DNA of 64,000 bases from Alphaproteobacteria bacterium. GTDB lineage: Bacteria > Pseudomonadota > Alphaproteobacteria > Ferrovibrionales > Ferrovibrionaceae. Within the stretch, counting starts at the first letter, position 1; each line of letters begins with the position of its first letter. The translations under genes and the position numbers were made by a program. Where the stretch lies: assembly GCA_017307375.1 (NCBI GenBank), contig JAFKFH010000008.1:62001-126000 (forward strand), read 5' to 3'. The notes under the pieces were generated by a model. That model searched no databases, was not told the DNA's origin, and worked only from the letters and a program-made list of their open reading frames with translations. This document shows positions 1 through 64,000 of the stretch, in pieces.

Positions 1-1426
<1,426 letters not shown>

Positions 1427-1447
1427 GGCCGTGACCGGCTCCCCAGT

Positions 1448-1466
1448 TAATGAATTGACTTCATTA
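1448..1466. promoter_or_regulatory. Inverted repeat, candidate operator upstream of the carboxylase gene
   Basis: A perfect 7-bp inverted repeat, TAATGAA-TTGAC-TTCATTA, lies 22-40 bases upstream of the carboxylase ATG (1426), in the 177-base divergent region. The AT-rich arms stand out from the surrounding GC-rich sequence. It is the size of a TetR or GntR dimer site. No adjacent regulator gene makes the assignment obvious. Confidence 0.4.
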
Positions 1467-1549
1467 CTGCCATATCCAGGAACGCTGTCAATGGTCAAAC
1501 TTTGGCCTGAACCGGTTTCGCAGCAGCGAAATGCGGCGACTCTGGACAT

Positions 1550-1562
1550 AGTGAATTTCACT
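1550..1562. promoter_or_regulatory. Short inverted repeat in the divergent promoter region
   Basis: AGTGA-ATT-TCACT is a perfect 5-bp inverted repeat 42-54 bases before the GTG start of the acyl-CoA dehydrogenase, followed by a further partial copy (CACTACT). It may be a second operator of the divergent pair, but it is short enough to be chance. Confidence 0.22.
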
Positions 1563-1603
1563 CACTACTGTACCGGCAACCGATCCGTGGGAGGAGATAT
1601 CAA

Positions 1604-2773
1604 GTGAGCCAGCAGTTCGACCTGACGAGCGATCAGCTCGAAATCCTGCATGCTGCCGACCGCTATGCCCGGGCCGAGCTCTATCCGCTGGCCGAGCGCA
1701 TGGACAATGAGGAATGGTGGCCGGCCGAAGCCTTCGCCAAGCTTGGCGGCGCCGGCTATTTCGGCATCACCGTCGATCCGGCCTATGGTGGCGTCGGGTC
1801 GGATCTGATGACCTCGGGCCTGATCCTCCAGGCGTTCTCGCGCTGGAACCATGCCCTCGGCCTGTGCTGGGTCGCGCACGAGAACCTGTGCCTGAACAAC
1901 ATCTTCCGCAATGCCGGCGAATCGTTGCGACGCAAGTACCTGCCCGACCTCTGCGCCGGCCGCACCGTCGGTGCTCTCGGCCTGACCGAACCGGGCGCGG
2001 GCTCGGACGCGCTGGGCTCGATGCGGACGACGGCGCGGCGCGACGGCGACCACTACGTTCTTAACGGCCAGAAGCTCTACATCACCAACGGGCCCGTGGC
2101 CGATGTGTTGCTGGTCTATGCCAAGACGGCGCCGGAAAAGGGCGCGCACGGCATTTCGGCCTTCATCGTCGAAAAGGATTTTCCGGGTTTCCGGGTGGCC
2201 CAGAAGCTGATCAAGATGGGTTTCCGCGGCAGCCAGACGGCGGAACTCGTCTTCGACGAGTGCCGGGTGCCGGCCGCGAACATGGTGGGCGAGGAGAATC
2301 GGGGCGTCTCGGTCGTCATGTCCGGCCTGGACCTCGAACGGGCGATGATCTCGCCGATCTGCCTCGGCATCGCCGAACGGGCCCTGGAGCTGAGCCTGGA
2401 TTACGCCAAGACCCGCAAGCAGTTCGGCAAGGCCATCGGCGAATTCCAGATGATCCAGTCGAAACTGGCCGAAATGTATGTGCGGGTCGAGACGATGCGC
2501 ACCTTCACCTATCGCGTGCTGGCCGCGGTCAACGAGCTCGAGGTCGGCGGCGGCGGACGCGGCGCGGTGCATGCGCTGACCGCGGCATCGGTGATGTATG
2601 CCGCCGAGACGATGAACAAGGTGCTCGACGATGCCGTGCAGATCCATGGCGGCTCGGGCTATATCTGGGAGGCCGAGATCAACCGGCTGTTCCGGGCGAC
2701 CAAGCTGCTGGAAATCGGGGCCGGCACGACCGAGGTACGCAAGCTGATCATCAGCGGCGAGTTGCTGAAATGA
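1604..2773 (+). CDS. Acyl-CoA dehydrogenase, isovaleryl-CoA dehydrogenase-like
   Basis: 389 residues, the normal length for the family. The start is GTG at 1604, set by the strong GGGAGGAG site at 1589-1596. FAD-binding and substrate blocks are visible: LGLTEPGAGSDA near 125, YITNGP near 159, RKQFGKAIGEFQMIQ near 277 and QIHGGSGY near 347. The usual C-terminal catalytic glutamate is missing (EIGAGTTEV), while GLDLERAM places a glutamate at 245, as in isovaleryl-CoA dehydrogenase. It would oxidise a branched or methyl-substituted acyl-CoA to the 2-enoyl-CoA, the step before a biotin carboxylase like the divergent neighbour. Citronellyl-CoA or isovaleryl-CoA are both plausible substrates. The stop overlaps the next gene by four bases. 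Confidence 0.88.
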   Translation: MSQQFDLTSDQLEILHAADRYARAELYPLAERMDNEEWWPAEAFAKLGGAGYFGITVDPAYGGVGSDLMTSGLILQAFSRWNHALGLCWVAHENLCLNNIFRNAGESLRRKYLPDLCAGRTVGALGLTEPGAGSDALGSMRTTARRDGDHYVLNGQKLYITNGPVADVLLVYAKTAPEKGAHGISAFIVEKDFPGFRVAQKLIKMGFRGSQTAELVFDECRVPAANMVGEENRGVSVVMSGLDLERAMISPICLGIAERALELSLDYAKTRKQFGKAIGEFQMIQSKLAEMYVRVETMRTFTYRVLAAVNELEVGGGGRGAVHALTAASVMYAAETMNKVLDDAVQIHGGSGYIWEAEINRLFRATKLLEIGAGTTEVRKLIISGELLK

Positions 2774-3663
2774 CCGAAGCCGAACCCCTCGGCTATACCG
2801 ACGAAGCGCTGGCCGGACATCGCTGCAGCCTGGCCGCCGGGCTGCTCGACGGGCTGACCGTGATGGTCTCGGGCGGCGGCAGCGGCATCGGCCGCACCAC
2901 CGCCTGGGTCGCCGCGCGCCTGGGGGCCAAGGTCATCGTCACCGGCCGGACCACGGAAAAGCTCGCCGCCGTCGCGGCCGGGATGGCCGCCCACGGCCTG
3001 GCCTGCGACACGGCCGTGGTCGACATCCGCAAGCGCGAGACGGTCGAGGCGATGTTCGACCAGGTCCTCGACCGCCACGGCCGGATCGACCTGCTGGTCA
3101 ATTCGGCCGGCGGCCAGTTCCCCCAGCCGGCGATCGACTACAGCCTGAAGGGCTGGAAGGCGGTCATCGAGACCAACCTGGACGGCACCTTCCACATGAT
3201 GCAATGCGCCGCCCAGCGCTGGCGCAAGGCAGCGACGGGCGGCAGCATCGTCAACGTGGTGGTTTCCCCGCGCGGTCTGCATCACGTCGCGCATTCGGTG
3301 GCGGCCCGGGCCGGCGTCATCGCCTTCTCCGAGGCGGTGGCGGTCGAATGGGGGCCGCTCGGCATCCGCGTCAACTGCGTGGCGCCGGGCGCCATCCGGT
3401 CCGAAGGCTGGGCAGTCTACCAGCCGCATGTGCGCAACCGGTACGCCAACACCAATCCGTTGCGCACGGTAGGCACCCCCTGGGACGTGGCCGAGGCGAT
3501 CCTCTATGTCGGCGGCCCGGCGGGCCGTTTCATCTCCGGCGATACGCTGCAGATCACCGGCGCCGGGCATCTGTGGGGCGAGGTCTGGACCACCGACAAG
3601 CCCGAGCCGTTCGTCGAAGCGACCCGGGCGTTCGATCCCGCGTTCAACAAGCCGGCGGAGTGA
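2770..3663 (+). CDS. Short-chain dehydrogenase/reductase, enoyl/dienoyl-CoA reductase-like
   Basis: 297 residues starting at the ATG that overlaps the previous stop (ATGA, 2770-2773), so it is probably translationally coupled. The nucleotide-binding motif SGGGSGIGR lies near residue 34 and the NSAG motif near 110. In place of the usual catalytic YxxxK the sequence reads SVAAR just before AGV. Loss of the tyrosine at this position is known in the 2,4-dienoyl-CoA reductase/peroxisomal enoyl-CoA reductase branch, where serine stands there and tyrosine comes from elsewhere; the lysine-to-arginine change is additional. Together with the acyl-CoA dehydrogenase and carboxylase it suggests an acyl-CoA reduction or oxidation step. 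The true substrate is unknown. Confidence 0.8.
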   Translation: MTEAEPLGYTDEALAGHRCSLAAGLLDGLTVMVSGGGSGIGRTTAWVAARLGAKVIVTGRTTEKLAAVAAGMAAHGLACDTAVVDIRKRETVEAMFDQVLDRHGRIDLLVNSAGGQFPQPAIDYSLKGWKAVIETNLDGTFHMMQCAAQRWRKAATGGSIVNVVVSPRGLHHVAHSVAARAGVIAFSEAVAVEWGPLGIRVNCVAPGAIRSEGWAVYQPHVRNRYANTNPLRTVGTPWDVAEAILYVGGPAGRFISGDTLQITGAGHLWGEVWTTDKPEPFVEATRAFDPAFNKPAE

Positions 3664-3666
3664 CCG

Positions 3667-4455
3667 TCACCGGCCGTTGCGTGCCATGAAGCAGGCGAAC
3701 AGCTCGCCTTGCGAAGAAATGCCGAGCTTGGCGTAGAGACGCTGGCGATGGGTCTTCACCGTCGCCAGCGACAGCCCGAGATTCAGGGCGATCGATTCGC
3801 CGGAATGGCCCTTCAGGATCATCAATGCCACCTCGCGCTCACGCGGGGTCAGGACCCCTGCGTCGAAATCGGCCTCGCTACGCACCAGTGGCTTTTCCAG
3901 CGTCGACCACAGCCGGGCGAAGATCGCCGCGACCAGCGGAAACACGAGGCGCACGGCAGCGACGCAATCGTCGTCGAATCCCGTGGACCTCGGCCGCGCC
4001 AACCCGATCTCGCCGACACAGCCGCCGGGCAGGCCGATCGCGATCACCAGTTCCTCCAGCCCCTCGGGCCAGCCATGGGTGATATAGCCGAGCTCTTCCC
4101 GTGCCGTCCGCCGTACTTCGAGATGTCGGTGCAGGTCTGAATCGAAATAGGCATCGGGCACCAGGTCGCGCATGCGGTAGACGCCCGGCGCCAGCCCGCC
4201 GCGCACCGCGCCGTAGATCGGATTCAGCACATAGGTCGACGACATGAAACGCTCCATCGCCTCCTTCGCCGACGCCTCGCGGAAGGTGTCGTGGACATAG
4301 ACCGGCCGGGCGTCGGGCCGGAACACGACCGAAACCGCCGACTGGAACGGCACGACCAGCCGCAACGCCTCGATCAGTGCTGCCGCGCCACCGGCCTGGT
4401 CGAACCGCGCCACCGCCCGGCCGAAACCTTCAAGCGCCTCCTGCTGGATACCCAT
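3667..4455 (-). CDS. LuxR-family transcriptional regulator
   Basis: 262 residues from the ATG at 4455, which has AAGGA eight bases upstream; ATGs at 4464 and 4497 are alternatives. The C-terminal 60 residues form a LuxR helix-turn-helix: LTPREREVALMILKGHS, then LSLATVKTHRQRLYAKLGI. The N-terminal 190 residues look like a sensory domain of GAF/PAS type (VVPFQSAVSVVF, LEELVIAIGLPGG) without the conserved acyl-homoserine-lactone binding signature I would expect of quorum regulators. It sits four bases from the convergent dehydrogenase stop and diverges from the class V PLP enzyme at 4540, which it may control. Confidence 0.8.
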   Translation of the reverse strand: MGIQQEALEGFGRAVARFDQAGGAAALIEALRLVVPFQSAVSVVFRPDARPVYVHDTFREASAKEAMERFMSSTYVLNPIYGAVRGGLAPGVYRMRDLVPDAYFDSDLHRHLEVRRTAREELGYITHGWPEGLEELVIAIGLPGGCVGEIGLARPRSTGFDDDCVAAVRLVFPLVAAIFARLWSTLEKPLVRSEADFDAGVLTPREREVALMILKGHSGESIALNLGLSLATVKTHRQRLYAKLGISSQGELFACFMARNGR

Positions 4456-4539
4456 CGCCGTCATCCTTTGGGCCGATGGCGGCCCGCCCGGCGCCATGAG
4501 AATGGTCGGGCGAGGTTATGTCCAGCGGAGGATCCGGTC

Positions 4540-5799
4540 TTGAACTACGACGTCGATGCCGTTCGCGCGCAATTTCCAGGCCTGACCCGCCGCGAGGGCG
4601 ATCGGGCGGCCGTGTTCTTCGACAATCCGGCCGGCACGCAGGTCGCCCGCATGGCGATCGACCGCATGGTCGAATCGATGGTTCACCGCAATGCCAATCT
4701 GGGCGGGCTGTTCACCACCTCGGTGCTGGCGGTCGAGGACGTGGCCGAGGCGCATCGGGCGGCGGCCGACTTCGTCAATGCCCGCGACCCCGACGAAATC
4801 TTCTTCGGCCAGAACATGACCACCCTGACCTTCGCGCTGTCGCGCGCGCTGGGCCGGACCTTCCGCCCGGGCGACGAGATCGTGGTCACCCGCATGGACC
4901 ACGACGCCAACGTCTCGCCCTGGCTGATGCTGGCCGAGGATCGCGGCCTGGTTGTCCGGTGGCTCGATTTCGACCTTGATACCTACGAATTCGATCTTGC
5001 GCGCCTCCGCTCGCTGCTGAGCGAGCGGACCAGGCTGGTCGCGGTTGGCCATGCCTCCAACCTGACCGGCACGGTCAACGACATCGCGGCGATTTCACGG
5101 ATGGCGCATGAGGTCGGTGCCCTGGTCTATGTCGATGCCGTGCAATATGCGCCGCACGGCGTGATCGACGTTCAGGCGCTGGGCTGCGATTTCCTGGTCT
5201 GCTCCGCCTACAAGTTCTTCGGGCCGCATTACGGCCTCGCCTGGGGCCGGCGCGAACTGCTCGAAGGCTTGACGGCCTACAAGGTTCGGCCGGCCAAGGA
5301 TACCCTGCCCTCCAAGTTCGTCACCGGCACCACCAACCGCGAGGAACTGGCGGGTATCCGCGGCGCGATCGAATACTACGCCTGGGTCGGCCAGCAGTTC
5401 GGCAAGGTCCCGGGGGCCTGCCGCCGAAACCAGATCATCGCCGGCATCGGCGCGATGGCCGATCACGATCTGGCGCTGACGACGCGGCTGATCGCCGGGC
5501 TGCAGGCACTCGACGGCATCAGGATCTACGGCATCACCGATCCGGCAGCGTTCGGCCGCCGGGTCCCGACCGTCTCGTTCCGCGCCGCCGGCGTCGCCAC
5601 CGAGGCGATCGCCCGCCACATGGCCGGTAAGGGCATCTATCTGTGGCATGGCCACAACTACGCCATCGAACCCTGCCGGGCGATGGGCATCCTGGAGGAT
5701 GGCGGCGTCGTCCGCGTCGGTCTCGCCCACTACAACACGCCCGAGGAAGTGGACTGGTTCCTCTCGGTGCTCGTGGGCTTCCTGAAGTCCAACGCCTAG
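4540..5799 (+). CDS. Class V PLP enzyme, cysteine desulfurase-like protein lacking the catalytic cysteine loop
   Basis: 419 residues. The start is TTG at 4540, because a strong GGAGGA (4527-4532) lies seven bases before it and homology begins there (NYDVDAVRAQFPGL). The PLP lysine is in CSAYKFFGPH (K225); the cofactor-stacking histidine is in TRMDHDANVSPW (H121). At the position of the SufS/IscS active-site loop (GHHCAQP) the sequence reads HGHNYAIEP, with no cysteine. It is therefore more likely an aminotransferase, lyase or epimerase of this fold than a true desulfurase. Its TAG stop shares the palindrome CTAG (5796-5799) with the convergent kinase gene. Confidence 0.82.
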   Translation: MNYDVDAVRAQFPGLTRREGDRAAVFFDNPAGTQVARMAIDRMVESMVHRNANLGGLFTTSVLAVEDVAEAHRAAADFVNARDPDEIFFGQNMTTLTFALSRALGRTFRPGDEIVVTRMDHDANVSPWLMLAEDRGLVVRWLDFDLDTYEFDLARLRSLLSERTRLVAVGHASNLTGTVNDIAAISRMAHEVGALVYVDAVQYAPHGVIDVQALGCDFLVCSAYKFFGPHYGLAWGRRELLEGLTAYKVRPAKDTLPSKFVTGTTNREELAGIRGAIEYYAWVGQQFGKVPGACRRNQIIAGIGAMADHDLALTTRLIAGLQALDGIRIYGITDPAAFGRRVPTVSFRAAGVATEAIARHMAGKGIYLWHGHNYAIEPCRAMGILEDGGVVRVGLAHYNTPEEVDWFLSVLVGFLKSNA

Positions 5800-7679
5800 G
5801 GCTTGCGGGTCAACTCGGCGATCCGCAGGCGCAACTCGGCCTGCTCGAACGGTTTGTGCAGCAGCGCGAACTCGCCGGGCAGGCTGGGCAGTTTGGTGAT
5901 GTCGGCGTAACCGGTGACCATCAGGATCGGCAGGTGGGACCAGCGTTCACGCACCGCCGTCGCGAATTCGAAACCGGTCATCCCGGGCATCGCCAGATCG
6001 GCAATGACCAGATCGACCTGGTCGTCCTGCGCCAGCGCGCTCAACGCCGCCGCACCGCTGGCGGTCTCGATCAGGTCGTGCCCCATGTCCAGCAACAGTT
6101 CCGCCACGACCTCGCGCACTTCCGGATCGTCGTCGACCAGCAGGATGCGTCGGGGCGATGCCGCGGCCGCGCCCGCCTCGGGCGCCTTCTCCTCGACCTG
6201 GACCACCCCGATCGACCGCGGGAAGAACAACTCGACGAGCGTTCCCTTGCCGGGTTCGCTGGTGATGGCGGCACCGCCCCCCGACTGCTGGGCCAGACCA
6301 TGGACCATGGCAAGGCCGAGACCGGTGCCCTGCCCCACGTCCTTCGTGGTGAAGAACGGTTCGAAGACGTGCTCCATCACGTCGGGCGGTATGCCGCAGC
6401 CGTTGTCGGCGACCGCGATGGCGATGTAGTCGCCGGCGGCAACCTCGGCCACCTCGCCGTCACGCAAGTGGCGGTTGCGCGTCGTCACCGTGATCACACC
6501 GCCATCGGGCATCGCGTCGCGCGCGTTGATGCAGAGGTTGAGCAGGGCCAGCTCGAGCTGCTCGGGATCGACGACCGTGGTCCACAGTTCGGGCGCCAGG
6601 TCATGCTCGACCCGGTTCAGCGCGCCGATGGTGCGCAGCACCAGATCGCTCATGCCGGTGATCACCGCATTGGCATCGACGATGCGGGGGGCCAGATCCT
6701 GGCGGCGGCTGAAGGTCAGCAGGCGCTGGGTCAGCGAGGTGCCGCGATTGGCTGCGGTCAGCGCATTCTCGAGCAGCCGCTTCAACCGCTCGTCCGGCGG
6801 CAGCTTGCGCAGGGCCAGGTTGAGGCTGCCGAGGATCGCGGTCAGCAGATTGTTGAAATCATGGGCGATCCCGCCGGCAAGCGTACCCAGTGCCTTGATC
6901 TTGTCGGCCTGGCGCAGCCGGGCTTCCATTACCCGCTGGTCCGAAATGTCGCGCTCGATGGTCGCCAGATGCGCGACCTCGCCGGCCGCATCGATGATCG
7001 GGATGCGCTGGACCTGGAACCAGCGCGCGCCGGCACCGGCACGCCGCTCCTCGACCTGCTCGGTACGTCCGCGTGCCGTCACCGCCACCGCATCGGCCCG
7101 CGCCAGTTCAGCCGCCCGCGCCGGCCCCAGGAAGTCGGTTTCGGCGCGGCCGACCAGCTGGTCGCGATCGTAGCCGAGGATCCCTGCCTTTTCCTGGTTC
7201 AGCCGGACGAAACGGCCCTCGCGGTCCTTGAACGAGATCGCGCCGCCGGCATGGTCGAGCAACCCTTGCAGCAAGTCGCGTTCGACCGCCAGGTCGCGGG
7301 CGAGTTGCCAGCGGGCATGGGCCCCGATCACCATGCTGCGAAGCGTGTCCGGGTCCCAGGGCTTGGTGACGTAGCCGACGATGCCGCCACGGTTCAGTGC
7401 CCCGACCACGGCGCCGAGATCGGCGTAGCCGGTCAGCAGGATCGCCTCGGCATCGGTCAGCGTCCGCGCCCGCGCGAGGAATTCGTCGCCGGTCAGGCCG
7501 GGCATGCGCTGATCGGAAATTATGACGGCGATATCGGGTTCGCGCCCCGCGATGGCGAGCGCCTCCTCGGGCGATGTCGTGACGATCAGGCGGAAGCGAT
7601 CGTCGAGCAGGTCGCCCAGGGCGGTGAGGATGTCGGGCTCGTCGTCGACGGCGAGCAGAAGGGGTTTTTGCACGGTCAT
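5796..7679 (-). CDS. Hybrid sensor kinase REC-PAS-HisKA-HATPase-REC
   Basis: 627 residues, soluble, starting at the ATG that overlaps the preceding gene's stop (ATGA). Domains: receiver 1-125 with phospho-acceptor D56 (ISDQRMPG); PAS about 140-255; histidine kinase with H273 in GGIAHDFNNLLTAI; ATPase with N-box LCINARDAMPDGG and G-box DNGCGIPPD; C-terminal receiver from about 510 with ADLAMPGMTG. The HDFNN H-box is of the hybrid-kinase type that passes phosphate to its own C-terminal receiver. As last gene of the chemosensory operon it probably acts as an output or integrating kinase: CheA could phosphorylate the N-terminal receiver. No DNA-binding domain is present. Confidence 0.92.
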   Translation of the reverse strand: MTVQKPLLLAVDDEPDILTALGDLLDDRFRLIVTTSPEEALAIAGREPDIAVIISDQRMPGLTGDEFLARARTLTDAEAILLTGYADLGAVVGALNRGGIVGYVTKPWDPDTLRSMVIGAHARWQLARDLAVERDLLQGLLDHAGGAISFKDREGRFVRLNQEKAGILGYDRDQLVGRAETDFLGPARAAELARADAVAVTARGRTEQVEERRAGAGARWFQVQRIPIIDAAGEVAHLATIERDISDQRVMEARLRQADKIKALGTLAGGIAHDFNNLLTAILGSLNLALRKLPPDERLKRLLENALTAANRGTSLTQRLLTFSRRQDLAPRIVDANAVITGMSDLVLRTIGALNRVEHDLAPELWTTVVDPEQLELALLNLCINARDAMPDGGVITVTTRNRHLRDGEVAEVAAGDYIAIAVADNGCGIPPDVMEHVFEPFFTTKDVGQGTGLGLAMVHGLAQQSGGGAAITSEPGKGTLVELFFPRSIGVVQVEEKAPEAGAAAASPRRILLVDDDPEVREVVAELLLDMGHDLIETASGAAALSALAQDDQVDLVIADLAMPGMTGFEFATAVRERWSHLPILMVTGYADITKLPSLPGEFALLHKPFEQAELRLRIAELTRKP

Positions 7680-9412
7680 GATGCGGGCCTGCCGTTCAAC
7701 GGCACGGCGATCGTGAACAGCGCTCCGCCTTCTGGCGCGCTGCCGATCGCGATGGTGCCATGATGGGCCTGGACGATGCCGTAGGCGATGGCAAGGCCCA
7801 GACCCATGCCGGTGCCGACGGGCTTCGTCGTGAAAAAGGGTTCGAAGATGCGTTCGCGCATCTCGTCGGGAATGCCTGGACCGCTGTCGCCGATCTCGAT
7901 GACGCAGGTTTCTCCATCCTGGCAGATCGAGATGCGGATGTTGCCCGAACCGCCGATCGCATCCGCCGCATTGCCGATGATGTTCATCACCACCTGGTTG
8001 AACAAGGCCGGGGAACACATCAGTTCGGACGGCCCGCGCAGGTCGCGCTGAACCGTGATGCGCCCGGACAGCTTCGGCGCCAGCAGCGCCAGAACGGTTT
8101 CGATCGCCGCGGCCACGTCGATCGACTGGAAACCGCCTTCGTCCAGCCGCGAAAACTTGCGCAGGTTCTGGACCAGCGCCTCGATCCGCTTCAGCCCCAT
8201 GCGCATCGCGCCAAGCCGGTCGCGCGCCTTGGCCAGCACGGGCAATCGTGCCGCGTCGTCGCCGGCGGCCTCGATCTGGCCCAGCAGGCGTTCGACAGTC
8301 CCCTGATGGGCCAGGATGAAGGCGAGCGGATTGTTGATCTCATGGGCGATCCCGGCGACGAGTTCGCCCAGCGACGCCATCTTGGCCGCCTGCACCAGCT
8401 TTGCCTGCGTATCCCTGAGCGACCGGTTCGCGTGGCCCAGTTCGGAATTGGCCTGGGCCAGCGCATCGGCCAGGTTGGCCTTGGCCTCGGCCGCCGCCGC
8501 CTCCGCCCGCGCCCGCTCGATCGCTATCTCCCGGTTGCGCAGCTCGGCCTCGATGCGCCGGTCTTCGTCCTGCATCAGCTTGCGTCGCAGCAGGGTGCGA
8601 ATCCGGATCTGCACCCCCTCGGCGTCGGCATCGGCGGGAATGACGTCGTCGGCGCCGGCGGCGAAGGCTTCGGTCAGCGTTTCGCGCGTTATCGCCGCAT
8701 CCCCGACGATCGCGACGATCTGGAACGTGGCCGTGTCGCCGCCGGGCGAGGCGATGTTGCGGTAGCCGTTCAGGCGACGGCACAACGCCATGCCGTCGAC
8801 CCCGTCGGCATGCATGGCGACGATGACGGCGTCGATGTCGCCGGTGGCGATCGCCTGGACGATCGCGGCCTGGTCGGCCGCCGCCTGCACGTCGTATCCC
8901 TCCTGCGCCAGCAGCGCGACAAGGTCGTCGCGCGGGCCGGGCCTGGCGTCGGTCACCAGCACCCTGGCGCGGCGAAACGTCGTGCCCGCCATGGCGACCG
9001 TGGCCTGATCGCCGCGACGGCGCAGCAGCGCGCGCATGCGCAGGACGATCAGGTCCCAATCCGCCGACTTCGCGACATAGGCATCGGCGCCGCTTTCCAG
9101 TCCCATCCGTTCAAGGTGGCGTTCGCGCGCCTCGGTCAGCATTAGCAGGGGCAGGCCGCGGGTCCGCGCATTCAGGCGGATCTGGCGCGACAACTCGTCG
9201 CCGTTCATGCCCGGCAGGTGATAGTCGGCGATGACCAGGTCGGGCAACTGGCCGTTCAGGCGGTCAAGCGCGGCCTCGGCGCTGGGCACGGCCTCGACGG
9301 CAAACCCGCGGCTTTCGAGCATGTGGCGGATCTGCAGCGCCTGGGTTGCCGAATCCTCGACGACCAGGACCTGGGTCGGCCGCGGCCCGGCTGCCTCGAA
9401 TCTGGCACTCAT
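7676..9412 (-). CDS. Sensor kinase REC-pseudoREC-coiled coil-HisKA-HATPase
   Basis: 578 residues, coupled by ATGA overlaps at both ends. The first receiver (about 14-130) has an intact acidic pocket and D63 ([11 protein letters not shown]). A second receiver-like domain (about 148-275) has alanine (A199, [12 protein letters not shown]) where the phospho-acceptor aspartate belongs, so it is probably a pseudo-receiver. An alanine/glutamate-rich coiled coil (280-345) leads into the kinase, H357 in [13 protein letters not shown], with ATPase boxes [21 protein letters not shown] and GTGMGLGLA. It has no membrane segment. The architecture resembles CheS-type kinases encoded beside ACF chemosensory clusters, controlled by CheA phosphorylation of the first receiver; this is inferred from context. 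Confidence 0.9.
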
Positions 9413-10461
9413 GGCAGCAGCGCCTTCAGCTTCGGGCCGATCAGGTCCAGCGGCAAGGTCACCCGCGCGGCGCCGAGCCGCACGGCGGCGGCAGGCATGC
9501 CATAGACGACGGCCGAGCTTTCATGCTCGGCGATGGTATAGGCCCCGGCCTCGCGCATGTCGCGCAGGCCGATCGCCCCGTCCTCGCCCATGCCGGTCAG
9601 CAATACGCCGACCGCGCCGGCGCCGACCGACCGTGCCAGCGATTGGAAGAGCAGGGTTGCCGACGGCCGCTGGCCGGCCAGCGGCGGCGCAGCCGACGTG
9701 CGCAGAATGCCACCCGCCGTCATCGTCAGATGCAGGCCACCCGGTGCGACGTACACATGGCCGGCCTGCACCACCTGACCATCGCGCCCGATCACGACGC
9801 GGGGCGGCACGATCCCGTCCAGCCAGGCGGCGAAGCCTTCCATGAAGCTGGCCCCCATGTGCTGCACCACCAGGATCGGCAGCGGGAAGTCGGACGGCAG
9901 CGCGCCAAGCACGCGGGCCAGGGCCGGCGGGCCGCCGGTCGACGTGCCGATGCCGATCACCGACAGCCGCGCCGATGCCGCGAGATCGTCGGCCGCCGGA
10001 TCGGATGTCGCCGGCATCGGCCTGGGCTGGCCGATGTCGCGGCGCCGGACAACGGCTACCTCGCTCATGATGTAGAGCTGGGTGCAGATGGTCGACGCCA
10101 TCTCCTCATAGCCCTCGGTCGCCACGCCGACGGGCTTCTCGACCACCGACAATGCCCCGGCGCGCAGAGCATTCATCGAAATGCGCAGCGAAGCGTCGTT
10201 GACGCTGTCGGCGATGACGACGATCGGCGTAGGGCGCGATGCCATGATGCGCCGGATCGCCTCAAGCCCGTCCATGCCCGGCAGGCGGATATCCATCGAG
10301 ATCACATCAGGTCGCACGCGGTCGAGCAGGGCCAGCGCCTCCTCCGCCGAGCCGACGGCAGACACCACGGCCAGACGCGGATCCCGTGCGATGGTCGCGG
10401 CCAGAAGCTGGCGGACCACCGTCGAATCCTCGACGATCATCACCCCGACGCGGGCGGTCAC
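9409..10461 (-). CDS. cheB: Chemotaxis response regulator protein-glutamate methylesterase CheB
   Basis: 350 residues, the typical CheB length. The N-terminal receiver (1-120) has acidic residues IVEDST and phospho-acceptor D57 in SMDIRLPGMDG. After a linker, the methylesterase domain shows the catalytic serine in GIGTSTGGPPAL, the histidine in VVQHMG and the aspartate in LLTGMGEDGA. It would remove methyl esters from (or deamidate) the chemoreceptor once phosphorylated by CheA, opposing CheR at 14845-16284. The gene overlaps CheA and the downstream kinase by four bases each, so all are likely translated together. There is no cheD in the cluster. Confidence 0.96.
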   Translation of the reverse strand: MTARVGVMIVEDSTVVRQLLAATIARDPRLAVVSAVGSAEEALALLDRVRPDVISMDIRLPGMDGLEAIRRIMASRPTPIVVIADSVNDASLRISMNALRAGALSVVEKPVGVATEGYEEMASTICTQLYIMSEVAVVRRRDIGQPRPMPATSDPAADDLAASARLSVIGIGTSTGGPPALARVLGALPSDFPLPILVVQHMGASFMEGFAAWLDGIVPPRVVIGRDGQVVQAGHVYVAPGGLHLTMTAGGILRTSAAPPLAGQRPSATLLFQSLARSVGAGAVGVLLTGMGEDGAIGLRDMREAGAYTIAEHESSAVVYGMPAAAVRLGAARVTLPLDLIGPKLKALLP

Positions 10462-12611
10462 AGCAATTGCCCGATCGTCGCCAGCAACTCGCGCTGGTCG
10501 AACTTCTGCTTGGTGATATACGCGCCGGCTCCAAGCTCGAGTCCACGCCGCACGTCGGCCGCATCGGCCCGCGACGTCATCATGATCACCGGGATCTGGG
10601 CGAGGCGGGCATCGTTGCGGATCGCCTGCAGCAGGCCAAAGCCGTCCAGCCTGGGCATCTCGACATCGGCCACGACCAGGTCGATCGCCATATCGCCCGA
10701 ACGCAGGGTCTGCAGCGCATCGATACCATCGACCGAGAGCAGGACGCGATAGCCCTGCGCTTCCAGAATGCTCTTCTGCAGCGTGCGGGTCGTGATCGAA
10801 TCGTCGACCACCAGGATGGTCGCCGCCTCAGGCGTCCGCTCGGTGGCGACGAGGCCGAGACCGGTGGCGGCGAGCCGCGCTTCGTCGCGCATCCAGCGGT
10901 CCACCAGGGCTTCGGGGTCCAGCACCGGGGCCGGCACGCTCTCGTCGAGCAGCACGATGCCAGATACGAGGTCGGGATCGAGGCCGATCGCCGCCGCCTC
11001 GCCGACCGTCAGGGTGCGGACGTCATGGAAGGCGGCGACGGCCACAGCGCAGCGTCGCGCGCCGCGCCGCAGCAGGGCAACCTTGACGATGTCAGCCTCT
11101 ATCGGGATCTCCGCATTCACCGAACCAACCAGCGCCTGCAACGCGACAACAGGGACCATAACGTCCCGACCGCCGATCTCGATCCGTGCCGCCGGGCGTT
11201 CGCCGGCATTTTCGATGCTGGCCACCGGCAGCCGCAGCAACCGCTCGACCCCGTGCGTCGGCAGGCCATAGAACCGGCCGTCGCTTTCGACCAGCAGGAT
11301 CGGCTGGCGGGCGGCCTGCAACGGGACGGAAATCAGCGCCTCGGCACCCCAGGGACGCGCGCGGCGCAGCCGGACGGTCCCATGCAGCAGCCTGACGGCC
11401 TCGGCCACCACCGACAGACCCATGCCACGCCCCGACAGGTGGTCGACCGCGGCCGCGGTGGAAAATCCGGGATGGAACACCAGGGACAGCAGCTGATCGG
11501 CCTGGGGTGGCGCTTCGCCGGGCCGCGGGCGAGCGATCAGTCCGCGTTCGATTGCCGTCGCCTGAATCCGCACCAGATCCGGGCCTCGGCCATCGTCGCG
11601 CACGGTCACGAACAGCCGGCCGCCCCGCGAGCGGAATTCGAGCGAAATTTCCGGGCGCACGGGCTTGGCCCGGGCCTCGCGCTCGGCCGTCGTCTCGGCG
11701 CCGTGGCTGAGGGCGTTGCGCACCAGGTGCAGCACCGGATCCTTCAGGCGCTGCAGCACGTCGCGGTCGGCCTCGACCTCGGTCCCCTCGACGAACACGG
11801 TGACCTCGCGCCCGTCGCTGCGCGCCATGTCGCGGATCATCCGGCCGAAATCGCCGAAGATCGATCCCACCGGCACCAGCGCCACCGCATCGACATCCTC
11901 CTGCAGCCGCCGCACCGCTTGTCCGAACGACCAGCGTGCCCGGCGATGGTCGCGCCAGAGCGCGGCGATATCGCGCAGCAGGCCGCCCAGCGCCGGGTCG
12001 GCGGCCTTGCCCCCGAACGAACGCCGGCGCAACCCGGCCGCAGCGGCGGCGATTTCCTCCAGCCGGTCGTCCAGGAGGTCACGGCGCTGCAGTTCGGCGT
12101 TCAGTTCATGCATCGAGCGCGACAGCTGCGCGACCTGTTCCTCGGCGACGCGCAGATACGCCACCGGGGCTTCCGCCGGGGCCTCCACGTCGGCTATCAC
12201 CTCCTCGCTGCCGGGCGACGCGACCGGCGGATCGGGCGGCGCCTCGCCGGCCAGCCGGCTGAGTGCGGCGACGGTGTCCAGATCGGCGCGCGCCTGGCCG
12301 TCGGGCGCCGCGGCCAGGGCCTCGATCGCATCGACGCCGCGGTGCAATACGGCCAGCGTATCGTCGTCAAGCGCCAGTTCCCCCGACTGCACGCGGGCAA
12401 GTGCCGCTTCCAGCCGGTGGGCAAGATCCTCGACGGCGGGCAGATCGACGGCACGTGCCGCCCCCTTCAGGGAATGGGCGCGGCGGAAGACGTCGCGAAT
12501 GTCGTACTCGACGCCGCGCGCCGCCGCGGCCAGGCCACGGCGGATCACTTCGAGATGTTCGCGATGCTCGATCTCGAAGGCCGCCAGAAGCTGTTCGCGC
12601 AGGCTGGACAA
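10458..12611 (-). CDS. cheA: Hybrid chemotaxis histidine kinase CheA with C-terminal receiver
   Basis: 717 residues starting at TTG (12611); no ATG or GTG fits. Domains: Hpt/P1 with phosphorylated H46 in RRAHSLKGAARAVDL; no recognisable P2; dimerisation region about 150-290; ATPase with LHLVRNALSHG and GRGMGLSVV; CheW-like P5 from about 440 (QPILLVESDGRFYGLP); receiver about 597-717 with acceptor near D649 (VADVEMPRLDG). A CheA-REC fusion without P2 is usual in alternative-function or type-IV-pilus chemosensory systems rather than flagellar ones. It lies 12 bases after the chemoreceptor gene and overlaps cheB. The fused receiver may serve as phosphate sink, since no stand-alone CheY is encoded. 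Confidence 0.95.
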   Translation of the reverse strand: MSSLREQLLAAFEIEHREHLEVIRRGLAAAARGVEYDIRDVFRRAHSLKGAARAVDLPAVEDLAHRLEAALARVQSGELALDDDTLAVLHRGVDAIEALAAAPDGQARADLDTVAALSRLAGEAPPDPPVASPGSEEVIADVEAPAEAPVAYLRVAEEQVAQLSRSMHELNAELQRRDLLDDRLEEIAAAAAGLRRRSFGGKAADPALGGLLRDIAALWRDHRRARWSFGQAVRRLQEDVDAVALVPVGSIFGDFGRMIRDMARSDGREVTVFVEGTEVEADRDVLQRLKDPVLHLVRNALSHGAETTAEREARAKPVRPEISLEFRSRGGRLFVTVRDDGRGPDLVRIQATAIERGLIARPRPGEAPPQADQLLSLVFHPGFSTAAAVDHLSGRGMGLSVVAEAVRLLHGTVRLRRARPWGAEALISVPLQAARQPILLVESDGRFYGLPTHGVERLLRLPVASIENAGERPAARIEIGGRDVMVPVVALQALVGSVNAEIPIEADIVKVALLRRGARRCAVAVAAFHDVRTLTVGEAAAIGLDPDLVSGIVLLDESVPAPVLDPEALVDRWMRDEARLAATGLGLVATERTPEAATILVVDDSITTRTLQKSILEAQGYRVLLSVDGIDALQTLRSGDMAIDLVVADVEMPRLDGFGLLQAIRNDARLAQIPVIMMTSRADAADVRRGLELGAGAYITKQKFDQRELLATIGQLL

Positions 12612-12623
12612 TGCCGCGGCGCC

Positions 12624-14300
12624 TCAGAGGCGATAGCGTTCGACCAGGACCAGCAACTGCTGAGACAGGTCGCTCAGATTGCCTGCGGCGGCATCGAGCT
12701 GCCGGGTACCCGACGCCGTCTGCTGGCTGGCCTGGCGGATGTTCTGCAATGCGCCCATCACCTGCTCGATGCCGAGTTGCTGCTGGTTCGTCGAGGCGAC
12801 GATCTGCTGGAAGGTCTGCACGCTTTCCTGTACCCGCCCCGAGATTTCCTCGATCGTGCGGGTGGCGCTGTCGGTGCGGCCCTTGCCTTCGGTCACCCGC
12901 TTCACCGCCTCCTCCGTCAGCATCACCGATGTGTTGATGCCGCGTTGGATGTCGCCGAGGATCGCACGCACCTGGCTCGTCGCTTCTTTGGCCTGGTCGG
13001 CCAGCAGCTTCATCTCGGCAGCGACGACGGCAAAGCTGCGCCCGCTATCGCCTGCCGCGGCAGCCTCGATCGCGGCATTCAGCGCCAGCAGGTGCGAGCG
13101 CTCGGAAATGTCGTTGACCGTGGCAATGATCTCGCCGATCGCCTGAGTCTTTTCGCTGAGCGCCACGATATTCTCGGCAACGGCCTCGGCCTGTTCGCGG
13201 ATCGCATCCATCGCCTTCGAGGTATCCTCGACGGCGCGCAGCCCGCCGGACGAGGTCTGGGCGGTCAACTGGGCCGCGGCGATCACGTCCTGGGCCCGTT
13301 TGCCGATCTGGACGCCGGCATGGGTGATCTCGTCGACCGTCGCCGCGGTCTCCTGCACGGCCGCGAACTGCTCCTCGACACTCGCCGATTGCTCCTGGGT
13401 CGAAGCCCGGATCTCGGCCGCCGCCGCATTGAGGTTCTCGGTCGCCTCGCGGCTCTGCCTCGCCAATTGTCTCAATCCCGCAACCATGCCGTTCAGCGTG
13501 GCGCCGAGGCGGCCGAACTCGTCACGCCCGGTCGCGGCAACCTGGCCGGCGAGATCGCCCTGCCCGACCCTTTCGACGAAGCCCATCAGCGCGTTCAGCG
13601 GCCGGGTGATCGACAGCCGGATCGCCGTCGAGATGACGATCGCGACTACCGCCGCCATGGCCAGCGCCCCCCAGATCGACAGGCGGCTGTCGTCGTAGAT
13701 TTCATCGGCGCGGCGCTGGCCGGCGACGATCCCGCCATTTACGGCCTCCCGGGCCCCGGCAAGATGGGTTCCGAAGATATCCTCGATCTGCGAGACGCCG
13801 TTTTCCGCGGTTTCCGTCGCGGCAATGTCGTTGGCGGCGATGGCGACGATCTGGCGATCGGTCTGTTCGCGCATCTGCCTGATGTCGAGGCCGATTTCGC
13901 CGATACGTTGGCCGATGCGTCGCCAGGCCTCGATCCGATCGGGCGACACCGCGGCCGCACGATAGCCATTGACCGTGCCCGAAGCCTCGGTCAGCAGCGC
14001 CTCGGCCGCGGCGGCCCGGCGGCGCCATTGGGCGATGGCATCCTCGGGGCTGGCCTGGCCGCGACCCAGCTGGCGCATCAGGTAGCCGTAGACGATATCC
14101 TGCCGCGCCTCGCGCATCGCCCGCTCGCCGTCCCGGATCGCATCCAGCTGCCGCATGATGTCGAGATCGCGGGTGACGATCGTGTTGGCGGCATCGCGCA
14201 CCACGCCGATCTGGTTCAGCGCATAGCTGCCAAGCAACACCGTCAGGGCGATGAGGATGACAAAACCGATGAGAATGCGGTTGGCGATGGAAATCGACAC
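12624..14300 (-). CDS. Methyl-accepting chemotaxis protein
   Basis: 558 residues. Membrane segments lie at about 8-27 and 207-229 and enclose a helical periplasmic ligand domain of about 180 residues, of four-helix-bundle character (two DI-rich long helices). A HAMP domain follows (RLSITRPLNALMGFVERVG, about 229-282), then a long cytoplasmic signalling hairpin with its tip at LLALNAAIEAAAAGDSGR (about 404-421). The protein ends in ERYRL and has no CheR-docking pentapeptide. It is the only receptor in the operon and should be the dedicated input for the neighbouring CheA/CheW pair. Repeated QEQ/EEQ segments near 302-312 look like adaptation sites, but I cannot assign them exactly. Confidence 0.95.
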   Translation of the reverse strand: MSISIANRILIGFVILIALTVLLGSYALNQIGVVRDAANTIVTRDLDIMRQLDAIRDGERAMREARQDIVYGYLMRQLGRGQASPEDAIAQWRRRAAAAEALLTEASGTVNGYRAAAVSPDRIEAWRRIGQRIGEIGLDIRQMREQTDRQIVAIAANDIAATETAENGVSQIEDIFGTHLAGAREAVNGGIVAGQRRADEIYDDSRLSIWGALAMAAVVAIVISTAIRLSITRPLNALMGFVERVGQGDLAGQVAATGRDEFGRLGATLNGMVAGLRQLARQSREATENLNAAAAEIRASTQEQSASVEEQFAAVQETAATVDEITHAGVQIGKRAQDVIAAAQLTAQTSSGGLRAVEDTSKAMDAIREQAEAVAENIVALSEKTQAIGEIIATVNDISERSHLLALNAAIEAAAAGDSGRSFAVVAAEMKLLADQAKEATSQVRAILGDIQRGINTSVMLTEEAVKRVTEGKGRTDSATRTIEEISGRVQESVQTFQQIVASTNQQQLGIEQVMGALQNIRQASQQTASGTRQLDAAAGNLSDLSQQLLVLVERYRL

Positions 14301-14305
14301 GGGCG

Positions 14306-14848
14306 TCAGGCTCCGGCGGTCGGGGATGGGACAAGGGTGGCAAGGAGAGGATCGAGATCGACCAGGGCGAGCACACGCGCGCCATCGAGGGTCCGCACGT
14401 AGCGGACCGTGCTATCGGCGGCCTCGGCCTGTGCGGTCTCGGCGTCGAGCGGCTGGACACGTGCCACCCCATCGGCCCGCTCGACCCACAGGGCCAATCT
14501 CGGCGCGGCGCGGCGCAGAACCAGGAAATGGCCGCCGGCCGGCATCTCCGCCTGCCGGTTGCCGGCCATGGCCGCAGCCAGGTCGATCACGCTGAAGGCG
14601 CGTCCGGTCCGACCGTAGAGGCCGATCAGGGCCGGCGGTCCCGCCGGCACCGGCACGCAGGGGCGAAACGGCAGGACTTCCTCGACCGCCTCGAGCGGCA
14701 GAGCACAGGCCAGTCGACCCGCGTTGCAGATGACGACGTCGAAGACGTCGGCCGGGAGCGGGGCCGGTTGCCGGCGCCGCGCCAGCAGGGCCGTGCGCTC
14801 GTCAAGCAATCGTTCGCGGCGCGCCGCCGCCTTCTCGGCCGTGCTCAT
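14306..14848 (-). CDS. cheW: CheW-like scaffold protein
   Basis: 180 residues. After a basic, helical N-terminus (about 35 residues) comes a CheW domain: FDVVICNAGRLACALPLEAV, then VPAGPPALIGLYGRTGRAFSV, and a second half LALWVERADGVARVQPL. It should couple the receptor (five bases downstream) to CheA. It overlaps the CheR stop by four bases. It is the second of two CheW genes in the operon; the two are not close copies, as expected for systems in which each CheW has its own position in the array. Confidence 0.88.
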   Translation of the reverse strand: MSTAEKAAARRERLLDERTALLARRRQPAPLPADVFDVVICNAGRLACALPLEAVEEVLPFRPCVPVPAGPPALIGLYGRTGRAFSVIDLAAAMAGNRQAEMPAGGHFLVLRRAAPRLALWVERADGVARVQPLDAETAQAEAADSTVRYVRTLDGARVLALVDLDPLLATLVPSPTAGA

Positions 14849-16284
14849 GACCGCGCAGCCGCGTTACCAGCCCGCCCAGGCGATGTCAGCGGCAGCCGCG
14901 CGACACGGCGCAGGGCGCCGGCCGTCATCCCGTCGCCCTGATCGAGCGGAACCGTGCCGTCCATGGCGCCGGCAATCCGGGCCGCATGACCGATCGAGCG
15001 CCGCCCGGCCCGCACGCGGCCGGTATCGAGCAGCAGCAGGCCGAGATGATGATGGGCGAGCGCGAAATCGCGATCGAGATAGATCGCCTTCCGGAAGGCA
15101 GCCTCGGCCTCATCGCCGGCGCCCAGCGCACGGGCCACAAGGCCGTCGTAGAAATGCAGGGCGGGGCTGGTCGGATTGGCCTCGAGGCCGGCACGGCAGG
15201 TACGTTGCGCCGCCTCCAGCTCGCCTCGATCGGCCTGCACCCGCACGGCTTCCACCACATCGTCGAGACCCTTGGCCGACACAGCCGATTGCGGCCGAGA
15301 ACGCTCGGCGAGCGGCGGGGACGGTGCAAATTGCGGCCTGGCGGCGGGAGGCGGTGCGGGCGGCAGCAACGGAACGAAGGCCGCCGGCACGACGACCGCG
15401 GTCGGCTCCGGCACCGGCCCGCGCCGATAGACGGTGGTGCCGGGCAGGTTCACGGGCTGCAGGAATGCCGCAAAGGCCGGATTGGGCTCGGCATGGCCGA
15501 TCAGCAGCCAGCCGTCCTCGACGAGACAGGCGCCCAGCGCCGCGACGATCCGTATCGCCATTTCCGGATGGAAATAGATCAGGACGTTGCGGCAAAGGAT
15601 CAGGTCGAAATCGGTGAACTGAAGCGGCGACGTGCCGTCGAGCAGGCTGAGCAGATTGTGCCGTTCGAACTGGACGGCCGAGCGCCAGGCAGGTCGCAGC
15701 AACCACGTGGTGGCGCTCGCCTGGCGAAAATAGCGGGTCCGCTCGCCTTCCGACAGGCTGCGCAGTGCCCAGCGGCCGAATTCGGCCCGGCGGGCCGCGG
15801 CGATCGCTGCGGCATTCATGTCGGTGCCGACGATGCTGACGTGCCAATCGTCCCACGCGTCGCCCAGCAGGTTGCGCAGGACGATGGCAATCGAATAGGG
15901 CTCGGCACCCGAGGCACAGCCGGCACTCCAGATCCTGATCCGACGCCGATCGCGGTTGCGTGCGATCAGATCGGGCAGGATCCGGGTCTTCAGCGCTTCG
16001 AACTGCTCGGCATAGCGGAAGAAGAACGTTTCGCCGATGGTGATCTCGGCCTCGAGTGCCTCCCATTCCGCCTCGTCGCGCCCGGTATCCTCCAGTCGCT
16101 CGAGATAGGCGGTGCTGTCGACAAGGCCGGTCGCAGCCAGACGGCGCTGCACCCGCTCCCACAACAGATCGTCCTTGTCCTGGTAATAGGCATGGCCCGT
16201 GCGCGCGATGATGCACTGCTTGAGCGCCGCGAAGCCGGCGTCGGGCGACAATTTCGATCGGCTGCGACGCGACGAAGGCTGCAT
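14845..16284 (-). CDS. cheR: Chemotaxis methyltransferase CheR with C-terminal TPR region
   Basis: 479 residues from the ATG at 16284, which overlaps the upstream cheW stop (TGATG). The N-terminal all-alpha domain (1-90) is followed by the SAM-binding domain with IWSAGCASGAEPYSIAIV, GTDMNAAAIAAAR and CRNVLIYFHPEMA. After a proline/alanine-rich linker (about 300-355) lie TPR-like helices (ELEAAQRTCRAGLEANPTSP; EAEAAFRKAIYLDRDFALAH). It would methylate glutamates of the receptor. TPR-bearing CheR proteins are typical of non-flagellar chemosensory systems, where the TPR mediates partner binding. The open frame extends further upstream, but those residues are low-complexity and overlap cheW. Confidence 0.93.
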   Translation of the reverse strand: MQPSSRRSRSKLSPDAGFAALKQCIIARTGHAYYQDKDDLLWERVQRRLAATGLVDSTAYLERLEDTGRDEAEWEALEAEITIGETFFFRYAEQFEALKTRILPDLIARNRDRRRIRIWSAGCASGAEPYSIAIVLRNLLGDAWDDWHVSIVGTDMNAAAIAAARRAEFGRWALRSLSEGERTRYFRQASATTWLLRPAWRSAVQFERHNLLSLLDGTSPLQFTDFDLILCRNVLIYFHPEMAIRIVAALGACLVEDGWLLIGHAEPNPAFAAFLQPVNLPGTTVYRRGPVPEPTAVVVPAAFVPLLPPAPPPAARPQFAPSPPLAERSRPQSAVSAKGLDDVVEAVRVQADRGELEAAQRTCRAGLEANPTSPALHFYDGLVARALGAGDEAEAAFRKAIYLDRDFALAHHHLGLLLLDTGRVRAGRRSIGHAARIAGAMDGTVPLDQGDGMTAGALRRVARLPLTSPGRAGNAAARS

Positions 16285-16781
16285 CAGCCACCCGCCCCGC
16301 GCCATTCGGCAAGCCGCGAAGCCGCGGCCTGGCCGAGTTCGGCGATACCCTGCTGCTCGGCTGCCATCAGGATGCGGTCGACCGCGACGAGGTGAATCAG
16401 CCCGCCACCAAGGGCAATCTCGCCGATCACGCAGCCGTTCAGACTGACATGGCCGGGGGCTGCGACCGCGCTTTCGGGCTTGACCACGTCGTGCACGCGG
16501 TCGACCAGCAGCGCCACCGCCAGATCGGGCACCGCACCGTCGACCAGGATCAGATGGCGATATACATCCTCGTCCGCCTCGCGGCCCTCCAGCCCAAGCA
16601 GCCTGTTCAACCGCAGGACCGGCACCGCCACGCCGCCGAGATCGAGGATTCCGGCAACCGTCGATGGGGTGGCAGGCGGGCGCCACAGTCGCGGAATCGG
16701 CAACAATTCGCGCACGGCAGCCCGATCCAGCGCGCAAACCACGCCAGCCACCTCGAACAGGACCACCTGTTGTGCGATCAC
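16284..16781 (-). CDS. cheW: CheW scaffold protein
   Basis: 165 residues from GTG at 16781, chosen because GGGGGA lies about six bases upstream and the CheW fold begins at once (VIAQQVVLFEVAGVVCALD). The two beta barrels are visible: LFEVAGVVCALDRAAVRELL, AGILDLGGVAVPVLRLNRLL, and VALLVDRVHDVVKPESAV. The frame is open 5' to 16970, but that part overlaps the end of the sensor kinase gene and is not CheW-like. It overlaps cheR by one base. The role is adaptor between receptor and CheA. Confidence 0.9.
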   Translation of the reverse strand: MIAQQVVLFEVAGVVCALDRAAVRELLPIPRLWRPPATPSTVAGILDLGGVAVPVLRLNRLLGLEGREADEDVYRHLILVDGAVPDLAVALLVDRVHDVVKPESAVAAPGHVSLNGCVIGEIALGGGLIHLVAVDRILMAAEQQGIAELGQAAASRLAEWRGAGG

Positions 16782-16860
16782 GCCCAATCCCCCATGACGC
16801 TGCTTCAACGCGCGGCAGGCAGGATCGGTTGCAAAGGAACGTGCTTTTTTTTCGACCGGC

Positions 16861-19569
16861 CTAACGAGTGTCCAGAAGCTCGCGAATCCGGGTCGCGAGC
16901 TGGTCGACGGTGAAGGGCTTCGGAAGGAAACTGACGCCCGGATCCAGCACGCCGTTGTGCACGACGGCATTGCGTGTAAAGCCGGTCGTATAAAGCACCT
17001 TCAGGTCGGGCCGGCGCCGCAACGCCTCGTCAGCCAGCCGCCGGCCATTCATGTCGGGCATCACGATGTCGGTAAACAGAAGGGCGATATCCGGTCGCGA
17101 ATCGAGCAACCTGAGCCCATCGGCGCCACCCGGGGCCGACAGAACCGTGTAGCCGAGATCGGTCAGCGTCGCCACGCTGACCTGGCGGACACGCTCGTCG
17201 TCCTCGACCACGAGGATGACCTCGCCGGCACCGGGACCGGCCGCAACGGCTGCGGTGTCGGCCGCCGGCGCGGCTTCACCGGCGCCGTAGAACCTGGGCA
17301 GATAGACCTTGATCGTCGTGCCGTGGCCAGGCTCGGCGTAGATCTTCACATGGCCGCCCGTCTGCCGAATGAAGCCGTAGACCTGGCTGAGCCCGAGGCC
17401 GGTGCCCTGCCCGACCGGCTTGGTGGTGAAGAAGGGTTCGAAGGCGCGGGCCGCCACGTCCTCCGACATCCCCACGCCGGTGTCGGTGACCGCGATCATC
17501 ACATACTGGCCCGGCACCACGCCGGGATGGGCGCGGGCATAGTCTTCGTCCAGCAGGCAATTGGCCGTCTCGATGGTCAGCCGGCCGCCATCGGGCATGG
17601 CGTCGCGGGCATTGACGGCGAGGTTGAGCAGCACGTTCTCCAGTTGGGCAACATCGACATGGATCCGCCACAGGCCCGCAGCCAGCACGGTCTCCATCCG
17701 GATCGCCTCACCGATCGAGCGATGCAGCAATTCGGACATCCCGCCGACCAGCCTGTTCGCATCCGTCGCCTCAGGCGCCAGCGGCTGCTGGCGGGAGAAG
17801 GCAAGTAGCCGGCCGGTCAACACCGCGGCACGCCTGGCCCCGTCCATTGCCGCGTCGACGAACTTCGCGACATCGGTATCGCCACGGCCGAGCCGGCGCC
17901 GCGTGAGATCGAGACCGCCGATGATCACGGCCAGCATGTTGTTGAAGTCATGCGCGATCCCGCCGGTCAGCTGTCCGATCGCCTCCATCTTCTGGACTTG
18001 GCGCAGCTGGCTTTCCGCCGCCTCGCGCCGGGTCATTTCGGCAACCAGCGCGCGGTTCGCCTCGCCCAGTTCGCGGGTACGTTCGGCAACGCGCCATTCC
18101 AACTCCTGCTCGGCGCGCTTGGCCTTGTCGGTGTCGAGGATGGTGACGACCGCGCCGCCCGTGGCGATTGGCGCCGCAATCAGCCGGATCCAGATCTCGC
18201 GCCCGTCGCCGCGACGATAGAGACATTCCATTTCGGCCCGCGGCAGGCCGTCGCGGACGACACGCGACAGCGGAAACTCCTCCACCGCCACCGGGCGGCC
18301 GTCGGGATGAATGGCGTGCCATTCGCCATAATCCTCGACACCGGCCGAGGCCAGGTTCGGATGACCGGTGATTTCCTCGACCTGCCGATTGCCCTCGATC
18401 AGCCGCCCCGACGGCGTCTCCGCGATCAGGATGCCGACCGGTACCGTATCGATGATGGCGCGCAAGCGCGCCTCGCTCGCCCGCAATTCGGCTTCGTGGC
18501 GGTCACGCTGGAGCGAACGCTCGACCAGGTCGTCCGACGCGGCGCGGATGACATCGGCCAGTTCGGCAACCTCCCGCACCGGGCTGGTTATCTCGAGGCT
18601 GGCGCCGCCCGTCCCGATCGCCGGCCCCGCGGCGGCCAGCGCGCGCAAGGGCCGCGCGATCGCGCCCCAAAGCCAGTAGGCCAGAAGGGCCGACAGCGCG
18701 AGCACGCCGGCCCCGAAAACGACCAGCAGGAAAAGGTCACGGCGCAGCGGCTGTTCGATCACGTCCTGCGAAATCGATGCCGCCACCGTCCACCCCGCCA
18801 CCGCCGATCGGGCGTAGCCGACCAGGATCGGTGCGCCGAAGGGATTTTCCCCGACGAACGATCCCTCGGGCCCCACCATCTGGCGCAGGAACGCCGGCAG
18901 GCCGGGCTTGCCGGAGAATTCCTCGTGCCGATCGGACCGGGCGATGTAGTTGCCGGCATTGTCGCCGACGCCGATCACCCAGCCGCGCGGCAGGCCCTGG
19001 CGCACGGTCGCCGCGATCCGCTCGGTCGGCGCCGAGACATGCAGCAGATAGGACGGCATCGCATTCGGCGGCACGGCCATCACGATGGCGAAGAGCGGCC
19101 GCTTCGACAGCGAGCCGACAAAGCTGTCCGACACGACCGGCAGGCCGGTATCGATGACCCGCTGGTCGATCGGCAGCACGCTGCGCGACAGGCCGGCGCC
19201 GAGCGGGAGGCGGGTATTGACCAGCATCTGGCCGTCGGGCAGGCGCAGTCCGATATCGGCGTTGATGAACGACCTTACCGTCGAGACCTGATTGTAAAAC
19301 GCGGGAATGTCGCCCTGGATCAGCAGCGACGAGGTCGAGATCGCCTGCAACGTGTTCAGGAGCCCGGTGAGGTCGCGATCGATCGCGTTCGCGGTCTGCC
19401 GCGCAATGTTCCGGGCTTCCTGGGCATAAGACTCGCGCTTGGCATCGGCATAGCGCGTCAGCAGGAGGCCGGTGAACACCAGCCCCGGCCCGACCAGCAC
19501 CAGAACCAGGGCTGCCAGGAAGGCCTGCGTCGAGATCCGACGCCGTGCCTGCCCCGCCCTATCGGACAC
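16861..19569 (-). CDS. Membrane hybrid histidine kinase (sensor-HAMP-PAS-HK-REC)
   Basis: 902 residues, GTG start at 19569 with a GGGGGGA box just before it. TM1 is at about 17-38 and TM2 at about 280-304. The 240-residue periplasmic part resembles a double-Cache domain (PVVSDSFVGSLSKRPLFAIV; the GW after VGYARSAVA). A HAMP-like linker follows, then PAS (365-485), coiled coil, kinase H540 in GGIAHDFNNMLAVI, ATPase boxes and a C-terminal receiver with acceptor near D834 (FTDIVMPDMNG). It is first in the chemosensory operon, 79 bases from the cheW start, so it may be a second sensory input for the system or an independent kinase that happens to be co-transcribed. Confidence 0.9.
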   Translation of the reverse strand: MSDRAGQARRRISTQAFLAALVLVLVGPGLVFTGLLLTRYADAKRESYAQEARNIARQTANAIDRDLTGLLNTLQAISTSSLLIQGDIPAFYNQVSTVRSFINADIGLRLPDGQMLVNTRLPLGAGLSRSVLPIDQRVIDTGLPVVSDSFVGSLSKRPLFAIVMAVPPNAMPSYLLHVSAPTERIAATVRQGLPRGWVIGVGDNAGNYIARSDRHEEFSGKPGLPAFLRQMVGPEGSFVGENPFGAPILVGYARSAVAGWTVAASISQDVIEQPLRRDLFLLVVFGAGVLALSALLAYWLWGAIARPLRALAAAGPAIGTGGASLEITSPVREVAELADVIRAASDDLVERSLQRDRHEAELRASEARLRAIIDTVPVGILIAETPSGRLIEGNRQVEEITGHPNLASAGVEDYGEWHAIHPDGRPVAVEEFPLSRVVRDGLPRAEMECLYRRGDGREIWIRLIAAPIATGGAVVTILDTDKAKRAEQELEWRVAERTRELGEANRALVAEMTRREAAESQLRQVQKMEAIGQLTGGIAHDFNNMLAVIIGGLDLTRRRLGRGDTDVAKFVDAAMDGARRAAVLTGRLLAFSRQQPLAPEATDANRLVGGMSELLHRSIGEAIRMETVLAAGLWRIHVDVAQLENVLLNLAVNARDAMPDGGRLTIETANCLLDEDYARAHPGVVPGQYVMIAVTDTGVGMSEDVAARAFEPFFTTKPVGQGTGLGLSQVYGFIRQTGGHVKIYAEPGHGTTIKVYLPRFYGAGEAAPAADTAAVAAGPGAGEVILVVEDDERVRQVSVATLTDLGYTVLSAPGGADGLRLLDSRPDIALLFTDIVMPDMNGRRLADEALRRRPDLKVLYTTGFTRNAVVHNGVLDPGVSFLPKPFTVDQLATRIRELLDTR

Positions 19570-19620
19570 GATCCCCCCGCATGGGCGGGAGGATGGCAGA
19601 TCGCGTCGGTACGCGCGACC

Positions 19621-21894
19621 TTATTCCAGCCGCGGCAGTTCGTAGGCCGTCACCGGCGGCAGCGGCCCGTCATGCCGGGTGATCTCGACCAGGCAGGTCT
19701 GCGCCGCGCACCCTTGAGACAAGGACGAGGCCGGATGGTCCTGCGTGACCGCATTGGGATTGCCGTGCTTCTCGACACCGTCGGCACCGGGGTCGAACCA
19801 GGCACCGGTCGACAGCTTGACGACCCCCGGCCGGATATCGTCGGACACCACCGCACCGGCGAGGCAGGCGCCGCGATCGTTGAAGATGCGGACGACATCG
19901 CCGGCGGCAATGCCGCGCGTCGCGGCATCGGCCGGGTTCAGCATGACCGGCTCGCGCCCCGCGACCTTGGCGGCGCGGCTGTGCGGGCTATGGTCGAGCT
20001 GGCTGTGCAGCCTGGTCGTCGGCTGGTCCGACAGCAGATGCAGCGGGAACCGGGTGGTCGCCTCGGCCCCCAGCCATTCGTTCGGCGGGTACCAGGCGGC
20101 ATGGCCGCCGCAATCGGCATAGCCGAAGCCTGCGATGGTCTCGGAGAAGATCTCGATCCGGCCCGACGGCGTGCGCAACGGATGGGTGGCGGGATCGGCG
20201 CGGAAGCGATCGAACATCACCACCGGCGCGGCATGGGCGCCATAGCTGGCCATGCCCGCTTCCCAGAACGCATCGAAGGCGGGCAGGTCGATACCCGTGG
20301 CGGCCGCGCGCTGGCGCCCCTCCTCGTACAGCCGGACCAGCCAGCCGCGCACATCGAGCTGTTCGGCGAAGCGCGCGCCGGCATCGAGGCGGCCGGCGAT
20401 GTCGGCGAAGATCGCATAGTCGTCGCGTGCCTCGCCCACCGGGCCGACCAGGCGCTTCATCGCGATCAGGTGGCCTTCACGCGTCGCGTAGCCGATGTCG
20501 TCGCGCTCGATGCTCGTCGTCGCGGGCAGCACGATATCGGCGAGCTTGGCGGTCGGCGTCCAATATTGTTCGTGGACGACGATCGTTTCGGGCTTGCGCC
20601 ACGCTTCGAGCAGCCGGTTGAGGTTCTGGTGATGATGGAAAGGATTGCCGCCGGCCCAGTAGATCAGCCTGATATCGGGATAGGTCAGGGTCTGGCCATT
20701 GTAGCTGATCTGCGCACCGGGATTGAGCAGCATGTCGGCGATGCGGGCGACGGGAATGAACGCCTTCACCGCATTGTCGCCCTGGGGCAACGTCGGTCCG
20801 CCGAAGCGCGCCTCGGCACTGCCGATCGAATTGACCGCACCATAGCCGACGCCGAAACCGCCGCCGGGCAGACCGATCTGGCCGAGCATCGCGGCGACCG
20901 TGACCAGGGCCCAGAAGGGCTGCTCGCCATGGTCCGAACGCTGCAGCGCCCAGGCGATGTTGAGCATCGTGCGACTGGCGGCCATCTCGCGCGCCAGATC
21001 GGCGATCCGCGCCGCGGGAATGCCGGTGATCGCCTCGGCCCAGCGCGGGTCCTTGGCAACGCCGTCGCACGCGCCGGTAAGGTAAGGCAGGAACCGGTCG
21101 AACCCGACGCAATGGCTGTCGAGGAAGTCGAGGTCGTGCAGACCTTCTTCCTGCAGCACATAGGCGATGGCCAGCAGCAGCGCGGTATCGGTGTTGGGCC
21201 GGATCGCCAGCCATTCGTGGCCGGCGCCGGTATCGAGGTCGTTGCGCACCGGACTGACGTTGACGAAACGCGCGCCCGCCTCGGCCATGCGCCGCAATCC
21301 CGCCGCCACGCGATGGACGACGGGGCCGCCGGCCGAAACCTGGGCATTCTTGAGCGGCACGCCACCGAAGGTCACGAACAGGCGGCAATGCTCGGCCAGC
21401 ACATCCCAGGACGTGTGGATCGCCATCAACTCGTCCATCGGCGCCACGATATGCGGCATCAGCACGCGCGCCGCGCCGAGGCTGTAGGAATCCGCGTGCC
21501 GGACATAGCCGCCCAGCGCATTCAGGAACCGGTGGACCTGGCTCTGCGCGTGATGGAACCGGCCGGCGCTGGACCAGCCATAGGACCCGCCGAACACCGC
21601 CTCGTTGCCATGGGCGGCAATCACCCGCTTCAATTCGGCCGCGACCAGGTCGACCGCCTGGTCCCAGGGCACCTCGACGAAGGGGTCCAGGCCGCGCCGC
21701 TCCGGATTGGCGCCCGGCCCGCGATCGAGCCAGGAGCGGCGGACCGACGGACGGCGGACCCGCATCGCCTCGACCGAGGGATGCGTCTGGAACAGCCCGA
21801 TCGGCGAGGGCGCGGGATCGCCGGGCAGCGGACGCACCGTCAGGTCTTCGTCGACCTGATAGGTGCCCCAATGGGCCACGAGATAACGGGTCAT
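19621..21894 (-). CDS. Molybdopterin oxidoreductase of the DMSO/TMAO/biotin-sulfoxide reductase family, cytoplasmic
   Basis: 757 residues without an N-terminal Fe-S cysteine motif or twin-arginine signal, which fits cytoplasmic BisC rather than periplasmic DorA/TorA. The serine of FGGSYGW (S104) is the expected molybdenum ligand of this family, and HHAQSQVHRFLNALGG follows as in DMSO reductases. The C-terminal molydopterin-binding barrel shows PLHLLSDQPTTRLHSQLDHS. It would reduce an S-oxide or N-oxide. As last gene of an operon that also encodes a thiol dioxygenase, a sulfoxide of a thioether substrate is an attractive candidate. The gap to the upstream crotonase gene is only six bases. Confidence 0.88.
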   Translation of the reverse strand: MTRYLVAHWGTYQVDEDLTVRPLPGDPAPSPIGLFQTHPSVEAMRVRRPSVRRSWLDRGPGANPERRGLDPFVEVPWDQAVDLVAAELKRVIAAHGNEAVFGGSYGWSSAGRFHHAQSQVHRFLNALGGYVRHADSYSLGAARVLMPHIVAPMDELMAIHTSWDVLAEHCRLFVTFGGVPLKNAQVSAGGPVVHRVAAGLRRMAEAGARFVNVSPVRNDLDTGAGHEWLAIRPNTDTALLLAIAYVLQEEGLHDLDFLDSHCVGFDRFLPYLTGACDGVAKDPRWAEAITGIPAARIADLAREMAASRTMLNIAWALQRSDHGEQPFWALVTVAAMLGQIGLPGGGFGVGYGAVNSIGSAEARFGGPTLPQGDNAVKAFIPVARIADMLLNPGAQISYNGQTLTYPDIRLIYWAGGNPFHHHQNLNRLLEAWRKPETIVVHEQYWTPTAKLADIVLPATTSIERDDIGYATREGHLIAMKRLVGPVGEARDDYAIFADIAGRLDAGARFAEQLDVRGWLVRLYEEGRQRAAATGIDLPAFDAFWEAGMASYGAHAAPVVMFDRFRADPATHPLRTPSGRIEIFSETIAGFGYADCGGHAAWYPPNEWLGAEATTRFPLHLLSDQPTTRLHSQLDHSPHSRAAKVAGREPVMLNPADAATRGIAAGDVVRIFNDRGACLAGAVVSDDIRPGVVKLSTGAWFDPGADGVEKHGNPNAVTQDHPASSLSQGCAAQTCLVEITRHDGPLPPVTAYELPRLE

Positions 21895-21900
21895 GACCGG

Positions 21901-22638
21901 TCAGCGCCCCACGTAGTTGGGCGCACGCTTCTCCTTGAAGGCGCGAATGCCTTCCTGGGCGTCCTCGCTCTCGCGTACCACCGCCAGATCGCGGTGGGTG
22001 CGCGCCATCTGCTCGGACGGGCCGGCCGGCAGCACGCCCTCGACCACGAAGCGCTTGATGGTCTTCAACACCATCGGCGAGTACCCGGCAAGTTCCGACG
22101 CCATCTTGACGGCTTCATCGACATGGGTACCAGCGGCGACGACCTGGTTGACCAGCCCCGCCTCGTAGGCACGGCGGGCATCGACCGGCCTGCCAAGCAG
22201 CATGATCTCCATCGCGATCTTGTGCGGGATCCGGCCGGCCAGCCCGGCGATCATGCCGCCGGTGAAGCCCAGCCGGGCTTCCGGGTACGAGAACCGGGTC
22301 GTCTCGGAGGCGACACAGAGATCGGCCATCATCACCGCGACCAGCGCGCCGCCGACCACCCAGCCCGAGGTCGCCGCGATGATCGGCTTCTCGGTGGTGA
22401 TGCCGACAGTCGGGATGCAGCGCCACAGTTCCGGCAAGTCGGTCACGTCGGCACCTGTCGAGAAGGCGCGCTCGCCTTCGCCGGTCAGCACGGCGACCCG
22501 CTGGTCGGACTTGTCGAAGGCGGCGAACGCGGCCTGCAGGTCCAGGGCGACCTGGCGGCTGATCGCGTTCCCCTTCTCCGGGCGATTGATCGCGATGATC
22601 GAGACGGCGCCCTGTTCCTTGACGGTGACGACACTCAT
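21901..22638 (-). CDS. Enoyl-CoA hydratase/isomerase family protein
   Basis: 245 residues with a crotonase fold: INRPEKGNAISRQV near 17, oxyanion-hole block AFSTGADVTDL and VVGGALVAVMMADL. The first catalytic glutamate of true hydratases (in GGGCELA) is replaced by valine (GGALVAVM), while the second is kept (FSYPEARLGFTGGM). One-glutamate crotonases are often isomerases, hydrolases or C-C lyases. It ends KRAPNYVGR, a common end in this family. It is separated from the transporter ATPase gene upstream by 64 bases, with a AAGAAGG ribosome site, so it is probably still in the same operon. Confidence 0.87.
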   Translation of the reverse strand: MSVVTVKEQGAVSIIAINRPEKGNAISRQVALDLQAAFAAFDKSDQRVAVLTGEGERAFSTGADVTDLPELWRCIPTVGITTEKPIIAATSGWVVGGALVAVMMADLCVASETTRFSYPEARLGFTGGMIAGLAGRIPHKIAMEIMLLGRPVDARRAYEAGLVNQVVAAGTHVDEAVKMASELAGYSPMVLKTIKRFVVEGVLPAGPSEQMARTHRDLAVVRESEDAQEGIRAFKEKRAPNYVGR

Positions 22639-22702
22639 ATCCCTGAACCTTCTTTCTTTAGTTGACTACGCGAAGTGACGATCGACGGAAAACATCCGGC
22701 CT

Positions 22703-24340
22703 CTAGCCAGCCGTGAGCCGGGTACCGGGACGGTCGGTCCAGCCGGCACCGGGCACCGAGGCGAGCAGACGCCGGGTGTAGTCATGGCGCGGCTTGCCGA
22801 ACACCTCGGCCGCCGGGCCGATCTCGACCAGTTCACCGCGCCGCATGACCGCGATGGTGTCGCAGACCTGGGCGGCGACGCGCAGGTCGTGGGTGATGAA
22901 CAGCATGGCCAGGCCCAGCCGCTTGCGAATATCGGCCAGCAGATCGAGAACCTGGCCCTGGACCGACACGTCCAGCGCCGAGACCGGTTCGTCGGCGACG
23001 ATCAGTTCAGGCTCCAGCGCCAGGGCGCGGGCGATGCCGATGCGCTGCCGCTGGCCACCAGAAAACTCGTGCGGGTAGCGGCCGAATGCCGACGCATCGA
23101 GCCCGACCAGTTCGAGAAGCCGGCGGGCGCGGGTCTCGGCCTCGGCCTTCCCCACGCCATGGATGCGCGGCGTCTCGGTCAGGATGCGCCCGACACTATG
23201 GCGGGGGTTCAGCGAGGCGAAGGGATCCTGGAACACCATCTGGATGCGCGCGCGGGTCGCCCGCAGCCGCGCCCCGCCCTGGGCCAGGATGTCGGCACCG
23301 CGGAACCGGATCTCGCCGGCATCGGTGTCCACCAGGCGAACGATGGCATGGCCCAGCGTCGTCTTGCCCGACCCCGATTCCCCGACCAGCCCGACGGTTT
23401 CCCCGCGATGGATCGTCAGCGATACCTGGCGCAGCGCGTGGACCTCGCGCCGCCGCCGGACGAACAGGCCCTGGCTGGTTCGGAATGTCTTGCTGAGCCC
23501 GACGACCTCCAGCAGCGGCTCGGCCGCATGGGCGGCCAGTTCGGGCCGTGCCGACAGGCCATGTACCGCGGCCACCAGGCGCTGGGTGTACGGATGGTGT
23601 GGCCGGACGAGGACGTCGGCGGCAGCCCCCTCCTCGACCACCTTGCCCCACTGCATCACGGCCACGCGATGCGCGATTTCGGCCACCACGCCGAAATCAT
23701 GGGTGATGAACAGGACGGCGATCCGCCGGCGCGCCTGCAGGTCGCGGATCAGCGTCAGGATCTGCTTCTGCGTCGTTACGTCCAGCGCCGTCGTCGGCTC
23801 GTCGGCGATCAGGATGTCCGGCTCGAGCGCGAGGGCCGCGGCGATCATAACCCGTTGGCGCTGCCCGCCCGACAGACGGAACGGATAGGCGTGATAGAGC
23901 AGTTCCGGTTCCGGCAGCTCGGTCGCGGCCAGCAGGTCGATCACCCGCCGCCGGCGCGATGCCTTGTCGGTCATGCCATGGGCGACCAGCAGTTCGTCGA
24001 TCTGCTCGCCCACCGTCATGATCGGGTTCAGCGCCGTCATCGGCTCCTGGAAGATCATCGCGATCCGCCGGCCCCGCAGTTTGCGATAGGCCTCGGGGTC
24101 GAGGCGGGCGAGATCGGTGCCGTCGAAATGCAGGCTGCCGCCGGCGATGCGGACCGCGCCGGGCAGCAGGCCCATCACCGCATTGGCCAGCAGCGACTTG
24201 CCCGAGCCGGATTCGCCGACGATGCACAGGATCTCGTCACGCCGCAGCGTCAGGCTGACCCCGTCGACAGCGTAGGGCCGATCGGCGCCGGCCGGCAACG
24301 CGATGCGCAGGTCGCGGATGTCGAGCAGCGTGTCGGTCAT
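22703..24340 (-). CDS. Dipeptide/oligopeptide-type ABC transporter ATPase, fused DppD-DppF
   Basis: 545 residues from the ATG at 24340 (ATGA overlap with the permease). There are two complete nucleotide-binding domains: Walker [15 protein letters not shown] and [14 protein letters not shown]; signatures [15 protein letters not shown] and [15 protein letters not shown]; Walker [15 protein letters not shown] and [14 protein letters not shown]. The two ATPases, usually separate proteins, are joined by a linker containing [12 protein letters not shown]. It energises the permeases encoded at 24337-26150. The other two Dpp systems in this window keep their ATPases separate. Confidence 0.94.
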
Positions 24341-25176
24341 GCCCTGCCCTTTCGCGCCAGCCGGGGGTTCAATGCATCGTTGAGGCCCTGGCCGAACATG
24401 TTCAGCGCCAGCACGGTCAGGAAGATGGCAATGCCCGGAAAGGCCGACAGCCACCAGGCCTGCCGGATCATCGTGCGCCCCGCCCCGATCATGAAGCCCC
24501 AGGTCACGAACTCCCGGTCGCCCAGGCCGAGAAAGCTCAAGGCGGATTCGAGCAGGATGGCCGAGGCCACCATCAGCGATCCGGTGACGATGATCGGCGA
24601 GAAGGCGTTGGGCAGGATCTGGCGAAAGATGATCCGCAAGGGCGACTGCCCGCCGACAACCGCCGCCTTGACGAAATCGCGCGACCGCAACGACAGGAAC
24701 TCGGCGCGAACCAGCCTTGCGACGGGGGGCCAGGAGACGATGGCGATCGCGAAGACGATCGATCCGATCGACGGCGAGAAGATCGCGACCAGCACGATGG
24801 CCAGCATGAAGCTCGGGATCGTCTGGAAGAATTCGGTGAACCGCATGATCAGGTCGTCGATCCAGCGCCCGAAATAGCCTGCCACCGCGCCGAGGCACGT
24901 CCCGATGACGACGGCGCACAGGCTGGATACCAGCCCGATCAGCAGCGAGATGCGCGCGCCATGCACGACGCCGGCGGCCACGTCCCGGCCCAGCGCGTCG
25001 GTACCGAGCGGGAAGCCGGGCGACAGCGGCGGCAGTTGCGGGCTGCCGACCATGCGCCAGGGATCGCCGGGATAGAGCAGCGGCGCCGCCAGCGCCAGCA
25101 CCACCAGCAGCAGCAGGAAGACGAGCCCGGCCACGCCCACGGCGTTGCGGACCAGCCGGGTGGCGATCTCGGTCAT
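24337..25176 (-). CDS. ABC transporter permease, DppC family
   Basis: 279 residues, about six membrane segments, starting with a hydrophobic stretch (AGLVFLLLLVVLALAAPLLYPGD). HPLGTDxLGRD-type motif is present as FPLGTDALGRDVAAGVVHG, and the EAA-type cytoplasmic loop RDFVKAAVVGGQSPLRIIF docks the ATPase. It pairs with the DppB-like permease, whose stop it overlaps by four bases. Inner-membrane channel half of a peptide-, nickel- or small-amide-type importer. Confidence 0.94.
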   Translation of the reverse strand: MTEIATRLVRNAVGVAGLVFLLLLVVLALAAPLLYPGDPWRMVGSPQLPPLSPGFPLGTDALGRDVAAGVVHGARISLLIGLVSSLCAVVIGTCLGAVAGYFGRWIDDLIMRFTEFFQTIPSFMLAIVLVAIFSPSIGSIVFAIAIVSWPPVARLVRAEFLSLRSRDFVKAAVVGGQSPLRIIFRQILPNAFSPIIVTGSLMVASAILLESALSFLGLGDREFVTWGFMIGAGRTMIRQAWWLSAFPGIAIFLTVLALNMFGQGLNDALNPRLARKGRA

Positions 25177-26150
25177 GCGCCCACCTCGATGCGGGGATCG
25201 ACGAGGGCGTAGACCAGATCGGCGATCAGGTTGAACAGAATCACGAGGGCCGAGGTCACGATGAAGACGGCCAGCAGCAGGTTGTAGTCACGCTGGAGCA
25301 GCGCGTCGAAAGCGAGCCGGCCGATGCCCGGCCAGGCGAATACCGTCTCGGTCAACACCGCGCCCCCGACCAGGTTGCCGGCCTGGATGCTGGCGAGCGT
25401 CACGATCGGCAGCAGCGCATTACGCAGGATGTGACGCCGCCAGATCCGGCCTTCAGGAATGCCCTTGGCCCGCGCCGTGCGAACGAAGTCGAGGTCCATG
25501 ACTTCGATGACCGAGGCCCGTGTCATCCGCACATAGATCGCAATGTAGAACAGGCCCAGCGTCGTCGCCGGCAGGATGAGATGGCGGATGGTATCGAGCA
25601 GGGCGTCGATGCCGTCATAATCGGCCCCCACGGTCTCCATGCCGAAGGCCGGCAGCCAGGGCAGCTTGACCGAGAACAGCAGGATCGCCATCAGGCCGAT
25701 CCAGAACAGCGGCACGGCGAAGAAGACCAGCGCCGCCACCGTGATCGCCATGTCGGGCCAGCGCCCGACATGGCGCGCGGCGGTCACGCCCAGCGAAACC
25801 CCGACCAGCAGGGCGATCCCGAAGGCCGACAGGGTCAGCAGCAAGGTCGCCGGCAGGCGTTCGGTGATCAGGTCCAGCACCGGACGCTGCTGGCGATAGG
25901 ATTCGCCGAACTGCAGCGTCGCGATCTGCTTGACGTAGATGGCGAGCTGTTCGGCCATCGGCCGGTCCAGGCCGAATTCGGCGCGGACGCGCTGCATGAA
26001 TTCGGCATCGACCGCGCCCGCCTCGCCGGCCAGTACCGCCGCCGGGTCGCCGGGTGTGGCCCGGATCAGCAGGAAGGCCAGGATCACGATGCCGAGCAGC
26101 ACGATCACCGCCTTGACGAGCCTGCCGGCGATGAATTCGAGCTGTTTCAT
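25173..26150 (-). CDS. ABC transporter permease, DppB family
   Basis: 325 residues. The first membrane segment (LVKAVIVLLGIVILAFLLIR) is followed by the periplasmic DPAAVLAGEAG region typical of DppB. Further segments and the loop FVRTARAKGIPEGRIWRRHI (ATPase contact) are present, and the C-terminus ends near YALVDPRIEVG, a standard DppB ending. It lies 16 bases after the binding-protein gene and overlaps the DppC gene. Confidence 0.94.
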   Translation of the reverse strand: MKQLEFIAGRLVKAVIVLLGIVILAFLLIRATPGDPAAVLAGEAGAVDAEFMQRVRAEFGLDRPMAEQLAIYVKQIATLQFGESYRQQRPVLDLITERLPATLLLTLSAFGIALLVGVSLGVTAARHVGRWPDMAITVAALVFFAVPLFWIGLMAILLFSVKLPWLPAFGMETVGADYDGIDALLDTIRHLILPATTLGLFYIAIYVRMTRASVIEVMDLDFVRTARAKGIPEGRIWRRHILRNALLPIVTLASIQAGNLVGGAVLTETVFAWPGIGRLAFDALLQRDYNLLLAVFIVTSALVILFNLIADLVYALVDPRIEVGA

Positions 26151-26166
26151 GCCACGCGCCCTCCCG

Positions 26167-27753
26167 TTACTTGCGATCGATCCAGACGTCGGCGAAGGTC
26201 TCGTTCAAGCCGAGGCCCGTGGTGATCAGGTTCTTGACCTTCGTTCGGTAAAGCGTCGGGAAACCCATCTGATGGGTCCAGATCACCGGAACGTCGTTCG
26301 ACAGGATTTTCTGCACCTCGGCATAGAGCCGCTTGCGCTCGGCCGGGTCGGCCGAGGTGTCGGCCTGGCCCAGCAGCTTGTCGACCTCGGGGTTGTTGTA
26401 GCCGTCGACATTCGCGGCGGTGCCGCGATTGAGCTGGTTGGTCGAGACATAGGTCTGAGTGATGCCCATCGCCGGATCGCCCAGCAGGTAGACGAAGTTG
26501 AACGAGATGTCGAAGTCGCCGGTGGTCAGGCGCTGCACCCAGCCCGGCACGTCGACCGCCTCCATCTTCACCTTGATGCCGATATCGACCAGGCGCTCGC
26601 GCACGTATTCGGCATAGCGCTGCCAGGTCTCGCCATAGGGCAGCGGCATCAGGCGCAGCTCGGCGCGTACACCCGATGCGTCCGGCTTCAACCCCATCTC
26701 GTCGAGCAAGGCGCGCGCCTTCTTCGGGTCATAGGGATACCTGGTCAGGACGGCCGGGTCGTTGAATGGCGTCACCGTGGTGAACGGGCCGTCGACCGGC
26801 TTGCCGAAGCCGGCAAAGATCGTGTTGACGACGAAGTTCTTGTCGATCGCGTGCATCAGCGCGCGGCGGAAGCGCACGTCGTCGATCGGCTTGTTCCGGT
26901 TGTTGACGTTCAGGAAGGCGATCGGGTCGTAGAATTCCCAGCCCTTGTCGGTGATTGCGACATTGGGCAGTTCGCCCAGCCGGCGGACCTCGAAATTCTC
27001 GACATCGCCACCGCGCAGCACGTCGACCTTGCCGGTCTCGAAGGCGATCGAGCGGCCATTGGCATCGGGCACGATGTGGAAGTACAGCGCGTCGAGATGC
27101 GGCTTGCCCTTCTGCCAGTAGTTCTCGTTCTTCACGAGCTGGATGAAGGCGCCCTTGCGCCATTCCTTGAACTTGAAAGGACCGGTGCCGATCGGGGTCT
27201 GGTTGGCCGGATTCTTCTGATAGTCGGTGCCGGCATAGATATGCTTGGGCACGATGGTGCCGCCGGTGACGTCGAATACCATCATCAGGGCCGGGAATGG
27301 CTGCTTCAGCTGGAAGACGACGGTCTTGGCGTCGGGCGCGGTGATCGACGAGGTCCGGTCCATCGCTGCCTTGGTACGGGCAAAAACCTTCGGCAGGAAT
27401 TCGGTAAAGGAGAAGACGACGTCGTCGGCGGTGAACGGCTTGCCGTCATGCCAGGTGACGCCTTCCTGAAGATGGAAGGTGTAGGTCAGTCCGTCGGGCG
27501 AAATCTCCCAGGACTTGGCCAGGCTGGGCAAGGGCTTCAGATCGAGGCCGAGGGTGATCAGCCCCTCGTAGATCTTGCCCCCGACAAACGACACCGGTCC
27601 CAGCTTGTTGATGCCGAGCATCACCGTCGGCGGCTCGGGCTGAACGATCAGGTTCAGCGTGCCGCCCGGTTTCGGCGCCTGGGCGAGCGCCCCGCCTGCC
27701 ACAAGGCCCATCACCGCGGCCAAGACCGCGGTCCGTACTGCTTTCATCCACAT
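26167..27753 (-). CDS. ABC transporter periplasmic substrate-binding protein, family 5 (Dpp/Opp type)
   Basis: 528 residues with a Sec signal peptide (AVLAAVMGLVAGGALAQA; cleavage after ALA). Family 5 features follow: GGTLNLIVQPEPPTVM, the SWEISPDGLTYTFHLQEGV block, and FRRALMHAIDKNFVVNTIF. It captures the substrate for the 22703-26150 transporter. ATGs at 27753 and 27747 are both possible; GGAGG lies ten bases before the first. The ligand of family 5 proteins cannot be read from sequence. The operon, with deacetylase and aminotransferase immediately upstream, suggests an acylated amine or short peptide-like compound. Confidence 0.93.
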   Translation of the reverse strand: MWMKAVRTAVLAAVMGLVAGGALAQAPKPGGTLNLIVQPEPPTVMLGINKLGPVSFVGGKIYEGLITLGLDLKPLPSLAKSWEISPDGLTYTFHLQEGVTWHDGKPFTADDVVFSFTEFLPKVFARTKAAMDRTSSITAPDAKTVVFQLKQPFPALMMVFDVTGGTIVPKHIYAGTDYQKNPANQTPIGTGPFKFKEWRKGAFIQLVKNENYWQKGKPHLDALYFHIVPDANGRSIAFETGKVDVLRGGDVENFEVRRLGELPNVAITDKGWEFYDPIAFLNVNNRNKPIDDVRFRRALMHAIDKNFVVNTIFAGFGKPVDGPFTTVTPFNDPAVLTRYPYDPKKARALLDEMGLKPDASGVRAELRLMPLPYGETWQRYAEYVRERLVDIGIKVKMEAVDVPGWVQRLTTGDFDISFNFVYLLGDPAMGITQTYVSTNQLNRGTAANVDGYNNPEVDKLLGQADTSADPAERKRLYAEVQKILSNDVPVIWTHQMGFPTLYRTKVKNLITTGLGLNETFADVWIDRK

Positions 27754-27794
27754 GATGCCTGCTCCTCCACCTCTCCCAGCCGAAAATCGGTCGC

Positions 27795-29183
27795 TCAGCC
27801 CTTCAGCAGGCCTTTTTCCCGCGCGTGCTTCAGGCCGCCGTCCAACCCCTTCTGCAGGCCATCGAACAATTCGTCGATCTGTGCCGGCGTGATGATCAGC
27901 GGCGGGCAGACCGCCACGGCGTCGCGGATCGCGCGCACGATGACGCCGGCCTCCATCGCCTTCGCCTGGATCACCGCGCCGATGCCTTCGGCGACGGGGA
28001 AGGCCGACTTGCTCGCCTTGTCGGAAACGACCTCGACCGCGCCGATCAGCCCGACGCCACGGGTCTCGCCGACCAGCGGATGGTCCGCCAGCGCCTTCAG
28101 CCGGCGCTGGAAGACCGGGGCGACCTCGCGCACATGGTCGACGATCCGGCGCTCCTCGTAGATCTTCAGCGTCTCGACAGCGACCGCGGCGCAGACAGGA
28201 TGGCCCGAATAGGTCACGCCATGGGCAAAGACGCCGATCTTCCGGCTCTCGGCCTGCATCGCCTCGAATATCTTGCTGGAAATCAGTGTCGCCGAGATCG
28301 GCAGGAACGATGCCGACAGGGCCTTGGCCACGGTCAGGATATCGGGCTGCAGCTCGAAGGTTTCCGAACCGAACATGTTGCCGGTGCGGCCAAAGCCGCA
28401 GATGACTTCATCGGCAATCAACAGGATATCGTACTTCTTCAGCACGGCCTGGATCTTGGCGAAGTAGCCGGGCGGCGGCACGATCACCCCGCCCGCCCCC
28501 ATCACCGGTTCGGCGATGAAGGCCGCGACCGTCTCGGGCCCCTCGCGCAGGATCAGGTCTTCCAGGTTGCGGGCCAGGCGCTCGACGAAGGCGGCCTCGG
28601 TCTCGCCGGGTTCGGCATGATGGTAGAACGACGGGCAGTCGGTATGCAGGATGCCCGCGATCGGCAGGTTGAAATCGGTGTGGTTGGCCGGCAGCCCCGT
28701 CAGGCTGGCCGCGCCGATGGTGACGCCGTGATAGCCGCGGATGCGCGAGATGATCTTGCGCTTCTCCGGCCGACCAAGGGCATTGTTGTAGTACCAGACG
28801 ATCTTGACGGCCTGGTCGTTGGCCTCCGAACCCGAGTTGGCGAACAGCGCCTTCGTCAGGCCTTTCGGCGCGATCGCCAGCAAGCGTTCCGACAGCTCGA
28901 TTGCCGGTTCGTGCGAACGGTGGTTGAACAGGTGATAGAACGGCAGCTCGGCCAGCTGGCGCGAGGCCGCGGCGGCCAGGCGCGGTTCCGAAAAGCCCAG
29001 CGACGCCGACCACAGACCGGCCATGCCTTCCAGATAGCGGCGCCCGCCATCGTCGGTGACATAGACCCCGTCGCCCCCCTTCATCACGATCGGGCCGACC
29101 TCGGCGTGGCGCTCGAGATGGGTATAGGGGTGGATCAGATTGGCGATGTCGCGGGCGGCATTCGAATTCGGATTCGTCGTCAT
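27795..29183 (-). CDS. Class III (omega-type) aminotransferase
   Basis: 462 residues from ATG 29183, 14 bases after the deacetylase gene. Fold-type I class III signature: the PLP phosphate-binding block FANSGSEANDQAVK near 115, ADEVICGFGRTG with D258, and the Schiff-base lysine in LTVAKALSAS (K287). N-terminal HLERHAEVGPIVMKGGDG and the SRIRGYHGVTIGAASLTG region match the putrescine/omega-amino-acid:pyruvate transaminase group. With an acetylpolyamine-amidohydrolase-type enzyme next door it could transaminate the free amine that enzyme releases. Confidence 0.92.
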   Translation of the reverse strand: MTTNPNSNAARDIANLIHPYTHLERHAEVGPIVMKGGDGVYVTDDGGRRYLEGMAGLWSASLGFSEPRLAAAASRQLAELPFYHLFNHRSHEPAIELSERLLAIAPKGLTKALFANSGSEANDQAVKIVWYYNNALGRPEKRKIISRIRGYHGVTIGAASLTGLPANHTDFNLPIAGILHTDCPSFYHHAEPGETEAAFVERLARNLEDLILREGPETVAAFIAEPVMGAGGVIVPPPGYFAKIQAVLKKYDILLIADEVICGFGRTGNMFGSETFELQPDILTVAKALSASFLPISATLISSKIFEAMQAESRKIGVFAHGVTYSGHPVCAAVAVETLKIYEERRIVDHVREVAPVFQRRLKALADHPLVGETRGVGLIGAVEVVSDKASKSAFPVAEGIGAVIQAKAMEAGVIVRAIRDAVAVCPPLIITPAQIDELFDGLQKGLDGGLKHAREKGLLKG

Positions 29184-29197
29184 GGGACTGGAAGCTC

Positions 29198-30235
29198 CTA
29201 TTGGAAGCGCGACTGGAAACCGTCGAGAAAGGCGGTGAGGTTGCGGCCGAGATCGGCGACGGCATAACCGCCCTCCTGAACCAGCACGGTGGGCAGTCCG
29301 AGGGCGCCGATACGGGCACCGGCGGCACGGAAACCCTCCGTGGTCACCGCCATCTCGCCCTGGGGGTCGCCCTGATAGGCATCGAAGCCGAGGGAGACCA
29401 GCAACACCTTCGGGCCATAGTTGCGGATCGAGGCCAGCCCCTGGTCGATGGCGGCGAGATAGGCGCCGTCGCCCGAACCGCGCGGGATCGGCAGGTTGAG
29501 GGTGTGGCCAGCGCCTGCGCCTTCGCCCCGCTCGTCGCTGAAGCCGGCGTAGAACGGATAGCAGTGGTTCGGATCGGAATGGATCGACACGAAATGGACG
29601 TCGGCGCGGTCGTAGAAGATGCCCTGCGTGCCGTTGCCGTGATGGACATCGATGTCGATGATCGCCGCCCGGCCGATCGTGCGGGACAGGTAGTTTGCCG
29701 CCACCGCGACATTGTTCAGATAGCAGAATCCGCCGGCGAGATCCGCGTAGGCATGATGGCCAGGCGGCCGGCACAGCGCATAGGCGACGGCTGCCCCATT
29801 GCGCACCGCCTCGGCCGCCTCCAGCGCCACATGGGCCGAGGCGAGCGAGGCTTGCCAGGTCCCCCGGTCGACCGGGGCCGAGCCACCGGACAGGAAGTAG
29901 CCGACCTGCCCCTGGATCGATGTCGGCAGCGCGTGCATGCGATGGGTCGGGCCGGTATGCGAATAGACGGTGGTGGGGGCGCGGCCGCCCTGGCCCAGCA
30001 ACTGCCAGCGATCCCATGCCGTCTCCAGGAACACCAGATAGTCGGCGCTGTGCACCGCCGCCACCTCGGCCCGGCCCCAGTCGCGCGGCTCGACCAGTTC
30101 GTGCCCGGCCTCGCGCACCGCGGCGACCAGCTGGTCGGCGCGGTCGGGCATCTCCATGTTGCCGACGATCATGCCGCGCACGACGATCTTGTCGGGCGCA
30201 TGCAGCCTGTGCTGCTCGGAAAAGACGACCTTCAT
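29198..30235 (-). CDS. Histone-deacetylase-family hydrolase, acetylpolyamine amidohydrolase type
   Basis: 345 residues from ATG 30235, which has GGAGGGGTGAG immediately upstream. The zinc-deacetylase residues are all present: tandem histidines H160/H161 (RPPGHHAY), metal ligands D196 and H198 (DIDVHHGNGTQ) and D285 (GFDAYQGDP), and the transition-state tyrosine Y324 (EGGYAV). Their numbering is within one or two residues of the characterised Mycoplana acetylpolyamine amidohydrolase, as I recall it. The enzyme would remove acetyl groups from N-acetylated polyamines or similar small amides in the cytoplasm. Its place between an acyl-CoA synthetase and an aminotransferase fits uptake and breakdown of acetylated amines; histone-like proteins are an unlikely substrate. 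Confidence 0.88.
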   Translation of the reverse strand: MKVVFSEQHRLHAPDKIVVRGMIVGNMEMPDRADQLVAAVREAGHELVEPRDWGRAEVAAVHSADYLVFLETAWDRWQLLGQGGRAPTTVYSHTGPTHRMHALPTSIQGQVGYFLSGGSAPVDRGTWQASLASAHVALEAAEAVRNGAAVAYALCRPPGHHAYADLAGGFCYLNNVAVAANYLSRTIGRAAIIDIDVHHGNGTQGIFYDRADVHFVSIHSDPNHCYPFYAGFSDERGEGAGAGHTLNLPIPRGSGDGAYLAAIDQGLASIRNYGPKVLLVSLGFDAYQGDPQGEMAVTTEGFRAAGARIGALGLPTVLVQEGGYAVADLGRNLTAFLDGFQSRFQ

Positions 30236-30236
30236 C

Positions 30237-32360
30237 TCACCCCTCCGTCCTGAACAGTGCCCGCCCATCGACGGCGACCGCACCCTGGCCGGCACCGCGC
30301 ACGATCAGCGGATTGATATCGATTTCATGTAGAGATCCTCGCAAGTCGTGCGCCAGCCAGCTGGCCCGCACGATCACGTCCGCCGCGGCCTCGATGTCGG
30401 CCGGCCCCTTGCCGCGGATGCCGCCAAGCAGTTTGCCGATCTTCAGCCGCGCCAGCATCGCCCGCGCGGTCTCCGGCGATACCGGTGCCGGGGCAAGGGC
30501 GACATCCTCGATCAGCTCGACCAGCACGCCGCCGGCCCCGACCATCACGATCGGTCCGAACTGCGGATCGTTGTTGACGCCCACGATCAGCTCGATGCCC
30601 GACGCTGCCATCTCCTGGACCAGATAGCCCTGAATGCGGGCCCCCGGCTGACGCGTGGCAATCGTCTCGGCCATCCTGGCCGCAGCCGCCTCGACCGCGG
30701 CCGCATCGGCGAGATCGAGCACGACACCGCCCACGTCACTCTTGTGGACGATGTCGGAGGAAACGATCTTCAGCACCTGCGGATAGGCAAATCCAGCGCT
30801 GATCCGTGCGGCTTCGGCTGCATCGGCGGCGATGGCGCCGCGATTGACCGGAATGCCGTAGGAGGCGAGCAGCGCTTTCGTCTCCGCCTCGCCCAAGGCC
30901 CCCGTCCCTGCCGCTGGCGCATCGGGCAGGGCCGCCGGCCGCGAAGCCTGTGCCGCCGGTTTCCAGGCCGACCAGTCGACCCAGCCGGCCAGGGCGCGGA
31001 TCGCCTCGTCCAGGTTATTGGCGAAAGGCAGGCCGCGATTGATCAGTTCCTGGCGCGCCTTGTCGGCTGCACGGCCCGGCTGCAGCACGAAGATGAAGGG
31101 CTTGTCGGCGGGAATCGCCGCGTCGGCGAGGTTTGCGGCAATGCCCGAGACCGACGGCGCAGTGGTGATGGCAAACAGCGTCGCGTCGACGGTTTCGTCG
31201 TCGGCCACGGCCTGCATGGTAGCCCCGGCAATGTCGACCGCCTCGCCCTCGCGCCGGCCGCCCAGATCGACCGGATTGTTGGCCTGGCCCGGGGAATAGA
31301 CCACGTCCAGCCGCGCCGCGGTCTTGGGCTGGAAGCGGGCGAGCGGAATGCCCTTGTCGGTCAGCCGGTCGGCCGTGATCGCCCCACCGCCGCCCGAGGT
31401 GGTGACGATCGCCACATTGGCGACCTTGCGCCCGGGGAACCGCGCCATCGAGGCGGCCAGCAGGATCATCGCATCCGTATCGTCCATCAGGACGATGCCG
31501 CGTTCGCGGCAAACGGCCTCCAGCGCGCGGAACGAGCCGGCCAGGCTGGCCGTATGGGAATAGGCGGCTGCCGCGCCGGCACCGGTGCGGCCGGCCTTGA
31601 CCATCAGCCAGGGCTTGCCGCGCTCGCGCGCCCGGTCGGCCAGCCGGATCAGCCGCGCCGGATCCTTGATGCCCTCGACATAGCTGCAGATCACCTGCGT
31701 GCGGTCATCGTCGATCAGGTACTCGACAAAATCGCAAAGTTCGAGATCGGCCTGGTTGCCGACCGAGACACAATGGCTGAAGCCGATCCCCTGGCCGTGC
31801 GCCCGGTCGAAGATCGTCGCCATCAGCGCACCGGACTGGCTGACGAAACCGATCGGGCTTTCGATCAGCCGCTCGACGTCGAGGGCCGGCGACGAACACA
31901 GCACGACCCGGTTCGCCGGGCTGATCACCCCGAGGCAATTCGGCCCGATCAGCCGCATGTCGCCGGCCCGTGCGATCCGTACGAGTTCGGCCTCCTCCGC
32001 CGCGCCCTCGGGGCCGGCATCGGAGAACTTCGAGGTGATGATGATCGCCCCCTTGACGCCGGCCGCCGCACAGGCGGCGATGGTCGGGCGAACCTTGGGC
32101 TGCGGAATTGCCATCACGACCATGTCGGCCGGCTGCGGCGTAGCGGCGATGTCCGGATAGGTCTTCAGCCCGAACAATTCCGGGCGATTGGGATTGATCG
32201 GATAGATCGCCCCGTCATAGCCATGCTTCAGCAGCATGCGGAAAACCCGGCCGCCGAATTTCGACTGATCCTCCGAGGCGCCGATCACCGCGACCGATCG
32301 CGGCGCCAGCAAGGCCTTAAGGTCGGCTGTCACGCTCCTGAACTCCCCTCTGACACTCAT
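30237..32360 (-). CDS. Acyl-CoA synthetase, NDP-forming (ADP-forming acetate-CoA ligase family)
   Basis: 707 residues combining both halves of the family in one chain: CoA-binding domain (PRSVAVIGASEDQSKFGG, near 20), CoA-ligase domain with the phospho-histidine in YSHTASLAGS (H269), a low-complexity linker (about 465-485), and a C-terminal ATP-grasp domain (about 490-700; YPQVLKIVSSDIVHKSDVGG). It forms a CoA thioester from a carboxylate via phospho-histidine, or runs in reverse to make ATP. It overlaps the upstream crotonase by four bases. Probable role: activating the acid produced by the pathway, or recovering energy from its acyl-CoA end product. Confidence 0.9.
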   Translation of the reverse strand: MSVRGEFRSVTADLKALLAPRSVAVIGASEDQSKFGGRVFRMLLKHGYDGAIYPINPNRPELFGLKTYPDIAATPQPADMVVMAIPQPKVRPTIAACAAAGVKGAIIITSKFSDAGPEGAAEEAELVRIARAGDMRLIGPNCLGVISPANRVVLCSSPALDVERLIESPIGFVSQSGALMATIFDRAHGQGIGFSHCVSVGNQADLELCDFVEYLIDDDRTQVICSYVEGIKDPARLIRLADRARERGKPWLMVKAGRTGAGAAAAYSHTASLAGSFRALEAVCRERGIVLMDDTDAMILLAASMARFPGRKVANVAIVTTSGGGGAITADRLTDKGIPLARFQPKTAARLDVVYSPGQANNPVDLGGRREGEAVDIAGATMQAVADDETVDATLFAITTAPSVSGIAANLADAAIPADKPFIFVLQPGRAADKARQELINRGLPFANNLDEAIRALAGWVDWSAWKPAAQASRPAALPDAPAAGTGALGEAETKALLASYGIPVNRGAIAADAAEAARISAGFAYPQVLKIVSSDIVHKSDVGGVVLDLADAAAVEAAAARMAETIATRQPGARIQGYLVQEMAASGIELIVGVNNDPQFGPIVMVGAGGVLVELIEDVALAPAPVSPETARAMLARLKIGKLLGGIRGKGPADIEAAADVIVRASWLAHDLRGSLHEIDINPLIVRGAGQGAVAVDGRALFRTEG

Positions 32361-33091
32361 GATCTGGTGGCACGGGCGCGGGCCCGGTAATCGATGATCC
32401 GCTGCTTGAGGCCCGGCCGGGCCGCCGAGCGCACCAGGGCGGCGAGATCGGCATCGTCCCGTGCATCGCGCCGGGTCGCCCGATGCAGGGCCCCGACCGT
32501 TTCGGCATCCAGGCGGCCGGCGGCGAGGGCCGCCTCGGCAATCGCCCCGTCGACCGTCGCCTCATCGACCTGCCGGTCGACAAGGCCCAGCCCGATGGCG
32601 GTCGCCACATCGATGGCAGAGCCTTCGAGCAACAGGTGCCGGGCCGCTTCATTGCCGATGCGCCCGGCCAGTCGCGCGGTGCCAAGCACGAGGCCAAAGC
32701 CGGAACCGGGGAAGGCGAAGGAGGCATCAGCGAAGGCGAGACGGCGATCGCAGGCGGCAAAGAGATCGGCGCCGGCCCCCCAGGTGCGACCGGTGGCAAC
32801 GGCAAGGGTGGTGACGCCGGCACCGTGCACCCGCTGCAACAACGCCTCGATCCGCACGAAGCGCAGCAGCAGGTCGCCTTCCGACAGATCGTCGAGATCG
32901 GACAGATCGAAGCCGGTGCAGAAATGCCGGCCGGCGCCGCGCAGCACGACGAGGCGGGCGCCGCCTGCGATCGCCTGCGCGAACCCTTCATCGAGCGCCG
33001 CGACCATGTCCGGACCCAGCGCATTGCCCCGTTCCGGCCGGTCCAGCCGCACGGTTGCGACGTCGCCAGCGACGGCGAGGGTGACGGTCAT
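32357..33091 (-). CDS. Crotonase-fold protein with altered catalytic residues
   Basis: 244 residues from ATG 33091 (ATGA overlap with the dioxygenase gene). LDRPERGNALGPDMVAALD, HFCTGFDLSDLDDL and WGAGADLFAACDRRLA identify the fold. The canonical first glutamate is replaced by aspartate (GADLFAACD), and the second block reads FPGSGFGLVLG instead of FxxPE. The C-terminus is rich in arginine and alanine. Hydratase activity is therefore doubtful; an isomerase, thioesterase or lyase role on a CoA ester is more likely. Placed between thiol dioxygenase and acyl-CoA synthetase genes, it may act on a sulfinyl- or sulfonyl-acyl-CoA, but this is inference. Confidence 0.82.
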   Translation of the reverse strand: MTVTLAVAGDVATVRLDRPERGNALGPDMVAALDEGFAQAIAGGARLVVLRGAGRHFCTGFDLSDLDDLSEGDLLLRFVRIEALLQRVHGAGVTTLAVATGRTWGAGADLFAACDRRLAFADASFAFPGSGFGLVLGTARLAGRIGNEAARHLLLEGSAIDVATAIGLGLVDRQVDEATVDGAIAEAALAAGRLDAETVGALHRATRRDARDDADLAALVRSAARPGLKQRIIDYRARARATRS

Positions 33092-33681
33092 GGCCGCGCG
33101 CCGCCCCACAGGTTGGGCACCCGGTCTGAATTGTAGCCGGAGACGAACTCCTTGACCGCGCCGGTCGCGGCGTCGAAGACATGGCGATGCACCGCGCCGA
33201 TGTTCGCGCCGTAGACATGGATCGAGATTGACGGGCGATCGGGATGGGCGTTTCGCACCTGATGCACGTCGCCGATCGTCGGCGATACCGCCTCGACCAT
33301 GCCGGGTTCGAGCCGGGCGACCTCGCCGGCAACCGGCGGCGAGCCGACCGGACCCACCGTGAAGCTCTGCGCCACCTCGGCGCCGCGCAGCATGCCGATC
33401 ATGCCCCAGACCGTATGGTCGTGGATCGGCGTGCCCTGCCCCGGCCCCCAGACGAAAGAGACCACCGAGAAGCGTTCGAGCGGATCGCAATGCAGCAGAT
33501 ACTGGCAATAATGATCCGGGTGCGGCTCGGCGCAGAACTCGGGCAGCCAGTCGTCGACCGCGACGAGTTCGCCGAGCATCTGGCGGCCGGCCTTCAGGAT
33601 CCGCGCCTCGTCACGCGCATCTTCGTCGATGAGATGGGTCATCCCGGTGACGAAGCGACGCAGCCTTGCGATTCCGGTCAT
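33088..33681 (-). CDS. Thiol dioxygenase of the cysteine dioxygenase family, 3-mercaptopropionate dioxygenase type
   Basis: 197 residues, cupin fold. Iron ligands are H87 and H89 (TPIHDHTVWG) and H140 (GDVHQV). The second-sphere triad S153-H155-Y157 (SISIHVYGANIG) is present. A glutamine (Q60, YCQYLLH) stands where mammalian cysteine dioxygenase has its substrate arginine, and R166 follows the HVYGAN block. This pattern is that of Pseudomonas 3-mercaptopropionate dioxygenase (ligands two residues later in that numbering), so 3-mercaptopropionate is the favoured substrate, giving 3-sulfinopropionate, with cysteine as alternative. The adjacent family III CoA transferase is the partner known from 3,3'-thiodipropionate degradation, where 3-sulfinopropionate becomes a CoA ester. 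Overlaps both neighbours by four bases. Confidence 0.9.
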   Translation of the reverse strand: MTGIARLRRFVTGMTHLIDEDARDEARILKAGRQMLGELVAVDDWLPEFCAEPHPDHYCQYLLHCDPLERFSVVSFVWGPGQGTPIHDHTVWGMIGMLRGAEVAQSFTVGPVGSPPVAGEVARLEPGMVEAVSPTIGDVHQVRNAHPDRPSISIHVYGANIGAVHRHVFDAATGAVKEFVSGYNSDRVPNLWGGARP

Positions 33682-34829
33682 TTCCGGCCCTCGTCCAGTT
33701 CGGCCAGCACGGCCTGGGTATGCTCGCCGAGACCGGGCGGGTTGCGCCGGATCGGCGGATCGCTGTCGCCGATACGTACCGGCGAGCCGAAGGTGCGGGT
33801 TCGCGTGCCACCGGGCAGGTCGATCGGCTTGATCCATCCCATATGCGCGACCTGGGGATCGGCCAGCGCCTGGGAATAGCTGTTGATCGGCCCGCAGGGC
33901 ACCCCGGCACCGGCGAGCTTCTCCAGGATCTTGCCGACCGTGAAGCGCGCGAACTCGGGCTTGAGCAGGTCGGCCAGAAGCACCTGGTTGCGGGCGCGAT
34001 CGGCGGTCGTGGCAAAGCGTGCGTCGGCGGCGAGATCGGGCCGGGCGATCACCTCGCAGACGCCCTGCCACAGCTTGTTGTTGCCGGCCGCGACGACAAA
34101 ATAGCCGTCGGCGGCGGGATAGGCCTGATAGGGCGCGTTGCGCGGATGCGCCGAACCGAGCTTGACCGGATCGCGGCCGGTGCCGAAATATTCCGACGTC
34201 TGCAGCGCACCGATCGCCAGGCTCGCCCCCAGCATCGAGACATCGACATGGGCGCCCTCGCCGCCGGCGCGAACCTGGGCCACCAGCGAGGCGAAGGAAA
34301 ACGCGGCATAGAGACCGGCCGAGAAGTCCGAGACCGGCACGCCGGCCTTGACCGGGGCGCCGCCTTGTTCCCCGGTAACACTCATGATACCCGACATGCC
34401 CTGGACGGTGACGTCGAAACCGCCCTCGCCCGCCCGTGGCCCGGTCTGGCCATAGGCCGAGATCGAGCAATAGATCAGCCTGGGATTCTCGGCCCGAAGC
34501 GAGGCATAGCCCAGGCCCAGCCGTTCCATCACCCCCGGGCGGTTGTTCTCGATCACGCCGTCGGCCGACAGGATCAGGCGACGGGCGGCGTCGCGCCCTT
34601 CAGGCGATTTGAGGTCCAGCGCGACCGACCGCTTGTTGCGATTCAGCGAGGCGAAATTCTCGCTGAAGCCGTTCGAGATCGGCGGCCACTGGCGCAGCAT
34701 GTCGCCTTCGAGCGGTTCGACCTTGATGACGTCGGCGCCCATGTCGGCCAGCAGCATGCCGCAGAACGGGCCGGCCGCGACCTGGCAGAACTCGATGACC
34801 TTGACACCGGAAAGAGGCAGCACCGGCAA
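33678..34829 (-). CDS. Family III CoA transferase (CaiB/BaiF)
   Basis: 383 residues. LSGVKVIEFCQVAAGPFCGM and LADMGADVIKVEP open the protein; the catalytic aspartate that forms the mixed anhydride is D168 in GVPVSDFSAG. SLNRNKRSVALDLKSPEGRD and AYGQTGPRAGEGGFD are typical blocks. It moves CoA from a donor such as succinyl-CoA to a carboxylate. It is co-encoded with the thiol dioxygenase (overlap of four bases), so 3-sulfinopropionate is a reasonable acceptor by analogy with the Variovorax/Advenella thiodipropionate pathways. It starts 21 bases after the IclR gene. Confidence 0.92.
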   Translation of the reverse strand: MPVLPLSGVKVIEFCQVAAGPFCGMLLADMGADVIKVEPLEGDMLRQWPPISNGFSENFASLNRNKRSVALDLKSPEGRDAARRLILSADGVIENNRPGVMERLGLGYASLRAENPRLIYCSISAYGQTGPRAGEGGFDVTVQGMSGIMSVTGEQGGAPVKAGVPVSDFSAGLYAAFSFASLVAQVRAGGEGAHVDVSMLGASLAIGALQTSEYFGTGRDPVKLGSAHPRNAPYQAYPAADGYFVVAAGNNKLWQGVCEVIARPDLAADARFATTADRARNQVLLADLLKPEFARFTVGKILEKLAGAGVPCGPINSYSQALADPQVAHMGWIKPIDLPGGTRTRTFGSPVRIGDSDPPIRRNPPGLGEHTQAVLAELDEGRK

Positions 34830-34850
34830 ACTCCTGAAGCTCTGGTTTTT

Positions 34851-35627
34851 CTATGACGTATGCAGGCGGTTGAATTCGGCGGCCCCGCCGTGGCCGAGGC
34901 TGGCCGAGATCACCGCCGCCGCCTCGACCACCGGCGCGACCAGTTCCTTCAGCCGCTTGGGTCTGAGGCGCTCGGCCGGCCCGGAAATGCCGACGGCGGC
35001 GATCACGCTGCCCGAGGCGTCGCGGATCGGCGCAGCCAGGCCGCAGACGCTGTCGCGCCACTCCCCCTTGTTGACCGCGAAGCCCTGGGTGCGGATCCGG
35101 GCCAGTTCCTGGCGCAACTCCTCGGCATCGGCGACGGTCCGGATGGTGAAGCGTTCGATCCGGGCGGCGACGGCGGCGACGTAGTCCGGCGACTGATAGG
35201 CCAACATCGCCTTGCCGGTCGCCACCGCGAAGGCCGGCGAACGCCCGCCGATCCGCGAATAGGCGCGCACCGGCTCGGGGCTGTCGATCTTGTCGACATA
35301 GACGACTTCGGCGCCGTCCAGGATCGAGAGGTGCACGGTTTCGCGGGTGCGGTCGGCCAGGACCTCGAGCTGGGCGGCGGCCTCGCGCTTCAGATCGAAG
35401 CGCGACAGCACCAGCGAACCCAGCTCCCACAGCTTCAGCGAGAGGTCGTAATGGCCGGTCTTGGCCTCGCGCCGCAGATAGCCGCAGCTTTCCAGCGTCT
35501 TCAGCACGCGATGCACGTTGCTCTTGGTCAGCTCGACCTGGGCGGCAAGCTCGGTGACGCCGCGCGGGCCATCCGAGCGCGCGAGAATCTCCATGATCTT
35601 CAGGCCTTTGAGTAGCGTCTTATCCAT
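34851..35627 (-). CDS. IclR-family transcriptional regulator
   Basis: 258 residues: N-terminal winged helix-turn-helix (LKGLKIMEILARSDGPRGV, then LTKSNVHRVLKTLESCGYL) and a C-terminal effector domain (ILDGAEVVYVDKIDSPEPV; RDSVCGLAAPIRDASGSVIA). It is the first gene of the long minus-strand string and diverges from the plus-strand Dpp transporter at 35878, so it is well placed to control both directions. An imperfect palindrome in the shared promoter region (35677-35693) could be its operator. The ligand is probably a small acid of the pathway. Confidence 0.92.
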   Translation of the reverse strand: MDKTLLKGLKIMEILARSDGPRGVTELAAQVELTKSNVHRVLKTLESCGYLRREAKTGHYDLSLKLWELGSLVLSRFDLKREAAAQLEVLADRTRETVHLSILDGAEVVYVDKIDSPEPVRAYSRIGGRSPAFAVATGKAMLAYQSPDYVAAVAARIERFTIRTVADAEELRQELARIRTQGFAVNKGEWRDSVCGLAAPIRDASGSVIAAVGISGPAERLRPKRLKELVAPVVEAAAVISASLGHGGAAEFNRLHTS

Positions 35628-35676
35628 CGCGCATCAATCGCCGTGCATCGGTGAAGACCACCGGCTCATCGAACTT

Positions 35677-35693
35677 GTTCCAATATTTAGAAC
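35677..35693. promoter_or_regulatory. Imperfect palindrome, candidate IclR operator
   Basis: GTTCCAATATTTAGAAC matches its own reverse complement in six of eight base pairs around the central base. It lies 50-66 bases upstream of the IclR ATG within the 250-base divergent region, which is markedly AT-richer than the flanking genes. IclR-type regulators generally bind imperfect palindromes of this size. Only position and symmetry support the assignment. Confidence 0.4.
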
Positions 35694-35715
35694 GCTTTTT
35701 CATATTGCGATACAG

Positions 35716-35744
35716 ACGCTACTTTGCTGTAATCGGCCTGTCAA
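35716..35744 (-). promoter_or_regulatory. Candidate promoter for the IclR-led operon
   Basis: On the minus strand a perfect TTGACA (35744-35739) is followed 17 bases later by TAGCGT (35721-35716), a weak -10. Transcription would start near 35709, so the palindrome at 35677-35693 would lie just downstream, suiting repression. The match is partial and the call is tentative. In the other direction TTGACT at 35826-35831 precedes the plus-strand binding-protein gene, but no good -10 follows at the right spacing. Confidence 0.28.
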
Positions 35745-35877
35745 CAAGTGAAGCCTCCGCCAATAGGCGCTATGATCGCCTTCATCCGCATCAATCCTGG
35801 CGATTTCACAGGTCGTTTGCGGATTTTGACTTCGGCTTTTTGTCCTACGACCTAAGAACAGGGGAGAACTCAAGCAA

Positions 35878-37479
35878 ATGATCGACCGGTTCATGCGCGG
35901 CGCCGCTCTGGCGGCGCTCGGTCTGACCGTCTCGGCGCTGGTCGCGGGCCAGGCCCTGGCCGCCACGCCGAAGGACACCATCGTCATGGCCAAGACGATG
36001 GACGACATCACGTCGCTCGACCCCGCCGAAGTCTTCGAATTCACCGGCGGCGAGGTTATCAACAACGTCTACGTCCGCCTGATGACCTATGATCCGTCGG
36101 ACTTCACCAAGCTGATCGGCGGCGCGGCCGAAAGCTGGTCGGTCTCCGACGACGGCAAGACCTTCACCATCAAGATCCGCCAGGGGATGAAGTTCACCAC
36201 CGGCCGCCCGGTCACGGCCAAGGATGCGGCCTTCTCGCTGCAGCGCGTGGTGGCGCTGGGCAAGTCGCCCGCCTTCATCCTGGTGCAGTTCGGCTGGTCC
36301 GCCGACAACGTCAAGGAGATGGTGACGGCGCCCGACGACCAGACCCTGGTGCTGAAGACCGCAACGGCCTTCGCGCCCTCGTTCGTGATGAACTGCCTGT
36401 CGGCCGGCGTCGGCTCGGTGGTCGATTCGGAAGAGGCGCTGAAGAACGCCAAGGACAACGACTTCGGCTATAACTGGCTGCGTACCAATTCGGCCGGTTC
36501 GGGCGCCTACAAGCTGATTTCGTGGAAGCCGAAGGAGAGCGTGGTTCTCGAAGCCAATCCCGGCTTCTATCGCGGCGAGGCCAAGACCAAGCGCATCATC
36601 ATCCGCCACGTGCCGGAACCGACGGCCCAGCGGCTGATGCTGGAAAAGGGCGATGCCGACATCGCCCGCAACCTGACTGCCGACCAGCTGAAGGCGATCG
36701 CCGCCGACACCAGGCTCGCCGTCAACTCGACCGGCAAGGGCACGATCTACTACCTGGCGCTCAACCAGAAGAACCCCGCCCTGTCCAAGCCGAAGGTGCG
36801 CGAGGCGGTGCGCTGGCTGATCGACTACCAGACGATGTCGTCGACCTTCCTGGCCGGGCAGTACGGCGTGCACCAGGGCTTCTGGGGCAAGGGTTCGGCC
36901 GGCTCGCTCGACGATACCCCGTTCAAGTTCGACCCGGCCAAGGCCAAGGCCCTGCTGGCCGAGGCGGGCTATCCCAACGGTCTCGAACTCGACCTCGACG
37001 CGGGCAATACCTCGCCCCATGCCGACATCGCCCAGTCGGTCCAGTCGACCTTCGCCCAGGCCGGGGTGAAGGTGAACATCGTGCCCGGCGACATCCGGCA
37101 GGTGCTGACCAAGTATCGCGCGCGCAATCATCAGCTGCTGCTGATGTACTGGTCGCCCGACTATCTCGACCCGCATTCGACCGCCGACTTCTTCACCAAC
37201 AACCCCGACAATTCCGACGGGGCCAAGGCCAAGACGGGCGCCTGGCGCAATGCCTGGGACATTCCCGACCTGACCAAGGAGACCGCCGCCGCGGTGCTCG
37301 AGCGTGACCCGCAGAAGCGCATCGGCATGTATATCGACCTGCAGAAGAAGGTGCAGGCCGACGGCCCGATCGTCGTGATGTTCCAGCAGACGGAGCAGGC
37401 CGCGCTGCGCGCCGAGGTGAAGAACTTCATCCTGGGGCCGAGCTTCGATACCCCGGTCTACTGGCAGATCACGAAGTAA
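35878..37479 (+). CDS. ABC transporter periplasmic substrate-binding protein, family 5 (Dpp/Opp type)
   Basis: 533 residues; GGGGAGA stands 13-19 bases before the ATG. The signal peptide is MRGAALAALGLTVSALVAG with cleavage after ALA, just before ATPKDTIVMAKTMDD. Family 5 blocks are present: SLDPAEVFEFTGGEVINNVY, GGAAESWSVSDDGKTFTIKI, and PKVREAVRWLIDYQTM. It serves the permeases and ATPases that follow on the same strand (to 41031). It is not a close copy of the binding protein at 26167-27753, so the two systems probably take different ligands. A GC-rich hairpin lies between it and the permease gene and may keep its expression higher than theirs. Confidence 0.94.
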   Translation: MIDRFMRGAALAALGLTVSALVAGQALAATPKDTIVMAKTMDDITSLDPAEVFEFTGGEVINNVYVRLMTYDPSDFTKLIGGAAESWSVSDDGKTFTIKIRQGMKFTTGRPVTAKDAAFSLQRVVALGKSPAFILVQFGWSADNVKEMVTAPDDQTLVLKTATAFAPSFVMNCLSAGVGSVVDSEEALKNAKDNDFGYNWLRTNSAGSGAYKLISWKPKESVVLEANPGFYRGEAKTKRIIIRHVPEPTAQRLMLEKGDADIARNLTADQLKAIAADTRLAVNSTGKGTIYYLALNQKNPALSKPKVREAVRWLIDYQTMSSTFLAGQYGVHQGFWGKGSAGSLDDTPFKFDPAKAKALLAEAGYPNGLELDLDAGNTSPHADIAQSVQSTFAQAGVKVNIVPGDIRQVLTKYRARNHQLLLMYWSPDYLDPHSTADFFTNNPDNSDGAKAKTGAWRNAWDIPDLTKETAAAVLERDPQKRIGMYIDLQKKVQADGPIVVMFQQTEQAALRAEVKNFILGPSFDTPVYWQITK

Positions 37480-37509
37480 CCGGGCATGACGTTGGAGGCC
37501 GGAACGGTG

Positions 37510-37533
37510 GGGGTGGGCGCATCCGCCCACCCC
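37510..37533 (+). terminator. Intercistronic GC-rich hairpin between binding-protein and permease genes
   Basis: GGGGTGGGCG-CATC-CGCCCACCCC is a perfect 10-bp stem with a four-base loop, 31 bases after the binding-protein stop and three bases before the ATG at 37537. No T-run follows. Such hairpins between a binding protein and its permeases often stabilise the upstream mRNA or cause partial termination. Its presence argues against translation starting at the upstream ATG (37486), which would have to read through it. Confidence 0.55.
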
Positions 37534-37536
37534 TCG

Positions 37537-38553
37537 ATGAAGATCCTGCGCGGGATCGCCACCCAGCTCGGCACCTTGTGCCTGACCATTCTCGGCCTCC
37601 TCTTCGTCACCTTCTTCATCGGGCGGGTGGTGCCGATCGACCCGGTCCTGGCGATTGCCGGCGACCGGGCGACGCCCGAGCTGGTTGCCAAGATCCGGCT
37701 CGACCTCGGCCTCGACCTGCCGCTCTACCAGCAGTTCTGGAACTACCTGGTCAGGATCGCCCATGGCGATCTCGGCAATTCCGTCCTGACCGCCAAGCCG
37801 ATCATCGAGGATATCGCCACCTATTTCCCGGCGACGATCGAACTGGCGGTGGTGGGCACCGCGCTCGGCGTGCTGATCGGGGTGCCGCTCGGCGTGGTGT
37901 CGGCCGCCGCCCAGGGCCGGATGATCGACCATGTCGTCCGCGTCGTGGCCCTGGCCGGCTACTCGGTGCCGGTATTCTGGCTCGGCCTCGTCGGTCTTCT
38001 GGTGTTCTACGTCAAGCTCGACTGGGTGTCGGGACCCGGGCGGATCGATGCGGTCTACGAATACATCGTCGAACCGCGCACCGGCTTCATGCTGGTCGAT
38101 TGCATTCTCGCCGGCGACTGGGAGGCGGTGAAGAACGCAATCTCCCACTTCATCCTTCCGGCCCTCATCCTCGGCTATTATTCGATGGCATACATCACCC
38201 GCATGACCCGCTCGTTCATGCTGGAGCAGCTGACGCAGGAATACATCGTCACCGCGCGCGTCAAGGGCGTGTCCGAGCGGGCGATCATCTGGCGCCACGC
38301 CTTCGGCAATATCCGCGTGCCGCTGATCACCGTGATCGCCCTGTCGTTCGCGCATCTCCTCGAAGGTACGGTGCTCACCGAAACGGTCTTTGCCTGGCCC
38401 GGCATCGGCCTCTACATCACCCATTCGCTGTTCGGCGCCGATCTCAACGCGGTGTTGGGCGGGACGATCGTCGTCGGCGTCTCTTTCGTCGTGCTCAACC
38501 TGCTATCCGACGCGATCTACGCGTTGCTCGATCCGCGGGCCCGCACGGCATGA
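37537..38553 (+). CDS. ABC transporter permease, DppB family
   Basis: 338 residues from ATG 37537 (MKILRGIATQLG), which gives the usual DppB length and puts the first membrane segment (TLCLTILGLLFVTFFIGRVV) near residue 11. An in-frame ATG at 37486 would add 17 residues encoded across the hairpin and is less likely, although neither start has a strong ribosome site. Later features: VLAIAGDRATPELVAKIRLD, the ATPase-contact loop VTARVKGVSERAIIWRHAF, and the standard end AIYALLDPRARTA. Its stop overlaps the DppC ATG by four bases. Confidence 0.9.
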   Translation: MKILRGIATQLGTLCLTILGLLFVTFFIGRVVPIDPVLAIAGDRATPELVAKIRLDLGLDLPLYQQFWNYLVRIAHGDLGNSVLTAKPIIEDIATYFPATIELAVVGTALGVLIGVPLGVVSAAAQGRMIDHVVRVVALAGYSVPVFWLGLVGLLVFYVKLDWVSGPGRIDAVYEYIVEPRTGFMLVDCILAGDWEAVKNAISHFILPALILGYYSMAYITRMTRSFMLEQLTQEYIVTARVKGVSERAIIWRHAFGNIRVPLITVIALSFAHLLEGTVLTETVFAWPGIGLYITHSLFGADLNAVLGGTIVVGVSFVVLNLLSDAIYALLDPRARTA

Positions 38554-39443
38554 CGGTCAAGGCCTGGCTTCTCGCCGATACCCCGCGATCGCGTACCCAG
38601 GCCCGGCTGGGCCAGGCTTATCTCGGCCTCGCCGCGCTGGTCTCGAACCCGCTGGCGGTGATCGGGCTGATCATCATCGGCCTGCTCGTCGTCGTCGCGG
38701 TCCTCGCCCCCTCCATCGCCACCCACGATCCCTATCTCCAGAACCTGGCCCTGCGCCTGAAACCGCCATCGGCGGAATTCTGGCTCGGGACCGACGCGCT
38801 CGGTCGCGACATCTGGAGCCGGATCGTCTACGGCTCGCGCCTGACCCTGACCATCGTCTGCCTCGTTGCCGTCATCGTCGGTCCGCTGGGCCTCGCCATC
38901 GGCGTGATCGCCGGCTATGCCGGCGGCGTCACCGACCGCGTGCTGATGCGCATCACCGACATCTTCATGGCGTTTCCCAGGCTGATCCTGGCGCTGGCCT
39001 TCGCCGCCGCCCTCGGCGCCGGCATCGAGAACGCGGTCATCGCCATCGCCATCACCGCCTGGCCGCCCTATGCCCGCCTTGCCCGCGCCGAGACGCTGAC
39101 CCGCAAGGGCTCGGACTTCATCGCCGCGATCCGCCTGCAGGGGGCCTCGCCGCTCCGCGTGCTGATCGGCCATATCACGCCGCTCTGCGTTTCCTCGGTC
39201 GTGGTGCGCCTCACGCTCGACATGGCGGGCATCATCCTGATTGCCGCGGGCCTCGGCTTTCTCGGCCTCGGCGCCCGCCCGCCTTCGCCCGAATGGGGTG
39301 CTATGGTCGCCAGCGGCCGCGACTACCTGATCGACCAGTGGTGGGTCGCGACCATGCCGGGCATCGCCATCTTCGTGGTCAGCCTCGGGTTCAATCTGCT
39401 GGGCGACGGCCTGCGCGACGTCCTCGACCCGAAGATGCGGTGA
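38550..39443 (+). CDS. ABC transporter permease, DppC family
   Basis: 297 residues from the overlapping ATG at 38550. The first membrane segment is PLAVIGLIIIGLLVVVAVLA. The family motif FWLGTDALGRDIWSRIVYGS follows, then the cytoplasmic loop RKGSDFIAAIRLQGASPLRV, and the end GDGLRDVLDPKMR is typical. About six membrane segments are expected. Partner of the DppB-like permease just upstream. Confidence 0.94.
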   Translation: MTVKAWLLADTPRSRTQARLGQAYLGLAALVSNPLAVIGLIIIGLLVVVAVLAPSIATHDPYLQNLALRLKPPSAEFWLGTDALGRDIWSRIVYGSRLTLTIVCLVAVIVGPLGLAIGVIAGYAGGVTDRVLMRITDIFMAFPRLILALAFAAALGAGIENAVIAIAITAWPPYARLARAETLTRKGSDFIAAIRLQGASPLRVLIGHITPLCVSSVVVRLTLDMAGIILIAAGLGFLGLGARPPSPEWGAMVASGRDYLIDQWWVATMPGIAIFVVSLGFNLLGDGLRDVLDPKMR

Positions 39444-39448
39444 GTGCC

Positions 39449-40285
39449 ATGTCCTCTCCCCTGCTCGCCATCGAAGGCCTGAACGTCAGTTTCGAAACCC
39501 GCAAGGGCCTGGTACGTGCCACCCGCGACGTGACCTGGTCGATGGGGCGCGAGAAGATTGCGATCGTCGGCGAATCCGGTTCGGGCAAGTCGATGTCGGC
39601 CCGGGCCATGCTGGGGCTGATCCAGCCGCCGGGGCGGGTCGAGGCGCGCCGCCTGGAATTCGACGGGATCGACCTGCGCGGCCTCAGGCCGAAGGACTGG
39701 CTGGCGATCCGCGGCCGGCGCATTTCGATGGTGATGCAGGATCCGCGTTATTCGCTGAACCCGGTGATGACGGTCGGTCGCCAGATCGCCGAGGCCTACG
39801 TCATCCATCACGGCGCAACCGCGGCGGAAGCCAGGCGGCGCAGCCTGGAAATGCTCTCGGCCGTGCATATCCGCGACCCCGAGCGGGTGTTCGGCGCCTA
39901 TCCGCACGAAATATCGGGCGGCATGGGCCAGCGGGTGATGATTGCGATGATGCTGATCCCCGAGCCCGAGTTGCTGATCGCCGACGAGCCGACCTCGGCC
40001 CTCGACGTCACCGTGCAGAACCAGGTGCTCGCCATCATCGACGAGATGGTGACCCGACGCGGCATGGGCCTCGTCTTCATCAGCCACGACCTCGGCCTGG
40101 TCTCGTCGTTCTGCGATCGGGTGCTGATCATGTATGCCGGCCGCGTGGTCGAGGAATGCGCGGCCCGCGACCTGCACAAGGCAAGCCACCCCTACACGCG
40201 CGGCCTGCTCGCCTGCCAACCCAGGCTGGGCGAAACGACCGCCGAACTCGCGACGCTGAACCGCCAGGCGGAGTGGGCGCGATGA
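39449..40285 (+). CDS. ABC transporter ATPase, DppD family
   Basis: 278 residues from ATG 39449; a GTG at 39440, overlapping the permease stop, is an in-frame alternative that would add three residues. Walker [15 protein letters not shown], signature ISGGMGQRVMIAMML, Walker [15 protein letters not shown], and H-loop FISHDLGLVSS are intact. The C-terminal solute-specific extension typical of DppD is short. Overlaps the DppF-like gene by four bases. Confidence 0.93.
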   Translation: MSSPLLAIEGLNVSFETRKGLVRATRDVTWSMGREKIAIVGESGSGKSMSARAMLGLIQPPGRVEARRLEFDGIDLRGLRPKDWLAIRGRRISMVMQDPRYSLNPVMTVGRQIAEAYVIHHGATAAEARRRSLEMLSAVHIRDPERVFGAYPHEISGGMGQRVMIAMMLIPEPELLIADEPTSALDVTVQNQVLAIIDEMVTRRGMGLVFISHDLGLVSSFCDRVLIMYAGRVVEECAARDLHKASHPYTRGLLACQPRLGETTAELATLNRQAEWAR

Positions 40286-41031
40286 TCACCGTCGACCGAC
40301 TGTCGGTCCGCTTCGGCTCGGCCCTCGCCGTGCGCGAGGCGAGCTTTGAAGTCGCCAAGGGTGAGAGTTTCGGGCTGGTCGGCGAATCCGGATCGGGCAA
40401 GTCGACGATCCTGCGGGCGCTGACCGGGCTGGTCGACATTGCCGGCGGCACGATGATCCTGGACGGCGAGGCACTGGGCACGAAGCGCAGCCGGCGTTTC
40501 CACCGCGTCGTCCAGATGGTGTTCCAGGACCCCTACGGCTCGCTGCATCCGCGGCACACGATCGACCGCATCCTGTCCGAACCCTGCGCCATTCACGGAC
40601 TGGACCGGCCCGAGCAAAGGGTACTGGGCGCGCTCGACGACGTCGGCCTCGGGCCGTCCTTCCGCTTCCGCTATCCCCACCAGTTGTCGGGCGGCCAGCG
40701 TCAGCGCGTGGCGATCGCCCGTGCCATCATCGCCGAACCGCAAATCCTGCTGCTCGACGAACCGACCTCGGCCCTCGACGTCTCGATCCAGGCCGAGGTC
40801 CTGAACCTGCTGGCGCGGCTCCGCCGCCAGCGTGGCCTGACCTATATCCTGGTCAGCCACAACCTCGCCGTCGTCGCCCATATGTGCGAGCGGCTGGCGG
40901 TGATGAATCGGGGCGAGATCGTCGAGCAGTTGACCGCCGCCGATCTGCATCGTCGTGAGGCCGGCACCGAGTACACCCGGTTGCTGATGCGGGCCAGCGA
41001 AGGATACGACCCGGCACTCGCCAGTCTCTAG
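40282..41031 (+). CDS. ABC transporter ATPase, DppF family
   Basis: 249 residues, somewhat short because the C-terminal Cys-rich oligopeptide domain is lacking. Walker [15 protein letters not shown], signature [15 protein letters not shown], Walker B ILLLDEPTSALDVS, H-loop LVSHNLAVVAH. It is the last gene of the plus-strand transporter operon; its TAG stop shares the palindrome CTAG (41028-41031) with the convergent phosphotriesterase-family gene. Confidence 0.93.
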   Translation: MITVDRLSVRFGSALAVREASFEVAKGESFGLVGESGSGKSTILRALTGLVDIAGGTMILDGEALGTKRSRRFHRVVQMVFQDPYGSLHPRHTIDRILSEPCAIHGLDRPEQRVLGALDDVGLGPSFRFRYPHQLSGGQRQRVAIARAIIAEPQILLLDEPTSALDVSIQAEVLNLLARLRRQRGLTYILVSHNLAVVAHMCERLAVMNRGEIVEQLTAADLHRREAGTEYTRLLMRASEGYDPALASL

Positions 41032-42068
41032 ACGAAGGTCAGCAACCGCCGCGGGTTGGCGACCAGGATCGCCGCTATCTCGGCCTCGTCGAACCCGCGC
41101 CGGCGCATCAGCGGCAGGATATTGGCGAAGATGTGCTGATAGCCGTGGCCGCCGTAACGGCCGAGACGCGTGCGGTTGCAGATGTCGTGGCTGATCAGGA
41201 TCCGGTCGAGATGGCCGTGCGCGATCAGCAGGCGGATCCAGCGCAACCTGGTGGCATCGTTCGGCAGGTCGATGTCGGGATTGGGAAAATAGTTCGATTC
41301 CCAGCCGAACAGGTCGAACTCGATGACGCAGCCGGTATCGGCCAGCCGCAGCAGCCGATCATCGTCGAAGATGGTGCGGTCGACATGGCTGATGATCAAC
41401 CGCTCGACCGGATTGCCGGCGGCACGGACGAAATCAGCGACCTGCCGGGGCTGGTCTTCATGCCGGCCGGGGTGCACGTTGAGCGCCGCGCCGGTCTCCG
41501 TCTGCGCGATCAGCGCGCCGCGCATCACCCGTTGCTCCTGGTCGGTCCAGGGCGATTGGCAACCGATCTCGCCGATGATGCCGGCACGCACCTCGGTGCC
41601 CCACGCGCCCACGGTGATCTGGGCGATCATCTCGGCGGCGAAGTCCTCGACCGTCCGATCGGCATTGCGCGGGTCCTGATAGGCATGAACATAGTGGCCG
41701 CACCCCATCACCACATGGGCGCCCGAGCCTTGCGCGATCGCCACCAGCGCCATGGGGTCCGGCTTCAGCCCGCCGGTGGTCAGTTCAACCACGGTGCGTC
41801 CACCGGCCGCGATCATCTCGCGCAGTTCGGCGATCGCGATGTCCTGCTGGTCCAGGCGAAAATTCGGCCGGTTGTAGACTTGGCCGTAGCGGGCCTTGAA
41901 GCAGTTGCAGAGGTCGATCTCCTCATCGGTCACGTCCTCGGCACGGAAGCGCGATTGCAGGCCCGGCGAATGCAGGTCGATGATCAGATGCTCGTGCATC
42001 AGGGCCGGGCCGACCTCGGAGGGATCGATCAGCCCGGTGACGGTCTGGACCTTGCCGCGCAAGCTCAT
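41028..42068 (-). CDS. Phosphotriesterase-family metal-dependent hydrolase
   Basis: 346 residues, TIM-barrel amidohydrolase. Metal ligands in order: H25 and H27 (ALMHEHLIID), H199 (NVHPGRH), H228 (ISHVDR), D295 (ISHDIC). The residue bridging the two metals is a glutamate (E167, GIIGEIGCQ) rather than the carboxylated lysine of phosphotriesterase, as in PHP and some lactonase/esterase relatives. The native reaction is probably hydrolysis of a lactone, ester or amide, not of a phosphotriester. It overlaps the aminotransferase gene upstream by four bases, so both probably act on the compound imported by the convergent Dpp system. Confidence 0.88.
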   Translation of the reverse strand: MSLRGKVQTVTGLIDPSEVGPALMHEHLIIDLHSPGLQSRFRAEDVTDEEIDLCNCFKARYGQVYNRPNFRLDQQDIAIAELREMIAAGGRTVVELTTGGLKPDPMALVAIAQGSGAHVVMGCGHYVHAYQDPRNADRTVEDFAAEMIAQITVGAWGTEVRAGIIGEIGCQSPWTDQEQRVMRGALIAQTETGAALNVHPGRHEDQPRQVADFVRAAGNPVERLIISHVDRTIFDDDRLLRLADTGCVIEFDLFGWESNYFPNPDIDLPNDATRLRWIRLLIAHGHLDRILISHDICNRTRLGRYGGHGYQHIFANILPLMRRRGFDEAEIAAILVANPRRLLTFV

Positions 42069-43303
42069 GAAAACAGTACCCGCCGGTCGGTGACGAAGCG
42101 GTCCGTCGCCGCGATGAAGGCGGCGATGTCATCGTCGGTGATGGCAAACGACAGCGCGATCAGGCCGCGCTGGGCGAAGTAGATGCCATCGCGCAGCAGG
42201 TCGAGGAAAATCAGCTTGCGCAGACCGGCATCGCCGCGCGCATGGAGGTTCATCAGCGACCCGAGCCCGGTGACGTGGAACGGCGCCCGGCGCTTCTCGA
42301 ACAACGCGTTGAGGGTCACGCGAAACCGCTCGCCCCGTCCGTTGACCTCGGCCAGGGCCTCGGCCGTCAGCAGGCCGGCGGCGGCGATGCCGGCGGCCAT
42401 GGTCAGGGTATTGTTGTTGAAGGTGCCGGCGTGCCCCAGTGAACCGGGCCGGCGCGGGTCGAACAGGTCCATGATGTCGCGGCGCCCGCCGAAGCAGCCG
42501 AAGGCCAGGCCGCCGCCGAAGAACTTGCCGATCGTGGTCATGTCGGGCGTGATCCCGAGCACCGCCTGCTGCCCCCCCACCGACAGGCGAGAGGTCTGGA
42601 TTTCATCGAAGATCAGCACCGCGCCGGCGGCCGTCGCCGCCTCGCGCAACGCGCCCAGAAATGCCGGTGTGCCGGGCAGGCAGCCACCGGCCCCGAGCAT
42701 CGGTTCGACCAGAATCGCCGCGGTGTCGCCATCGATCAGCGCCCGGGCCGCCGCGGCATCGTTGTAGGGCGCCGTGACGAAGCGGTGCGGCACCGTCACC
42801 GGGCTGCCGCCGGGCGGAAAGACCAGCACGCCGCCGTGATAGCCGCCTTCGAACACCACGATCTTGCGGCGGCCGGTATGGGCGACGGCGGCGGCGAGCG
42901 CCATCAGATTGGCTTCGGTGCCCGAATTGGTGAAGCGCAGCAGATCCATCGACGGAAAGCGGGCGCAGATGAGCGCCGCCAGTTCCGCCTCCAGCCGGTT
43001 GTGGCCGGAAAGGTTGATCCCATCGTCCAGCGCGGCGGCGATAGCCTGTTTCAGCGGGGCGGGCGAATGGCCGAAGATGCCCGCGGTGAACTCGCCGAGG
43101 AAATCGATGTAGTCATGGCCGTCGGCATCGGTCAGCCGCGCCCCCTGCCCGCGGACCATGCACAGCGGAAACGGATCGTGGAACAGCGAGGTGCGCGTAT
43201 TGCCGCCCGGCATCGCCGTGGCGGCACGGTCATGCTGCGCCCGGCTGGCCGGATTGCGGGCGACATAGTCGTCGATGGCGGCGGCAAGCATCCGGTCGAG
43301 CAT
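42065..43303 (-). CDS. Class III aminotransferase, glutamate-1-semialdehyde aminomutase-like
   Basis: 412 residues. MPGGNTRTSLFHDPFPLCM, RFTNSGTEANLMALAAA and VVFEGGYHGGVLVF resemble glutamate-1-semialdehyde aminomutase. The PLP lysine is K260 in TTIGKFFGGGLAFG, and D233 (FDEIQTSRL) contacts the cofactor nitrogen. HemL itself has DEVMTGF at this place, and the catabolic setting (hydrolase, CoA transferase, transporter) argues against a tetrapyrrole role. It is more likely a beta- or gamma-amino acid aminotransferase or mutase. A strong inverted repeat lies 18-40 bases before its ATG. Confidence 0.88.
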   Translation of the reverse strand: MLDRMLAAAIDDYVARNPASRAQHDRAATAMPGGNTRTSLFHDPFPLCMVRGQGARLTDADGHDYIDFLGEFTAGIFGHSPAPLKQAIAAALDDGINLSGHNRLEAELAALICARFPSMDLLRFTNSGTEANLMALAAAVAHTGRRKIVVFEGGYHGGVLVFPPGGSPVTVPHRFVTAPYNDAAAARALIDGDTAAILVEPMLGAGGCLPGTPAFLGALREAATAAGAVLIFDEIQTSRLSVGGQQAVLGITPDMTTIGKFFGGGLAFGCFGGRRDIMDLFDPRRPGSLGHAGTFNNNTLTMAAGIAAAGLLTAEALAEVNGRGERFRVTLNALFEKRRAPFHVTGLGSLMNLHARGDAGLRKLIFLDLLRDGIYFAQRGLIALSFAITDDDIAAFIAATDRFVTDRRVLFS

Positions 43304-43320
43304 AATCAGCCCAGCGATTC

Positions 43321-43343
43321 TCTATTGTACGATGAACAATAGA
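43321..43343. promoter_or_regulatory. 8-7-8 inverted repeat, candidate operator of the aminotransferase-hydrolase pair
   Basis: TCTATTGT-ACGATGA-ACAATAGA is a perfect 8-bp inverted repeat with a 7-base spacer in the 95-base gap upstream of the aminotransferase gene. The ATTGT...ACAAT core is of the kind bound by GntR-family (FCD/VanR) regulators. No such regulator is adjacent; the GntR at 57039-57779, LysR at 44703 and IclR at 34851 are the nearest candidates within the window. Confidence 0.55.
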
Positions 43344-43398
43344 AGCATCGGCGCGGCGGCTGTGCAAGCCCGCTGGCTGCTGCGGCGGACGCAGGCCT

Positions 43399-44565
43399 CT
43401 AGGCCACCCGGTCATTGCCGGGGGCCGCGAGCTCGGCCAGCACCTCCGCCGTGTGCTCGCCCGGCTGCCCCGGCGCGATACGCACGGCGACCGGCGCCTC
43501 GTCGAGATGAACCGGCGAACCGACGATGCGCATCGTCTCATGCGCGTTATCGGCTTCCAGGATCATGCCGTTGACCCGGGTCTGTTCGTCGGCCAGCGCT
43601 TCGGCCAGCGTCCGCACCGGCGCGCAGAGCAGGTCCTGCGCCTCCAGCCGGTCGAGCCAGTAGCCGGTGCTGCCGGTCGCAAAGCGCGCCCGGAAGATCG
43701 CATGCAGCGCGCGCTTGTTGGCGACCTGCAGATCGTGGCTGGCGAACCGCGGATCGCCGGCGAGATCGGGCAGGTCGAGCGCACGGCCGATATCGGCCAG
43801 CGGATCGGCCTTGAAGGCACCGACCAGCACCAATGCGCCGTCGGTCGTCGCGAAGACGCCGGTGAGCGGCATGGCACCCCAGTTGACTTCGCGGCCGCGC
43901 ATCATCTGGGCGGCCGCTTCCTGCGTCTGGGCGGCCAGCATCGAATCGAACAGCGAGACCGACAGCCGCTGCCCCCGTCCAGTCTTGTACCGTTGCAGCA
44001 GCGCCAGCAGGATGCCCTGCGCCAGATGCATGCCGGTAGTGTAGTCGGCCATGGCGGTGGCGCCGATCACCAGCGGATGATCGTCGTCCGACCGTCGGTG
44101 CATCACCCCGCTGACCGCCTGGGCCAGCACGTCCTGGCCACCCTTGTGCGCATAGGGTCCGGTCAGGCCGAAACCCGAGCCGGAGGCGTAGATCAGGCGG
44201 GGATTGCGGCGGCGCAGGGTTTCCCAGCCGAAGCCCATGCGGTCCATCACCCCGGCGCGGAAGTTCGAGACGACGACGTCGGCCTGGTCGAGCAGCCGAA
44301 GCACGACATCCTTCATCCCGGGCTGGCCGAGATCGAGCATGACCGAGCGCTTGTTGCGGTTCAGCGAACAGTAGACCGGACCGACCAGGCCGGCGGGATC
44401 GTTCGGAAACGACGTGCGCGACAGGTCGCCGGCCGGCGGCCGTTCGATCTTGATGACGTCGGCGCCGTAGTCGGCCAGGACCTGGGTGGCGATCGGCCCC
44501 ATCACCACCTGGGTGAAGTCGATCACCCTGATACCGGCAAGCGGCAGGTCGGCGGGATCGGTCAT
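43399..44565 (-). CDS. Family III CoA transferase (CaiB/BaiF)
   Basis: 388 residues from ATG 44565. LAGIRVIDFTQVVMGPIATQ and LADYGADVIKIERP open the fold; the catalytic aspartate is D174 (GATAMADYTTGMH). SLNRNKRSVMLDLGQPGMKD and SGFGLTGPYAHKGGQDVLAQ are conserved blocks. It transfers CoA between carboxylates. It is divergent from the LysR gene (137 bases apart), the classical arrangement of a LysR regulator and its target, and may feed the acyl-CoA dehydrogenase at 45727. It differs clearly from the CoA transferase at 33678-34829. Confidence 0.91.
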   Translation of the reverse strand: MTDPADLPLAGIRVIDFTQVVMGPIATQVLADYGADVIKIERPPAGDLSRTSFPNDPAGLVGPVYCSLNRNKRSVMLDLGQPGMKDVVLRLLDQADVVVSNFRAGVMDRMGFGWETLRRRNPRLIYASGSGFGLTGPYAHKGGQDVLAQAVSGVMHRRSDDDHPLVIGATAMADYTTGMHLAQGILLALLQRYKTGRGQRLSVSLFDSMLAAQTQEAAAQMMRGREVNWGAMPLTGVFATTDGALVLVGAFKADPLADIGRALDLPDLAGDPRFASHDLQVANKRALHAIFRARFATGSTGYWLDRLEAQDLLCAPVRTLAEALADEQTRVNGMILEADNAHETMRIVGSPVHLDEAPVAVRIAPGQPGEHTAEVLAELAAPGNDRVA

Positions 44566-44618
44566 GGCGGGGCGCTCCGGGTCGATTGGTCCAGCTTCGG
44601 GATACACGATCCGCCGTC

Positions 44619-44635
44619 CCCGGCATATCGCCGGG
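44619..44635. promoter_or_regulatory. Inverted repeat in the LysR/CoA-transferase divergent region
   Basis: CCCGGC-ATATC-GCCGGG is a perfect 6-bp inverted repeat midway between the CoA transferase ATG (44565) and the LysR start (44703). It is a possible LysR binding site by position, though its GC-rich arms do not show a clear T-N11-A core. Confidence 0.33.
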
Positions 44636-44702
44636 TTTCGTGCACAGCGTTGCCGAAATGTGTACGCTGGACCCGAACAACACAATCGACGGGGATGTTC
44701 GC

Positions 44703-45623
44703 GTGCATGCCGCTGCCTTGCGCTACCTGTTGAAGGTCGCCGATCTCGGGTCGATCCGGCGCGCCGCCGATGCGCTGAATGTCGCCGCCTCGGCGGTCAA
44801 TCGCCAGATCCTCAACCTGGAGCACGAGGTCGGCACGCCGTTGTTCGACCGCACCGCCAAGGGTGTGCGCCCGACCGATGCCGGCCGCCTGCTGATCCGT
44901 CATGCCCGCGAAACCTTGAGCGGCTATGCGCATGTGATGGCCGAGATCAACGGCCTTGCCGGCGAGCATGTCGGCGAGGTCGGGCTGATCGGCCTGGCCT
45001 CGGCGATCGAGACCCTGCTGCCCCCGGCGATGGTCGAACTCGCGCGCGACTATCCCGGCATCGACCTGCGGCTGGTCGAGGCCGACCCCGCCCAGGCGGT
45101 GGCTGGCCTGAAGGCGCAGAACTTCGAGCTGGCGATCCTTTTCGTCGACCGCCGCAACCACGAGTTCCAGATGCTGGCCCAACTCGATACCGCGATCGGC
45201 GCGGTGATGCGCAGCGACCATCCGCTGGCCCGGCGGCAGAGCGTGACACTGACCGAATGCGCCGAGCACGACGTCGTCATGTTCACCGACCGCTGGATGA
45301 TCGCCCCGATCATGGAGGCCGAGTTCGGCCGCACCGGGGCGCGCTTCAGGCCCCGCATCGTCTCGAACTCGATGGTCGTGATGGCCGCGGCGGTGCGCAG
45401 CGGGATCGGCATCGGTTTTTTCACCCCGCTCGGCTTCATCGACGAGATTCGCCGGGGCGACGTCGTCCACATCCCGATCGCCCCGGCCCTGGCCGGGGCC
45501 GGCGGGCTGGGGCTGTTTGCCGCCAGGGGGGCGCCGCTGTCGCCGCCGGTGCGCGTTGTCGCCGACCACTTCGCCGACGTCTTCGCCCGGCTTCAGACCG
45601 AACTCGACGGCCTGCAAGGCTGA
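44703..45623 (+). CDS. LysR-family transcriptional regulator
   Basis: 306 residues from GTG 44703, chosen for GGGGA seven bases before it and the normal LysR length. The helix-turn-helix is RYLLKVADLGSIRRAADAL, then AASAVNRQILNLEHEVGTPL. The effector domain includes VGLIGLASAIETLLPPAMVE and SGIGIGFFTPLGFIDEI. An upstream ATG (44658) is possible. It probably controls the divergent CoA transferase and the acyl-CoA dehydrogenase 103 bases downstream. A hairpin follows the stop at 45634-45652. Confidence 0.91.
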   Translation: MHAAALRYLLKVADLGSIRRAADALNVAASAVNRQILNLEHEVGTPLFDRTAKGVRPTDAGRLLIRHARETLSGYAHVMAEINGLAGEHVGEVGLIGLASAIETLLPPAMVELARDYPGIDLRLVEADPAQAVAGLKAQNFELAILFVDRRNHEFQMLAQLDTAIGAVMRSDHPLARRQSVTLTECAEHDVVMFTDRWMIAPIMEAEFGRTGARFRPRIVSNSMVVMAAAVRSGIGIGFFTPLGFIDEIRRGDVVHIPIAPALAGAGGLGLFAARGAPLSPPVRVVADHFADVFARLQTELDGLQG

Positions 45624-45633
45624 GGCGCGACGG

Positions 45634-45652
45634 CGTTGCCGGTTCGGCAACG
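45634..45652 (+). terminator. Hairpin after the LysR gene
   Basis: CGTTGCCG-GTT-CGGCAACG is a perfect 8-bp stem with a three-base loop, ten bases after the LysR stop. No T-run follows, so it may be a weak terminator or an intercistronic stability element before the acyl-CoA dehydrogenase gene at 45727. Confidence 0.45.
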
Positions 45653-45726
45653 GGCCGTAAGCAAATCGATGGTACCCGCCCGCCGCCGCTTGCGCGCTTA
45701 ATCGGCGCGCAGAGGAGAAGCAATCG

Positions 45727-46902
45727 ATGACCCTGACCGAAGAACAGCGCCAGATCCGCGACACGGTACGCCGCTTCGTCGAGCGCGAGGTGATGCCCTA
45801 CGAGCCGGTCCTGATCCGCCGCGAGATCGAGGGCGGCGGTGCCAGCCCGGGACTGACCGACGGCGAACGCCGGGACTTGCAGGAAAAAGGCCGCGCCATC
45901 GGCTTCTGGGGCATCGACCTGCCGGCGGCCTATGGCGGCGCGGATCTCGACCCCGTCACCCTCGCGATCATCCACGAGGAACTCGGCCGCACCATCGTCG
46001 ACTTCGATTTCGGCGGATCGGTGCTGCCGGCCCTGTTCTCGTGCAACGAGGCGCAGAAAGAGCGTTACCTGCTGCCGACGATCAACGGCGAGCGGATTTC
46101 CTCGATCGCGATCACCGAGCCCGGCTCCGGCTCGGATGCGATGGGCATGCGGACCACGGCGATCAGGGATGGCGATTCCTGGGTGATCAACGGCGAGAAG
46201 TGCTGGATCACCCGCGGCGACACCGCCGACTATGCGATCCTGTTCGCCCGCACGCCGCAGGAAGGGCCCCGCGGCGGCATCACCTGTTTCCTGGTCGACC
46301 GCGCCGCCGGCTACACCTCGGCGCCGATCGCGCTGATGGGGTCGCGCGACAAGGTCGGTTCGATCCACTTCGCCGATGTCCGCGTGCCGCTCGATGCCGT
46401 GCTGGGCGAGGTCAACAAGGGCTTCGAACACGCCATGCCCTTCATCTATCGCAACCGCGGCTTCATCCTGTCGGCAAAGAACTTGGGCGCCATGGCCCGG
46501 ATGATCGAGATGGCGATCGATTGGGCCCGGCAACGCACCGTGTTCGGCAAGAAGCTGGCCGAGCGCGAGAACATCGCCTTCGCAATAGCCGAATGCGAGA
46601 TCGAGCTGCGGGCCGCCAAGCTTCTGGTCCACAGCGCAGCCGCCAGGGCGGCCGCAGGTGCCGACTACCGCCACGAGGCCTGCGCCACCAAGGTCTTCGT
46701 CGCCCGTGCCGCCAATGCGGTGGCCGACCGGGCGCTGCAGATCCACGGGGCGCTGGGCTACGCCAAGGAAAGTGTGATCGAGCGCTGGTATCGCGACCTG
46801 AGGGTCGAGCGGATCTATGACGGGTCCGACGAGATCAACCTGGCCAGCCTGGCGCGCAACCTGTTCAAGGGTCACGCGAAGGCCGGCGACGCCCTAGTTT
46901 GA
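45727..46902 (+). CDS. Acyl-CoA dehydrogenase family protein with aspartate at the catalytic-base position
   Basis: 391 residues with AGGAGA about nine bases before the ATG. Conserved blocks are IAITEPGSGSDAMGM, RQRTVFGKKLAERENIAF and LQIHGALGYAKES. The C-terminal motif reads RIYDGSDEI, with aspartate (D365) where medium-chain enzymes have the catalytic glutamate. Aspartate there is common in a large branch of bacterial and ACAD11-type enzymes. The substrate is unknown; the LysR/CoA-transferase neighbourhood suggests the CoA ester made by 43399-44565. Desulfinases acting on 3-sulfinopropionyl-CoA also belong to this superfamily, but they lack the catalytic base, so this cannot be assigned here. 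The stop overlaps the convergent SRPBCC gene by nine bases. Confidence 0.87.
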   Translation: MTLTEEQRQIRDTVRRFVEREVMPYEPVLIRREIEGGGASPGLTDGERRDLQEKGRAIGFWGIDLPAAYGGADLDPVTLAIIHEELGRTIVDFDFGGSVLPALFSCNEAQKERYLLPTINGERISSIAITEPGSGSDAMGMRTTAIRDGDSWVINGEKCWITRGDTADYAILFARTPQEGPRGGITCFLVDRAAGYTSAPIALMGSRDKVGSIHFADVRVPLDAVLGEVNKGFEHAMPFIYRNRGFILSAKNLGAMARMIEMAIDWARQRTVFGKKLAERENIAFAIAECEIELRAAKLLVHSAAARAAAGADYRHEACATKVFVARAANAVADRALQIHGALGYAKESVIERWYRDLRVERIYDGSDEINLASLARNLFKGHAKAGDALV

Positions 46903-47346
46903 CCGTCGGTCGCTGCGGAGATAGCTGCCCAGGGCGTCGAGCAGGGCCGACCAGCCCTGCCGCCGCCCGGCCATCCCGTCGCTGGGCGGAATGACGCAAA
47001 TCTGCTCGGTATAACGCAGCCGGGTGCCGCCCCCCTCGTCCAGGAAGACGATCGTGGCCAAAGATACCGTGTGAATCCGCCCGTTCACCGACATCGAATA
47101 GGCGAGCACGATACGCTCGCCCTCCTTGATCTCGAAATAATGTGTCTCGTTGACATGCTCGCCGATCGCGTCTTGAAAGACGCTGCGCTCGAAACCACCG
47201 GGGCGGAAATCCATCTCCAGGGCGGGCGCACCAAGCCAGGCCGCCTTCTTGTCCCGCACGCTCCATGCGGCCCAGACATGCGCCCGGCAATTCGGATAAA
47301 CCTGCTCGAGCGTGAAACTGTCGTGCCGGTGCGTGGCGTCGGTCAT
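46894..47346 (-). CDS. SRPBCC (AHSA1/START-like) domain protein
   Basis: 150 residues from ATG 47346, overlapping the ArsR stop (ATGA). The AHSA1-like fold is indicated by FTLEQVYPNCRAHVWAAWSV near residue 11, then WLGAPALEMDFRPGG and the C-terminal helix DGMAGRRQGWSALLDALGSY. Such proteins form a hydrophobic cavity and are very often encoded directly after an ArsR regulator; the pairing is well known but its ligand and function mostly are not. The 3' end overlaps the convergent acyl-CoA dehydrogenase gene by nine bases. Confidence 0.85.
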   Translation of the reverse strand: MTDATHRHDSFTLEQVYPNCRAHVWAAWSVRDKKAAWLGAPALEMDFRPGGFERSVFQDAIGEHVNETHYFEIKEGERIVLAYSMSVNGRIHTVSLATIVFLDEGGGTRLRYTEQICVIPPSDGMAGRRQGWSALLDALGSYLRSDRRSN

Positions 47347-47675
47347 CGGTTTGCCTCCTGTTCCAGGAAAGTCCCCAGCGCGTCGAGCCGGCCTTGCCAC
47401 TGCCGACGATGGCGGGCCACCCAGTCTTCGACCCAGGCCAGCGCAGCGGGGTCGAGGGTCACCGTCCGCACGCGGCCCTTCTTGGCGCTGCGCACCAGCC
47501 CCGCATCCTCCAGCACCTTCAGATGCTTCAGGAACGATGGGCCGGCCATGTCGAACGGCATCGCAAGATCGGAAACCGAGGCTGGTCCCTGCGCGAGGCG
47601 CTCGACCACCGCCAGCCGGGTGGGATCGGCCAACGCACCGAACACTGCTGCAAGGTCGCGAGATAACATAGCCAT
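47343..47675 (-). CDS. ArsR-family transcriptional regulator
   Basis: 110 residues, winged helix: ALADPTRLAVVERLAQGPASV, then MAGPSFLKHLKVLEDAGLVRS. There are no cysteine pairs of metal sensors, so it belongs to the non-metal ArsR group linked to SRPBCC proteins. ATG 47675 or 47669 could be the start; both lie inside an AGCTAT-type palindrome (47666-47685), so autorepression is likely. Confidence 0.9.
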   Translation of the reverse strand: MAMLSRDLAAVFGALADPTRLAVVERLAQGPASVSDLAMPFDMAGPSFLKHLKVLEDAGLVRSAKKGRVRTVTLDPAALAWVEDWVARHRRQWQGRLDALGTFLEQEANR

Positions 47676-47730
47676 ATAGCTATGTATCGTGGCCTCGATG
47701 CCACGTCAAGATAGATAGCTATTCAGCTAT
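47666..47730. promoter_or_regulatory. Cluster of AGCTAT palindromes, probable ArsR operator region
   Basis: A 20-bp near-perfect palindrome (47666-47685, arms ACATAGC and GCTATGT) spans the ArsR start codon. A self-complementary ATAGCTAT follows at 47715-47722 and AGCTAT at 47725-47730. Three related copies in 65 bases, in an otherwise GC-rich neighbourhood, suggest repeated ArsR dimer sites that could affect both arsR and the divergent outer-membrane protein gene. Confidence 0.55.
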
Positions 47731-47786
47731 GCGTTCCGATAGTTTCCACATTGTTGAAATGTGGAAATAAAAACTATTACAGACAA

Positions 47787-47805
47787 TTACGTTGTACAAA
47801 CGTAA
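47787..47805. promoter_or_regulatory. Inverted repeat upstream of the outer-membrane barrel gene
   Basis: TTACGTT-GTACA-AACGTAA is a perfect 7-bp inverted repeat 45-63 bases before the barrel ATG, in an AT-rich leader (47690-47850). It may be an operator or a 5' mRNA hairpin. I see no clear -35/-10 pair that settles this. Confidence 0.35.
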
Positions 47806-47849
47806 ATTTTCCGGAGAGTCCAGCGGTTGATTTTATCTCGGGGGTTAGC

Positions 47850-48704
47850 ATGAAGAAGATATCGGTGTGCGCCATCGCGATGGTGCTGACGACGCCTGCG
47901 TTCGCGCAGACCATCGTGCCGTCGCAGGGTTTCTATGCCGGCTTGGGCGGCAGCGTAAACTCGACGCACTACAACGACCAGCAGATCACGGCGACCGGGA
48001 TCTCCGATACCTACAACACCGCGACCGGCGCAAAGCTCGCCTCGGGCACAGCCACGGGCCCGGCCGTCAGCCCCAGCCTCGGTAACGAGACCGGCATCGC
48101 CCCGAACCTGCAGGCCGGCTATTTCCGCAAGTTCGACAATTCGAACTGGCTGGTCGGCGGCAAGCTGTCCTACAGCTACATCAACAACCAGTCGACCAGC
48201 CCGCGCTTCCTGGTGCCGCAATACGGCTCGTTCGGGACCACGTCGTTCACCGGCAACGCGGTGGTCCAGTCCTACCAGGTGAACGTGCGTCAGCAGGTCT
48301 CGCTGATGCCCTATGTCGGCTACACCTTCGATCGCAGCTACGTCTATCTCGGTGCCGGCCCGACGCTGTCGCAGGTCCAGACCAAGATCAACGGCGTCAT
48401 CGGCTTTGCCGACATCAACGGCAACCGGACCGACATTTCCGGCACGCCGCAGAACTTCTCGAATACCGACTGGGTCTGGGGCGTGGGCGCGACGGTCGGC
48501 GCCACATACTTCCTCGACTCGTCGTGGTTCATCGACGTGAACTACACGATCGGGACGACGCAGAACAAGACGGCGAACTACAATTCGGCGTTCCGCAACG
48601 TCAACGCGAACACCGGCCTGACCTATGCCGGCTCGCTGGTCGGCACCAGCTCGGGCAGCACGACGACCCAGGGTTTCGGCATCACGATCAACAAGGCCTT
48701 CTGA
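47850..48704 (+). CDS. Small outer-membrane beta-barrel protein
   Basis: 284 residues from ATG 47850, where a signal peptide begins (MKKISVCAIAMVLTTPAFA, cleavage before QTIVPSQ). The mature part alternates polar and hydrophobic residues in strands (FYAGLGGSVNSTHY, NLQAGYFRKFDNSNWLVGGK, SLMPYVGYTFDRSYVYLGAG) and ends in phenylalanine (GFGITINKAF), the usual barrel-assembly signal. It resembles the OmpA-beta-barrel/OmpW-like group in size, with no C-terminal peptidoglycan domain. Codons are less GC-biased than in neighbours, normal for secreted barrels. The frame is open further 5', but that region is AT-rich leader. Confidence 0.85.
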   Translation: MKKISVCAIAMVLTTPAFAQTIVPSQGFYAGLGGSVNSTHYNDQQITATGISDTYNTATGAKLASGTATGPAVSPSLGNETGIAPNLQAGYFRKFDNSNWLVGGKLSYSYINNQSTSPRFLVPQYGSFGTTSFTGNAVVQSYQVNVRQQVSLMPYVGYTFDRSYVYLGAGPTLSQVQTKINGVIGFADINGNRTDISGTPQNFSNTDWVWGVGATVGATYFLDSSWFIDVNYTIGTTQNKTANYNSAFRNVNANTGLTYAGSLVGTSSGSTTTQGFGITINKAF

Positions 48705-48710
48705 TCGAAG

Positions 48711-48737
48711 GGCCGGGTGGCATCACGCCACCCGGCC
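48711..48737. terminator. Strong hairpin, probable bidirectional terminator
   Basis: GGCCGGGTGGC-ATCAC-GCCACCCGGCC is a perfect 11-bp stem six bases after the barrel stop and 23 bases from the convergent gene's stop (48760). No T-run follows on either strand, but its place between convergent genes suits a terminator or mRNA 3' stabiliser. Confidence 0.62.
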
Positions 48738-48759
48738 TCGCCTGGACCTTCCGATCACT

Positions 48760-49533
48760 TCAATTCCATCCGAGCCGCCAGCAGGTCCAGCGAGCACGCA
48801 GGTGCAGGTAGGCGTTGCGGAGATCGGCCCGCCGCGGCAGGCCGGGCGGCATCAGGCCGAGCTTTTCCCAGCGATGCCGGCAGAACGCGACAGTCGAGGT
48901 CGGCTTGGCGTAGGCGTGCAACACCAGTCGACCGGCCGCCAGCCGCGGCAACGATTCGACCAGATTGGCGAACGAACTGTCGATGCAGTGGATTTCCGTC
49001 GCCCGCTCGATGATCGCGGCATAGTCGAAGATCGAATCCGCCCCTGCAGGCCGCACCACGGGCAGCCGCGATTCGATCCGCCTGGGATCGATCTCAAAGC
49101 CGCGCGACGCATCGTCGTGCAGGAACAGATAGCGCGTCCGGTCGCCGACCAGTCGCTGAAAGCATGCCTCTTCCCGCGCGGGATCCCGCTCGACATGGAA
49201 TCCGTCATAGCGCATCGACCTCGCGAGACCCGCCTGGCGGTAGAAGGCTTCGACGAAATCGCGCGAATCGAGCTTTTCGAATCCGATCGTCAGCCGTGCG
49301 CTTTCAGGTACGGCTGCAAGCAACGCGGCGGCTTGGCGGTCGTCGGTGGCGGACAGCAGCTCGAGCTGAGCAAGATCTCGATACATGAAGGCGACCGACG
49401 CCATGTTGTGGGGCTTGCAGCAAAGACCGACGCGCCGGCGCCCGGTCGCGTAATGGCGAACCAGGCCGTTGCAAACCAGATGGTCGCCAAGGCCGAGGTG
49501 ATGATGGATGATCAGGTCGTATTCAGCCGGCAT
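48760..49533 (-). CDS. Uncharacterised protein with GT-B glycosyltransferase-like features
   Basis: 257 residues from ATG 49533 (a TTG at 49542 is an alternative). I do not recognise a named family. The N-terminus reads YDLIIHHHLGLGDHLVCNGL, like the nucleotide-loop start of heptosyltransferase-type GT-B folds. The second half contains ATEIHCIDSSFANLVESL, similar to the acceptor or donor loop where a secreted-sugar transferase would have IxxxSSxxHLA. The C-terminus is arginine-rich (LRNAYLHLRARW). There is no signal peptide or membrane segment. It stands alone between an outer-membrane barrel gene and a transporter operon. A sugar transferase role is only a suggestion. Confidence 0.6.
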   Translation of the reverse strand: MPAEYDLIIHHHLGLGDHLVCNGLVRHYATGRRRVGLCCKPHNMASVAFMYRDLAQLELLSATDDRQAAALLAAVPESARLTIGFEKLDSRDFVEAFYRQAGLARSMRYDGFHVERDPAREEACFQRLVGDRTRYLFLHDDASRGFEIDPRRIESRLPVVRPAGADSIFDYAAIIERATEIHCIDSSFANLVESLPRLAAGRLVLHAYAKPTSTVAFCRHRWEKLGLMPPGLPRRADLRNAYLHLRARWTCWRLGWN

Positions 49534-49617
49534 CGGCAACAACCGATCCGGCAGCGAACAGGCCAGCCGAGCAAGCCGACAAAGTATCCTCCCCCCGGAG
49601 TAATCCCGGGCGGCAGG

Positions 49618-50598
49618 TTACACCGGCGTACCCACTAAAGGATAGTGGCAGGCGGCCGAATGCTCGGCTTGCGACAGTCGCGGTTCGTCGGCAGGGCAAC
49701 GCTCGCCGACCTGGTAGCAGCGCGTGCGGAAGCGGCAGCCTGATGGCGGGTTGGCCGGGTTCGGCACGTCGCCGGTCAGGATGATGCGCTGGCGGGCGCG
49801 CTCGCGCTCCGGGTCCGGCAGCGGCGCCGCCGAGAGCAGCGCGCGCGTATAGGGATGCCGGGGATTGGCGTAGAGTTCGTCACGACTGCCCAGCTCGATG
49901 ATCCTGCCGAGATACATCACCGCCACGCGATCCGACAGGTGGCGGACGACCGACAGGTTGTGGGCGATGAAGACATAGGACAGGCCTAGCCGCGCCTGCA
50001 GGTCCTTCAGCAGGTTCAGCACGCCGGCCTGGATCGAGACGTCGAGTGCCGAGACAGGTTCGTCCAGCACCACCACCGACGGGTTCAGGACCAGGGCGCG
50101 GGCGATACCGATGCGCTGACGCTGGCCGCCGGAGAACTCGTGCGGATAGCGCCGGGCGTGATCGGGATCGAGCTGTACCAGGCGCAGCGCCTCGGCGACG
50201 CGATCGGGAATCTCGCTTTCGGCCACCCCGAGATTGCGCAGCGGCTCGGCGATGATGTCGCGGGTGCGCAGCCGCGGATGCAGCGAGGCATAGGGGTCCT
50301 GGAAGACGATCTGCAGATGCTGGCGCAACGGCCGCATCTCGGCCTGGCCAAGCTGGGCAATGTCCTGGCCGCGAAACAGGATCTGCCCGGACGACGGCTG
50401 CAGCAGCCTGACCAGGCAGCGGGCCAGCGTCGACTTGCCGCAGCCGGATTCGCCCACGAGACCCAGGGTTTCGCCGGGTGCCAGATCGAAGGAGACGCCG
50501 GCGACCGCCTGAACCTCGCGCATTTGCCCCCACAGGCCCTTGCCCCGGACCTTGTAGGATTTGACCAGGTTGCGCACCGACAGAACGGGCTCGGTCAT
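49618..50598 (-). CDS. ABC transporter ATPase, DppF/OppF family
   Basis: 326 residues with Walker [16 protein letters not shown], signature [15 protein letters not shown], Walker [14 protein letters not shown], and the C-terminal oligopeptide domain with [17 protein letters not shown] and SAACHYP. In some relatives such cysteines hold an iron-sulfur cluster. It is the last gene of the third Dpp system; the start ATG overlaps the DppD stop by four bases. Confidence 0.95.
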
Positions 50599-51569
50599 GC
50601 CGGCAACTCCTCGGCGCGATGGCAGGCGACGGCCGAGGCGCCGATCCGCCGCGGCAGCGGATCGTCCTGCGCACAGCGGTCGACGGCATCGAGGCAGCGC
50701 GGCGCAAAGGCGCAGCCGGGCGGTCGGCGCGCGGGCGATGGCGGCACGCCGTCGATGGTCGCCAGCCGATCGACATCGTCGTCGAAGCGCGGCAGCGAGG
50801 CCAGCAGCCGGCGGGTATAGGGATGGCGGGGGCGGTAGAAGACCTCGGCCGTCGCTGCCTGCTCGACCACCCGTCCGGCGTACATGATCGCCACGCGGTC
50901 GGCCACGCCCGCGACCAGGCCAAGATCATGGGTGATGAGGATCAGGCCGATGCCGCGGTCGCGCCGCAGCCGTTCCATCACCTCGATCACCTGGGCCTGG
51001 ATCGTCACGTCGAGCGCCGTGGTCGGCTCGTCGGCGATCAGCAGTTCGGGATCGTTGGCCAGCGCCATCGCGATCATCGCGCGCTGGCGCATGCCGCCGG
51101 AAAACTCGAACGGGTATTGCCCGGCCCGCGCCCGCGGATCGGGGATCGCCACCTGGGACAGCAGCTCGACCGCCCGCTCGCGCGCCGAGCGGCGGGACAG
51201 CCCCGGCTGATGGATGCGGATCGCCTCGACGATCTGATCGCCGATCGGAATCACCGGATTCAGCGCCGTCATCGGATCCTGGAAGATCATTGCGATCCGC
51301 CGCCCGCGATAGCGCCGCATGGCGGCCTCGGTCCGGCCAAGCAGTTCTTCACCGTCCAGCCGGACCGAGCCCGAAACTTCGACGTTGGGCGCCAGCAAAC
51401 CCATGATCGACAGCATCGTCAGGCTCTTGCCCGAACCGGATTCGCCGACCAGCCCCAGCACCTCGCCGGCCGCGACGTGGAAATCGACGCCACGCAGCGC
51501 GGCCAGCCGGCCCGCCGGCGATGGAAAGGCGACTTCGAGGCCGCGGACTTCGAGCAGCGGCGCGGTCAT
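50595..51569 (-). CDS. ABC transporter ATPase, DppD/OppD family
   Basis: 324 residues: Walker [16 protein letters not shown], signature [15 protein letters not shown], Walker [16 protein letters not shown]-loop [11 protein letters not shown], and C-terminal [18 protein letters not shown] extension. Works as heterodimer with the product of 49618-50598. Overlaps both neighbours by four bases. Confidence 0.95.
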
Positions 51570-52390
51570 TGGGCCGACCTCGGGTCGAGCAGGTCGCGCA
51601 GGCCGTCACCCAGGAAGTTGAAACCGAGCACGACCGACAGGATCGCAAGCCCCGGCCCCAGCGCCACCCACCATTGATAGAAGTTCACCGCGCCCTCGGC
51701 GATCATCTGCCCCCATTCCGGTGTCGGCGGCAAGGCACCGAGCCCGATGAAGCTGAGCGAGGCGGCGAGCAGAACGATCTGGCCGAGATCCATCGTCGCA
51801 TTGACCAGTACGGGGCTCCAGCAGAGCGGCAGGATATGCCGGGTCAGCACGCGCACGCGGCCGGCGCCGGCGGCGACGGCAGCCTCGACATGCTCGCGCT
51901 CGCGCATCGTCAGCACCTGGGCACGCATCAGCCGGGCATAGACCGGCCAGGAGACGACGACCATGGCAACCGCGGCATTGCCCAGACCCGGCCCCAGCGC
52001 CGCCGTCACGGCCATGGCCAGCAGGATCGCCGGAAACGACAGCGTGATGTCGACCAGCCGCATGATCACGGAATCGGTCTTGCCGCCGAGATAGCCGGCG
52101 ATCGCGCCGAGCATGGCGCCGCCGAGGCTGGAAACCAGCACCACTACCAGCGCGATCGGCAGCGAGTGACGCACGCCGTAGAGCGTCCGGACAAGGACGT
52201 CCCGGCCCAGCCCGTCGGTACCGAGCCAGTGGACGTCCGACGGCGGACGCAGCCGGCGGCCGACGATCGAGAACGGATCGTAGGGCGACCACAGGTCGAT
52301 GGTGAGTGCCACCACGATCCAGAACAGGACGATGAAGCCACCGATGATCATCGGCAGGCCCAGGCGACGAAGCAGAGCCAGCGCCTTCAT
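51566..52390 (-). CDS. ABC transporter permease, DppC/OppC family
   Basis: 274 residues. First membrane segment GLPMIIGGFIVLFWIVVALT; family motif VHWLGTDGLGRDVLVRTLYG; ATPase-contact loop EREHVEAAVAAGAGRVRVLT; typical end [14 protein letters not shown]. Overlaps the DppB-like gene by four bases. Confidence 0.94.
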   Translation of the reverse strand: MKALALLRRLGLPMIIGGFIVLFWIVVALTIDLWSPYDPFSIVGRRLRPPSDVHWLGTDGLGRDVLVRTLYGVRHSLPIALVVVLVSSLGGAMLGAIAGYLGGKTDSVIMRLVDITLSFPAILLAMAVTAALGPGLGNAAVAMVVVSWPVYARLMRAQVLTMREREHVEAAVAAGAGRVRVLTRHILPLCWSPVLVNATMDLGQIVLLAASLSFIGLGALPPTPEWGQMIAEGAVNFYQWWVALGPGLAILSVVLGFNFLGDGLRDLLDPRSAQ

Positions 52391-53400
52391 CCGAGCTTGA
52401 CCCGCGGATCGACCAGCGCGTAGGCGAGGTCGGTGACCAGATTGGTCAGCAGGAAGGCCGAGCCACCGACGATCGTGACGCCCATGATCGCCGGATAGTC
52501 GAGCGAACGCGCGGCATCGACGGTATAGGAACCGATCCCCGGCCAGGAGAAGATCGTTTCGGTCAGGACGGCGCCGGTGATCAGGTAGGCGAACGAGAAG
52601 CCGATGATGGTCAGCGTCGGGATCATCGCATTGCGCAGTGCATGATTGACCAGGACCCGCGGCCCCGATGCCCCCTTGGCGCGAGCAGCCAGGATATAAT
52701 CCTGCGCCAGCACGTCGAGCATCGAGGAACGGACCAGCCGCGAGATGATGCCCATCACCGCCCAGCCGAGCACGCAGGCCGGCAGGATCAGATGGGTCAG
52801 GGCCAGGCGGAAGGTGGTGAAGTCGCCGGCCAGCAGCGCGTCGACCGTATAGAAGCCGGTGACCCCGGGCGGCGGCGTCAGCCGTGCATCGAGCCGGCCT
52901 GGTCCGGGCAGCCAGCCCAGCACCACCGAAAAGACGAACAGCAGCAACAGCCCCGACCAGAAGACGGGCAGCGACGAGCCGAGCAGGGCGACGAACCGGG
53001 CGCCGTGGTCGGCCGCCCGATTGCGATAGCGCGCCGCGACCACGCCGAGCAGGATGCCGCCGCCGACACCGACGACCATGGCCGCGATCACCAGTTCGAG
53101 CGTCGCCGGCAGCCGGTCCATCAAGTCGCGGGCAACCGGCTGCTTGGTCCGCAGCGAGATGCCCATGTCACCCTGGATCAGGTTGCCGACATAGCGCAGA
53201 TAGCGTTCCGGCAGCGGGCGGTCGAGACCCCAGCGGGCCTTGGCCGCCGCCACGATTTCCGGATTGTCCATCTGACGCTCGCCGATGATCGAGATCAGCG
53301 GGTCGCCCTTGGTCAGGTTCGACAGCGCGAAGGCGATGGTGACGATGCCCAGCAACAGCAGGGGCATCGTCACCAGCCGCCCGACGAGGTAGCGAAGCAC
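52387..53400 (-). CDS. ABC transporter permease, DppB/OppB family
   Basis: 337 residues. First membrane segment LVTMPLLLLGIVTIAFALSN, then KGDPLISIIGERQMDNPEIV, the loop AARAKGASGPRVLVNHALRN and the usual end YALVDPRVKLG. Six membrane segments are expected. It starts six bases after the binding-protein stop. Confidence 0.94.
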   Translation of the reverse strand: MLRYLVGRLVTMPLLLLGIVTIAFALSNLTKGDPLISIIGERQMDNPEIVAAAKARWGLDRPLPERYLRYVGNLIQGDMGISLRTKQPVARDLMDRLPATLELVIAAMVVGVGGGILLGVVAARYRNRAADHGARFVALLGSSLPVFWSGLLLLFVFSVVLGWLPGPGRLDARLTPPPGVTGFYTVDALLAGDFTTFRLALTHLILPACVLGWAVMGIISRLVRSSMLDVLAQDYILAARAKGASGPRVLVNHALRNAMIPTLTIIGFSFAYLITGAVLTETIFSWPGIGSYTVDAARSLDYPAIMGVTIVGGSAFLLTNLVTDLAYALVDPRVKLG

Positions 53401-53406
53401 GCCCCG

Positions 53407-55011
53407 TCAGTTCCGCGCGATTTCGTCGAGCGGCAGGTTGCAGCAGGCCGAGTACCGCACCCCCTTGATGGCCTTGGAATGGGCCATGATCATGTCCGGG
53501 CTGACGATCGGGATGATGATCTTGTCCTTGATCATCTCGAGCGCCAGGTCGCGATAGAGCTTGTTCTGCTGATCGGCGGGGGCGGCCAGCGCCTGCTTCA
53601 GCAGATCGGCCTCGCGCGGGTTGATGATATCGGGGGCGTTCGCCGCCCCGGCCCGCTTGGCCCAGGGCGAGCCCTGCATCATCGCGAAGTACTGAACGTA
53701 CTGGGCCGAGCCGTAGTAGTCGGGCGCGTAGAACACCGCGGTCAGCGGCACGCCGTCGCCGGAGACCGCCTCGCGCCAGACGGTGAAGGTCAGCGGCTGC
53801 AGCTTGGCCTTGATGTTGACCTTGGCCAGGTCCTGCTGGACCTTCTGCATCATCTGCGACAGGTCGACGCCGTAGACGTTCATGTTGGGGAAGCGGGCAT
53901 CGATCTCGAAGCCCTTCTCCAATCCGGCCTTGGCCAGCAGCTGCTTGGCCTTGGCCAGATCCTGCTTCGGCTCGGGCAGATTGTCCGAACCGGGGAAGCC
54001 GTTGGGAATCGGCGACGGCTGCGGCCGGCCGGCATCGCCCACCGTGAAGTCGATCAGGCCCTTGTAGTCGAGGGCTGCGGCGATCGCCTCGCGCACTTCG
54101 GGCGTCAGCTTGACGGTGTTCGACTTGGCCCCGGGGCTCAGCGCGATGTAGACGTAGTTGTAGGAGGGGATGGTCGAGACGACGACGTTGCCACCCTTGA
54201 TCGTCTTGGCGGTCTCGCCGTCGACCTGCATGGCGATGTCGGCGGCGCCGGACTGCAGCATCTGCGCCTGGGCGACGGCATCCTTGGTCTGCTTGATCAC
54301 CACCTCGGAAATCGCCGGCGCGGTGCGCCAATAGGCGCCGTTGCGCTTGACCCGCAGTTCGTCGTCGGCGCGATAACCGGCGAGGGTATAGGGGCCGGAG
54401 CCCGCCGAATTGGCCAGGAACCAGGCTTCCGACTTGTCGGCCGTCGCGGCATCCGGGCCGGCGACGGCACCGGCGGCCGTGGCGACCTTGGAATTGATCA
54501 CCCCCATGTAGGGGGCGGCGATCATCCCGAGGAATTCGGAGTTCGGCGAGGCCATCTTGACGACGACGGTCTGCGCGTCGGGGGCTTCGACCGAGGCCAC
54601 GTCGTCCATAAGGAAGGCCGGGCTGCCCTTCAGGTTCTTCAGCCGCTCGAACGACCACTTGACGTCCTTGGCCTCGATGGCGGTGCCGTCGGAGAACTTG
54701 GCCTTGGGGTCGAGCTTGAAGGTGAAGACGGTCTGGTTCTCGTTGACCGTCCACGAGGTCGCGACCTTCGGGGTCAGCGTCTTGTTGTCCGGGCCCAGTC
54801 CGATCAGCGTGTCATAGGCAGCGCTGAAATAGATCTGGCAGGTGTCGCAGAAGCCGCGATGCGGATCCAGCGAATTGATGTCCATGTTGCGGGCGATCAC
54901 CAAGGGCTTGTCCTGGGCCATCGCCGGCAGACCGCCGACGCCCATCGCCAGCATGGCGCCGGCCAGCGCCCAACCCAGATGCCGGCCGGAAATCAAATCA
55001 CGCCTGTTCAT
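53407..55011 (-). CDS. ABC transporter periplasmic substrate-binding protein, family 5 (Dpp/Opp type)
   Basis: 534 residues from ATG 55011, set by GGGAGG six bases upstream. The N-terminus MNRRDLISGRH plus a hydrophobic stretch (LGWALAGAMLAMGVGG, cleavage after AMA) resembles a twin-arginine signal, although the consensus is incomplete. Family 5 blocks include NMDINSLDPHRGFCDTCQIY and VATSWTVNENQTVFTFKLD. Two cysteines near the start of the mature protein (FCDTCQ) are unusual and could form a disulfide. It belongs to the operon with the split transketolase, so its ligand is probably the pathway's substrate or a relative. Confidence 0.92.
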   Translation of the reverse strand: MNRRDLISGRHLGWALAGAMLAMGVGGLPAMAQDKPLVIARNMDINSLDPHRGFCDTCQIYFSAAYDTLIGLGPDNKTLTPKVATSWTVNENQTVFTFKLDPKAKFSDGTAIEAKDVKWSFERLKNLKGSPAFLMDDVASVEAPDAQTVVVKMASPNSEFLGMIAAPYMGVINSKVATAAGAVAGPDAATADKSEAWFLANSAGSGPYTLAGYRADDELRVKRNGAYWRTAPAISEVVIKQTKDAVAQAQMLQSGAADIAMQVDGETAKTIKGGNVVVSTIPSYNYVYIALSPGAKSNTVKLTPEVREAIAAALDYKGLIDFTVGDAGRPQPSPIPNGFPGSDNLPEPKQDLAKAKQLLAKAGLEKGFEIDARFPNMNVYGVDLSQMMQKVQQDLAKVNIKAKLQPLTFTVWREAVSGDGVPLTAVFYAPDYYGSAQYVQYFAMMQGSPWAKRAGAANAPDIINPREADLLKQALAAPADQQNKLYRDLALEMIKDKIIIPIVSPDMIMAHSKAIKGVRYSACCNLPLDEIARN

Positions 55012-55052
55012 GTTAAGCCTCCCGTTATGCCTTCCCCTAACCTGGAACGGGC

Positions 55053-56090
55053 TCATGCCCGTCCCAGGAATTCCTTTGCGACCGCGGTTATGCCCGGCGC
55101 GTCGAGCCGGTAGTGGGCATAGAGCCCCGCCGGCGGCCCGATCAGGGCGAATTCGTCCGGCACGCCATGGCGGCGGAACCTGACGCGCGGCCCGTCGACC
55201 AGCACCTCGGCCACCGCACTGCCGAGACCGCCGGTGACGTTATGCTCTTCGACCACCAGGATCGCGCCCGTCTCCTCGGCCGCCCGGCGGATCGCCGCGG
55301 CGTCGAGCGGCTTGATCGTGTGCATGTCGATCACCCGCGTGGCGATGCCGGCCTCGGCCAGCGCGGCCGCGGCATCGAGCGACGGGCGCAGTTCGGCGCC
55401 CATGGTGATGATCGTCAGGTCGCGGCCCTCGCGCAGGGTGATCGCTTCGCCCAGCCTGAAGTTCTCCGGCACGCGCTCGTAGACCTGGGGGTCGCGGCCG
55501 CGGCCCAGGCGGATGTACATCGCCCCGGGCTGGTCGATCGATGCGCGCAGGACGGCGCGCAGCTGATTGGAGTCGGCCGCCGCCACCACCGTCAGATCGG
55601 CGATCGTGCGCATCATGCCGATGTCTTCGAGCGAATGATGGCTGGTGCCGTAGAACCCCATCGACATGCCGGAATGATGGCCGATGACGCGGACCGGCAA
55701 TTTCGGATAGGCGCAGTCGGTCCTGATGGTCTCGGCCCCGAGGATCGCGGCGAACGAGGCGAAGGTCGCGGCATAGGCGATATGGCCGCAGGACGCCATG
55801 CCCGCCGCCGCCGTGATCATGTTGCGCTCGGCGATGCCGAAATCGAAGAAGCGATCCGGGTGCCGGTGCTCGAAATCGCGGGTCCGATTGGCCGAGGCGA
55901 GGTCGGCGGTCAGCACGACGATGCGCGGATCGCTGTCGGCCAGATCAGCCAGTTCTTCACCCAGGATGAACGCCGGCATCGCCGCCGCCGGCGTCCCCTG
56001 GACCGAGCGGTTGTCCTTCAGGACATTGTCGTCGCCGGCCGTGCCGCGGAAGATCGCGGACTGGTCCTGGCCGTTCTCGATGTCAGCCAT
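55053..56090 (-). CDS. Transketolase, C-terminal subunit (split transketolase)
   Basis: 345 residues from ATG 56090, one base after the N-terminal subunit's stop. The pyrimidine-binding half carries the TPP-activating glutamate in FFDFGIAERNMITAAAGMAS and AATFASFAAILGAETI. The C-terminal domain includes VVEEHNVTGGLGSAVAEVL. The first 35 residues (GQDQSAIFRGTAGDDNV) are an extension not obviously needed for the fold. Together with the partner it would transfer two-carbon ketol units. Split transketolases are common in catabolic clusters for unusual sugars or ketols, so the housekeeping pentose pathway need not be the setting. Confidence 0.9.
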   Translation of the reverse strand: MADIENGQDQSAIFRGTAGDDNVLKDNRSVQGTPAAAMPAFILGEELADLADSDPRIVVLTADLASANRTRDFEHRHPDRFFDFGIAERNMITAAAGMASCGHIAYAATFASFAAILGAETIRTDCAYPKLPVRVIGHHSGMSMGFYGTSHHSLEDIGMMRTIADLTVVAAADSNQLRAVLRASIDQPGAMYIRLGRGRDPQVYERVPENFRLGEAITLREGRDLTIITMGAELRPSLDAAAALAEAGIATRVIDMHTIKPLDAAAIRRAAEETGAILVVEEHNVTGGLGSAVAEVLVDGPRVRFRRHGVPDEFALIGPPAGLYAHYRLDAPGITAVAKEFLGRA

Positions 56091-56091
56091 G

Positions 56092-56964
56092 TCAGGCCTC
56101 CACACGGGGCTGCAGACCCGCCATGATCTCGTTCCAGGCGTCGTCGTAATCCTCGCCGACGAGATTGCCGACATGCCAGTTGAGGCTGAGTTCCATGCGC
56201 TTGACGCCGCGCCCCTTGATGGTGTCGGCGATGATCAGCTGCGGCTTGCCCTCGCCGGCGGGCTTCAGCCCTTCCAGCGCCGCCATGACCGCCTCGAGGT
56301 CATGGCCGTCGATACGCTGCACCGCCCAGCCGAAACTGGCGAAACGATCACCGATCGGCTCCACCGACATCACCTGCTCGGTATTGCCGTCGATGCAGAG
56401 CTGGTTGCGGTCGACGATGGCGACGAGGCCCTGCAGCTTGAAATGGCCGGCGGCCATCGCCGCCTCCCACACCTGCCCTTCGTTCAGCTCACCGTCGCCG
56501 AGCATGCAGTAGACCCGGAAGTCGCGCTTCTCGACCCGGCCCGAAAGGGCCATGCCGACGCCGACCGAGAGACCGTGGCCGAGCGAGCCGGACGAGAAAT
56601 CGACACCCGGAATCTTCTTCATGTCCGGGTGGTCGCCGAAGGGCGAGCCGAGCCGGGTGTAGTTCTCCAAAAGCTTCATGTCGTAGAAGCCGAGGTCGGC
56701 CAGCACCGGATAGAGCCCGATGGCGGCATGGCCCTTTGACAGGATGAAGCGGTCACGGTCGGGCCAGCGCGGCTCGGCCGGATTGATGCGCAGATGGGCG
56801 TAATAGAGTGCAGCGAACAGCTCGGCCGCCGAGAAGGTCGACGAATAATGGCCGGCCCCGGCGATGCGCGACAGCCTCAGCGTCTCGAGCCGCACGAAGC
56901 GAGCCCGGTCGGCCAGGAAATCGAGGGAAACGTTGTGCCCTCGGGAGGTATCGGGCCGGGTCAT
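56092..56964 (-). CDS. Transketolase, N-terminal (TPP-diphosphate-binding) subunit
   Basis: 290 residues. The thiamine-diphosphate/Mg motif is GDGELNEGQVWEAAMAAGH ending in VDRNQL; substrate-channel histidines appear in RIAGAGHYSSTFSAAE and GSLGHGLSVGVGMAL. Other blocks are RFILSKGHAAIGLYPVLADL and PLIIADTIKGRG-like QLIIADTIKGRGVK. It is the first gene after the GntR regulator, with a candidate operator 17-33 bases before its ATG, so it probably heads its own transcript including the Dpp transporter downstream. Confidence 0.92.
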   Translation of the reverse strand: MTRPDTSRGHNVSLDFLADRARFVRLETLRLSRIAGAGHYSSTFSAAELFAALYYAHLRINPAEPRWPDRDRFILSKGHAAIGLYPVLADLGFYDMKLLENYTRLGSPFGDHPDMKKIPGVDFSSGSLGHGLSVGVGMALSGRVEKRDFRVYCMLGDGELNEGQVWEAAMAAGHFKLQGLVAIVDRNQLCIDGNTEQVMSVEPIGDRFASFGWAVQRIDGHDLEAVMAALEGLKPAGEGKPQLIIADTIKGRGVKRMELSLNWHVGNLVGEDYDDAWNEIMAGLQPRVEA

Positions 56965-56980
56965 GCCTCAGCGCTCCCTC

Positions 56981-56997
56981 TGATACATGATATATCT
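56981..56997. promoter_or_regulatory. Candidate GntR operator upstream of the transketolase genes
   Basis: TGATACATGATATATCT agrees with the perfect palindrome at 59027-59043 in 15 of 17 positions and sits at nearly the same distance (17-33 bases) before a start codon. It lies in the 74-base gap between the GntR gene and the transketolase operon. The shared sequence, the spacing and the GntR gene between the two copies support an operator. Confidence 0.65.
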
Positions 56998-57038
56998 AAT
57001 GTCACGGCAGTGGACACTGTCAATCTCCCCTGAGCGGT

Positions 57039-57779
57039 TTAATCGTCTTCTTTGTCGTCGGCGTCGCGGCCGCGTTCGGCCTCGATGCGCTCGAGATGTT
57101 CGAGGAACTTCTGCCCGCCCTCGATCAGGTCCTCGCGGATGGCATGGCATAAGGCGTCGCTGTCGCGGCGCTTCAGCGCCTCGATCACCAGGGCGTGCTG
57201 ATGCTCGCCGGCATAGGTCGGATGGCCGTAGGGATAGAGGAAGTTCAGCATCGGCCCGACCTGGATCCACAGGCTTTCCAGCATCTCGATCAGGACCGGC
57301 ATCTCGGACTTCCAGTAGAGCCCGAAGTGGAACTCGAAATTGGCCCGGATCGCGGTGTCGTAGTCGCGGTCCGTCTCGGCCTTGACCAGGCGCGCATGCG
57401 CGGCGGCAAGCTTGCGCAGAGTCGCCTCGTCGATCCGCTGCAACGCGCGCTCGGCGGCCAGCGGTTCGAGCTTCAGCCGGATGTCGCGGATCTCCAGATA
57501 CTCGGCCACCGACAGGCGACGCACCCGGATGTAGTGCCGGGGCTTCAGTTCCAGGGCCCGGTCGCGGACGAGCTGGAAGACGGCTTCGCGTACCGGCGTC
57601 TCCGACGTGCCCAACGCCTCGGCCAGTTCCCTGATACGCAGCCGCTGGTGCGGCTTCAGCAGGCCGCGCATCAGCCGCTCGCGGAGCTGCAGATAGATGC
57701 TGTCGCTCAGCGATTGCGGGGCGACAGGTTCGAATTCCGATTGGGCGCCGCGCCGCATGTCAGCCGCCCCGGCGCGCAT
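57039..57779 (-). CDS. GntR-family (FCD subfamily) transcriptional regulator
   Basis: 246 residues. Winged helix: SLSDSIYLQLRERLMRGLLK, then LRIRELAEALGTSETPVREA. The helical FCD effector domain follows (EYLEIRDIRLKLEPLAAERA; FEFHFGLYWKS; GEHQHALVIEALKRRD), with histidines and an aspartate suited to a metal-bound carboxylate ligand. The ATG overlaps the aminotransferase stop (TGATG, 57777-57781). Two copies of a 17-bp palindrome, one on each side of the aminotransferase-gntR pair, are its likely operators, which makes it the local and self-regulating repressor. Confidence 0.92.
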   Translation of the reverse strand: MRAGAADMRRGAQSEFEPVAPQSLSDSIYLQLRERLMRGLLKPHQRLRIRELAEALGTSETPVREAVFQLVRDRALELKPRHYIRVRRLSVAEYLEIRDIRLKLEPLAAERALQRIDEATLRKLAAAHARLVKAETDRDYDTAIRANFEFHFGLYWKSEMPVLIEMLESLWIQVGPMLNFLYPYGHPTYAGEHQHALVIEALKRRDSDALCHAIREDLIEGGQKFLEHLERIEAERGRDADDKEDD

Positions 57780-59005
57780 CAGCCGCGTGCGGCCACGGCC
57801 GCCAGCGCGGCATCGGTCGCCTCGAGCGCCTGGTCGATGTCGTCGGCCGTATGGGCCGCGGACAGGAACATGGTATGGGCCGGATGGAGATAGACGCCAC
57901 GTTTCAACGCCTCGACGCAGAAGAGATTGCCCTTGGCTCGATCGGCGTCGTCGTCGAACAGCAGCACGGGCATCTGCGTCGGCCCGGTCTGGCGGATGGC
58001 CACGCCGTGCCGGGCCGCCTGGGCGGCGATACCGTCGCGCAGGCGCTGGCCCATGCGCCGCATGTGGGCGACGCCATCGATTGCGCGCAGCTTGCGAATC
58101 GTCGCCAGCGCGGCCGCCATCGCCACCGATGTGTACCAGAACGAGCCGGTGGTGAATACCTGGGCAGCGGCGTCGCGGAAACGGTCGTTGCCGGTGACGG
58201 CGGCCAGCGCATAGCCGTTGGCGATCGCCTTGCTGTAGGCGGACAGGTCAGGGCGGACCCCGACGGTTTCCCAGGTACCGCCGAGGTCGATGCGGAAGCC
58301 CGAGCGGACATCGTCGACGATCAGCGCGGCACCGGCCGCATCGGCAAGCCGCCGGCAGGCTGCGGCAAATTCCGGTGTCGGCATCTCGTGATCGAAACCC
58401 TGGTCGCATTTGAAGCCGGTGACCAGGATCGCGGCGAGATCGTCACCGGCCGACGCCACGGCCGCCTCGATGCTCGCAATATCGTTGAAGAGGTAGTGGG
58501 CGATATGGGCGCGATCCTCCGCCGTCACGCCGACCAGCGACGGCGTGCACCACGGCGCCGCCCCATGATAGGCGCCCTTGGCCACCAGGATCTTGCGCCG
58601 CCTCGTGCCGGCGCGCGCGATCGTCACGCAGGCGGTCGTCGCGTCCGTGCCGTTCTTCGCCATGATCGTCCAGGCGGCGTGCGGGATCACGTCGACCAGC
58701 AGTTCGGCGAGGTCGACCAGCGCCTCGCCCGGCCCGTTGAAACAGTCACCCTTGGCGCGCTGTGCGTCTACCGCCGCCTCGACGTCGGGGTCATGGTGGC
58801 CCAGCACGATCGGCCCCCAGCTGCACATGAAATCGAGATATTCCTGGCCATCGACATCCCACAGGCGGCTGCCCTGGCCACGCTCGAAGAACTGGGGATA
58901 GCCTTCCGGCAGGCGCCTGGCATCGAGATGCCCCCACATGCCGTTCGGAATAACCCGTGCCGCGCGCTGGCGCAGGCTCGAATCCCTCGAATTGGTTCCG
59001 GCCAT
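57779..59005 (-). CDS. Class III aminotransferase, glutamate-1-semialdehyde aminomutase-like
   Basis: 408 residues. RVIPNGMWGHLDARRLPEGY, then RLWDVDGQEYLDFMCSWGP; the phosphate-binding region reads MAKNGTDATTACVTIARA; cofactor aspartate D231 (LIVDDVRSGFR); PLP lysine K259 (LSAYSKAIANGYAL). The GTDATT variant of the usual GTEAN block sets it apart from HemL and from the aminotransferase at 42065-43303. The substrate is unknown; context suggests an amine or amino-ketone derived from amide hydrolysis. A palindromic operator precedes it at 59027-59043. Confidence 0.87.
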   Translation of the reverse strand: MAGTNSRDSSLRQRAARVIPNGMWGHLDARRLPEGYPQFFERGQGSRLWDVDGQEYLDFMCSWGPIVLGHHDPDVEAAVDAQRAKGDCFNGPGEALVDLAELLVDVIPHAAWTIMAKNGTDATTACVTIARAGTRRRKILVAKGAYHGAAPWCTPSLVGVTAEDRAHIAHYLFNDIASIEAAVASAGDDLAAILVTGFKCDQGFDHEMPTPEFAAACRRLADAAGAALIVDDVRSGFRIDLGGTWETVGVRPDLSAYSKAIANGYALAAVTGNDRFRDAAAQVFTTGSFWYTSVAMAAALATIRKLRAIDGVAHMRRMGQRLRDGIAAQAARHGVAIRQTGPTQMPVLLFDDDADRAKGNLFCVEALKRGVYLHPAHTMFLSAAHTADDIDQALEATDAALAAVAARG

Positions 59006-59026
59006 GGCGTCTCACTCCCGAATTCT

Positions 59027-59043
59027 TGATATATGATATATCA
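59027..59043. promoter_or_regulatory. Perfect palindrome, candidate GntR operator upstream of the aminotransferase-gntR genes
   Basis: TGATATAT-G-ATATATCA is a perfect 8-bp inverted repeat around one base, 22-38 bases before the aminotransferase ATG, in a GC-rich genome where such a run of A and T is unexpected. A 15/17 copy lies at 56981-56997. It fits the AT-rich symmetric sites of FCD-type GntR proteins. Confidence 0.7.
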
Positions 59044-59090
59044 TAAAACGTCTTGTGCAACGGCATAAGACGGTTTTGCGGAAAAAGGCG

Positions 59091-59996
59091 TCAGGCGTAA
59101 GCGATCGGGGTGCCGAGCCAGCCCTGCGCCTTGCGGCCCCAGTATTCGTCATGCAGCCGGCGCGTGACCGGGCCGGGTTCACCCCCCGCCACCTTGCGGC
59201 CGTTGATCAACGTGACCGGCATGATGCCGCCGGCGGTCGACGACAGAAACACCTCGTCGGCATCGTCGAGGGCCGCGACCGGCACCACCGTCGCCTCGAC
59301 GGGCAAGCCGAGTTCCGCGCAGAGTTCGAGCACCGTGCGCCGGGTCATGCCGTCGAACACGCCGCTGTCGGGCGTCACCAGCCGGCCGTCCTTGACCACG
59401 AACAGGTTGAAGCCGGGGCCTTCCGTCAGGTTGCCCTGGCCGTCGTGCAGCACGTCGATGTCGGCGCCCTGGTCGAAGGCTTCGAACAACCCCTGGGTCA
59501 GATCGAGCCAATGGAAATTCTTGATCGTCGGGTCGAGCGAGGTCGGCGGGATGCGCCGAACCGACGAGACATGGAGATGCAGCCCCCTCGCCCGCTGCTC
59601 GTCGTTGGCGATCCAGACGAAAGGCGTGGCGAAAGCATAGAACCGGTTGTCGCAGAGGCGCGGATCGCGCGTGCCCTTCGGGGCGATACCGCGGGTCAGG
59701 GTCATCTGCACATAGGCTTCGCGCAGACCCGACAGGCGCACGCATTCGATCAGGATTCGGCGTAGTTCGTCGCGGCCGAACGGCAAGGTCAGGCGCAGGG
59801 CCCGCGCATTGCGTTCGAACCGGTCGAGATGATCGTCGAGGCGGAAGGCATAGCCCTGCCAGACATGAAACACGTCATAGGTGGCGTCCGAGCGGACGAA
59901 GCCGCGGTCGAGCAGCGGGATGCGCGCCTCGGCGACCGGCACGAACTGTCCTTCGACATGGGCTGCGCCGGCGGCGAACGGATTGGTCTCGGCCAT
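59091..59996 (-). CDS. Fold-type IV PLP aminotransferase, (R)-amine transaminase-like
   Basis: 301 residues. The PLP lysine is K159 in DPTIKNFHWLDL, and E192 is in NLTEGPGFN. SDATYDVFHVWQGYAFRLDD near 36 and SSVRRIPPTSLDPTIKN near 144 are, from memory, strikingly like the characterised (R)-selective amine transaminases (ATA-117 type), more than D-alanine or branched-chain aminotransferases; VFLSSTAGGIMPV also fits. It would convert an amine to a carbonyl compound with pyruvate or a keto acid as acceptor. It is encoded three bases after a shikimate-dehydrogenase-like gene, in one operon with a dimethylformamidase-type amidase, so the amine may come from amide hydrolysis. Confidence 0.88.
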   Translation of the reverse strand: MAETNPFAAGAAHVEGQFVPVAEARIPLLDRGFVRSDATYDVFHVWQGYAFRLDDHLDRFERNARALRLTLPFGRDELRRILIECVRLSGLREAYVQMTLTRGIAPKGTRDPRLCDNRFYAFATPFVWIANDEQRARGLHLHVSSVRRIPPTSLDPTIKNFHWLDLTQGLFEAFDQGADIDVLHDGQGNLTEGPGFNLFVVKDGRLVTPDSGVFDGMTRRTVLELCAELGLPVEATVVPVAALDDADEVFLSSTAGGIMPVTLINGRKVAGGEPGPVTRRLHDEYWGRKAQGWLGTPIAYA

Positions 59997-59999
59997 GCT

Positions 60000-60764
60000 T
60001 CATCCTCCCCGCAGGAAACGGATAACCGCGTCGAACTGATGGTCCAGCATCCGCTGGCCGCCGAGCGTGCGGCAGCCGCGCGCCGTCGCCGCGCGCTCGA
60101 AGGCGGTCGGCCCGTCGCCGATGACGATATCGCAGACATCGGTGGCGGGCGACAGCAGCCCGGCATCGACCGGCAGCGGATCGTCCGGCTTCAGGCCGAG
60201 CGACGTCGCATTGACGACGAGATCGAAACCGCGCGGATCGGCGGGGCCGGCCGACGCGCCGACCTCGCCGGCCAGGGCCTCGGCACGCGCCAGGTTGCGG
60301 TTGGCGATGACGAGATCGGCACCGGCATCGGCCAGCATGAACGCGATCGACCGCGCCGCGCCGCCCGCGCCGACCAGCAGGACCCGCCGGCCGGCGATGG
60401 TGAAGCCCGCTTCGTCGAGCGCGGCCTTCAGCCCGACGCCATCGAACATTTCGCCGGTCAGCCTGCCGTCCGGCTCGATCCGTACCGCATTGGCCGAGCC
60501 GCAGAGCCGCGCCTGCGGCAGCAAGGTGTCGCAGTGGCGCGCCACCGCCTCCTTGTGCGGCACGGTGACGAGGAACCCGCCGACGTTGCCCAGGCGGGCC
60601 AGCCGCGGCAATGTCGCGTCGAAGTCGTCGGGCAGCACATGCAGCGGCACGACCATCGCATCGATCCCGCGCGCCTCGAAGATCGGGTTGAGGATCCGGT
60701 TGACGCGGACGTGGCCGACCGGATGGGCGAGCTGGAAATAGAGCCGCGTATGACCGGTCAGCAT
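60000..60764 (-). CDS. Shikimate dehydrogenase-like oxidoreductase with altered substrate pocket
   Basis: 254 residues, slightly shorter than AroE (about 272). The catalytic lysine (K71, VTVPHKEA) and aspartate (D108, MFDGVGL), N92 and the NADP motifs VGAGGAARS and NRNLARAEAL are present. At the N-terminus the two serines that hold the shikimate carboxylate in AroE (HSKSP) are both valine here (HPVGHVRVN, V19 and V21). It is therefore unlikely to be the biosynthetic enzyme and probably reduces or oxidises another hydroxy- or amino-carbonyl compound. It overlaps the amidase gene by seven bases, which ties it to that pathway. Confidence 0.85.
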   Translation of the reverse strand: MLTGHTRLYFQLAHPVGHVRVNRILNPIFEARGIDAMVVPLHVLPDDFDATLPRLARLGNVGGFLVTVPHKEAVARHCDTLLPQARLCGSANAVRIEPDGRLTGEMFDGVGLKAALDEAGFTIAGRRVLLVGAGGAARSIAFMLADAGADLVIANRNLARAEALAGEVGASAGPADPRGFDLVVNATSLGLKPDDPLPVDAGLLSPATDVCDIVIGDGPTAFERAATARGCRTLGGQRMLDHQFDAVIRFLRGG

Positions 60765-63013
60765 GCGTCGGGCATTGCGAAGGGGGTGGCATCGAGGAAA
60801 CGGCGCACGACATTCTCGGTCAGCCGGCTCACGTTGTTGTCGTAGCCGCTGGTACCGAGCGACAGCAGGTAGGAAATCGAGCCGGTCGAGAACACGGCGC
60901 CGCCGTCGGGCGTCTCGAAGAACACCATGTCGGCCCGGACATGGGCGTTCTGGTCGCCGCCCAGCCCGTGCACCATGGTCCGGAATTCTTCCGGCGAGGG
61001 CAGCGATCCCGGGCCGAGGCCTTCGGACGTCGCCACCACCAGCGCGTGCGGCGGCGAGCCGAGTTCGAGATCGAAGCGGTCGATCTCGACCCCGACCGCA
61101 CCGCCATAGCGCAGCCCGAACTTGCCGATCGGTTCATGCCGGTCGAGGCCTGCGAAGATGAAGGCCGCCCGCGGATCATCGCTCTGGCCCGTGCGCTCAT
61201 ACCAGCCGGAACGGTCGTAGACCATGGCGACGAAGCCGACGCCGACCAGCTTCTGCGGCGCGAAGCCGGAATGCCGCCAGAGACCGCCTGGCTCGCCGGT
61301 ACCGGCCATGTGGACTTCGCCCGAGACGCTTTCCCAGGTCCGCGTGCCGGTGAGGCCGCGGCGCATCTCCAGCACCGACGGGCAAGCCGGGTGGAATGCG
61401 CAACGCCAGTAGAAGCCGTTGCCGCCGAAATAGATATGACGCCCGCCCCGGCCCTGATGGGCCAGCAGCGCGTTCATCATGCCGGCGGTGTAGTACTCGG
61501 GATGCGACAGTGTCGCGACCGTCAGATAGGGCTGCAACGCGGCCGCGCCCTGCCGGTCCAGCTCGACGTCGGTCAGCACGTCGTAGTCGATGCCCTTCTC
61601 CTCCAGCCAGTCGAGGAAATGGGTATCGACCGCGTAGTTGAACGGGTTCGAGCGCGGCCGGGTATTGAGGATCGGCCGCCGCCACGACGAATGGCAATGG
61701 CCCGAACCGTCGACATGCTTGTCGTAGGTCGACTGGCCCAGTTCGGGGTTCTCCTGCAGGAACACGTCGTCGGGGGTCAACTGCAGGACGCTTTCCAGCA
61801 GTGCTTCGAAATGGACATGATCGAGGCGCAGCGCCGAATTGGCATAGGCCAGGAAGGTGGCGGTCGAGGCGACGACGGCCAGCTTCGCCCGCGGCTGATG
61901 CCTGCCCGGCGTCACGAAGAACGGCACGTAGCTCTCGGCCGGCTGCGCCGGGTCCTCGACGACCGGCCGCAGGCGCAGCGTGTAGAAGCCCGAACGCCAG
62001 TCGGCCGGGACGGCGAGCGTCAGGGTCGGCTGCCACAGGCAGTCGACGATGTCGTCGCTGTGAAAGTGGATTGCGCCGTACTGGGTCGGATCCAGCCGCC
62101 AATCCTGGATCCGGCCGTCCCAGCGCACGCCGATCGCCGCGCGCATCGGCATCTGGTGCAGCCGGCCGTCGAAGCGATTGGCCGAGAGGTCGCTGGCGAC
62201 GAGCGTCGGAATGCCGAGCGAGAAATCCCACAGCCCGACCAGCCCGGGATCGACCGCACCCGGCCGCGGGTCGGCATCGAACTGGCGCAGCGCGGCATCG
62301 TCGATCACCCCCGCATAAACCCGCGGGCGTTCGATCTTGCCGTCGACATGAGCCTCGTAAAGGCCAGCCCCGGCCGACTGGGCGCCGATCACGAAAGGTG
62401 CATCGGCGTCGAGCCGCCAGGCAGCGGCGTGGCGGATGTCGGCCACGAGGCGACGCGCCGGCAGATTGCCGTCGGCCAGCCGCAGCTGGGTCACGATCAC
62501 CCGGCCACTGGCCGGATCGAGGGTCGCCGATATCCAGTACCAGCGGCGCAGTTCCAGGGCCGCCCCGGTGGTCACCACGATCGGCTCGGCGTCGGTGCCG
62601 AGCCGCAGTCCGGCGCCGTCGGGACCGATGGTCAGCGCCCAGCCCGTATTGCCCGACCAGCAGGCCATGACGCTGCGCGTCCGGTCCTCGATCAGTGTCG
62701 GGAAGACATAGGCGCCGACCGACAGGCCGGATGCCGGCGCGAACAGCGTCGACGGCGGGACGACGATGCAGGAACCGGGGCGGATCGGCTGCAGCATGCC
62801 TTTGTGTTCGCCGTCGATGGCCGACGGCATCGGCTTGAGTCGGAGACCCGGGCCGGCGGGATCCGCATCGGCGCAGCGCACGCGCAGGATGTCGGCACGG
62901 AAATCGCCGCGGCGGCTCGAGACATGGAAGGTGATGGTCTCGCCGGCGGGCACGCTGAGCCGGTCGGTGTAACCGAGATAGCCGTTGGTGTCGAAGGTCA
63001 CGGGCTCAGTCAA
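60758..63013 (-). CDS. N,N-dimethylformamidase-type amidase, large (beta) subunit
   Basis: 751 residues, close to the known large subunit of about 760. Dimethylformamidase uses a mononuclear iron held by two tyrosines and a glutamate; the equivalent residues here appear to be Y390 (FLAYANSA), Y430 (QSTYDKHVDG) and E506, with the nearby histidine H504 in LSHPEYYTAG, and E643 (GVEIDRFD). The N-terminal half holds a jelly-roll lectin-like domain (YWISATLDPASG; FVIGAQSAG). It has no signal peptide. It would hydrolyse a formamide or small N-substituted amide to acid and amine. It overlaps the small-subunit gene by eight bases. The substrate is not necessarily dimethylformamide, since no dimethylamine-oxidising gene is nearby. 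Confidence 0.9.
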   Translation of the reverse strand: MTEPVTFDTNGYLGYTDRLSVPAGETITFHVSSRRGDFRADILRVRCADADPAGPGLRLKPMPSAIDGEHKGMLQPIRPGSCIVVPPSTLFAPASGLSVGAYVFPTLIEDRTRSVMACWSGNTGWALTIGPDGAGLRLGTDAEPIVVTTGAALELRRWYWISATLDPASGRVIVTQLRLADGNLPARRLVADIRHAAAWRLDADAPFVIGAQSAGAGLYEAHVDGKIERPRVYAGVIDDAALRQFDADPRPGAVDPGLVGLWDFSLGIPTLVASDLSANRFDGRLHQMPMRAAIGVRWDGRIQDWRLDPTQYGAIHFHSDDIVDCLWQPTLTLAVPADWRSGFYTLRLRPVVEDPAQPAESYVPFFVTPGRHQPRAKLAVVASTATFLAYANSALRLDHVHFEALLESVLQLTPDDVFLQENPELGQSTYDKHVDGSGHCHSSWRRPILNTRPRSNPFNYAVDTHFLDWLEEKGIDYDVLTDVELDRQGAAALQPYLTVATLSHPEYYTAGMMNALLAHQGRGGRHIYFGGNGFYWRCAFHPACPSVLEMRRGLTGTRTWESVSGEVHMAGTGEPGGLWRHSGFAPQKLVGVGFVAMVYDRSGWYERTGQSDDPRAAFIFAGLDRHEPIGKFGLRYGGAVGVEIDRFDLELGSPPHALVVATSEGLGPGSLPSPEEFRTMVHGLGGDQNAHVRADMVFFETPDGGAVFSTGSISYLLSLGTSGYDNNVSRLTENVVRRFLDATPFAMPDAC

Positions 63014-63341
63014 GCTTCAGCTCCTGTCCGGTCAGCGCCCGCCAGCGCAAGGTGAAGACGTGCCATTCGGCCTCGTCGAGCGAGGTGAACAGCCGCGACT
63101 TGTCGATCTTCACGGGCAGGCCGCGCTTGCCCGGCATCTCGGCCAGCCACCAGGCGCGTCCCGGATCGGCGACCACCAGCACCCAGCGCCCCTTCAGGGG
63201 ACCCCAGCGCATGCGGTTCAACAGGGCACGCAACTCCTCCGAATGCGGGCCGCGGATCTTTGCCCTGAATTCGCGGGCAAGATCCAGCCGCGCCGGATCG
63301 AGGCGATAGCGGGCGGCGGCGGGATCGTCGGTATGCATCAT
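63006..63341 (-). CDS. N,N-dimethylformamidase-type amidase, small (alpha) subunit
   Basis: 111 residues from ATG 63341, with GGAG ten bases upstream; ATG 63338 and an in-frame GTG at 63362 are alternatives. Helical N-terminal part (YRLDPARLDLAREFRAKIRG; EELRALLNRMRWGPLKGRW) and a beta-rich end (YVLVV-like WVLVVADPGRAWWLAEMPGK; DEAEWHVFTLRWRALTGQ) match the short partner of dimethylformamidase, which is about 130 residues. Immediate linkage and overlap with the large-subunit gene support the assignment. Its role is structural in the heterodimer. Confidence 0.83.
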   Translation of the reverse strand: MMHTDDPAAARYRLDPARLDLAREFRAKIRGPHSEELRALLNRMRWGPLKGRWVLVVADPGRAWWLAEMPGKRGLPVKIDKSRLFTSLDEAEWHVFTLRWRALTGQELKLD

Positions 63342-63397
63342 CGGACAGGCACTCCGGACCACCGGGCGGCGCGCGGGCGCCGCCCGGCTTCAGGGAC

Positions 63398-64000
63398 TTA
63401 CTTGGTCAGCCAGGCGACCCAGCGTTCACGCAGCATGTCGCGGTTGGCGCCGATCCAGGCGTAGTCGGGCTTGAGCTGGGCATCCCAGTTCTCGGGAACC
63501 GTCGCCATCAGCTTGCGGCGCTCGGGCGTCACCAGCGGGGCCACCTGGGCCGAGCCAGTGTCGTAGAACACCTTCTGCACGAAGCCGAGATGGTTTTCGG
63601 CCGCGTTCTTGTAGAAGAAGTCGAGATAGGCCATCGCCGCCTTCGGATGCGGTGCCTGCTTCATCACCGCCATGTAGCCGACATCGGGGATTGCCTGCCC
63701 CCAGGTCAGGCTGATCGGCAGCCCCTCGTTGACCAGCTGCACCGCGCGACCGGAATAGCTCATCACCATCACGGCTTCGTTGTTGCGCAGGATCTGCTGG
63801 ATCTGCCCGCCCGACTTCCACCAGACCGCGACATGAGGCTTGATCTGGTCGAGCTTCTTGTAGGCCCGGTCGAGGTCCAGCGGGAACATCTTGTCGGCCG
63901 GCACCCCGTCCGCGGCGAGCGCGGCGACCGGAACCCACCATTCGCGATCGCCGGTATCGGGCAGCGAGCGCGGGCCGGGGAAGTTCTGGACGTCGAAGAA
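63398..64000 (-). CDS. Periplasmic spermidine/putrescine-type (PotD-like) binding protein, C-terminal part
   Basis: The frame is open from the window edge to the stop at 63398, giving 200 residues of the C-terminal half. Visible blocks are FFDVQNFPGPRSLPDTGDRE, DLDRAYKKLDQIKPHVAVWW, GGQIQQILRNNEAVMVMSYS and HPKAAMAYLDFFYKNAAENH, typical of PotD/family 1 binding proteins for polyamines and related cations. The remainder, and presumably permeases and ATPase, lie beyond the edge. It is 56 bases upstream of the amidase small-subunit gene and probably delivers the amidase substrate. Confidence 0.87.
   Translation of the reverse strand, partial: FFDVQNFPGPRSLPDTGDREWWVPVAALAADGVPADKMFPLDLDRAYKKLDQIKPHVAVWWKSGGQIQQILRNNEAVMVMSYSGRAVQLVNEGLPISLTWGQAIPDVGYMAVMKQAPHPKAAMAYLDFFYKNAAENHLGFVQKVFYDTGSAQVAPLVTPERRKLMATVPENWDAQLKPDYAWIGANRDMLRERWVAWLTK

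What the first reader, a model, noticed from the sequence alone, without database searches (positions are those of the whole stretch)
59091..64000. Dimethylformamidase-type amidase in one operon with an (R)-amine transaminase-like enzyme and a polyamine-type binding protein
Seen: PotD-like binding protein, both amidase subunits, an AroE-like oxidoreductase and a fold-IV transaminase run in one direction with overlaps of 7-8 bases or gaps of 3-56. Known: dimethylformamidase uses a 2-Tyr-1-carboxylate iron site and releases an amine; (R)-amine transaminases turn chiral amines into ketones. Inference: the operon imports an N-substituted amide, hydrolyses it and deaminates the released primary amine. 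A true dimethylformamide pathway would instead need dimethylamine oxidation, which is absent. I know of no described pathway with this gene set.
Basis: partly seen in the sequence, partly recalled or inferred. Interest (0 to 1): 0.78.

Follow-up and report, generated by a model that had tools for sequence, protein, structure and literature searches.

The report
Conserved N-acyl amine catabolism gene cluster
A bacterium carries a long gene cluster that probably imports an amide-bound amine, cuts the amide with an iron enzyme and strips off the amino group; most of the cluster recurs in bacteria of other families, so it looks like a real but undescribed nutrient pathway whose exact food molecule is unknown.

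Summary
At 59091-64000 lie a solute-binding protein, both subunits of a dimethylformamidase-family amidase (iron-site residues kept; small subunit confirmed by profile and model), a divergent AroE-like oxidoreductase and a fold-IV transaminase. The operon continues both ways. Past 64000 are PotABC-type genes, a second aminotransferase and a divergent 3-oxo-tetronate kinase/aldolase pair. Towards lower coordinates are another aminotransferase, a GntR regulator, a split transketolase and a Dpp/Opp importer.

Synteny supports a pathway, but not exactly the proposed gene set. Rhizobium sp. SSA_523 and genome G534 carry kinase-aldolase-AroE-PotABC-binding protein-small-large amidase plus GntR and a FumI-like aminotransferase, without the fold-IV gene. 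In five Rhizobiaceae plasmids the fold-IV gene directly follows a FumI-like aminotransferase, without this amidase.

Best reading: an undescribed, modular catabolic cluster for an N-acylated hydroxy-amine. Amide hydrolysis releases a primary amine, transaminases make a ketone, and kinase/aldolase or thiamine enzymes break it down. The substrate is not identified; dimethylformamide is unlikely.

The parts
63398..64000 (-). Solute-binding protein, SBP_bac_8 / PotD-like type, C-terminal part; the gene runs on past the window edge (L005:5399-6487)
   Evidence: Pfam SBP_bac_8 9.2e-15 on the part and 3.4e-29 on the whole; NCBIfam PotD only 1.5e-4, far below cut-off
63006..63362 (-). Amidase small subunit (DMFase small-subunit family)
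   Evidence: profile hit to 6lvb_B 1.1e-9; model matches 6lvb_B
60758..63013 (-). Amidase large subunit (DMFase large-subunit family), Fe ligands Y390, Y430, E506, catalytic H504 and N532
   Evidence: PDB 6lvb 7.5e-122, N-acetyl-(R)-beta-phenylalanine acylase 8huy 2e-121; the five residues invariant in 105 of 105 aligned rows
60000..60764 (-). AroE-like (shikimate dehydrogenase superfamily) oxidoreductase, divergent
   Evidence: below the aroE cut-off (150.0 against 200.2 bits)
59091..59996 (-). Fold-IV transaminase, nearest solved relatives (R)-amine transaminases
   Evidence: PDB 8zm7 2.7e-94, 4ce5 5.6e-92
57779..59005 (-). FumI-like class III aminotransferase (first of two)
   Evidence: PDB 6hbs aminopentol aminotransferase 5.5e-128, next best 3.4e-49; 47.4% to FumI
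57039..57779 (-). GntR/FCD regulator
   Evidence: 40-59% homologues in FumI-linked clusters
56092..56964 (-). Split transketolase, N-terminal chain
   Evidence: Transketolase_N 2.3e-50; 77% homologue in G354 beside a FumI-like gene
55053..56174 (-). Split transketolase, C-terminal chain (true start probably further inside the ORF)
   Evidence: PDB 6yaj, C-terminal chain of a split transketolase, 1.9e-68
49618..55056 (-). Dpp/Opp-type ABC importer: DppA 53407-55056, DppB 52387-53400, DppC 51566-52390, ATPases 50595-51569 and 49618-50598
   Evidence: ORFs and translations; SBP_bac_5 1.4e-71 for DppA; 57-73% homologues in the same order in G354

Best explanation
The window holds the richest version I found of a modular catabolic cluster for an N-acylated, hydroxylated primary amine. 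Proposed order: (1) a PotABCD-type importer (and perhaps the Dpp importer) takes up the amide; (2) a two-subunit Fe(III) amidase with a 2-Tyr-1-Glu site hydrolyses it to acid and primary amine; (3) FumI-like class III aminotransferases, in the window joined by a fold-IV transaminase that could take the other enantiomer, turn the amine into an alpha-hydroxyketone; (4) the ketone is phosphorylated by a 3-oxo-tetronate-kinase-type enzyme and split by a class II aldolase, and/or split by a thiamine-dependent split transketolase; (5) the AroE-like enzyme adjusts an alcohol/ketone. A substrate of the form acyl-NH-CH(CH2OH)-CH(OH)-R fits steps 3 and 4; with R = COOH the ketone would be 3-oxo-tetronate, whose known path ends in dihydroxyacetone phosphate. 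Shown: families, the amidase's key residues, synteny, statistical linkage. Inferred: reaction order, direction and substrate class.
For: Amidase: Fe ligands and the essential His and Asn invariant in 105 of 105 rows, small subunit confirmed. Gene set conserved elsewhere: Rhizobium sp. SSA_523 plasmid pHM3 has OtnK-OtnC-AroE-PotA-PotB-PotC-SBP-small-large-(568-aa ORF)-TktN-TktC, then GntR and a FumI-like gene; genome G534 has the same without Tkt. Partial sets: G198 PotABC-SBP-GntR-SBP-small-large-FumI-like; G354 AroE-OtnC-OtnK divergent from FumI-like-GntR-TktN-TktC-DppABCDF; Pseudoroseomonas cervicalis pL11-B and two Variovorax paradoxus VAI-C plasmids. Around FumI-like genes: kinase plus class II aldolase in 7 of 20 genomes and 10 of 14 plasmid places against 0 of 16 control loci centred on AroE or fold-IV relatives; DMFase-type C-terminal-domain proteins in 7 of 20 and 4 of 14 against 0 of 16; amidase-signature genes in 3 of 20 and 2 of 14 against 1 of 16, and an annotated penicillin-acylase gene in one Variovorax place. 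OtnK passes the NCBIfam 3-oxo-tetronate kinase cut-off, 411.6 against 350. In the FumI tree the enzyme FumI groups (95/94) with four aminotransferases, each in a locus with this amidase.
Against: Nothing tests substrate or activity. Many FumI-like genes have neither amidase nor kinase/aldolase: 9 of 20 genomes show none of DMFase-type, kinase plus aldolase, Tkt or E1, and 1 of 14 plasmid places (L270) likewise. With the window's genome excluded the genome-set contrasts are modest (6 of 19 against 0 of 16, p 0.022), and the plasmid rows are not independent (three Shinella plasmids are near copies). OtnC is below the 3-oxo-tetronate-phosphate decarboxylase cut-off (106.5 against 250). The window's aminotransferases are not in FumI's own starred subgroup. 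The fold-IV enzyme is absent from the two most complete relatives. Two importers in one run of genes may mean two adjacent operons rather than one.
Confidence: 0.55

Rival explanations
1. Import and hydrolysis of an N-acyl beta-amino acid such as N-acetyl-beta-phenylalanine, with transamination of the freed beta-amino acid to a beta-keto acid.
For: The large subunit matches N-acetyl-(R)-beta-phenylalanine acylase 8huy as well as it matches DMFase (2e-121 and 7.5e-122); beta-phenylalanine aminotransferase 4ao9 and beta-transaminase 2yku are among the class III hits. 3-oxo-tetronate would itself be a beta-keto acid.
Against: 4ao9 scores 2.6e-28 where FumI scores 5.5e-128. In the tree the acylase lies in another clade from the window's subunit (both on long branches). 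The kinase/aldolase and transketolase genes have no place in a phenyl-substituted pathway.
Confidence: 0.2
2. Two or three neighbouring but separate pathways: an amide-uptake/hydrolysis operon that supplies nitrogen, a FumI-GntR-Tkt-Dpp operon, and an OtnK/OtnC-TRAP sugar-acid operon, together by chance or for shared regulation.
For: FumI-like-GntR-TktN-TktC-DppABCDF exists without the amidase in G354's locus; Pot-small-large exists without aminotransferase in Reyranella loci L048-L050; TRAP genes adjoin OtnC.
Against: The same modules come together again in Rhizobium sp. SSA_523 and G534, and partly in G198 and P. cervicalis.
Confidence: 0.2
3. A true N,N-dimethylformamide pathway.
For: Family membership of both subunits.
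Against: DMF yields a secondary amine, which transaminases cannot use (established chemistry); no dimethylamine-oxidising gene noticed among the ORFs read; the constricting Phe693 of the DMFase pocket is Thr here, though that column is variable in the family (F in 18 of 105 rows); the tree places DMFase in another clade.
Confidence: 0.04

Closest known systems
Paracoccus N,N-dimethylformamidase (PDB 6lvb; PMC7686228)
   Same: Large and small subunit families; Fe ligands Y399, Y440, E521 and essential H519, N547 all conserved
   Different: Separate clade, Phe693 gate replaced by Thr, operon with transaminases instead of dimethylamine oxidation
N-acetyl-(R)-beta-phenylalanine acylase (PDB 8huy, 8i59, 8i5a; known here only from the PDB titles)
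   Same: Equal overall similarity to the large subunit and the same five active-site residues
   Different: Separate clade; whether it has a small subunit was not established here
FumI aminopentol aminotransferase of Sphingopyxis sp. MTA144 (PDB 6hbs; PMC2933618, passages seen)
   Same: Both class III aminotransferases are 47-49% identical to it and far closer to it than to any other solved structure
   Different: Outside FumI's own subgroup; linked to OtnK/OtnC and to the amidase
(R)-selective amine transaminases (PDB 8zm7, 4ce5)
   Same: Best hits of the fold-IV enzyme at E 2.7e-94 and 5.6e-92
   Different: Position of E117 of the Aspergillus enzyme is Gln and F115 is Tyr
L-threonate / D-erythronate catabolism with OtnK and OtnC (PMC12540250, passages seen; Zhang et al. 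2016 only as cited there)
   Same: OtnK passes the 3-oxo-tetronate kinase cut-off
   Different: No LtnD or OtnI noticed beside it; instead aminotransferases and amidase

Membership tests
DMFase-type two-subunit Fe amidase | 2-Tyr-1-Glu iron site plus essential His and Asn in the large subunit | tested here: met
   Y390, Y430, E506, H504, N532; columns invariant in 105 of 105 rows
DMFase-type two-subunit Fe amidase | Small subunit of the DMFase fold encoded next to the large one | tested here: met
   Profile hit 1.1e-9, Foldseek best hit 6lvb_B, genes overlap by 8 bases
N,N-dimethylformamidase (function) | Pocket constricted by Phe693 | tested here: not met
   Thr in the window's protein; the column is variable across 105 rows
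N,N-dimethylformamidase (function) | Hydrolysis of DMF | not testable with these tools
   -
N-acetyl-(R)-beta-phenylalanine acylase | Same clade as the characterised enzyme | tested here: not met
   8huy lies in another, starred group, on a long branch; quick tree
FumI-like aminotransferase (broad) | Closer to FumI than to GSAM, GABA or beta-amino-acid aminotransferases | tested here: met
   5.5e-128 and 2.3e-132 to 6hbs, next best 3.4e-49 and 4.6e-48
FumI itself (aminopentol deamination) | Same starred subgroup as FumI in the tree | tested here: not met
   FumI groups with L258, L261, L051, L052; the window's two lie elsewhere
(R)-amine transaminase | Residue E117 (Aspergillus enzyme numbering, PMC5131300) | tested here: not met
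   Gln at the aligned position; overall similarity is high
(R)-amine transaminase | Activity on (R)-amines | not testable with these tools
   -
Shikimate dehydrogenase (AroE) | aroE family cut-off | tested here: not met
   150.0 against 200.2 bits
Shikimate dehydrogenase (AroE) | Catalytic Lys and Asp kept, carboxylate-binding Ser pair kept (roles recalled) | tested here: not met
   Lys (VPHK) and Asp (FDGVG) kept, the HSxS serines replaced (HVRV) in the alignment to 1nvt
3-oxo-tetronate kinase | NCBIfam equivalog cut-off | tested here: met
   411.6 against 350; the gene is past the window edge, L005:10597-11889
[quoted passage not shown]
   106.5 against 250; class II aldolase family certain
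Polyamine (Pot) ABC importer | potA subfamily cut-off and PotD cut-off | tested here: not met
   potA 354.0 against 355.6, just under; PotD 20.8 against 582; importer family likely, substrate not polyamine by this test

The most novel reading that the evidence does not exclude
An undescribed bacterial pathway for N-acylated 2-amino-1,3-diols or 3-amino-3-deoxytetronate-like acids: an iron amidase frees the amine, an enantio-complementary pair of transaminases (FumI-like and fold-IV) oxidises both configurations to an alpha-hydroxyketone, and kinase plus aldolase, or thiamine enzymes, deliver central metabolites such as dihydroxyacetone phosphate. Fumonisin-degrading FumI would be a specialised offshoot of this pathway, and fold-IV amine transaminases would gain a physiological role.
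Probability: 0.3. Interest if true: 0.7.

Novelty: new variant of a known kind. Interest (0 to 1): 0.5.

Why it matters
If true, the cluster gives FumI-type and fold-IV amine transaminases, both prized as biocatalysts, a natural setting with a defined upstream reaction, and extends the rare 2-Tyr-1-Glu iron amidases from a solvent pollutant to natural amides. It is testable at once in a named organism, Rhizobium sp. SSA_523, because the genes sit together on one plasmid. In the open-access library I found no paper joining these parts: two searches that combined dimethylformamidase with 'tetronate kinase' and 'class III aminotransferase', and 'four-carbon acid sugar', 'class III aminotransferase', 'split transketolase' and 'aminopentol' (at least two terms each), returned 0 papers. 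A third, with 'dimethylformamidase', 'aminotransferase', 'operon' and 'amidase', matched 191 papers on three of four terms; none of the 12 listed contained 'dimethylformamidase', and the other 179 were not seen. Subscription journals are mostly missing from that library.

Tried and rejected
Considered and set aside: dimethylformamide catabolism (secondary amine, pocket residue, clade); N-acetyl-beta-phenylalanine as the sole substrate (weak match of the aminotransferases to beta-phenylalanine aminotransferases, kinase/aldolase left unexplained; kept as a rival); shikimate/quinate metabolism for the AroE-like gene (below cut-off, serine pair lost); polyamine uptake (no cut-off met).

Led nowhere: single-sequence PDB search with the small subunit; Pfam scan of 52 small subunits (no convincing family); paper search for the N-acetyl-beta-phenylalanine acylase by strain names (0 papers); paper search for FumJ and the fumonisin cluster; neighbourhoods of the closest fold-IV relatives (L212-L216) and AroE relatives (L201, L202, L208-L211, L217-L220, L224), which showed none of amidase, FumI-like gene, kinase or class II aldolase and served as controls. 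One search counted 6 of 20 genomes with a DMFase-type protein, with one more query, counts 7, and I use.
Full report
What is there. The window is G000:C12:62001-126000 of a 7.54-Mb genome. Reading past the edge (L005) the minus-strand run goes on upstream as binding protein, PotC-, PotB- and PotA-type genes and a second class III aminotransferase, whose ATG start is 61 bases from a divergent OtnK-OtnC pair. Towards lower coordinates it continues as class III aminotransferase, GntR/FCD regulator, split transketolase N and C chains and a DppABC/OppDF importer.

The amidase. The large subunit matches DMFase (7.5e-122) and N-acetyl-(R)-beta-phenylalanine acylase (2e-121) equally. The Fe ligands Y399, Y440 and E521 and the essential H519 and N547 of DMFase (text of PMC7686228, parts 1 and 2 read) are present and invariant in 105 of 105 aligned rows. 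Phe693, said there to constrict the pocket, is Thr here; that column is variable (F in 18, I in 24, V in 18, T in 15 of 105). The small subunit, invisible to single-sequence search, is a DMFase small subunit by profile (1.1e-9) and by model. A quick tree of 105 rows puts the window's subunit in a starred clade of ten with the genome's own second copy, Ferrovibrio, Mesorhizobium, G198, roseomonads and Reyranella; DMFase and the acylase each lie in other clades, on long branches.

The transaminases. The fold-IV enzyme is closest to (R)-amine transaminases (2.7e-94), but at the place of E117 of the Aspergillus terreus enzyme it has Gln. The two class III enzymes have FumI, the fumonisin-deaminating aminotransferase, as best solved relative by a wide margin (5.5e-128 and 2.3e-132, next best 3.4e-49 and 4.6e-48), with 47.4 and 48.5% identity. 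FumI converts a 2-amino-3-hydroxy chain to the 2-ketone with pyruvate as acceptor (passages of PMC2933618).

Synteny, unbiased by amidase. In a sample of 385 genomes of the class, FumI-like genes (E up to 1e-75) occur in 13, the small subunit (E up to 1e-5) in 36, the fold-IV enzyme (E up to 1e-60) in 60. Five of the 13 FumI genomes also have the small subunit (36 of 385 overall). A phylum sample of 398 genomes gave 9 FumI genomes. I looked at all 20 distinct genomes from both samples, and at all 14 places in 13 plasmid records, by tblastn with the window's proteins and four more queries. DMFase-type C-terminal-domain proteins were near in 7 of 20 and 4 of 14; small subunits in 3 of 20 and 4 of 14; a kinase (DUF1537 or PfkB) plus class II aldolase in 7 of 20 and 10 of 14; fold-IV transaminases in 1 of 20 (the window) and 5 of 14. 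Split transketolase was near in 2 of 20 plus the window's own, which lies outside the locus scanned, and in 2 of 14; an E1-type thiamine enzyme in 1 of 20 and 5 of 14. Sixteen control loci centred on AroE or fold-IV relatives had 0 of 16 for amidase, kinase, aldolase and FumI-like genes. Without the window's genome the genome contrasts are 6 of 19 against 0 of 16 both for the DMFase-type proteins and for kinase plus aldolase (p 0.022). Several plasmid rows are near copies, so p values for that set overstate independence. Short-domain DMFase-type proteins in G242 and G630 were verified by Pfam; the one in G370 rests on tblastn alone.

Full clusters elsewhere. Rhizobium sp. SSA_523 plasmid pHM3: OtnK-OtnC-AroE-PotA-PotB-PotC-SBP-small-large-568-aa ORF-TktN-TktC, then GntR on the other strand and a FumI-like gene. 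G534: the same without Tkt; the ORF after the large subunit is a second DMFA2_C protein there. G198: PotABC-SBP-GntR-SBP-small-large-FumI-like. G354: AroE-OtnC-OtnK divergent from FumI-like-GntR-TktN-TktC-DppABCDF. Pseudoroseomonas cervicalis pL11-B: FumI-like divergent from OtnK-OtnC-amidase-small-large. Variovorax paradoxus VAI-C has, on two plasmids, FumI-like-SBP-small-large-SDR-Dpp and, elsewhere, FumI-like-GntR-transketolase pair-amidase-penicillin acylase-Dpp. Three Shinella plasmids, Agrobacterium sp. T29 and Sinorhizobium sp. RAC02 have a fold-IV gene directly after the FumI-like one, with OtnK/OtnC, an E1-type enzyme and Dpp, but no DMFase-type amidase in the stretch.

What conserved sets exclude. 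The set amidase + AroE + fold-IV transaminase was seen only in the window. Among the 80 best of 345 named amidase loci, AroE had 0 hits; fold-IV homologues 9, one on the amidase strand; FumI-like genes (50% or more) 2. In the class survey 4 of 23 genomes with both have fold-IV and small-subunit genes within 10 kb (window, G046, G176, G292), where contig breaks may hide others.

How it most likely works. Different, unrelated amide hydrolases recur beside FumI-like aminotransferases (DMFase-type; amidase-signature in G004, G534, G627 and two plasmid places, with 1 of 16 controls also positive; an annotated penicillin acylase in one), which suggests that the amine arrives as an amide. Kinase plus class II aldolase, split transketolase or E1 enzymes recur as well; all can act on a ketone of the form HOCH2-CO-CH(OH)-R (established chemistry of these families), which is what a FumI-like enzyme would make from a 2-amino-1,3-diol or from 3-amino-3-deoxytetronate. 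OtnK meets the 3-oxo-tetronate kinase cut-off; OtnC is a class II aldolase below every cut-off tested. OtnK and OtnC turn 3-oxo-tetronate into dihydroxyacetone phosphate in known pathways (passages of PMC12540250). The step order, the direction and the substrate are inference. An AroE-like enzyme with catalytic residues but without the carboxylate-binding serines (roles recalled) could be an alcohol/ketone oxidoreductase.

Link to FumI. In a careful tree of 29 rows FumI groups with aminotransferases of the two Variovorax plasmids and two roseomonads (95/94), each in a locus with small and large amidase subunits.

Limits. No substrate, activity or expression evidence. Gene calls in unannotated loci come from a simple ORF script. 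The large-subunit tree used the quick method. Absence statements hold only for the stretches fetched.

Noticed in passing
G000:C36:15334-17933 (L013): A second small + large amidase pair (52% large subunit) in the same genome, with GntR and a Dpp/Opp importer and no aminotransferase hit in the 20-kb stretch.
   Followed up: partly
window 37486-43303: Another catabolic island in the window: Opp/Dpp importer, phosphotriesterase-like 41028-42068 and a further class III aminotransferase 42065-43303, apart from the operon studied (names by eye).
   Followed up: no
L005:12538-18990: TRAP transporter genes and IorAB-type 2-oxoacid oxidoreductase genes next to OtnK/OtnC (names by eye).
   Followed up: no
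L204, L205, L077, L221: Tandem large subunits (two or three) sharing one small subunit, and one locus with two small-large pairs.
   Followed up: no
L251:7102-8772 and L257:15294-17000: A shorter DMFA2_C protein without the N-terminal lectin-like part directly after the large subunit (Pfam 8e-73 for the L251 copy; the L257 ORF not scanned).
   Followed up: partly
L195, L196 (genomes G176, G046): Small-large-fold-IV transaminase in a row, with a more distant fold-IV enzyme (40%) and a separate amidase clade.
   Followed up: partly
L265:14283-18756 (Agrobacterium sp. T29): Genes annotated as dimethylamine monooxygenase subunit DmmA, DUF3445 and a PDR/VanB oxidoreductase a few genes after the FumI-like/fold-IV pair.
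   Followed up: no
L236, L252, L253, L269: FumI-like gene with PfkB kinase and class II aldolase, with TonB receptors annotated or visible in some, in sphingomonad-type genomes.
   Followed up: partly
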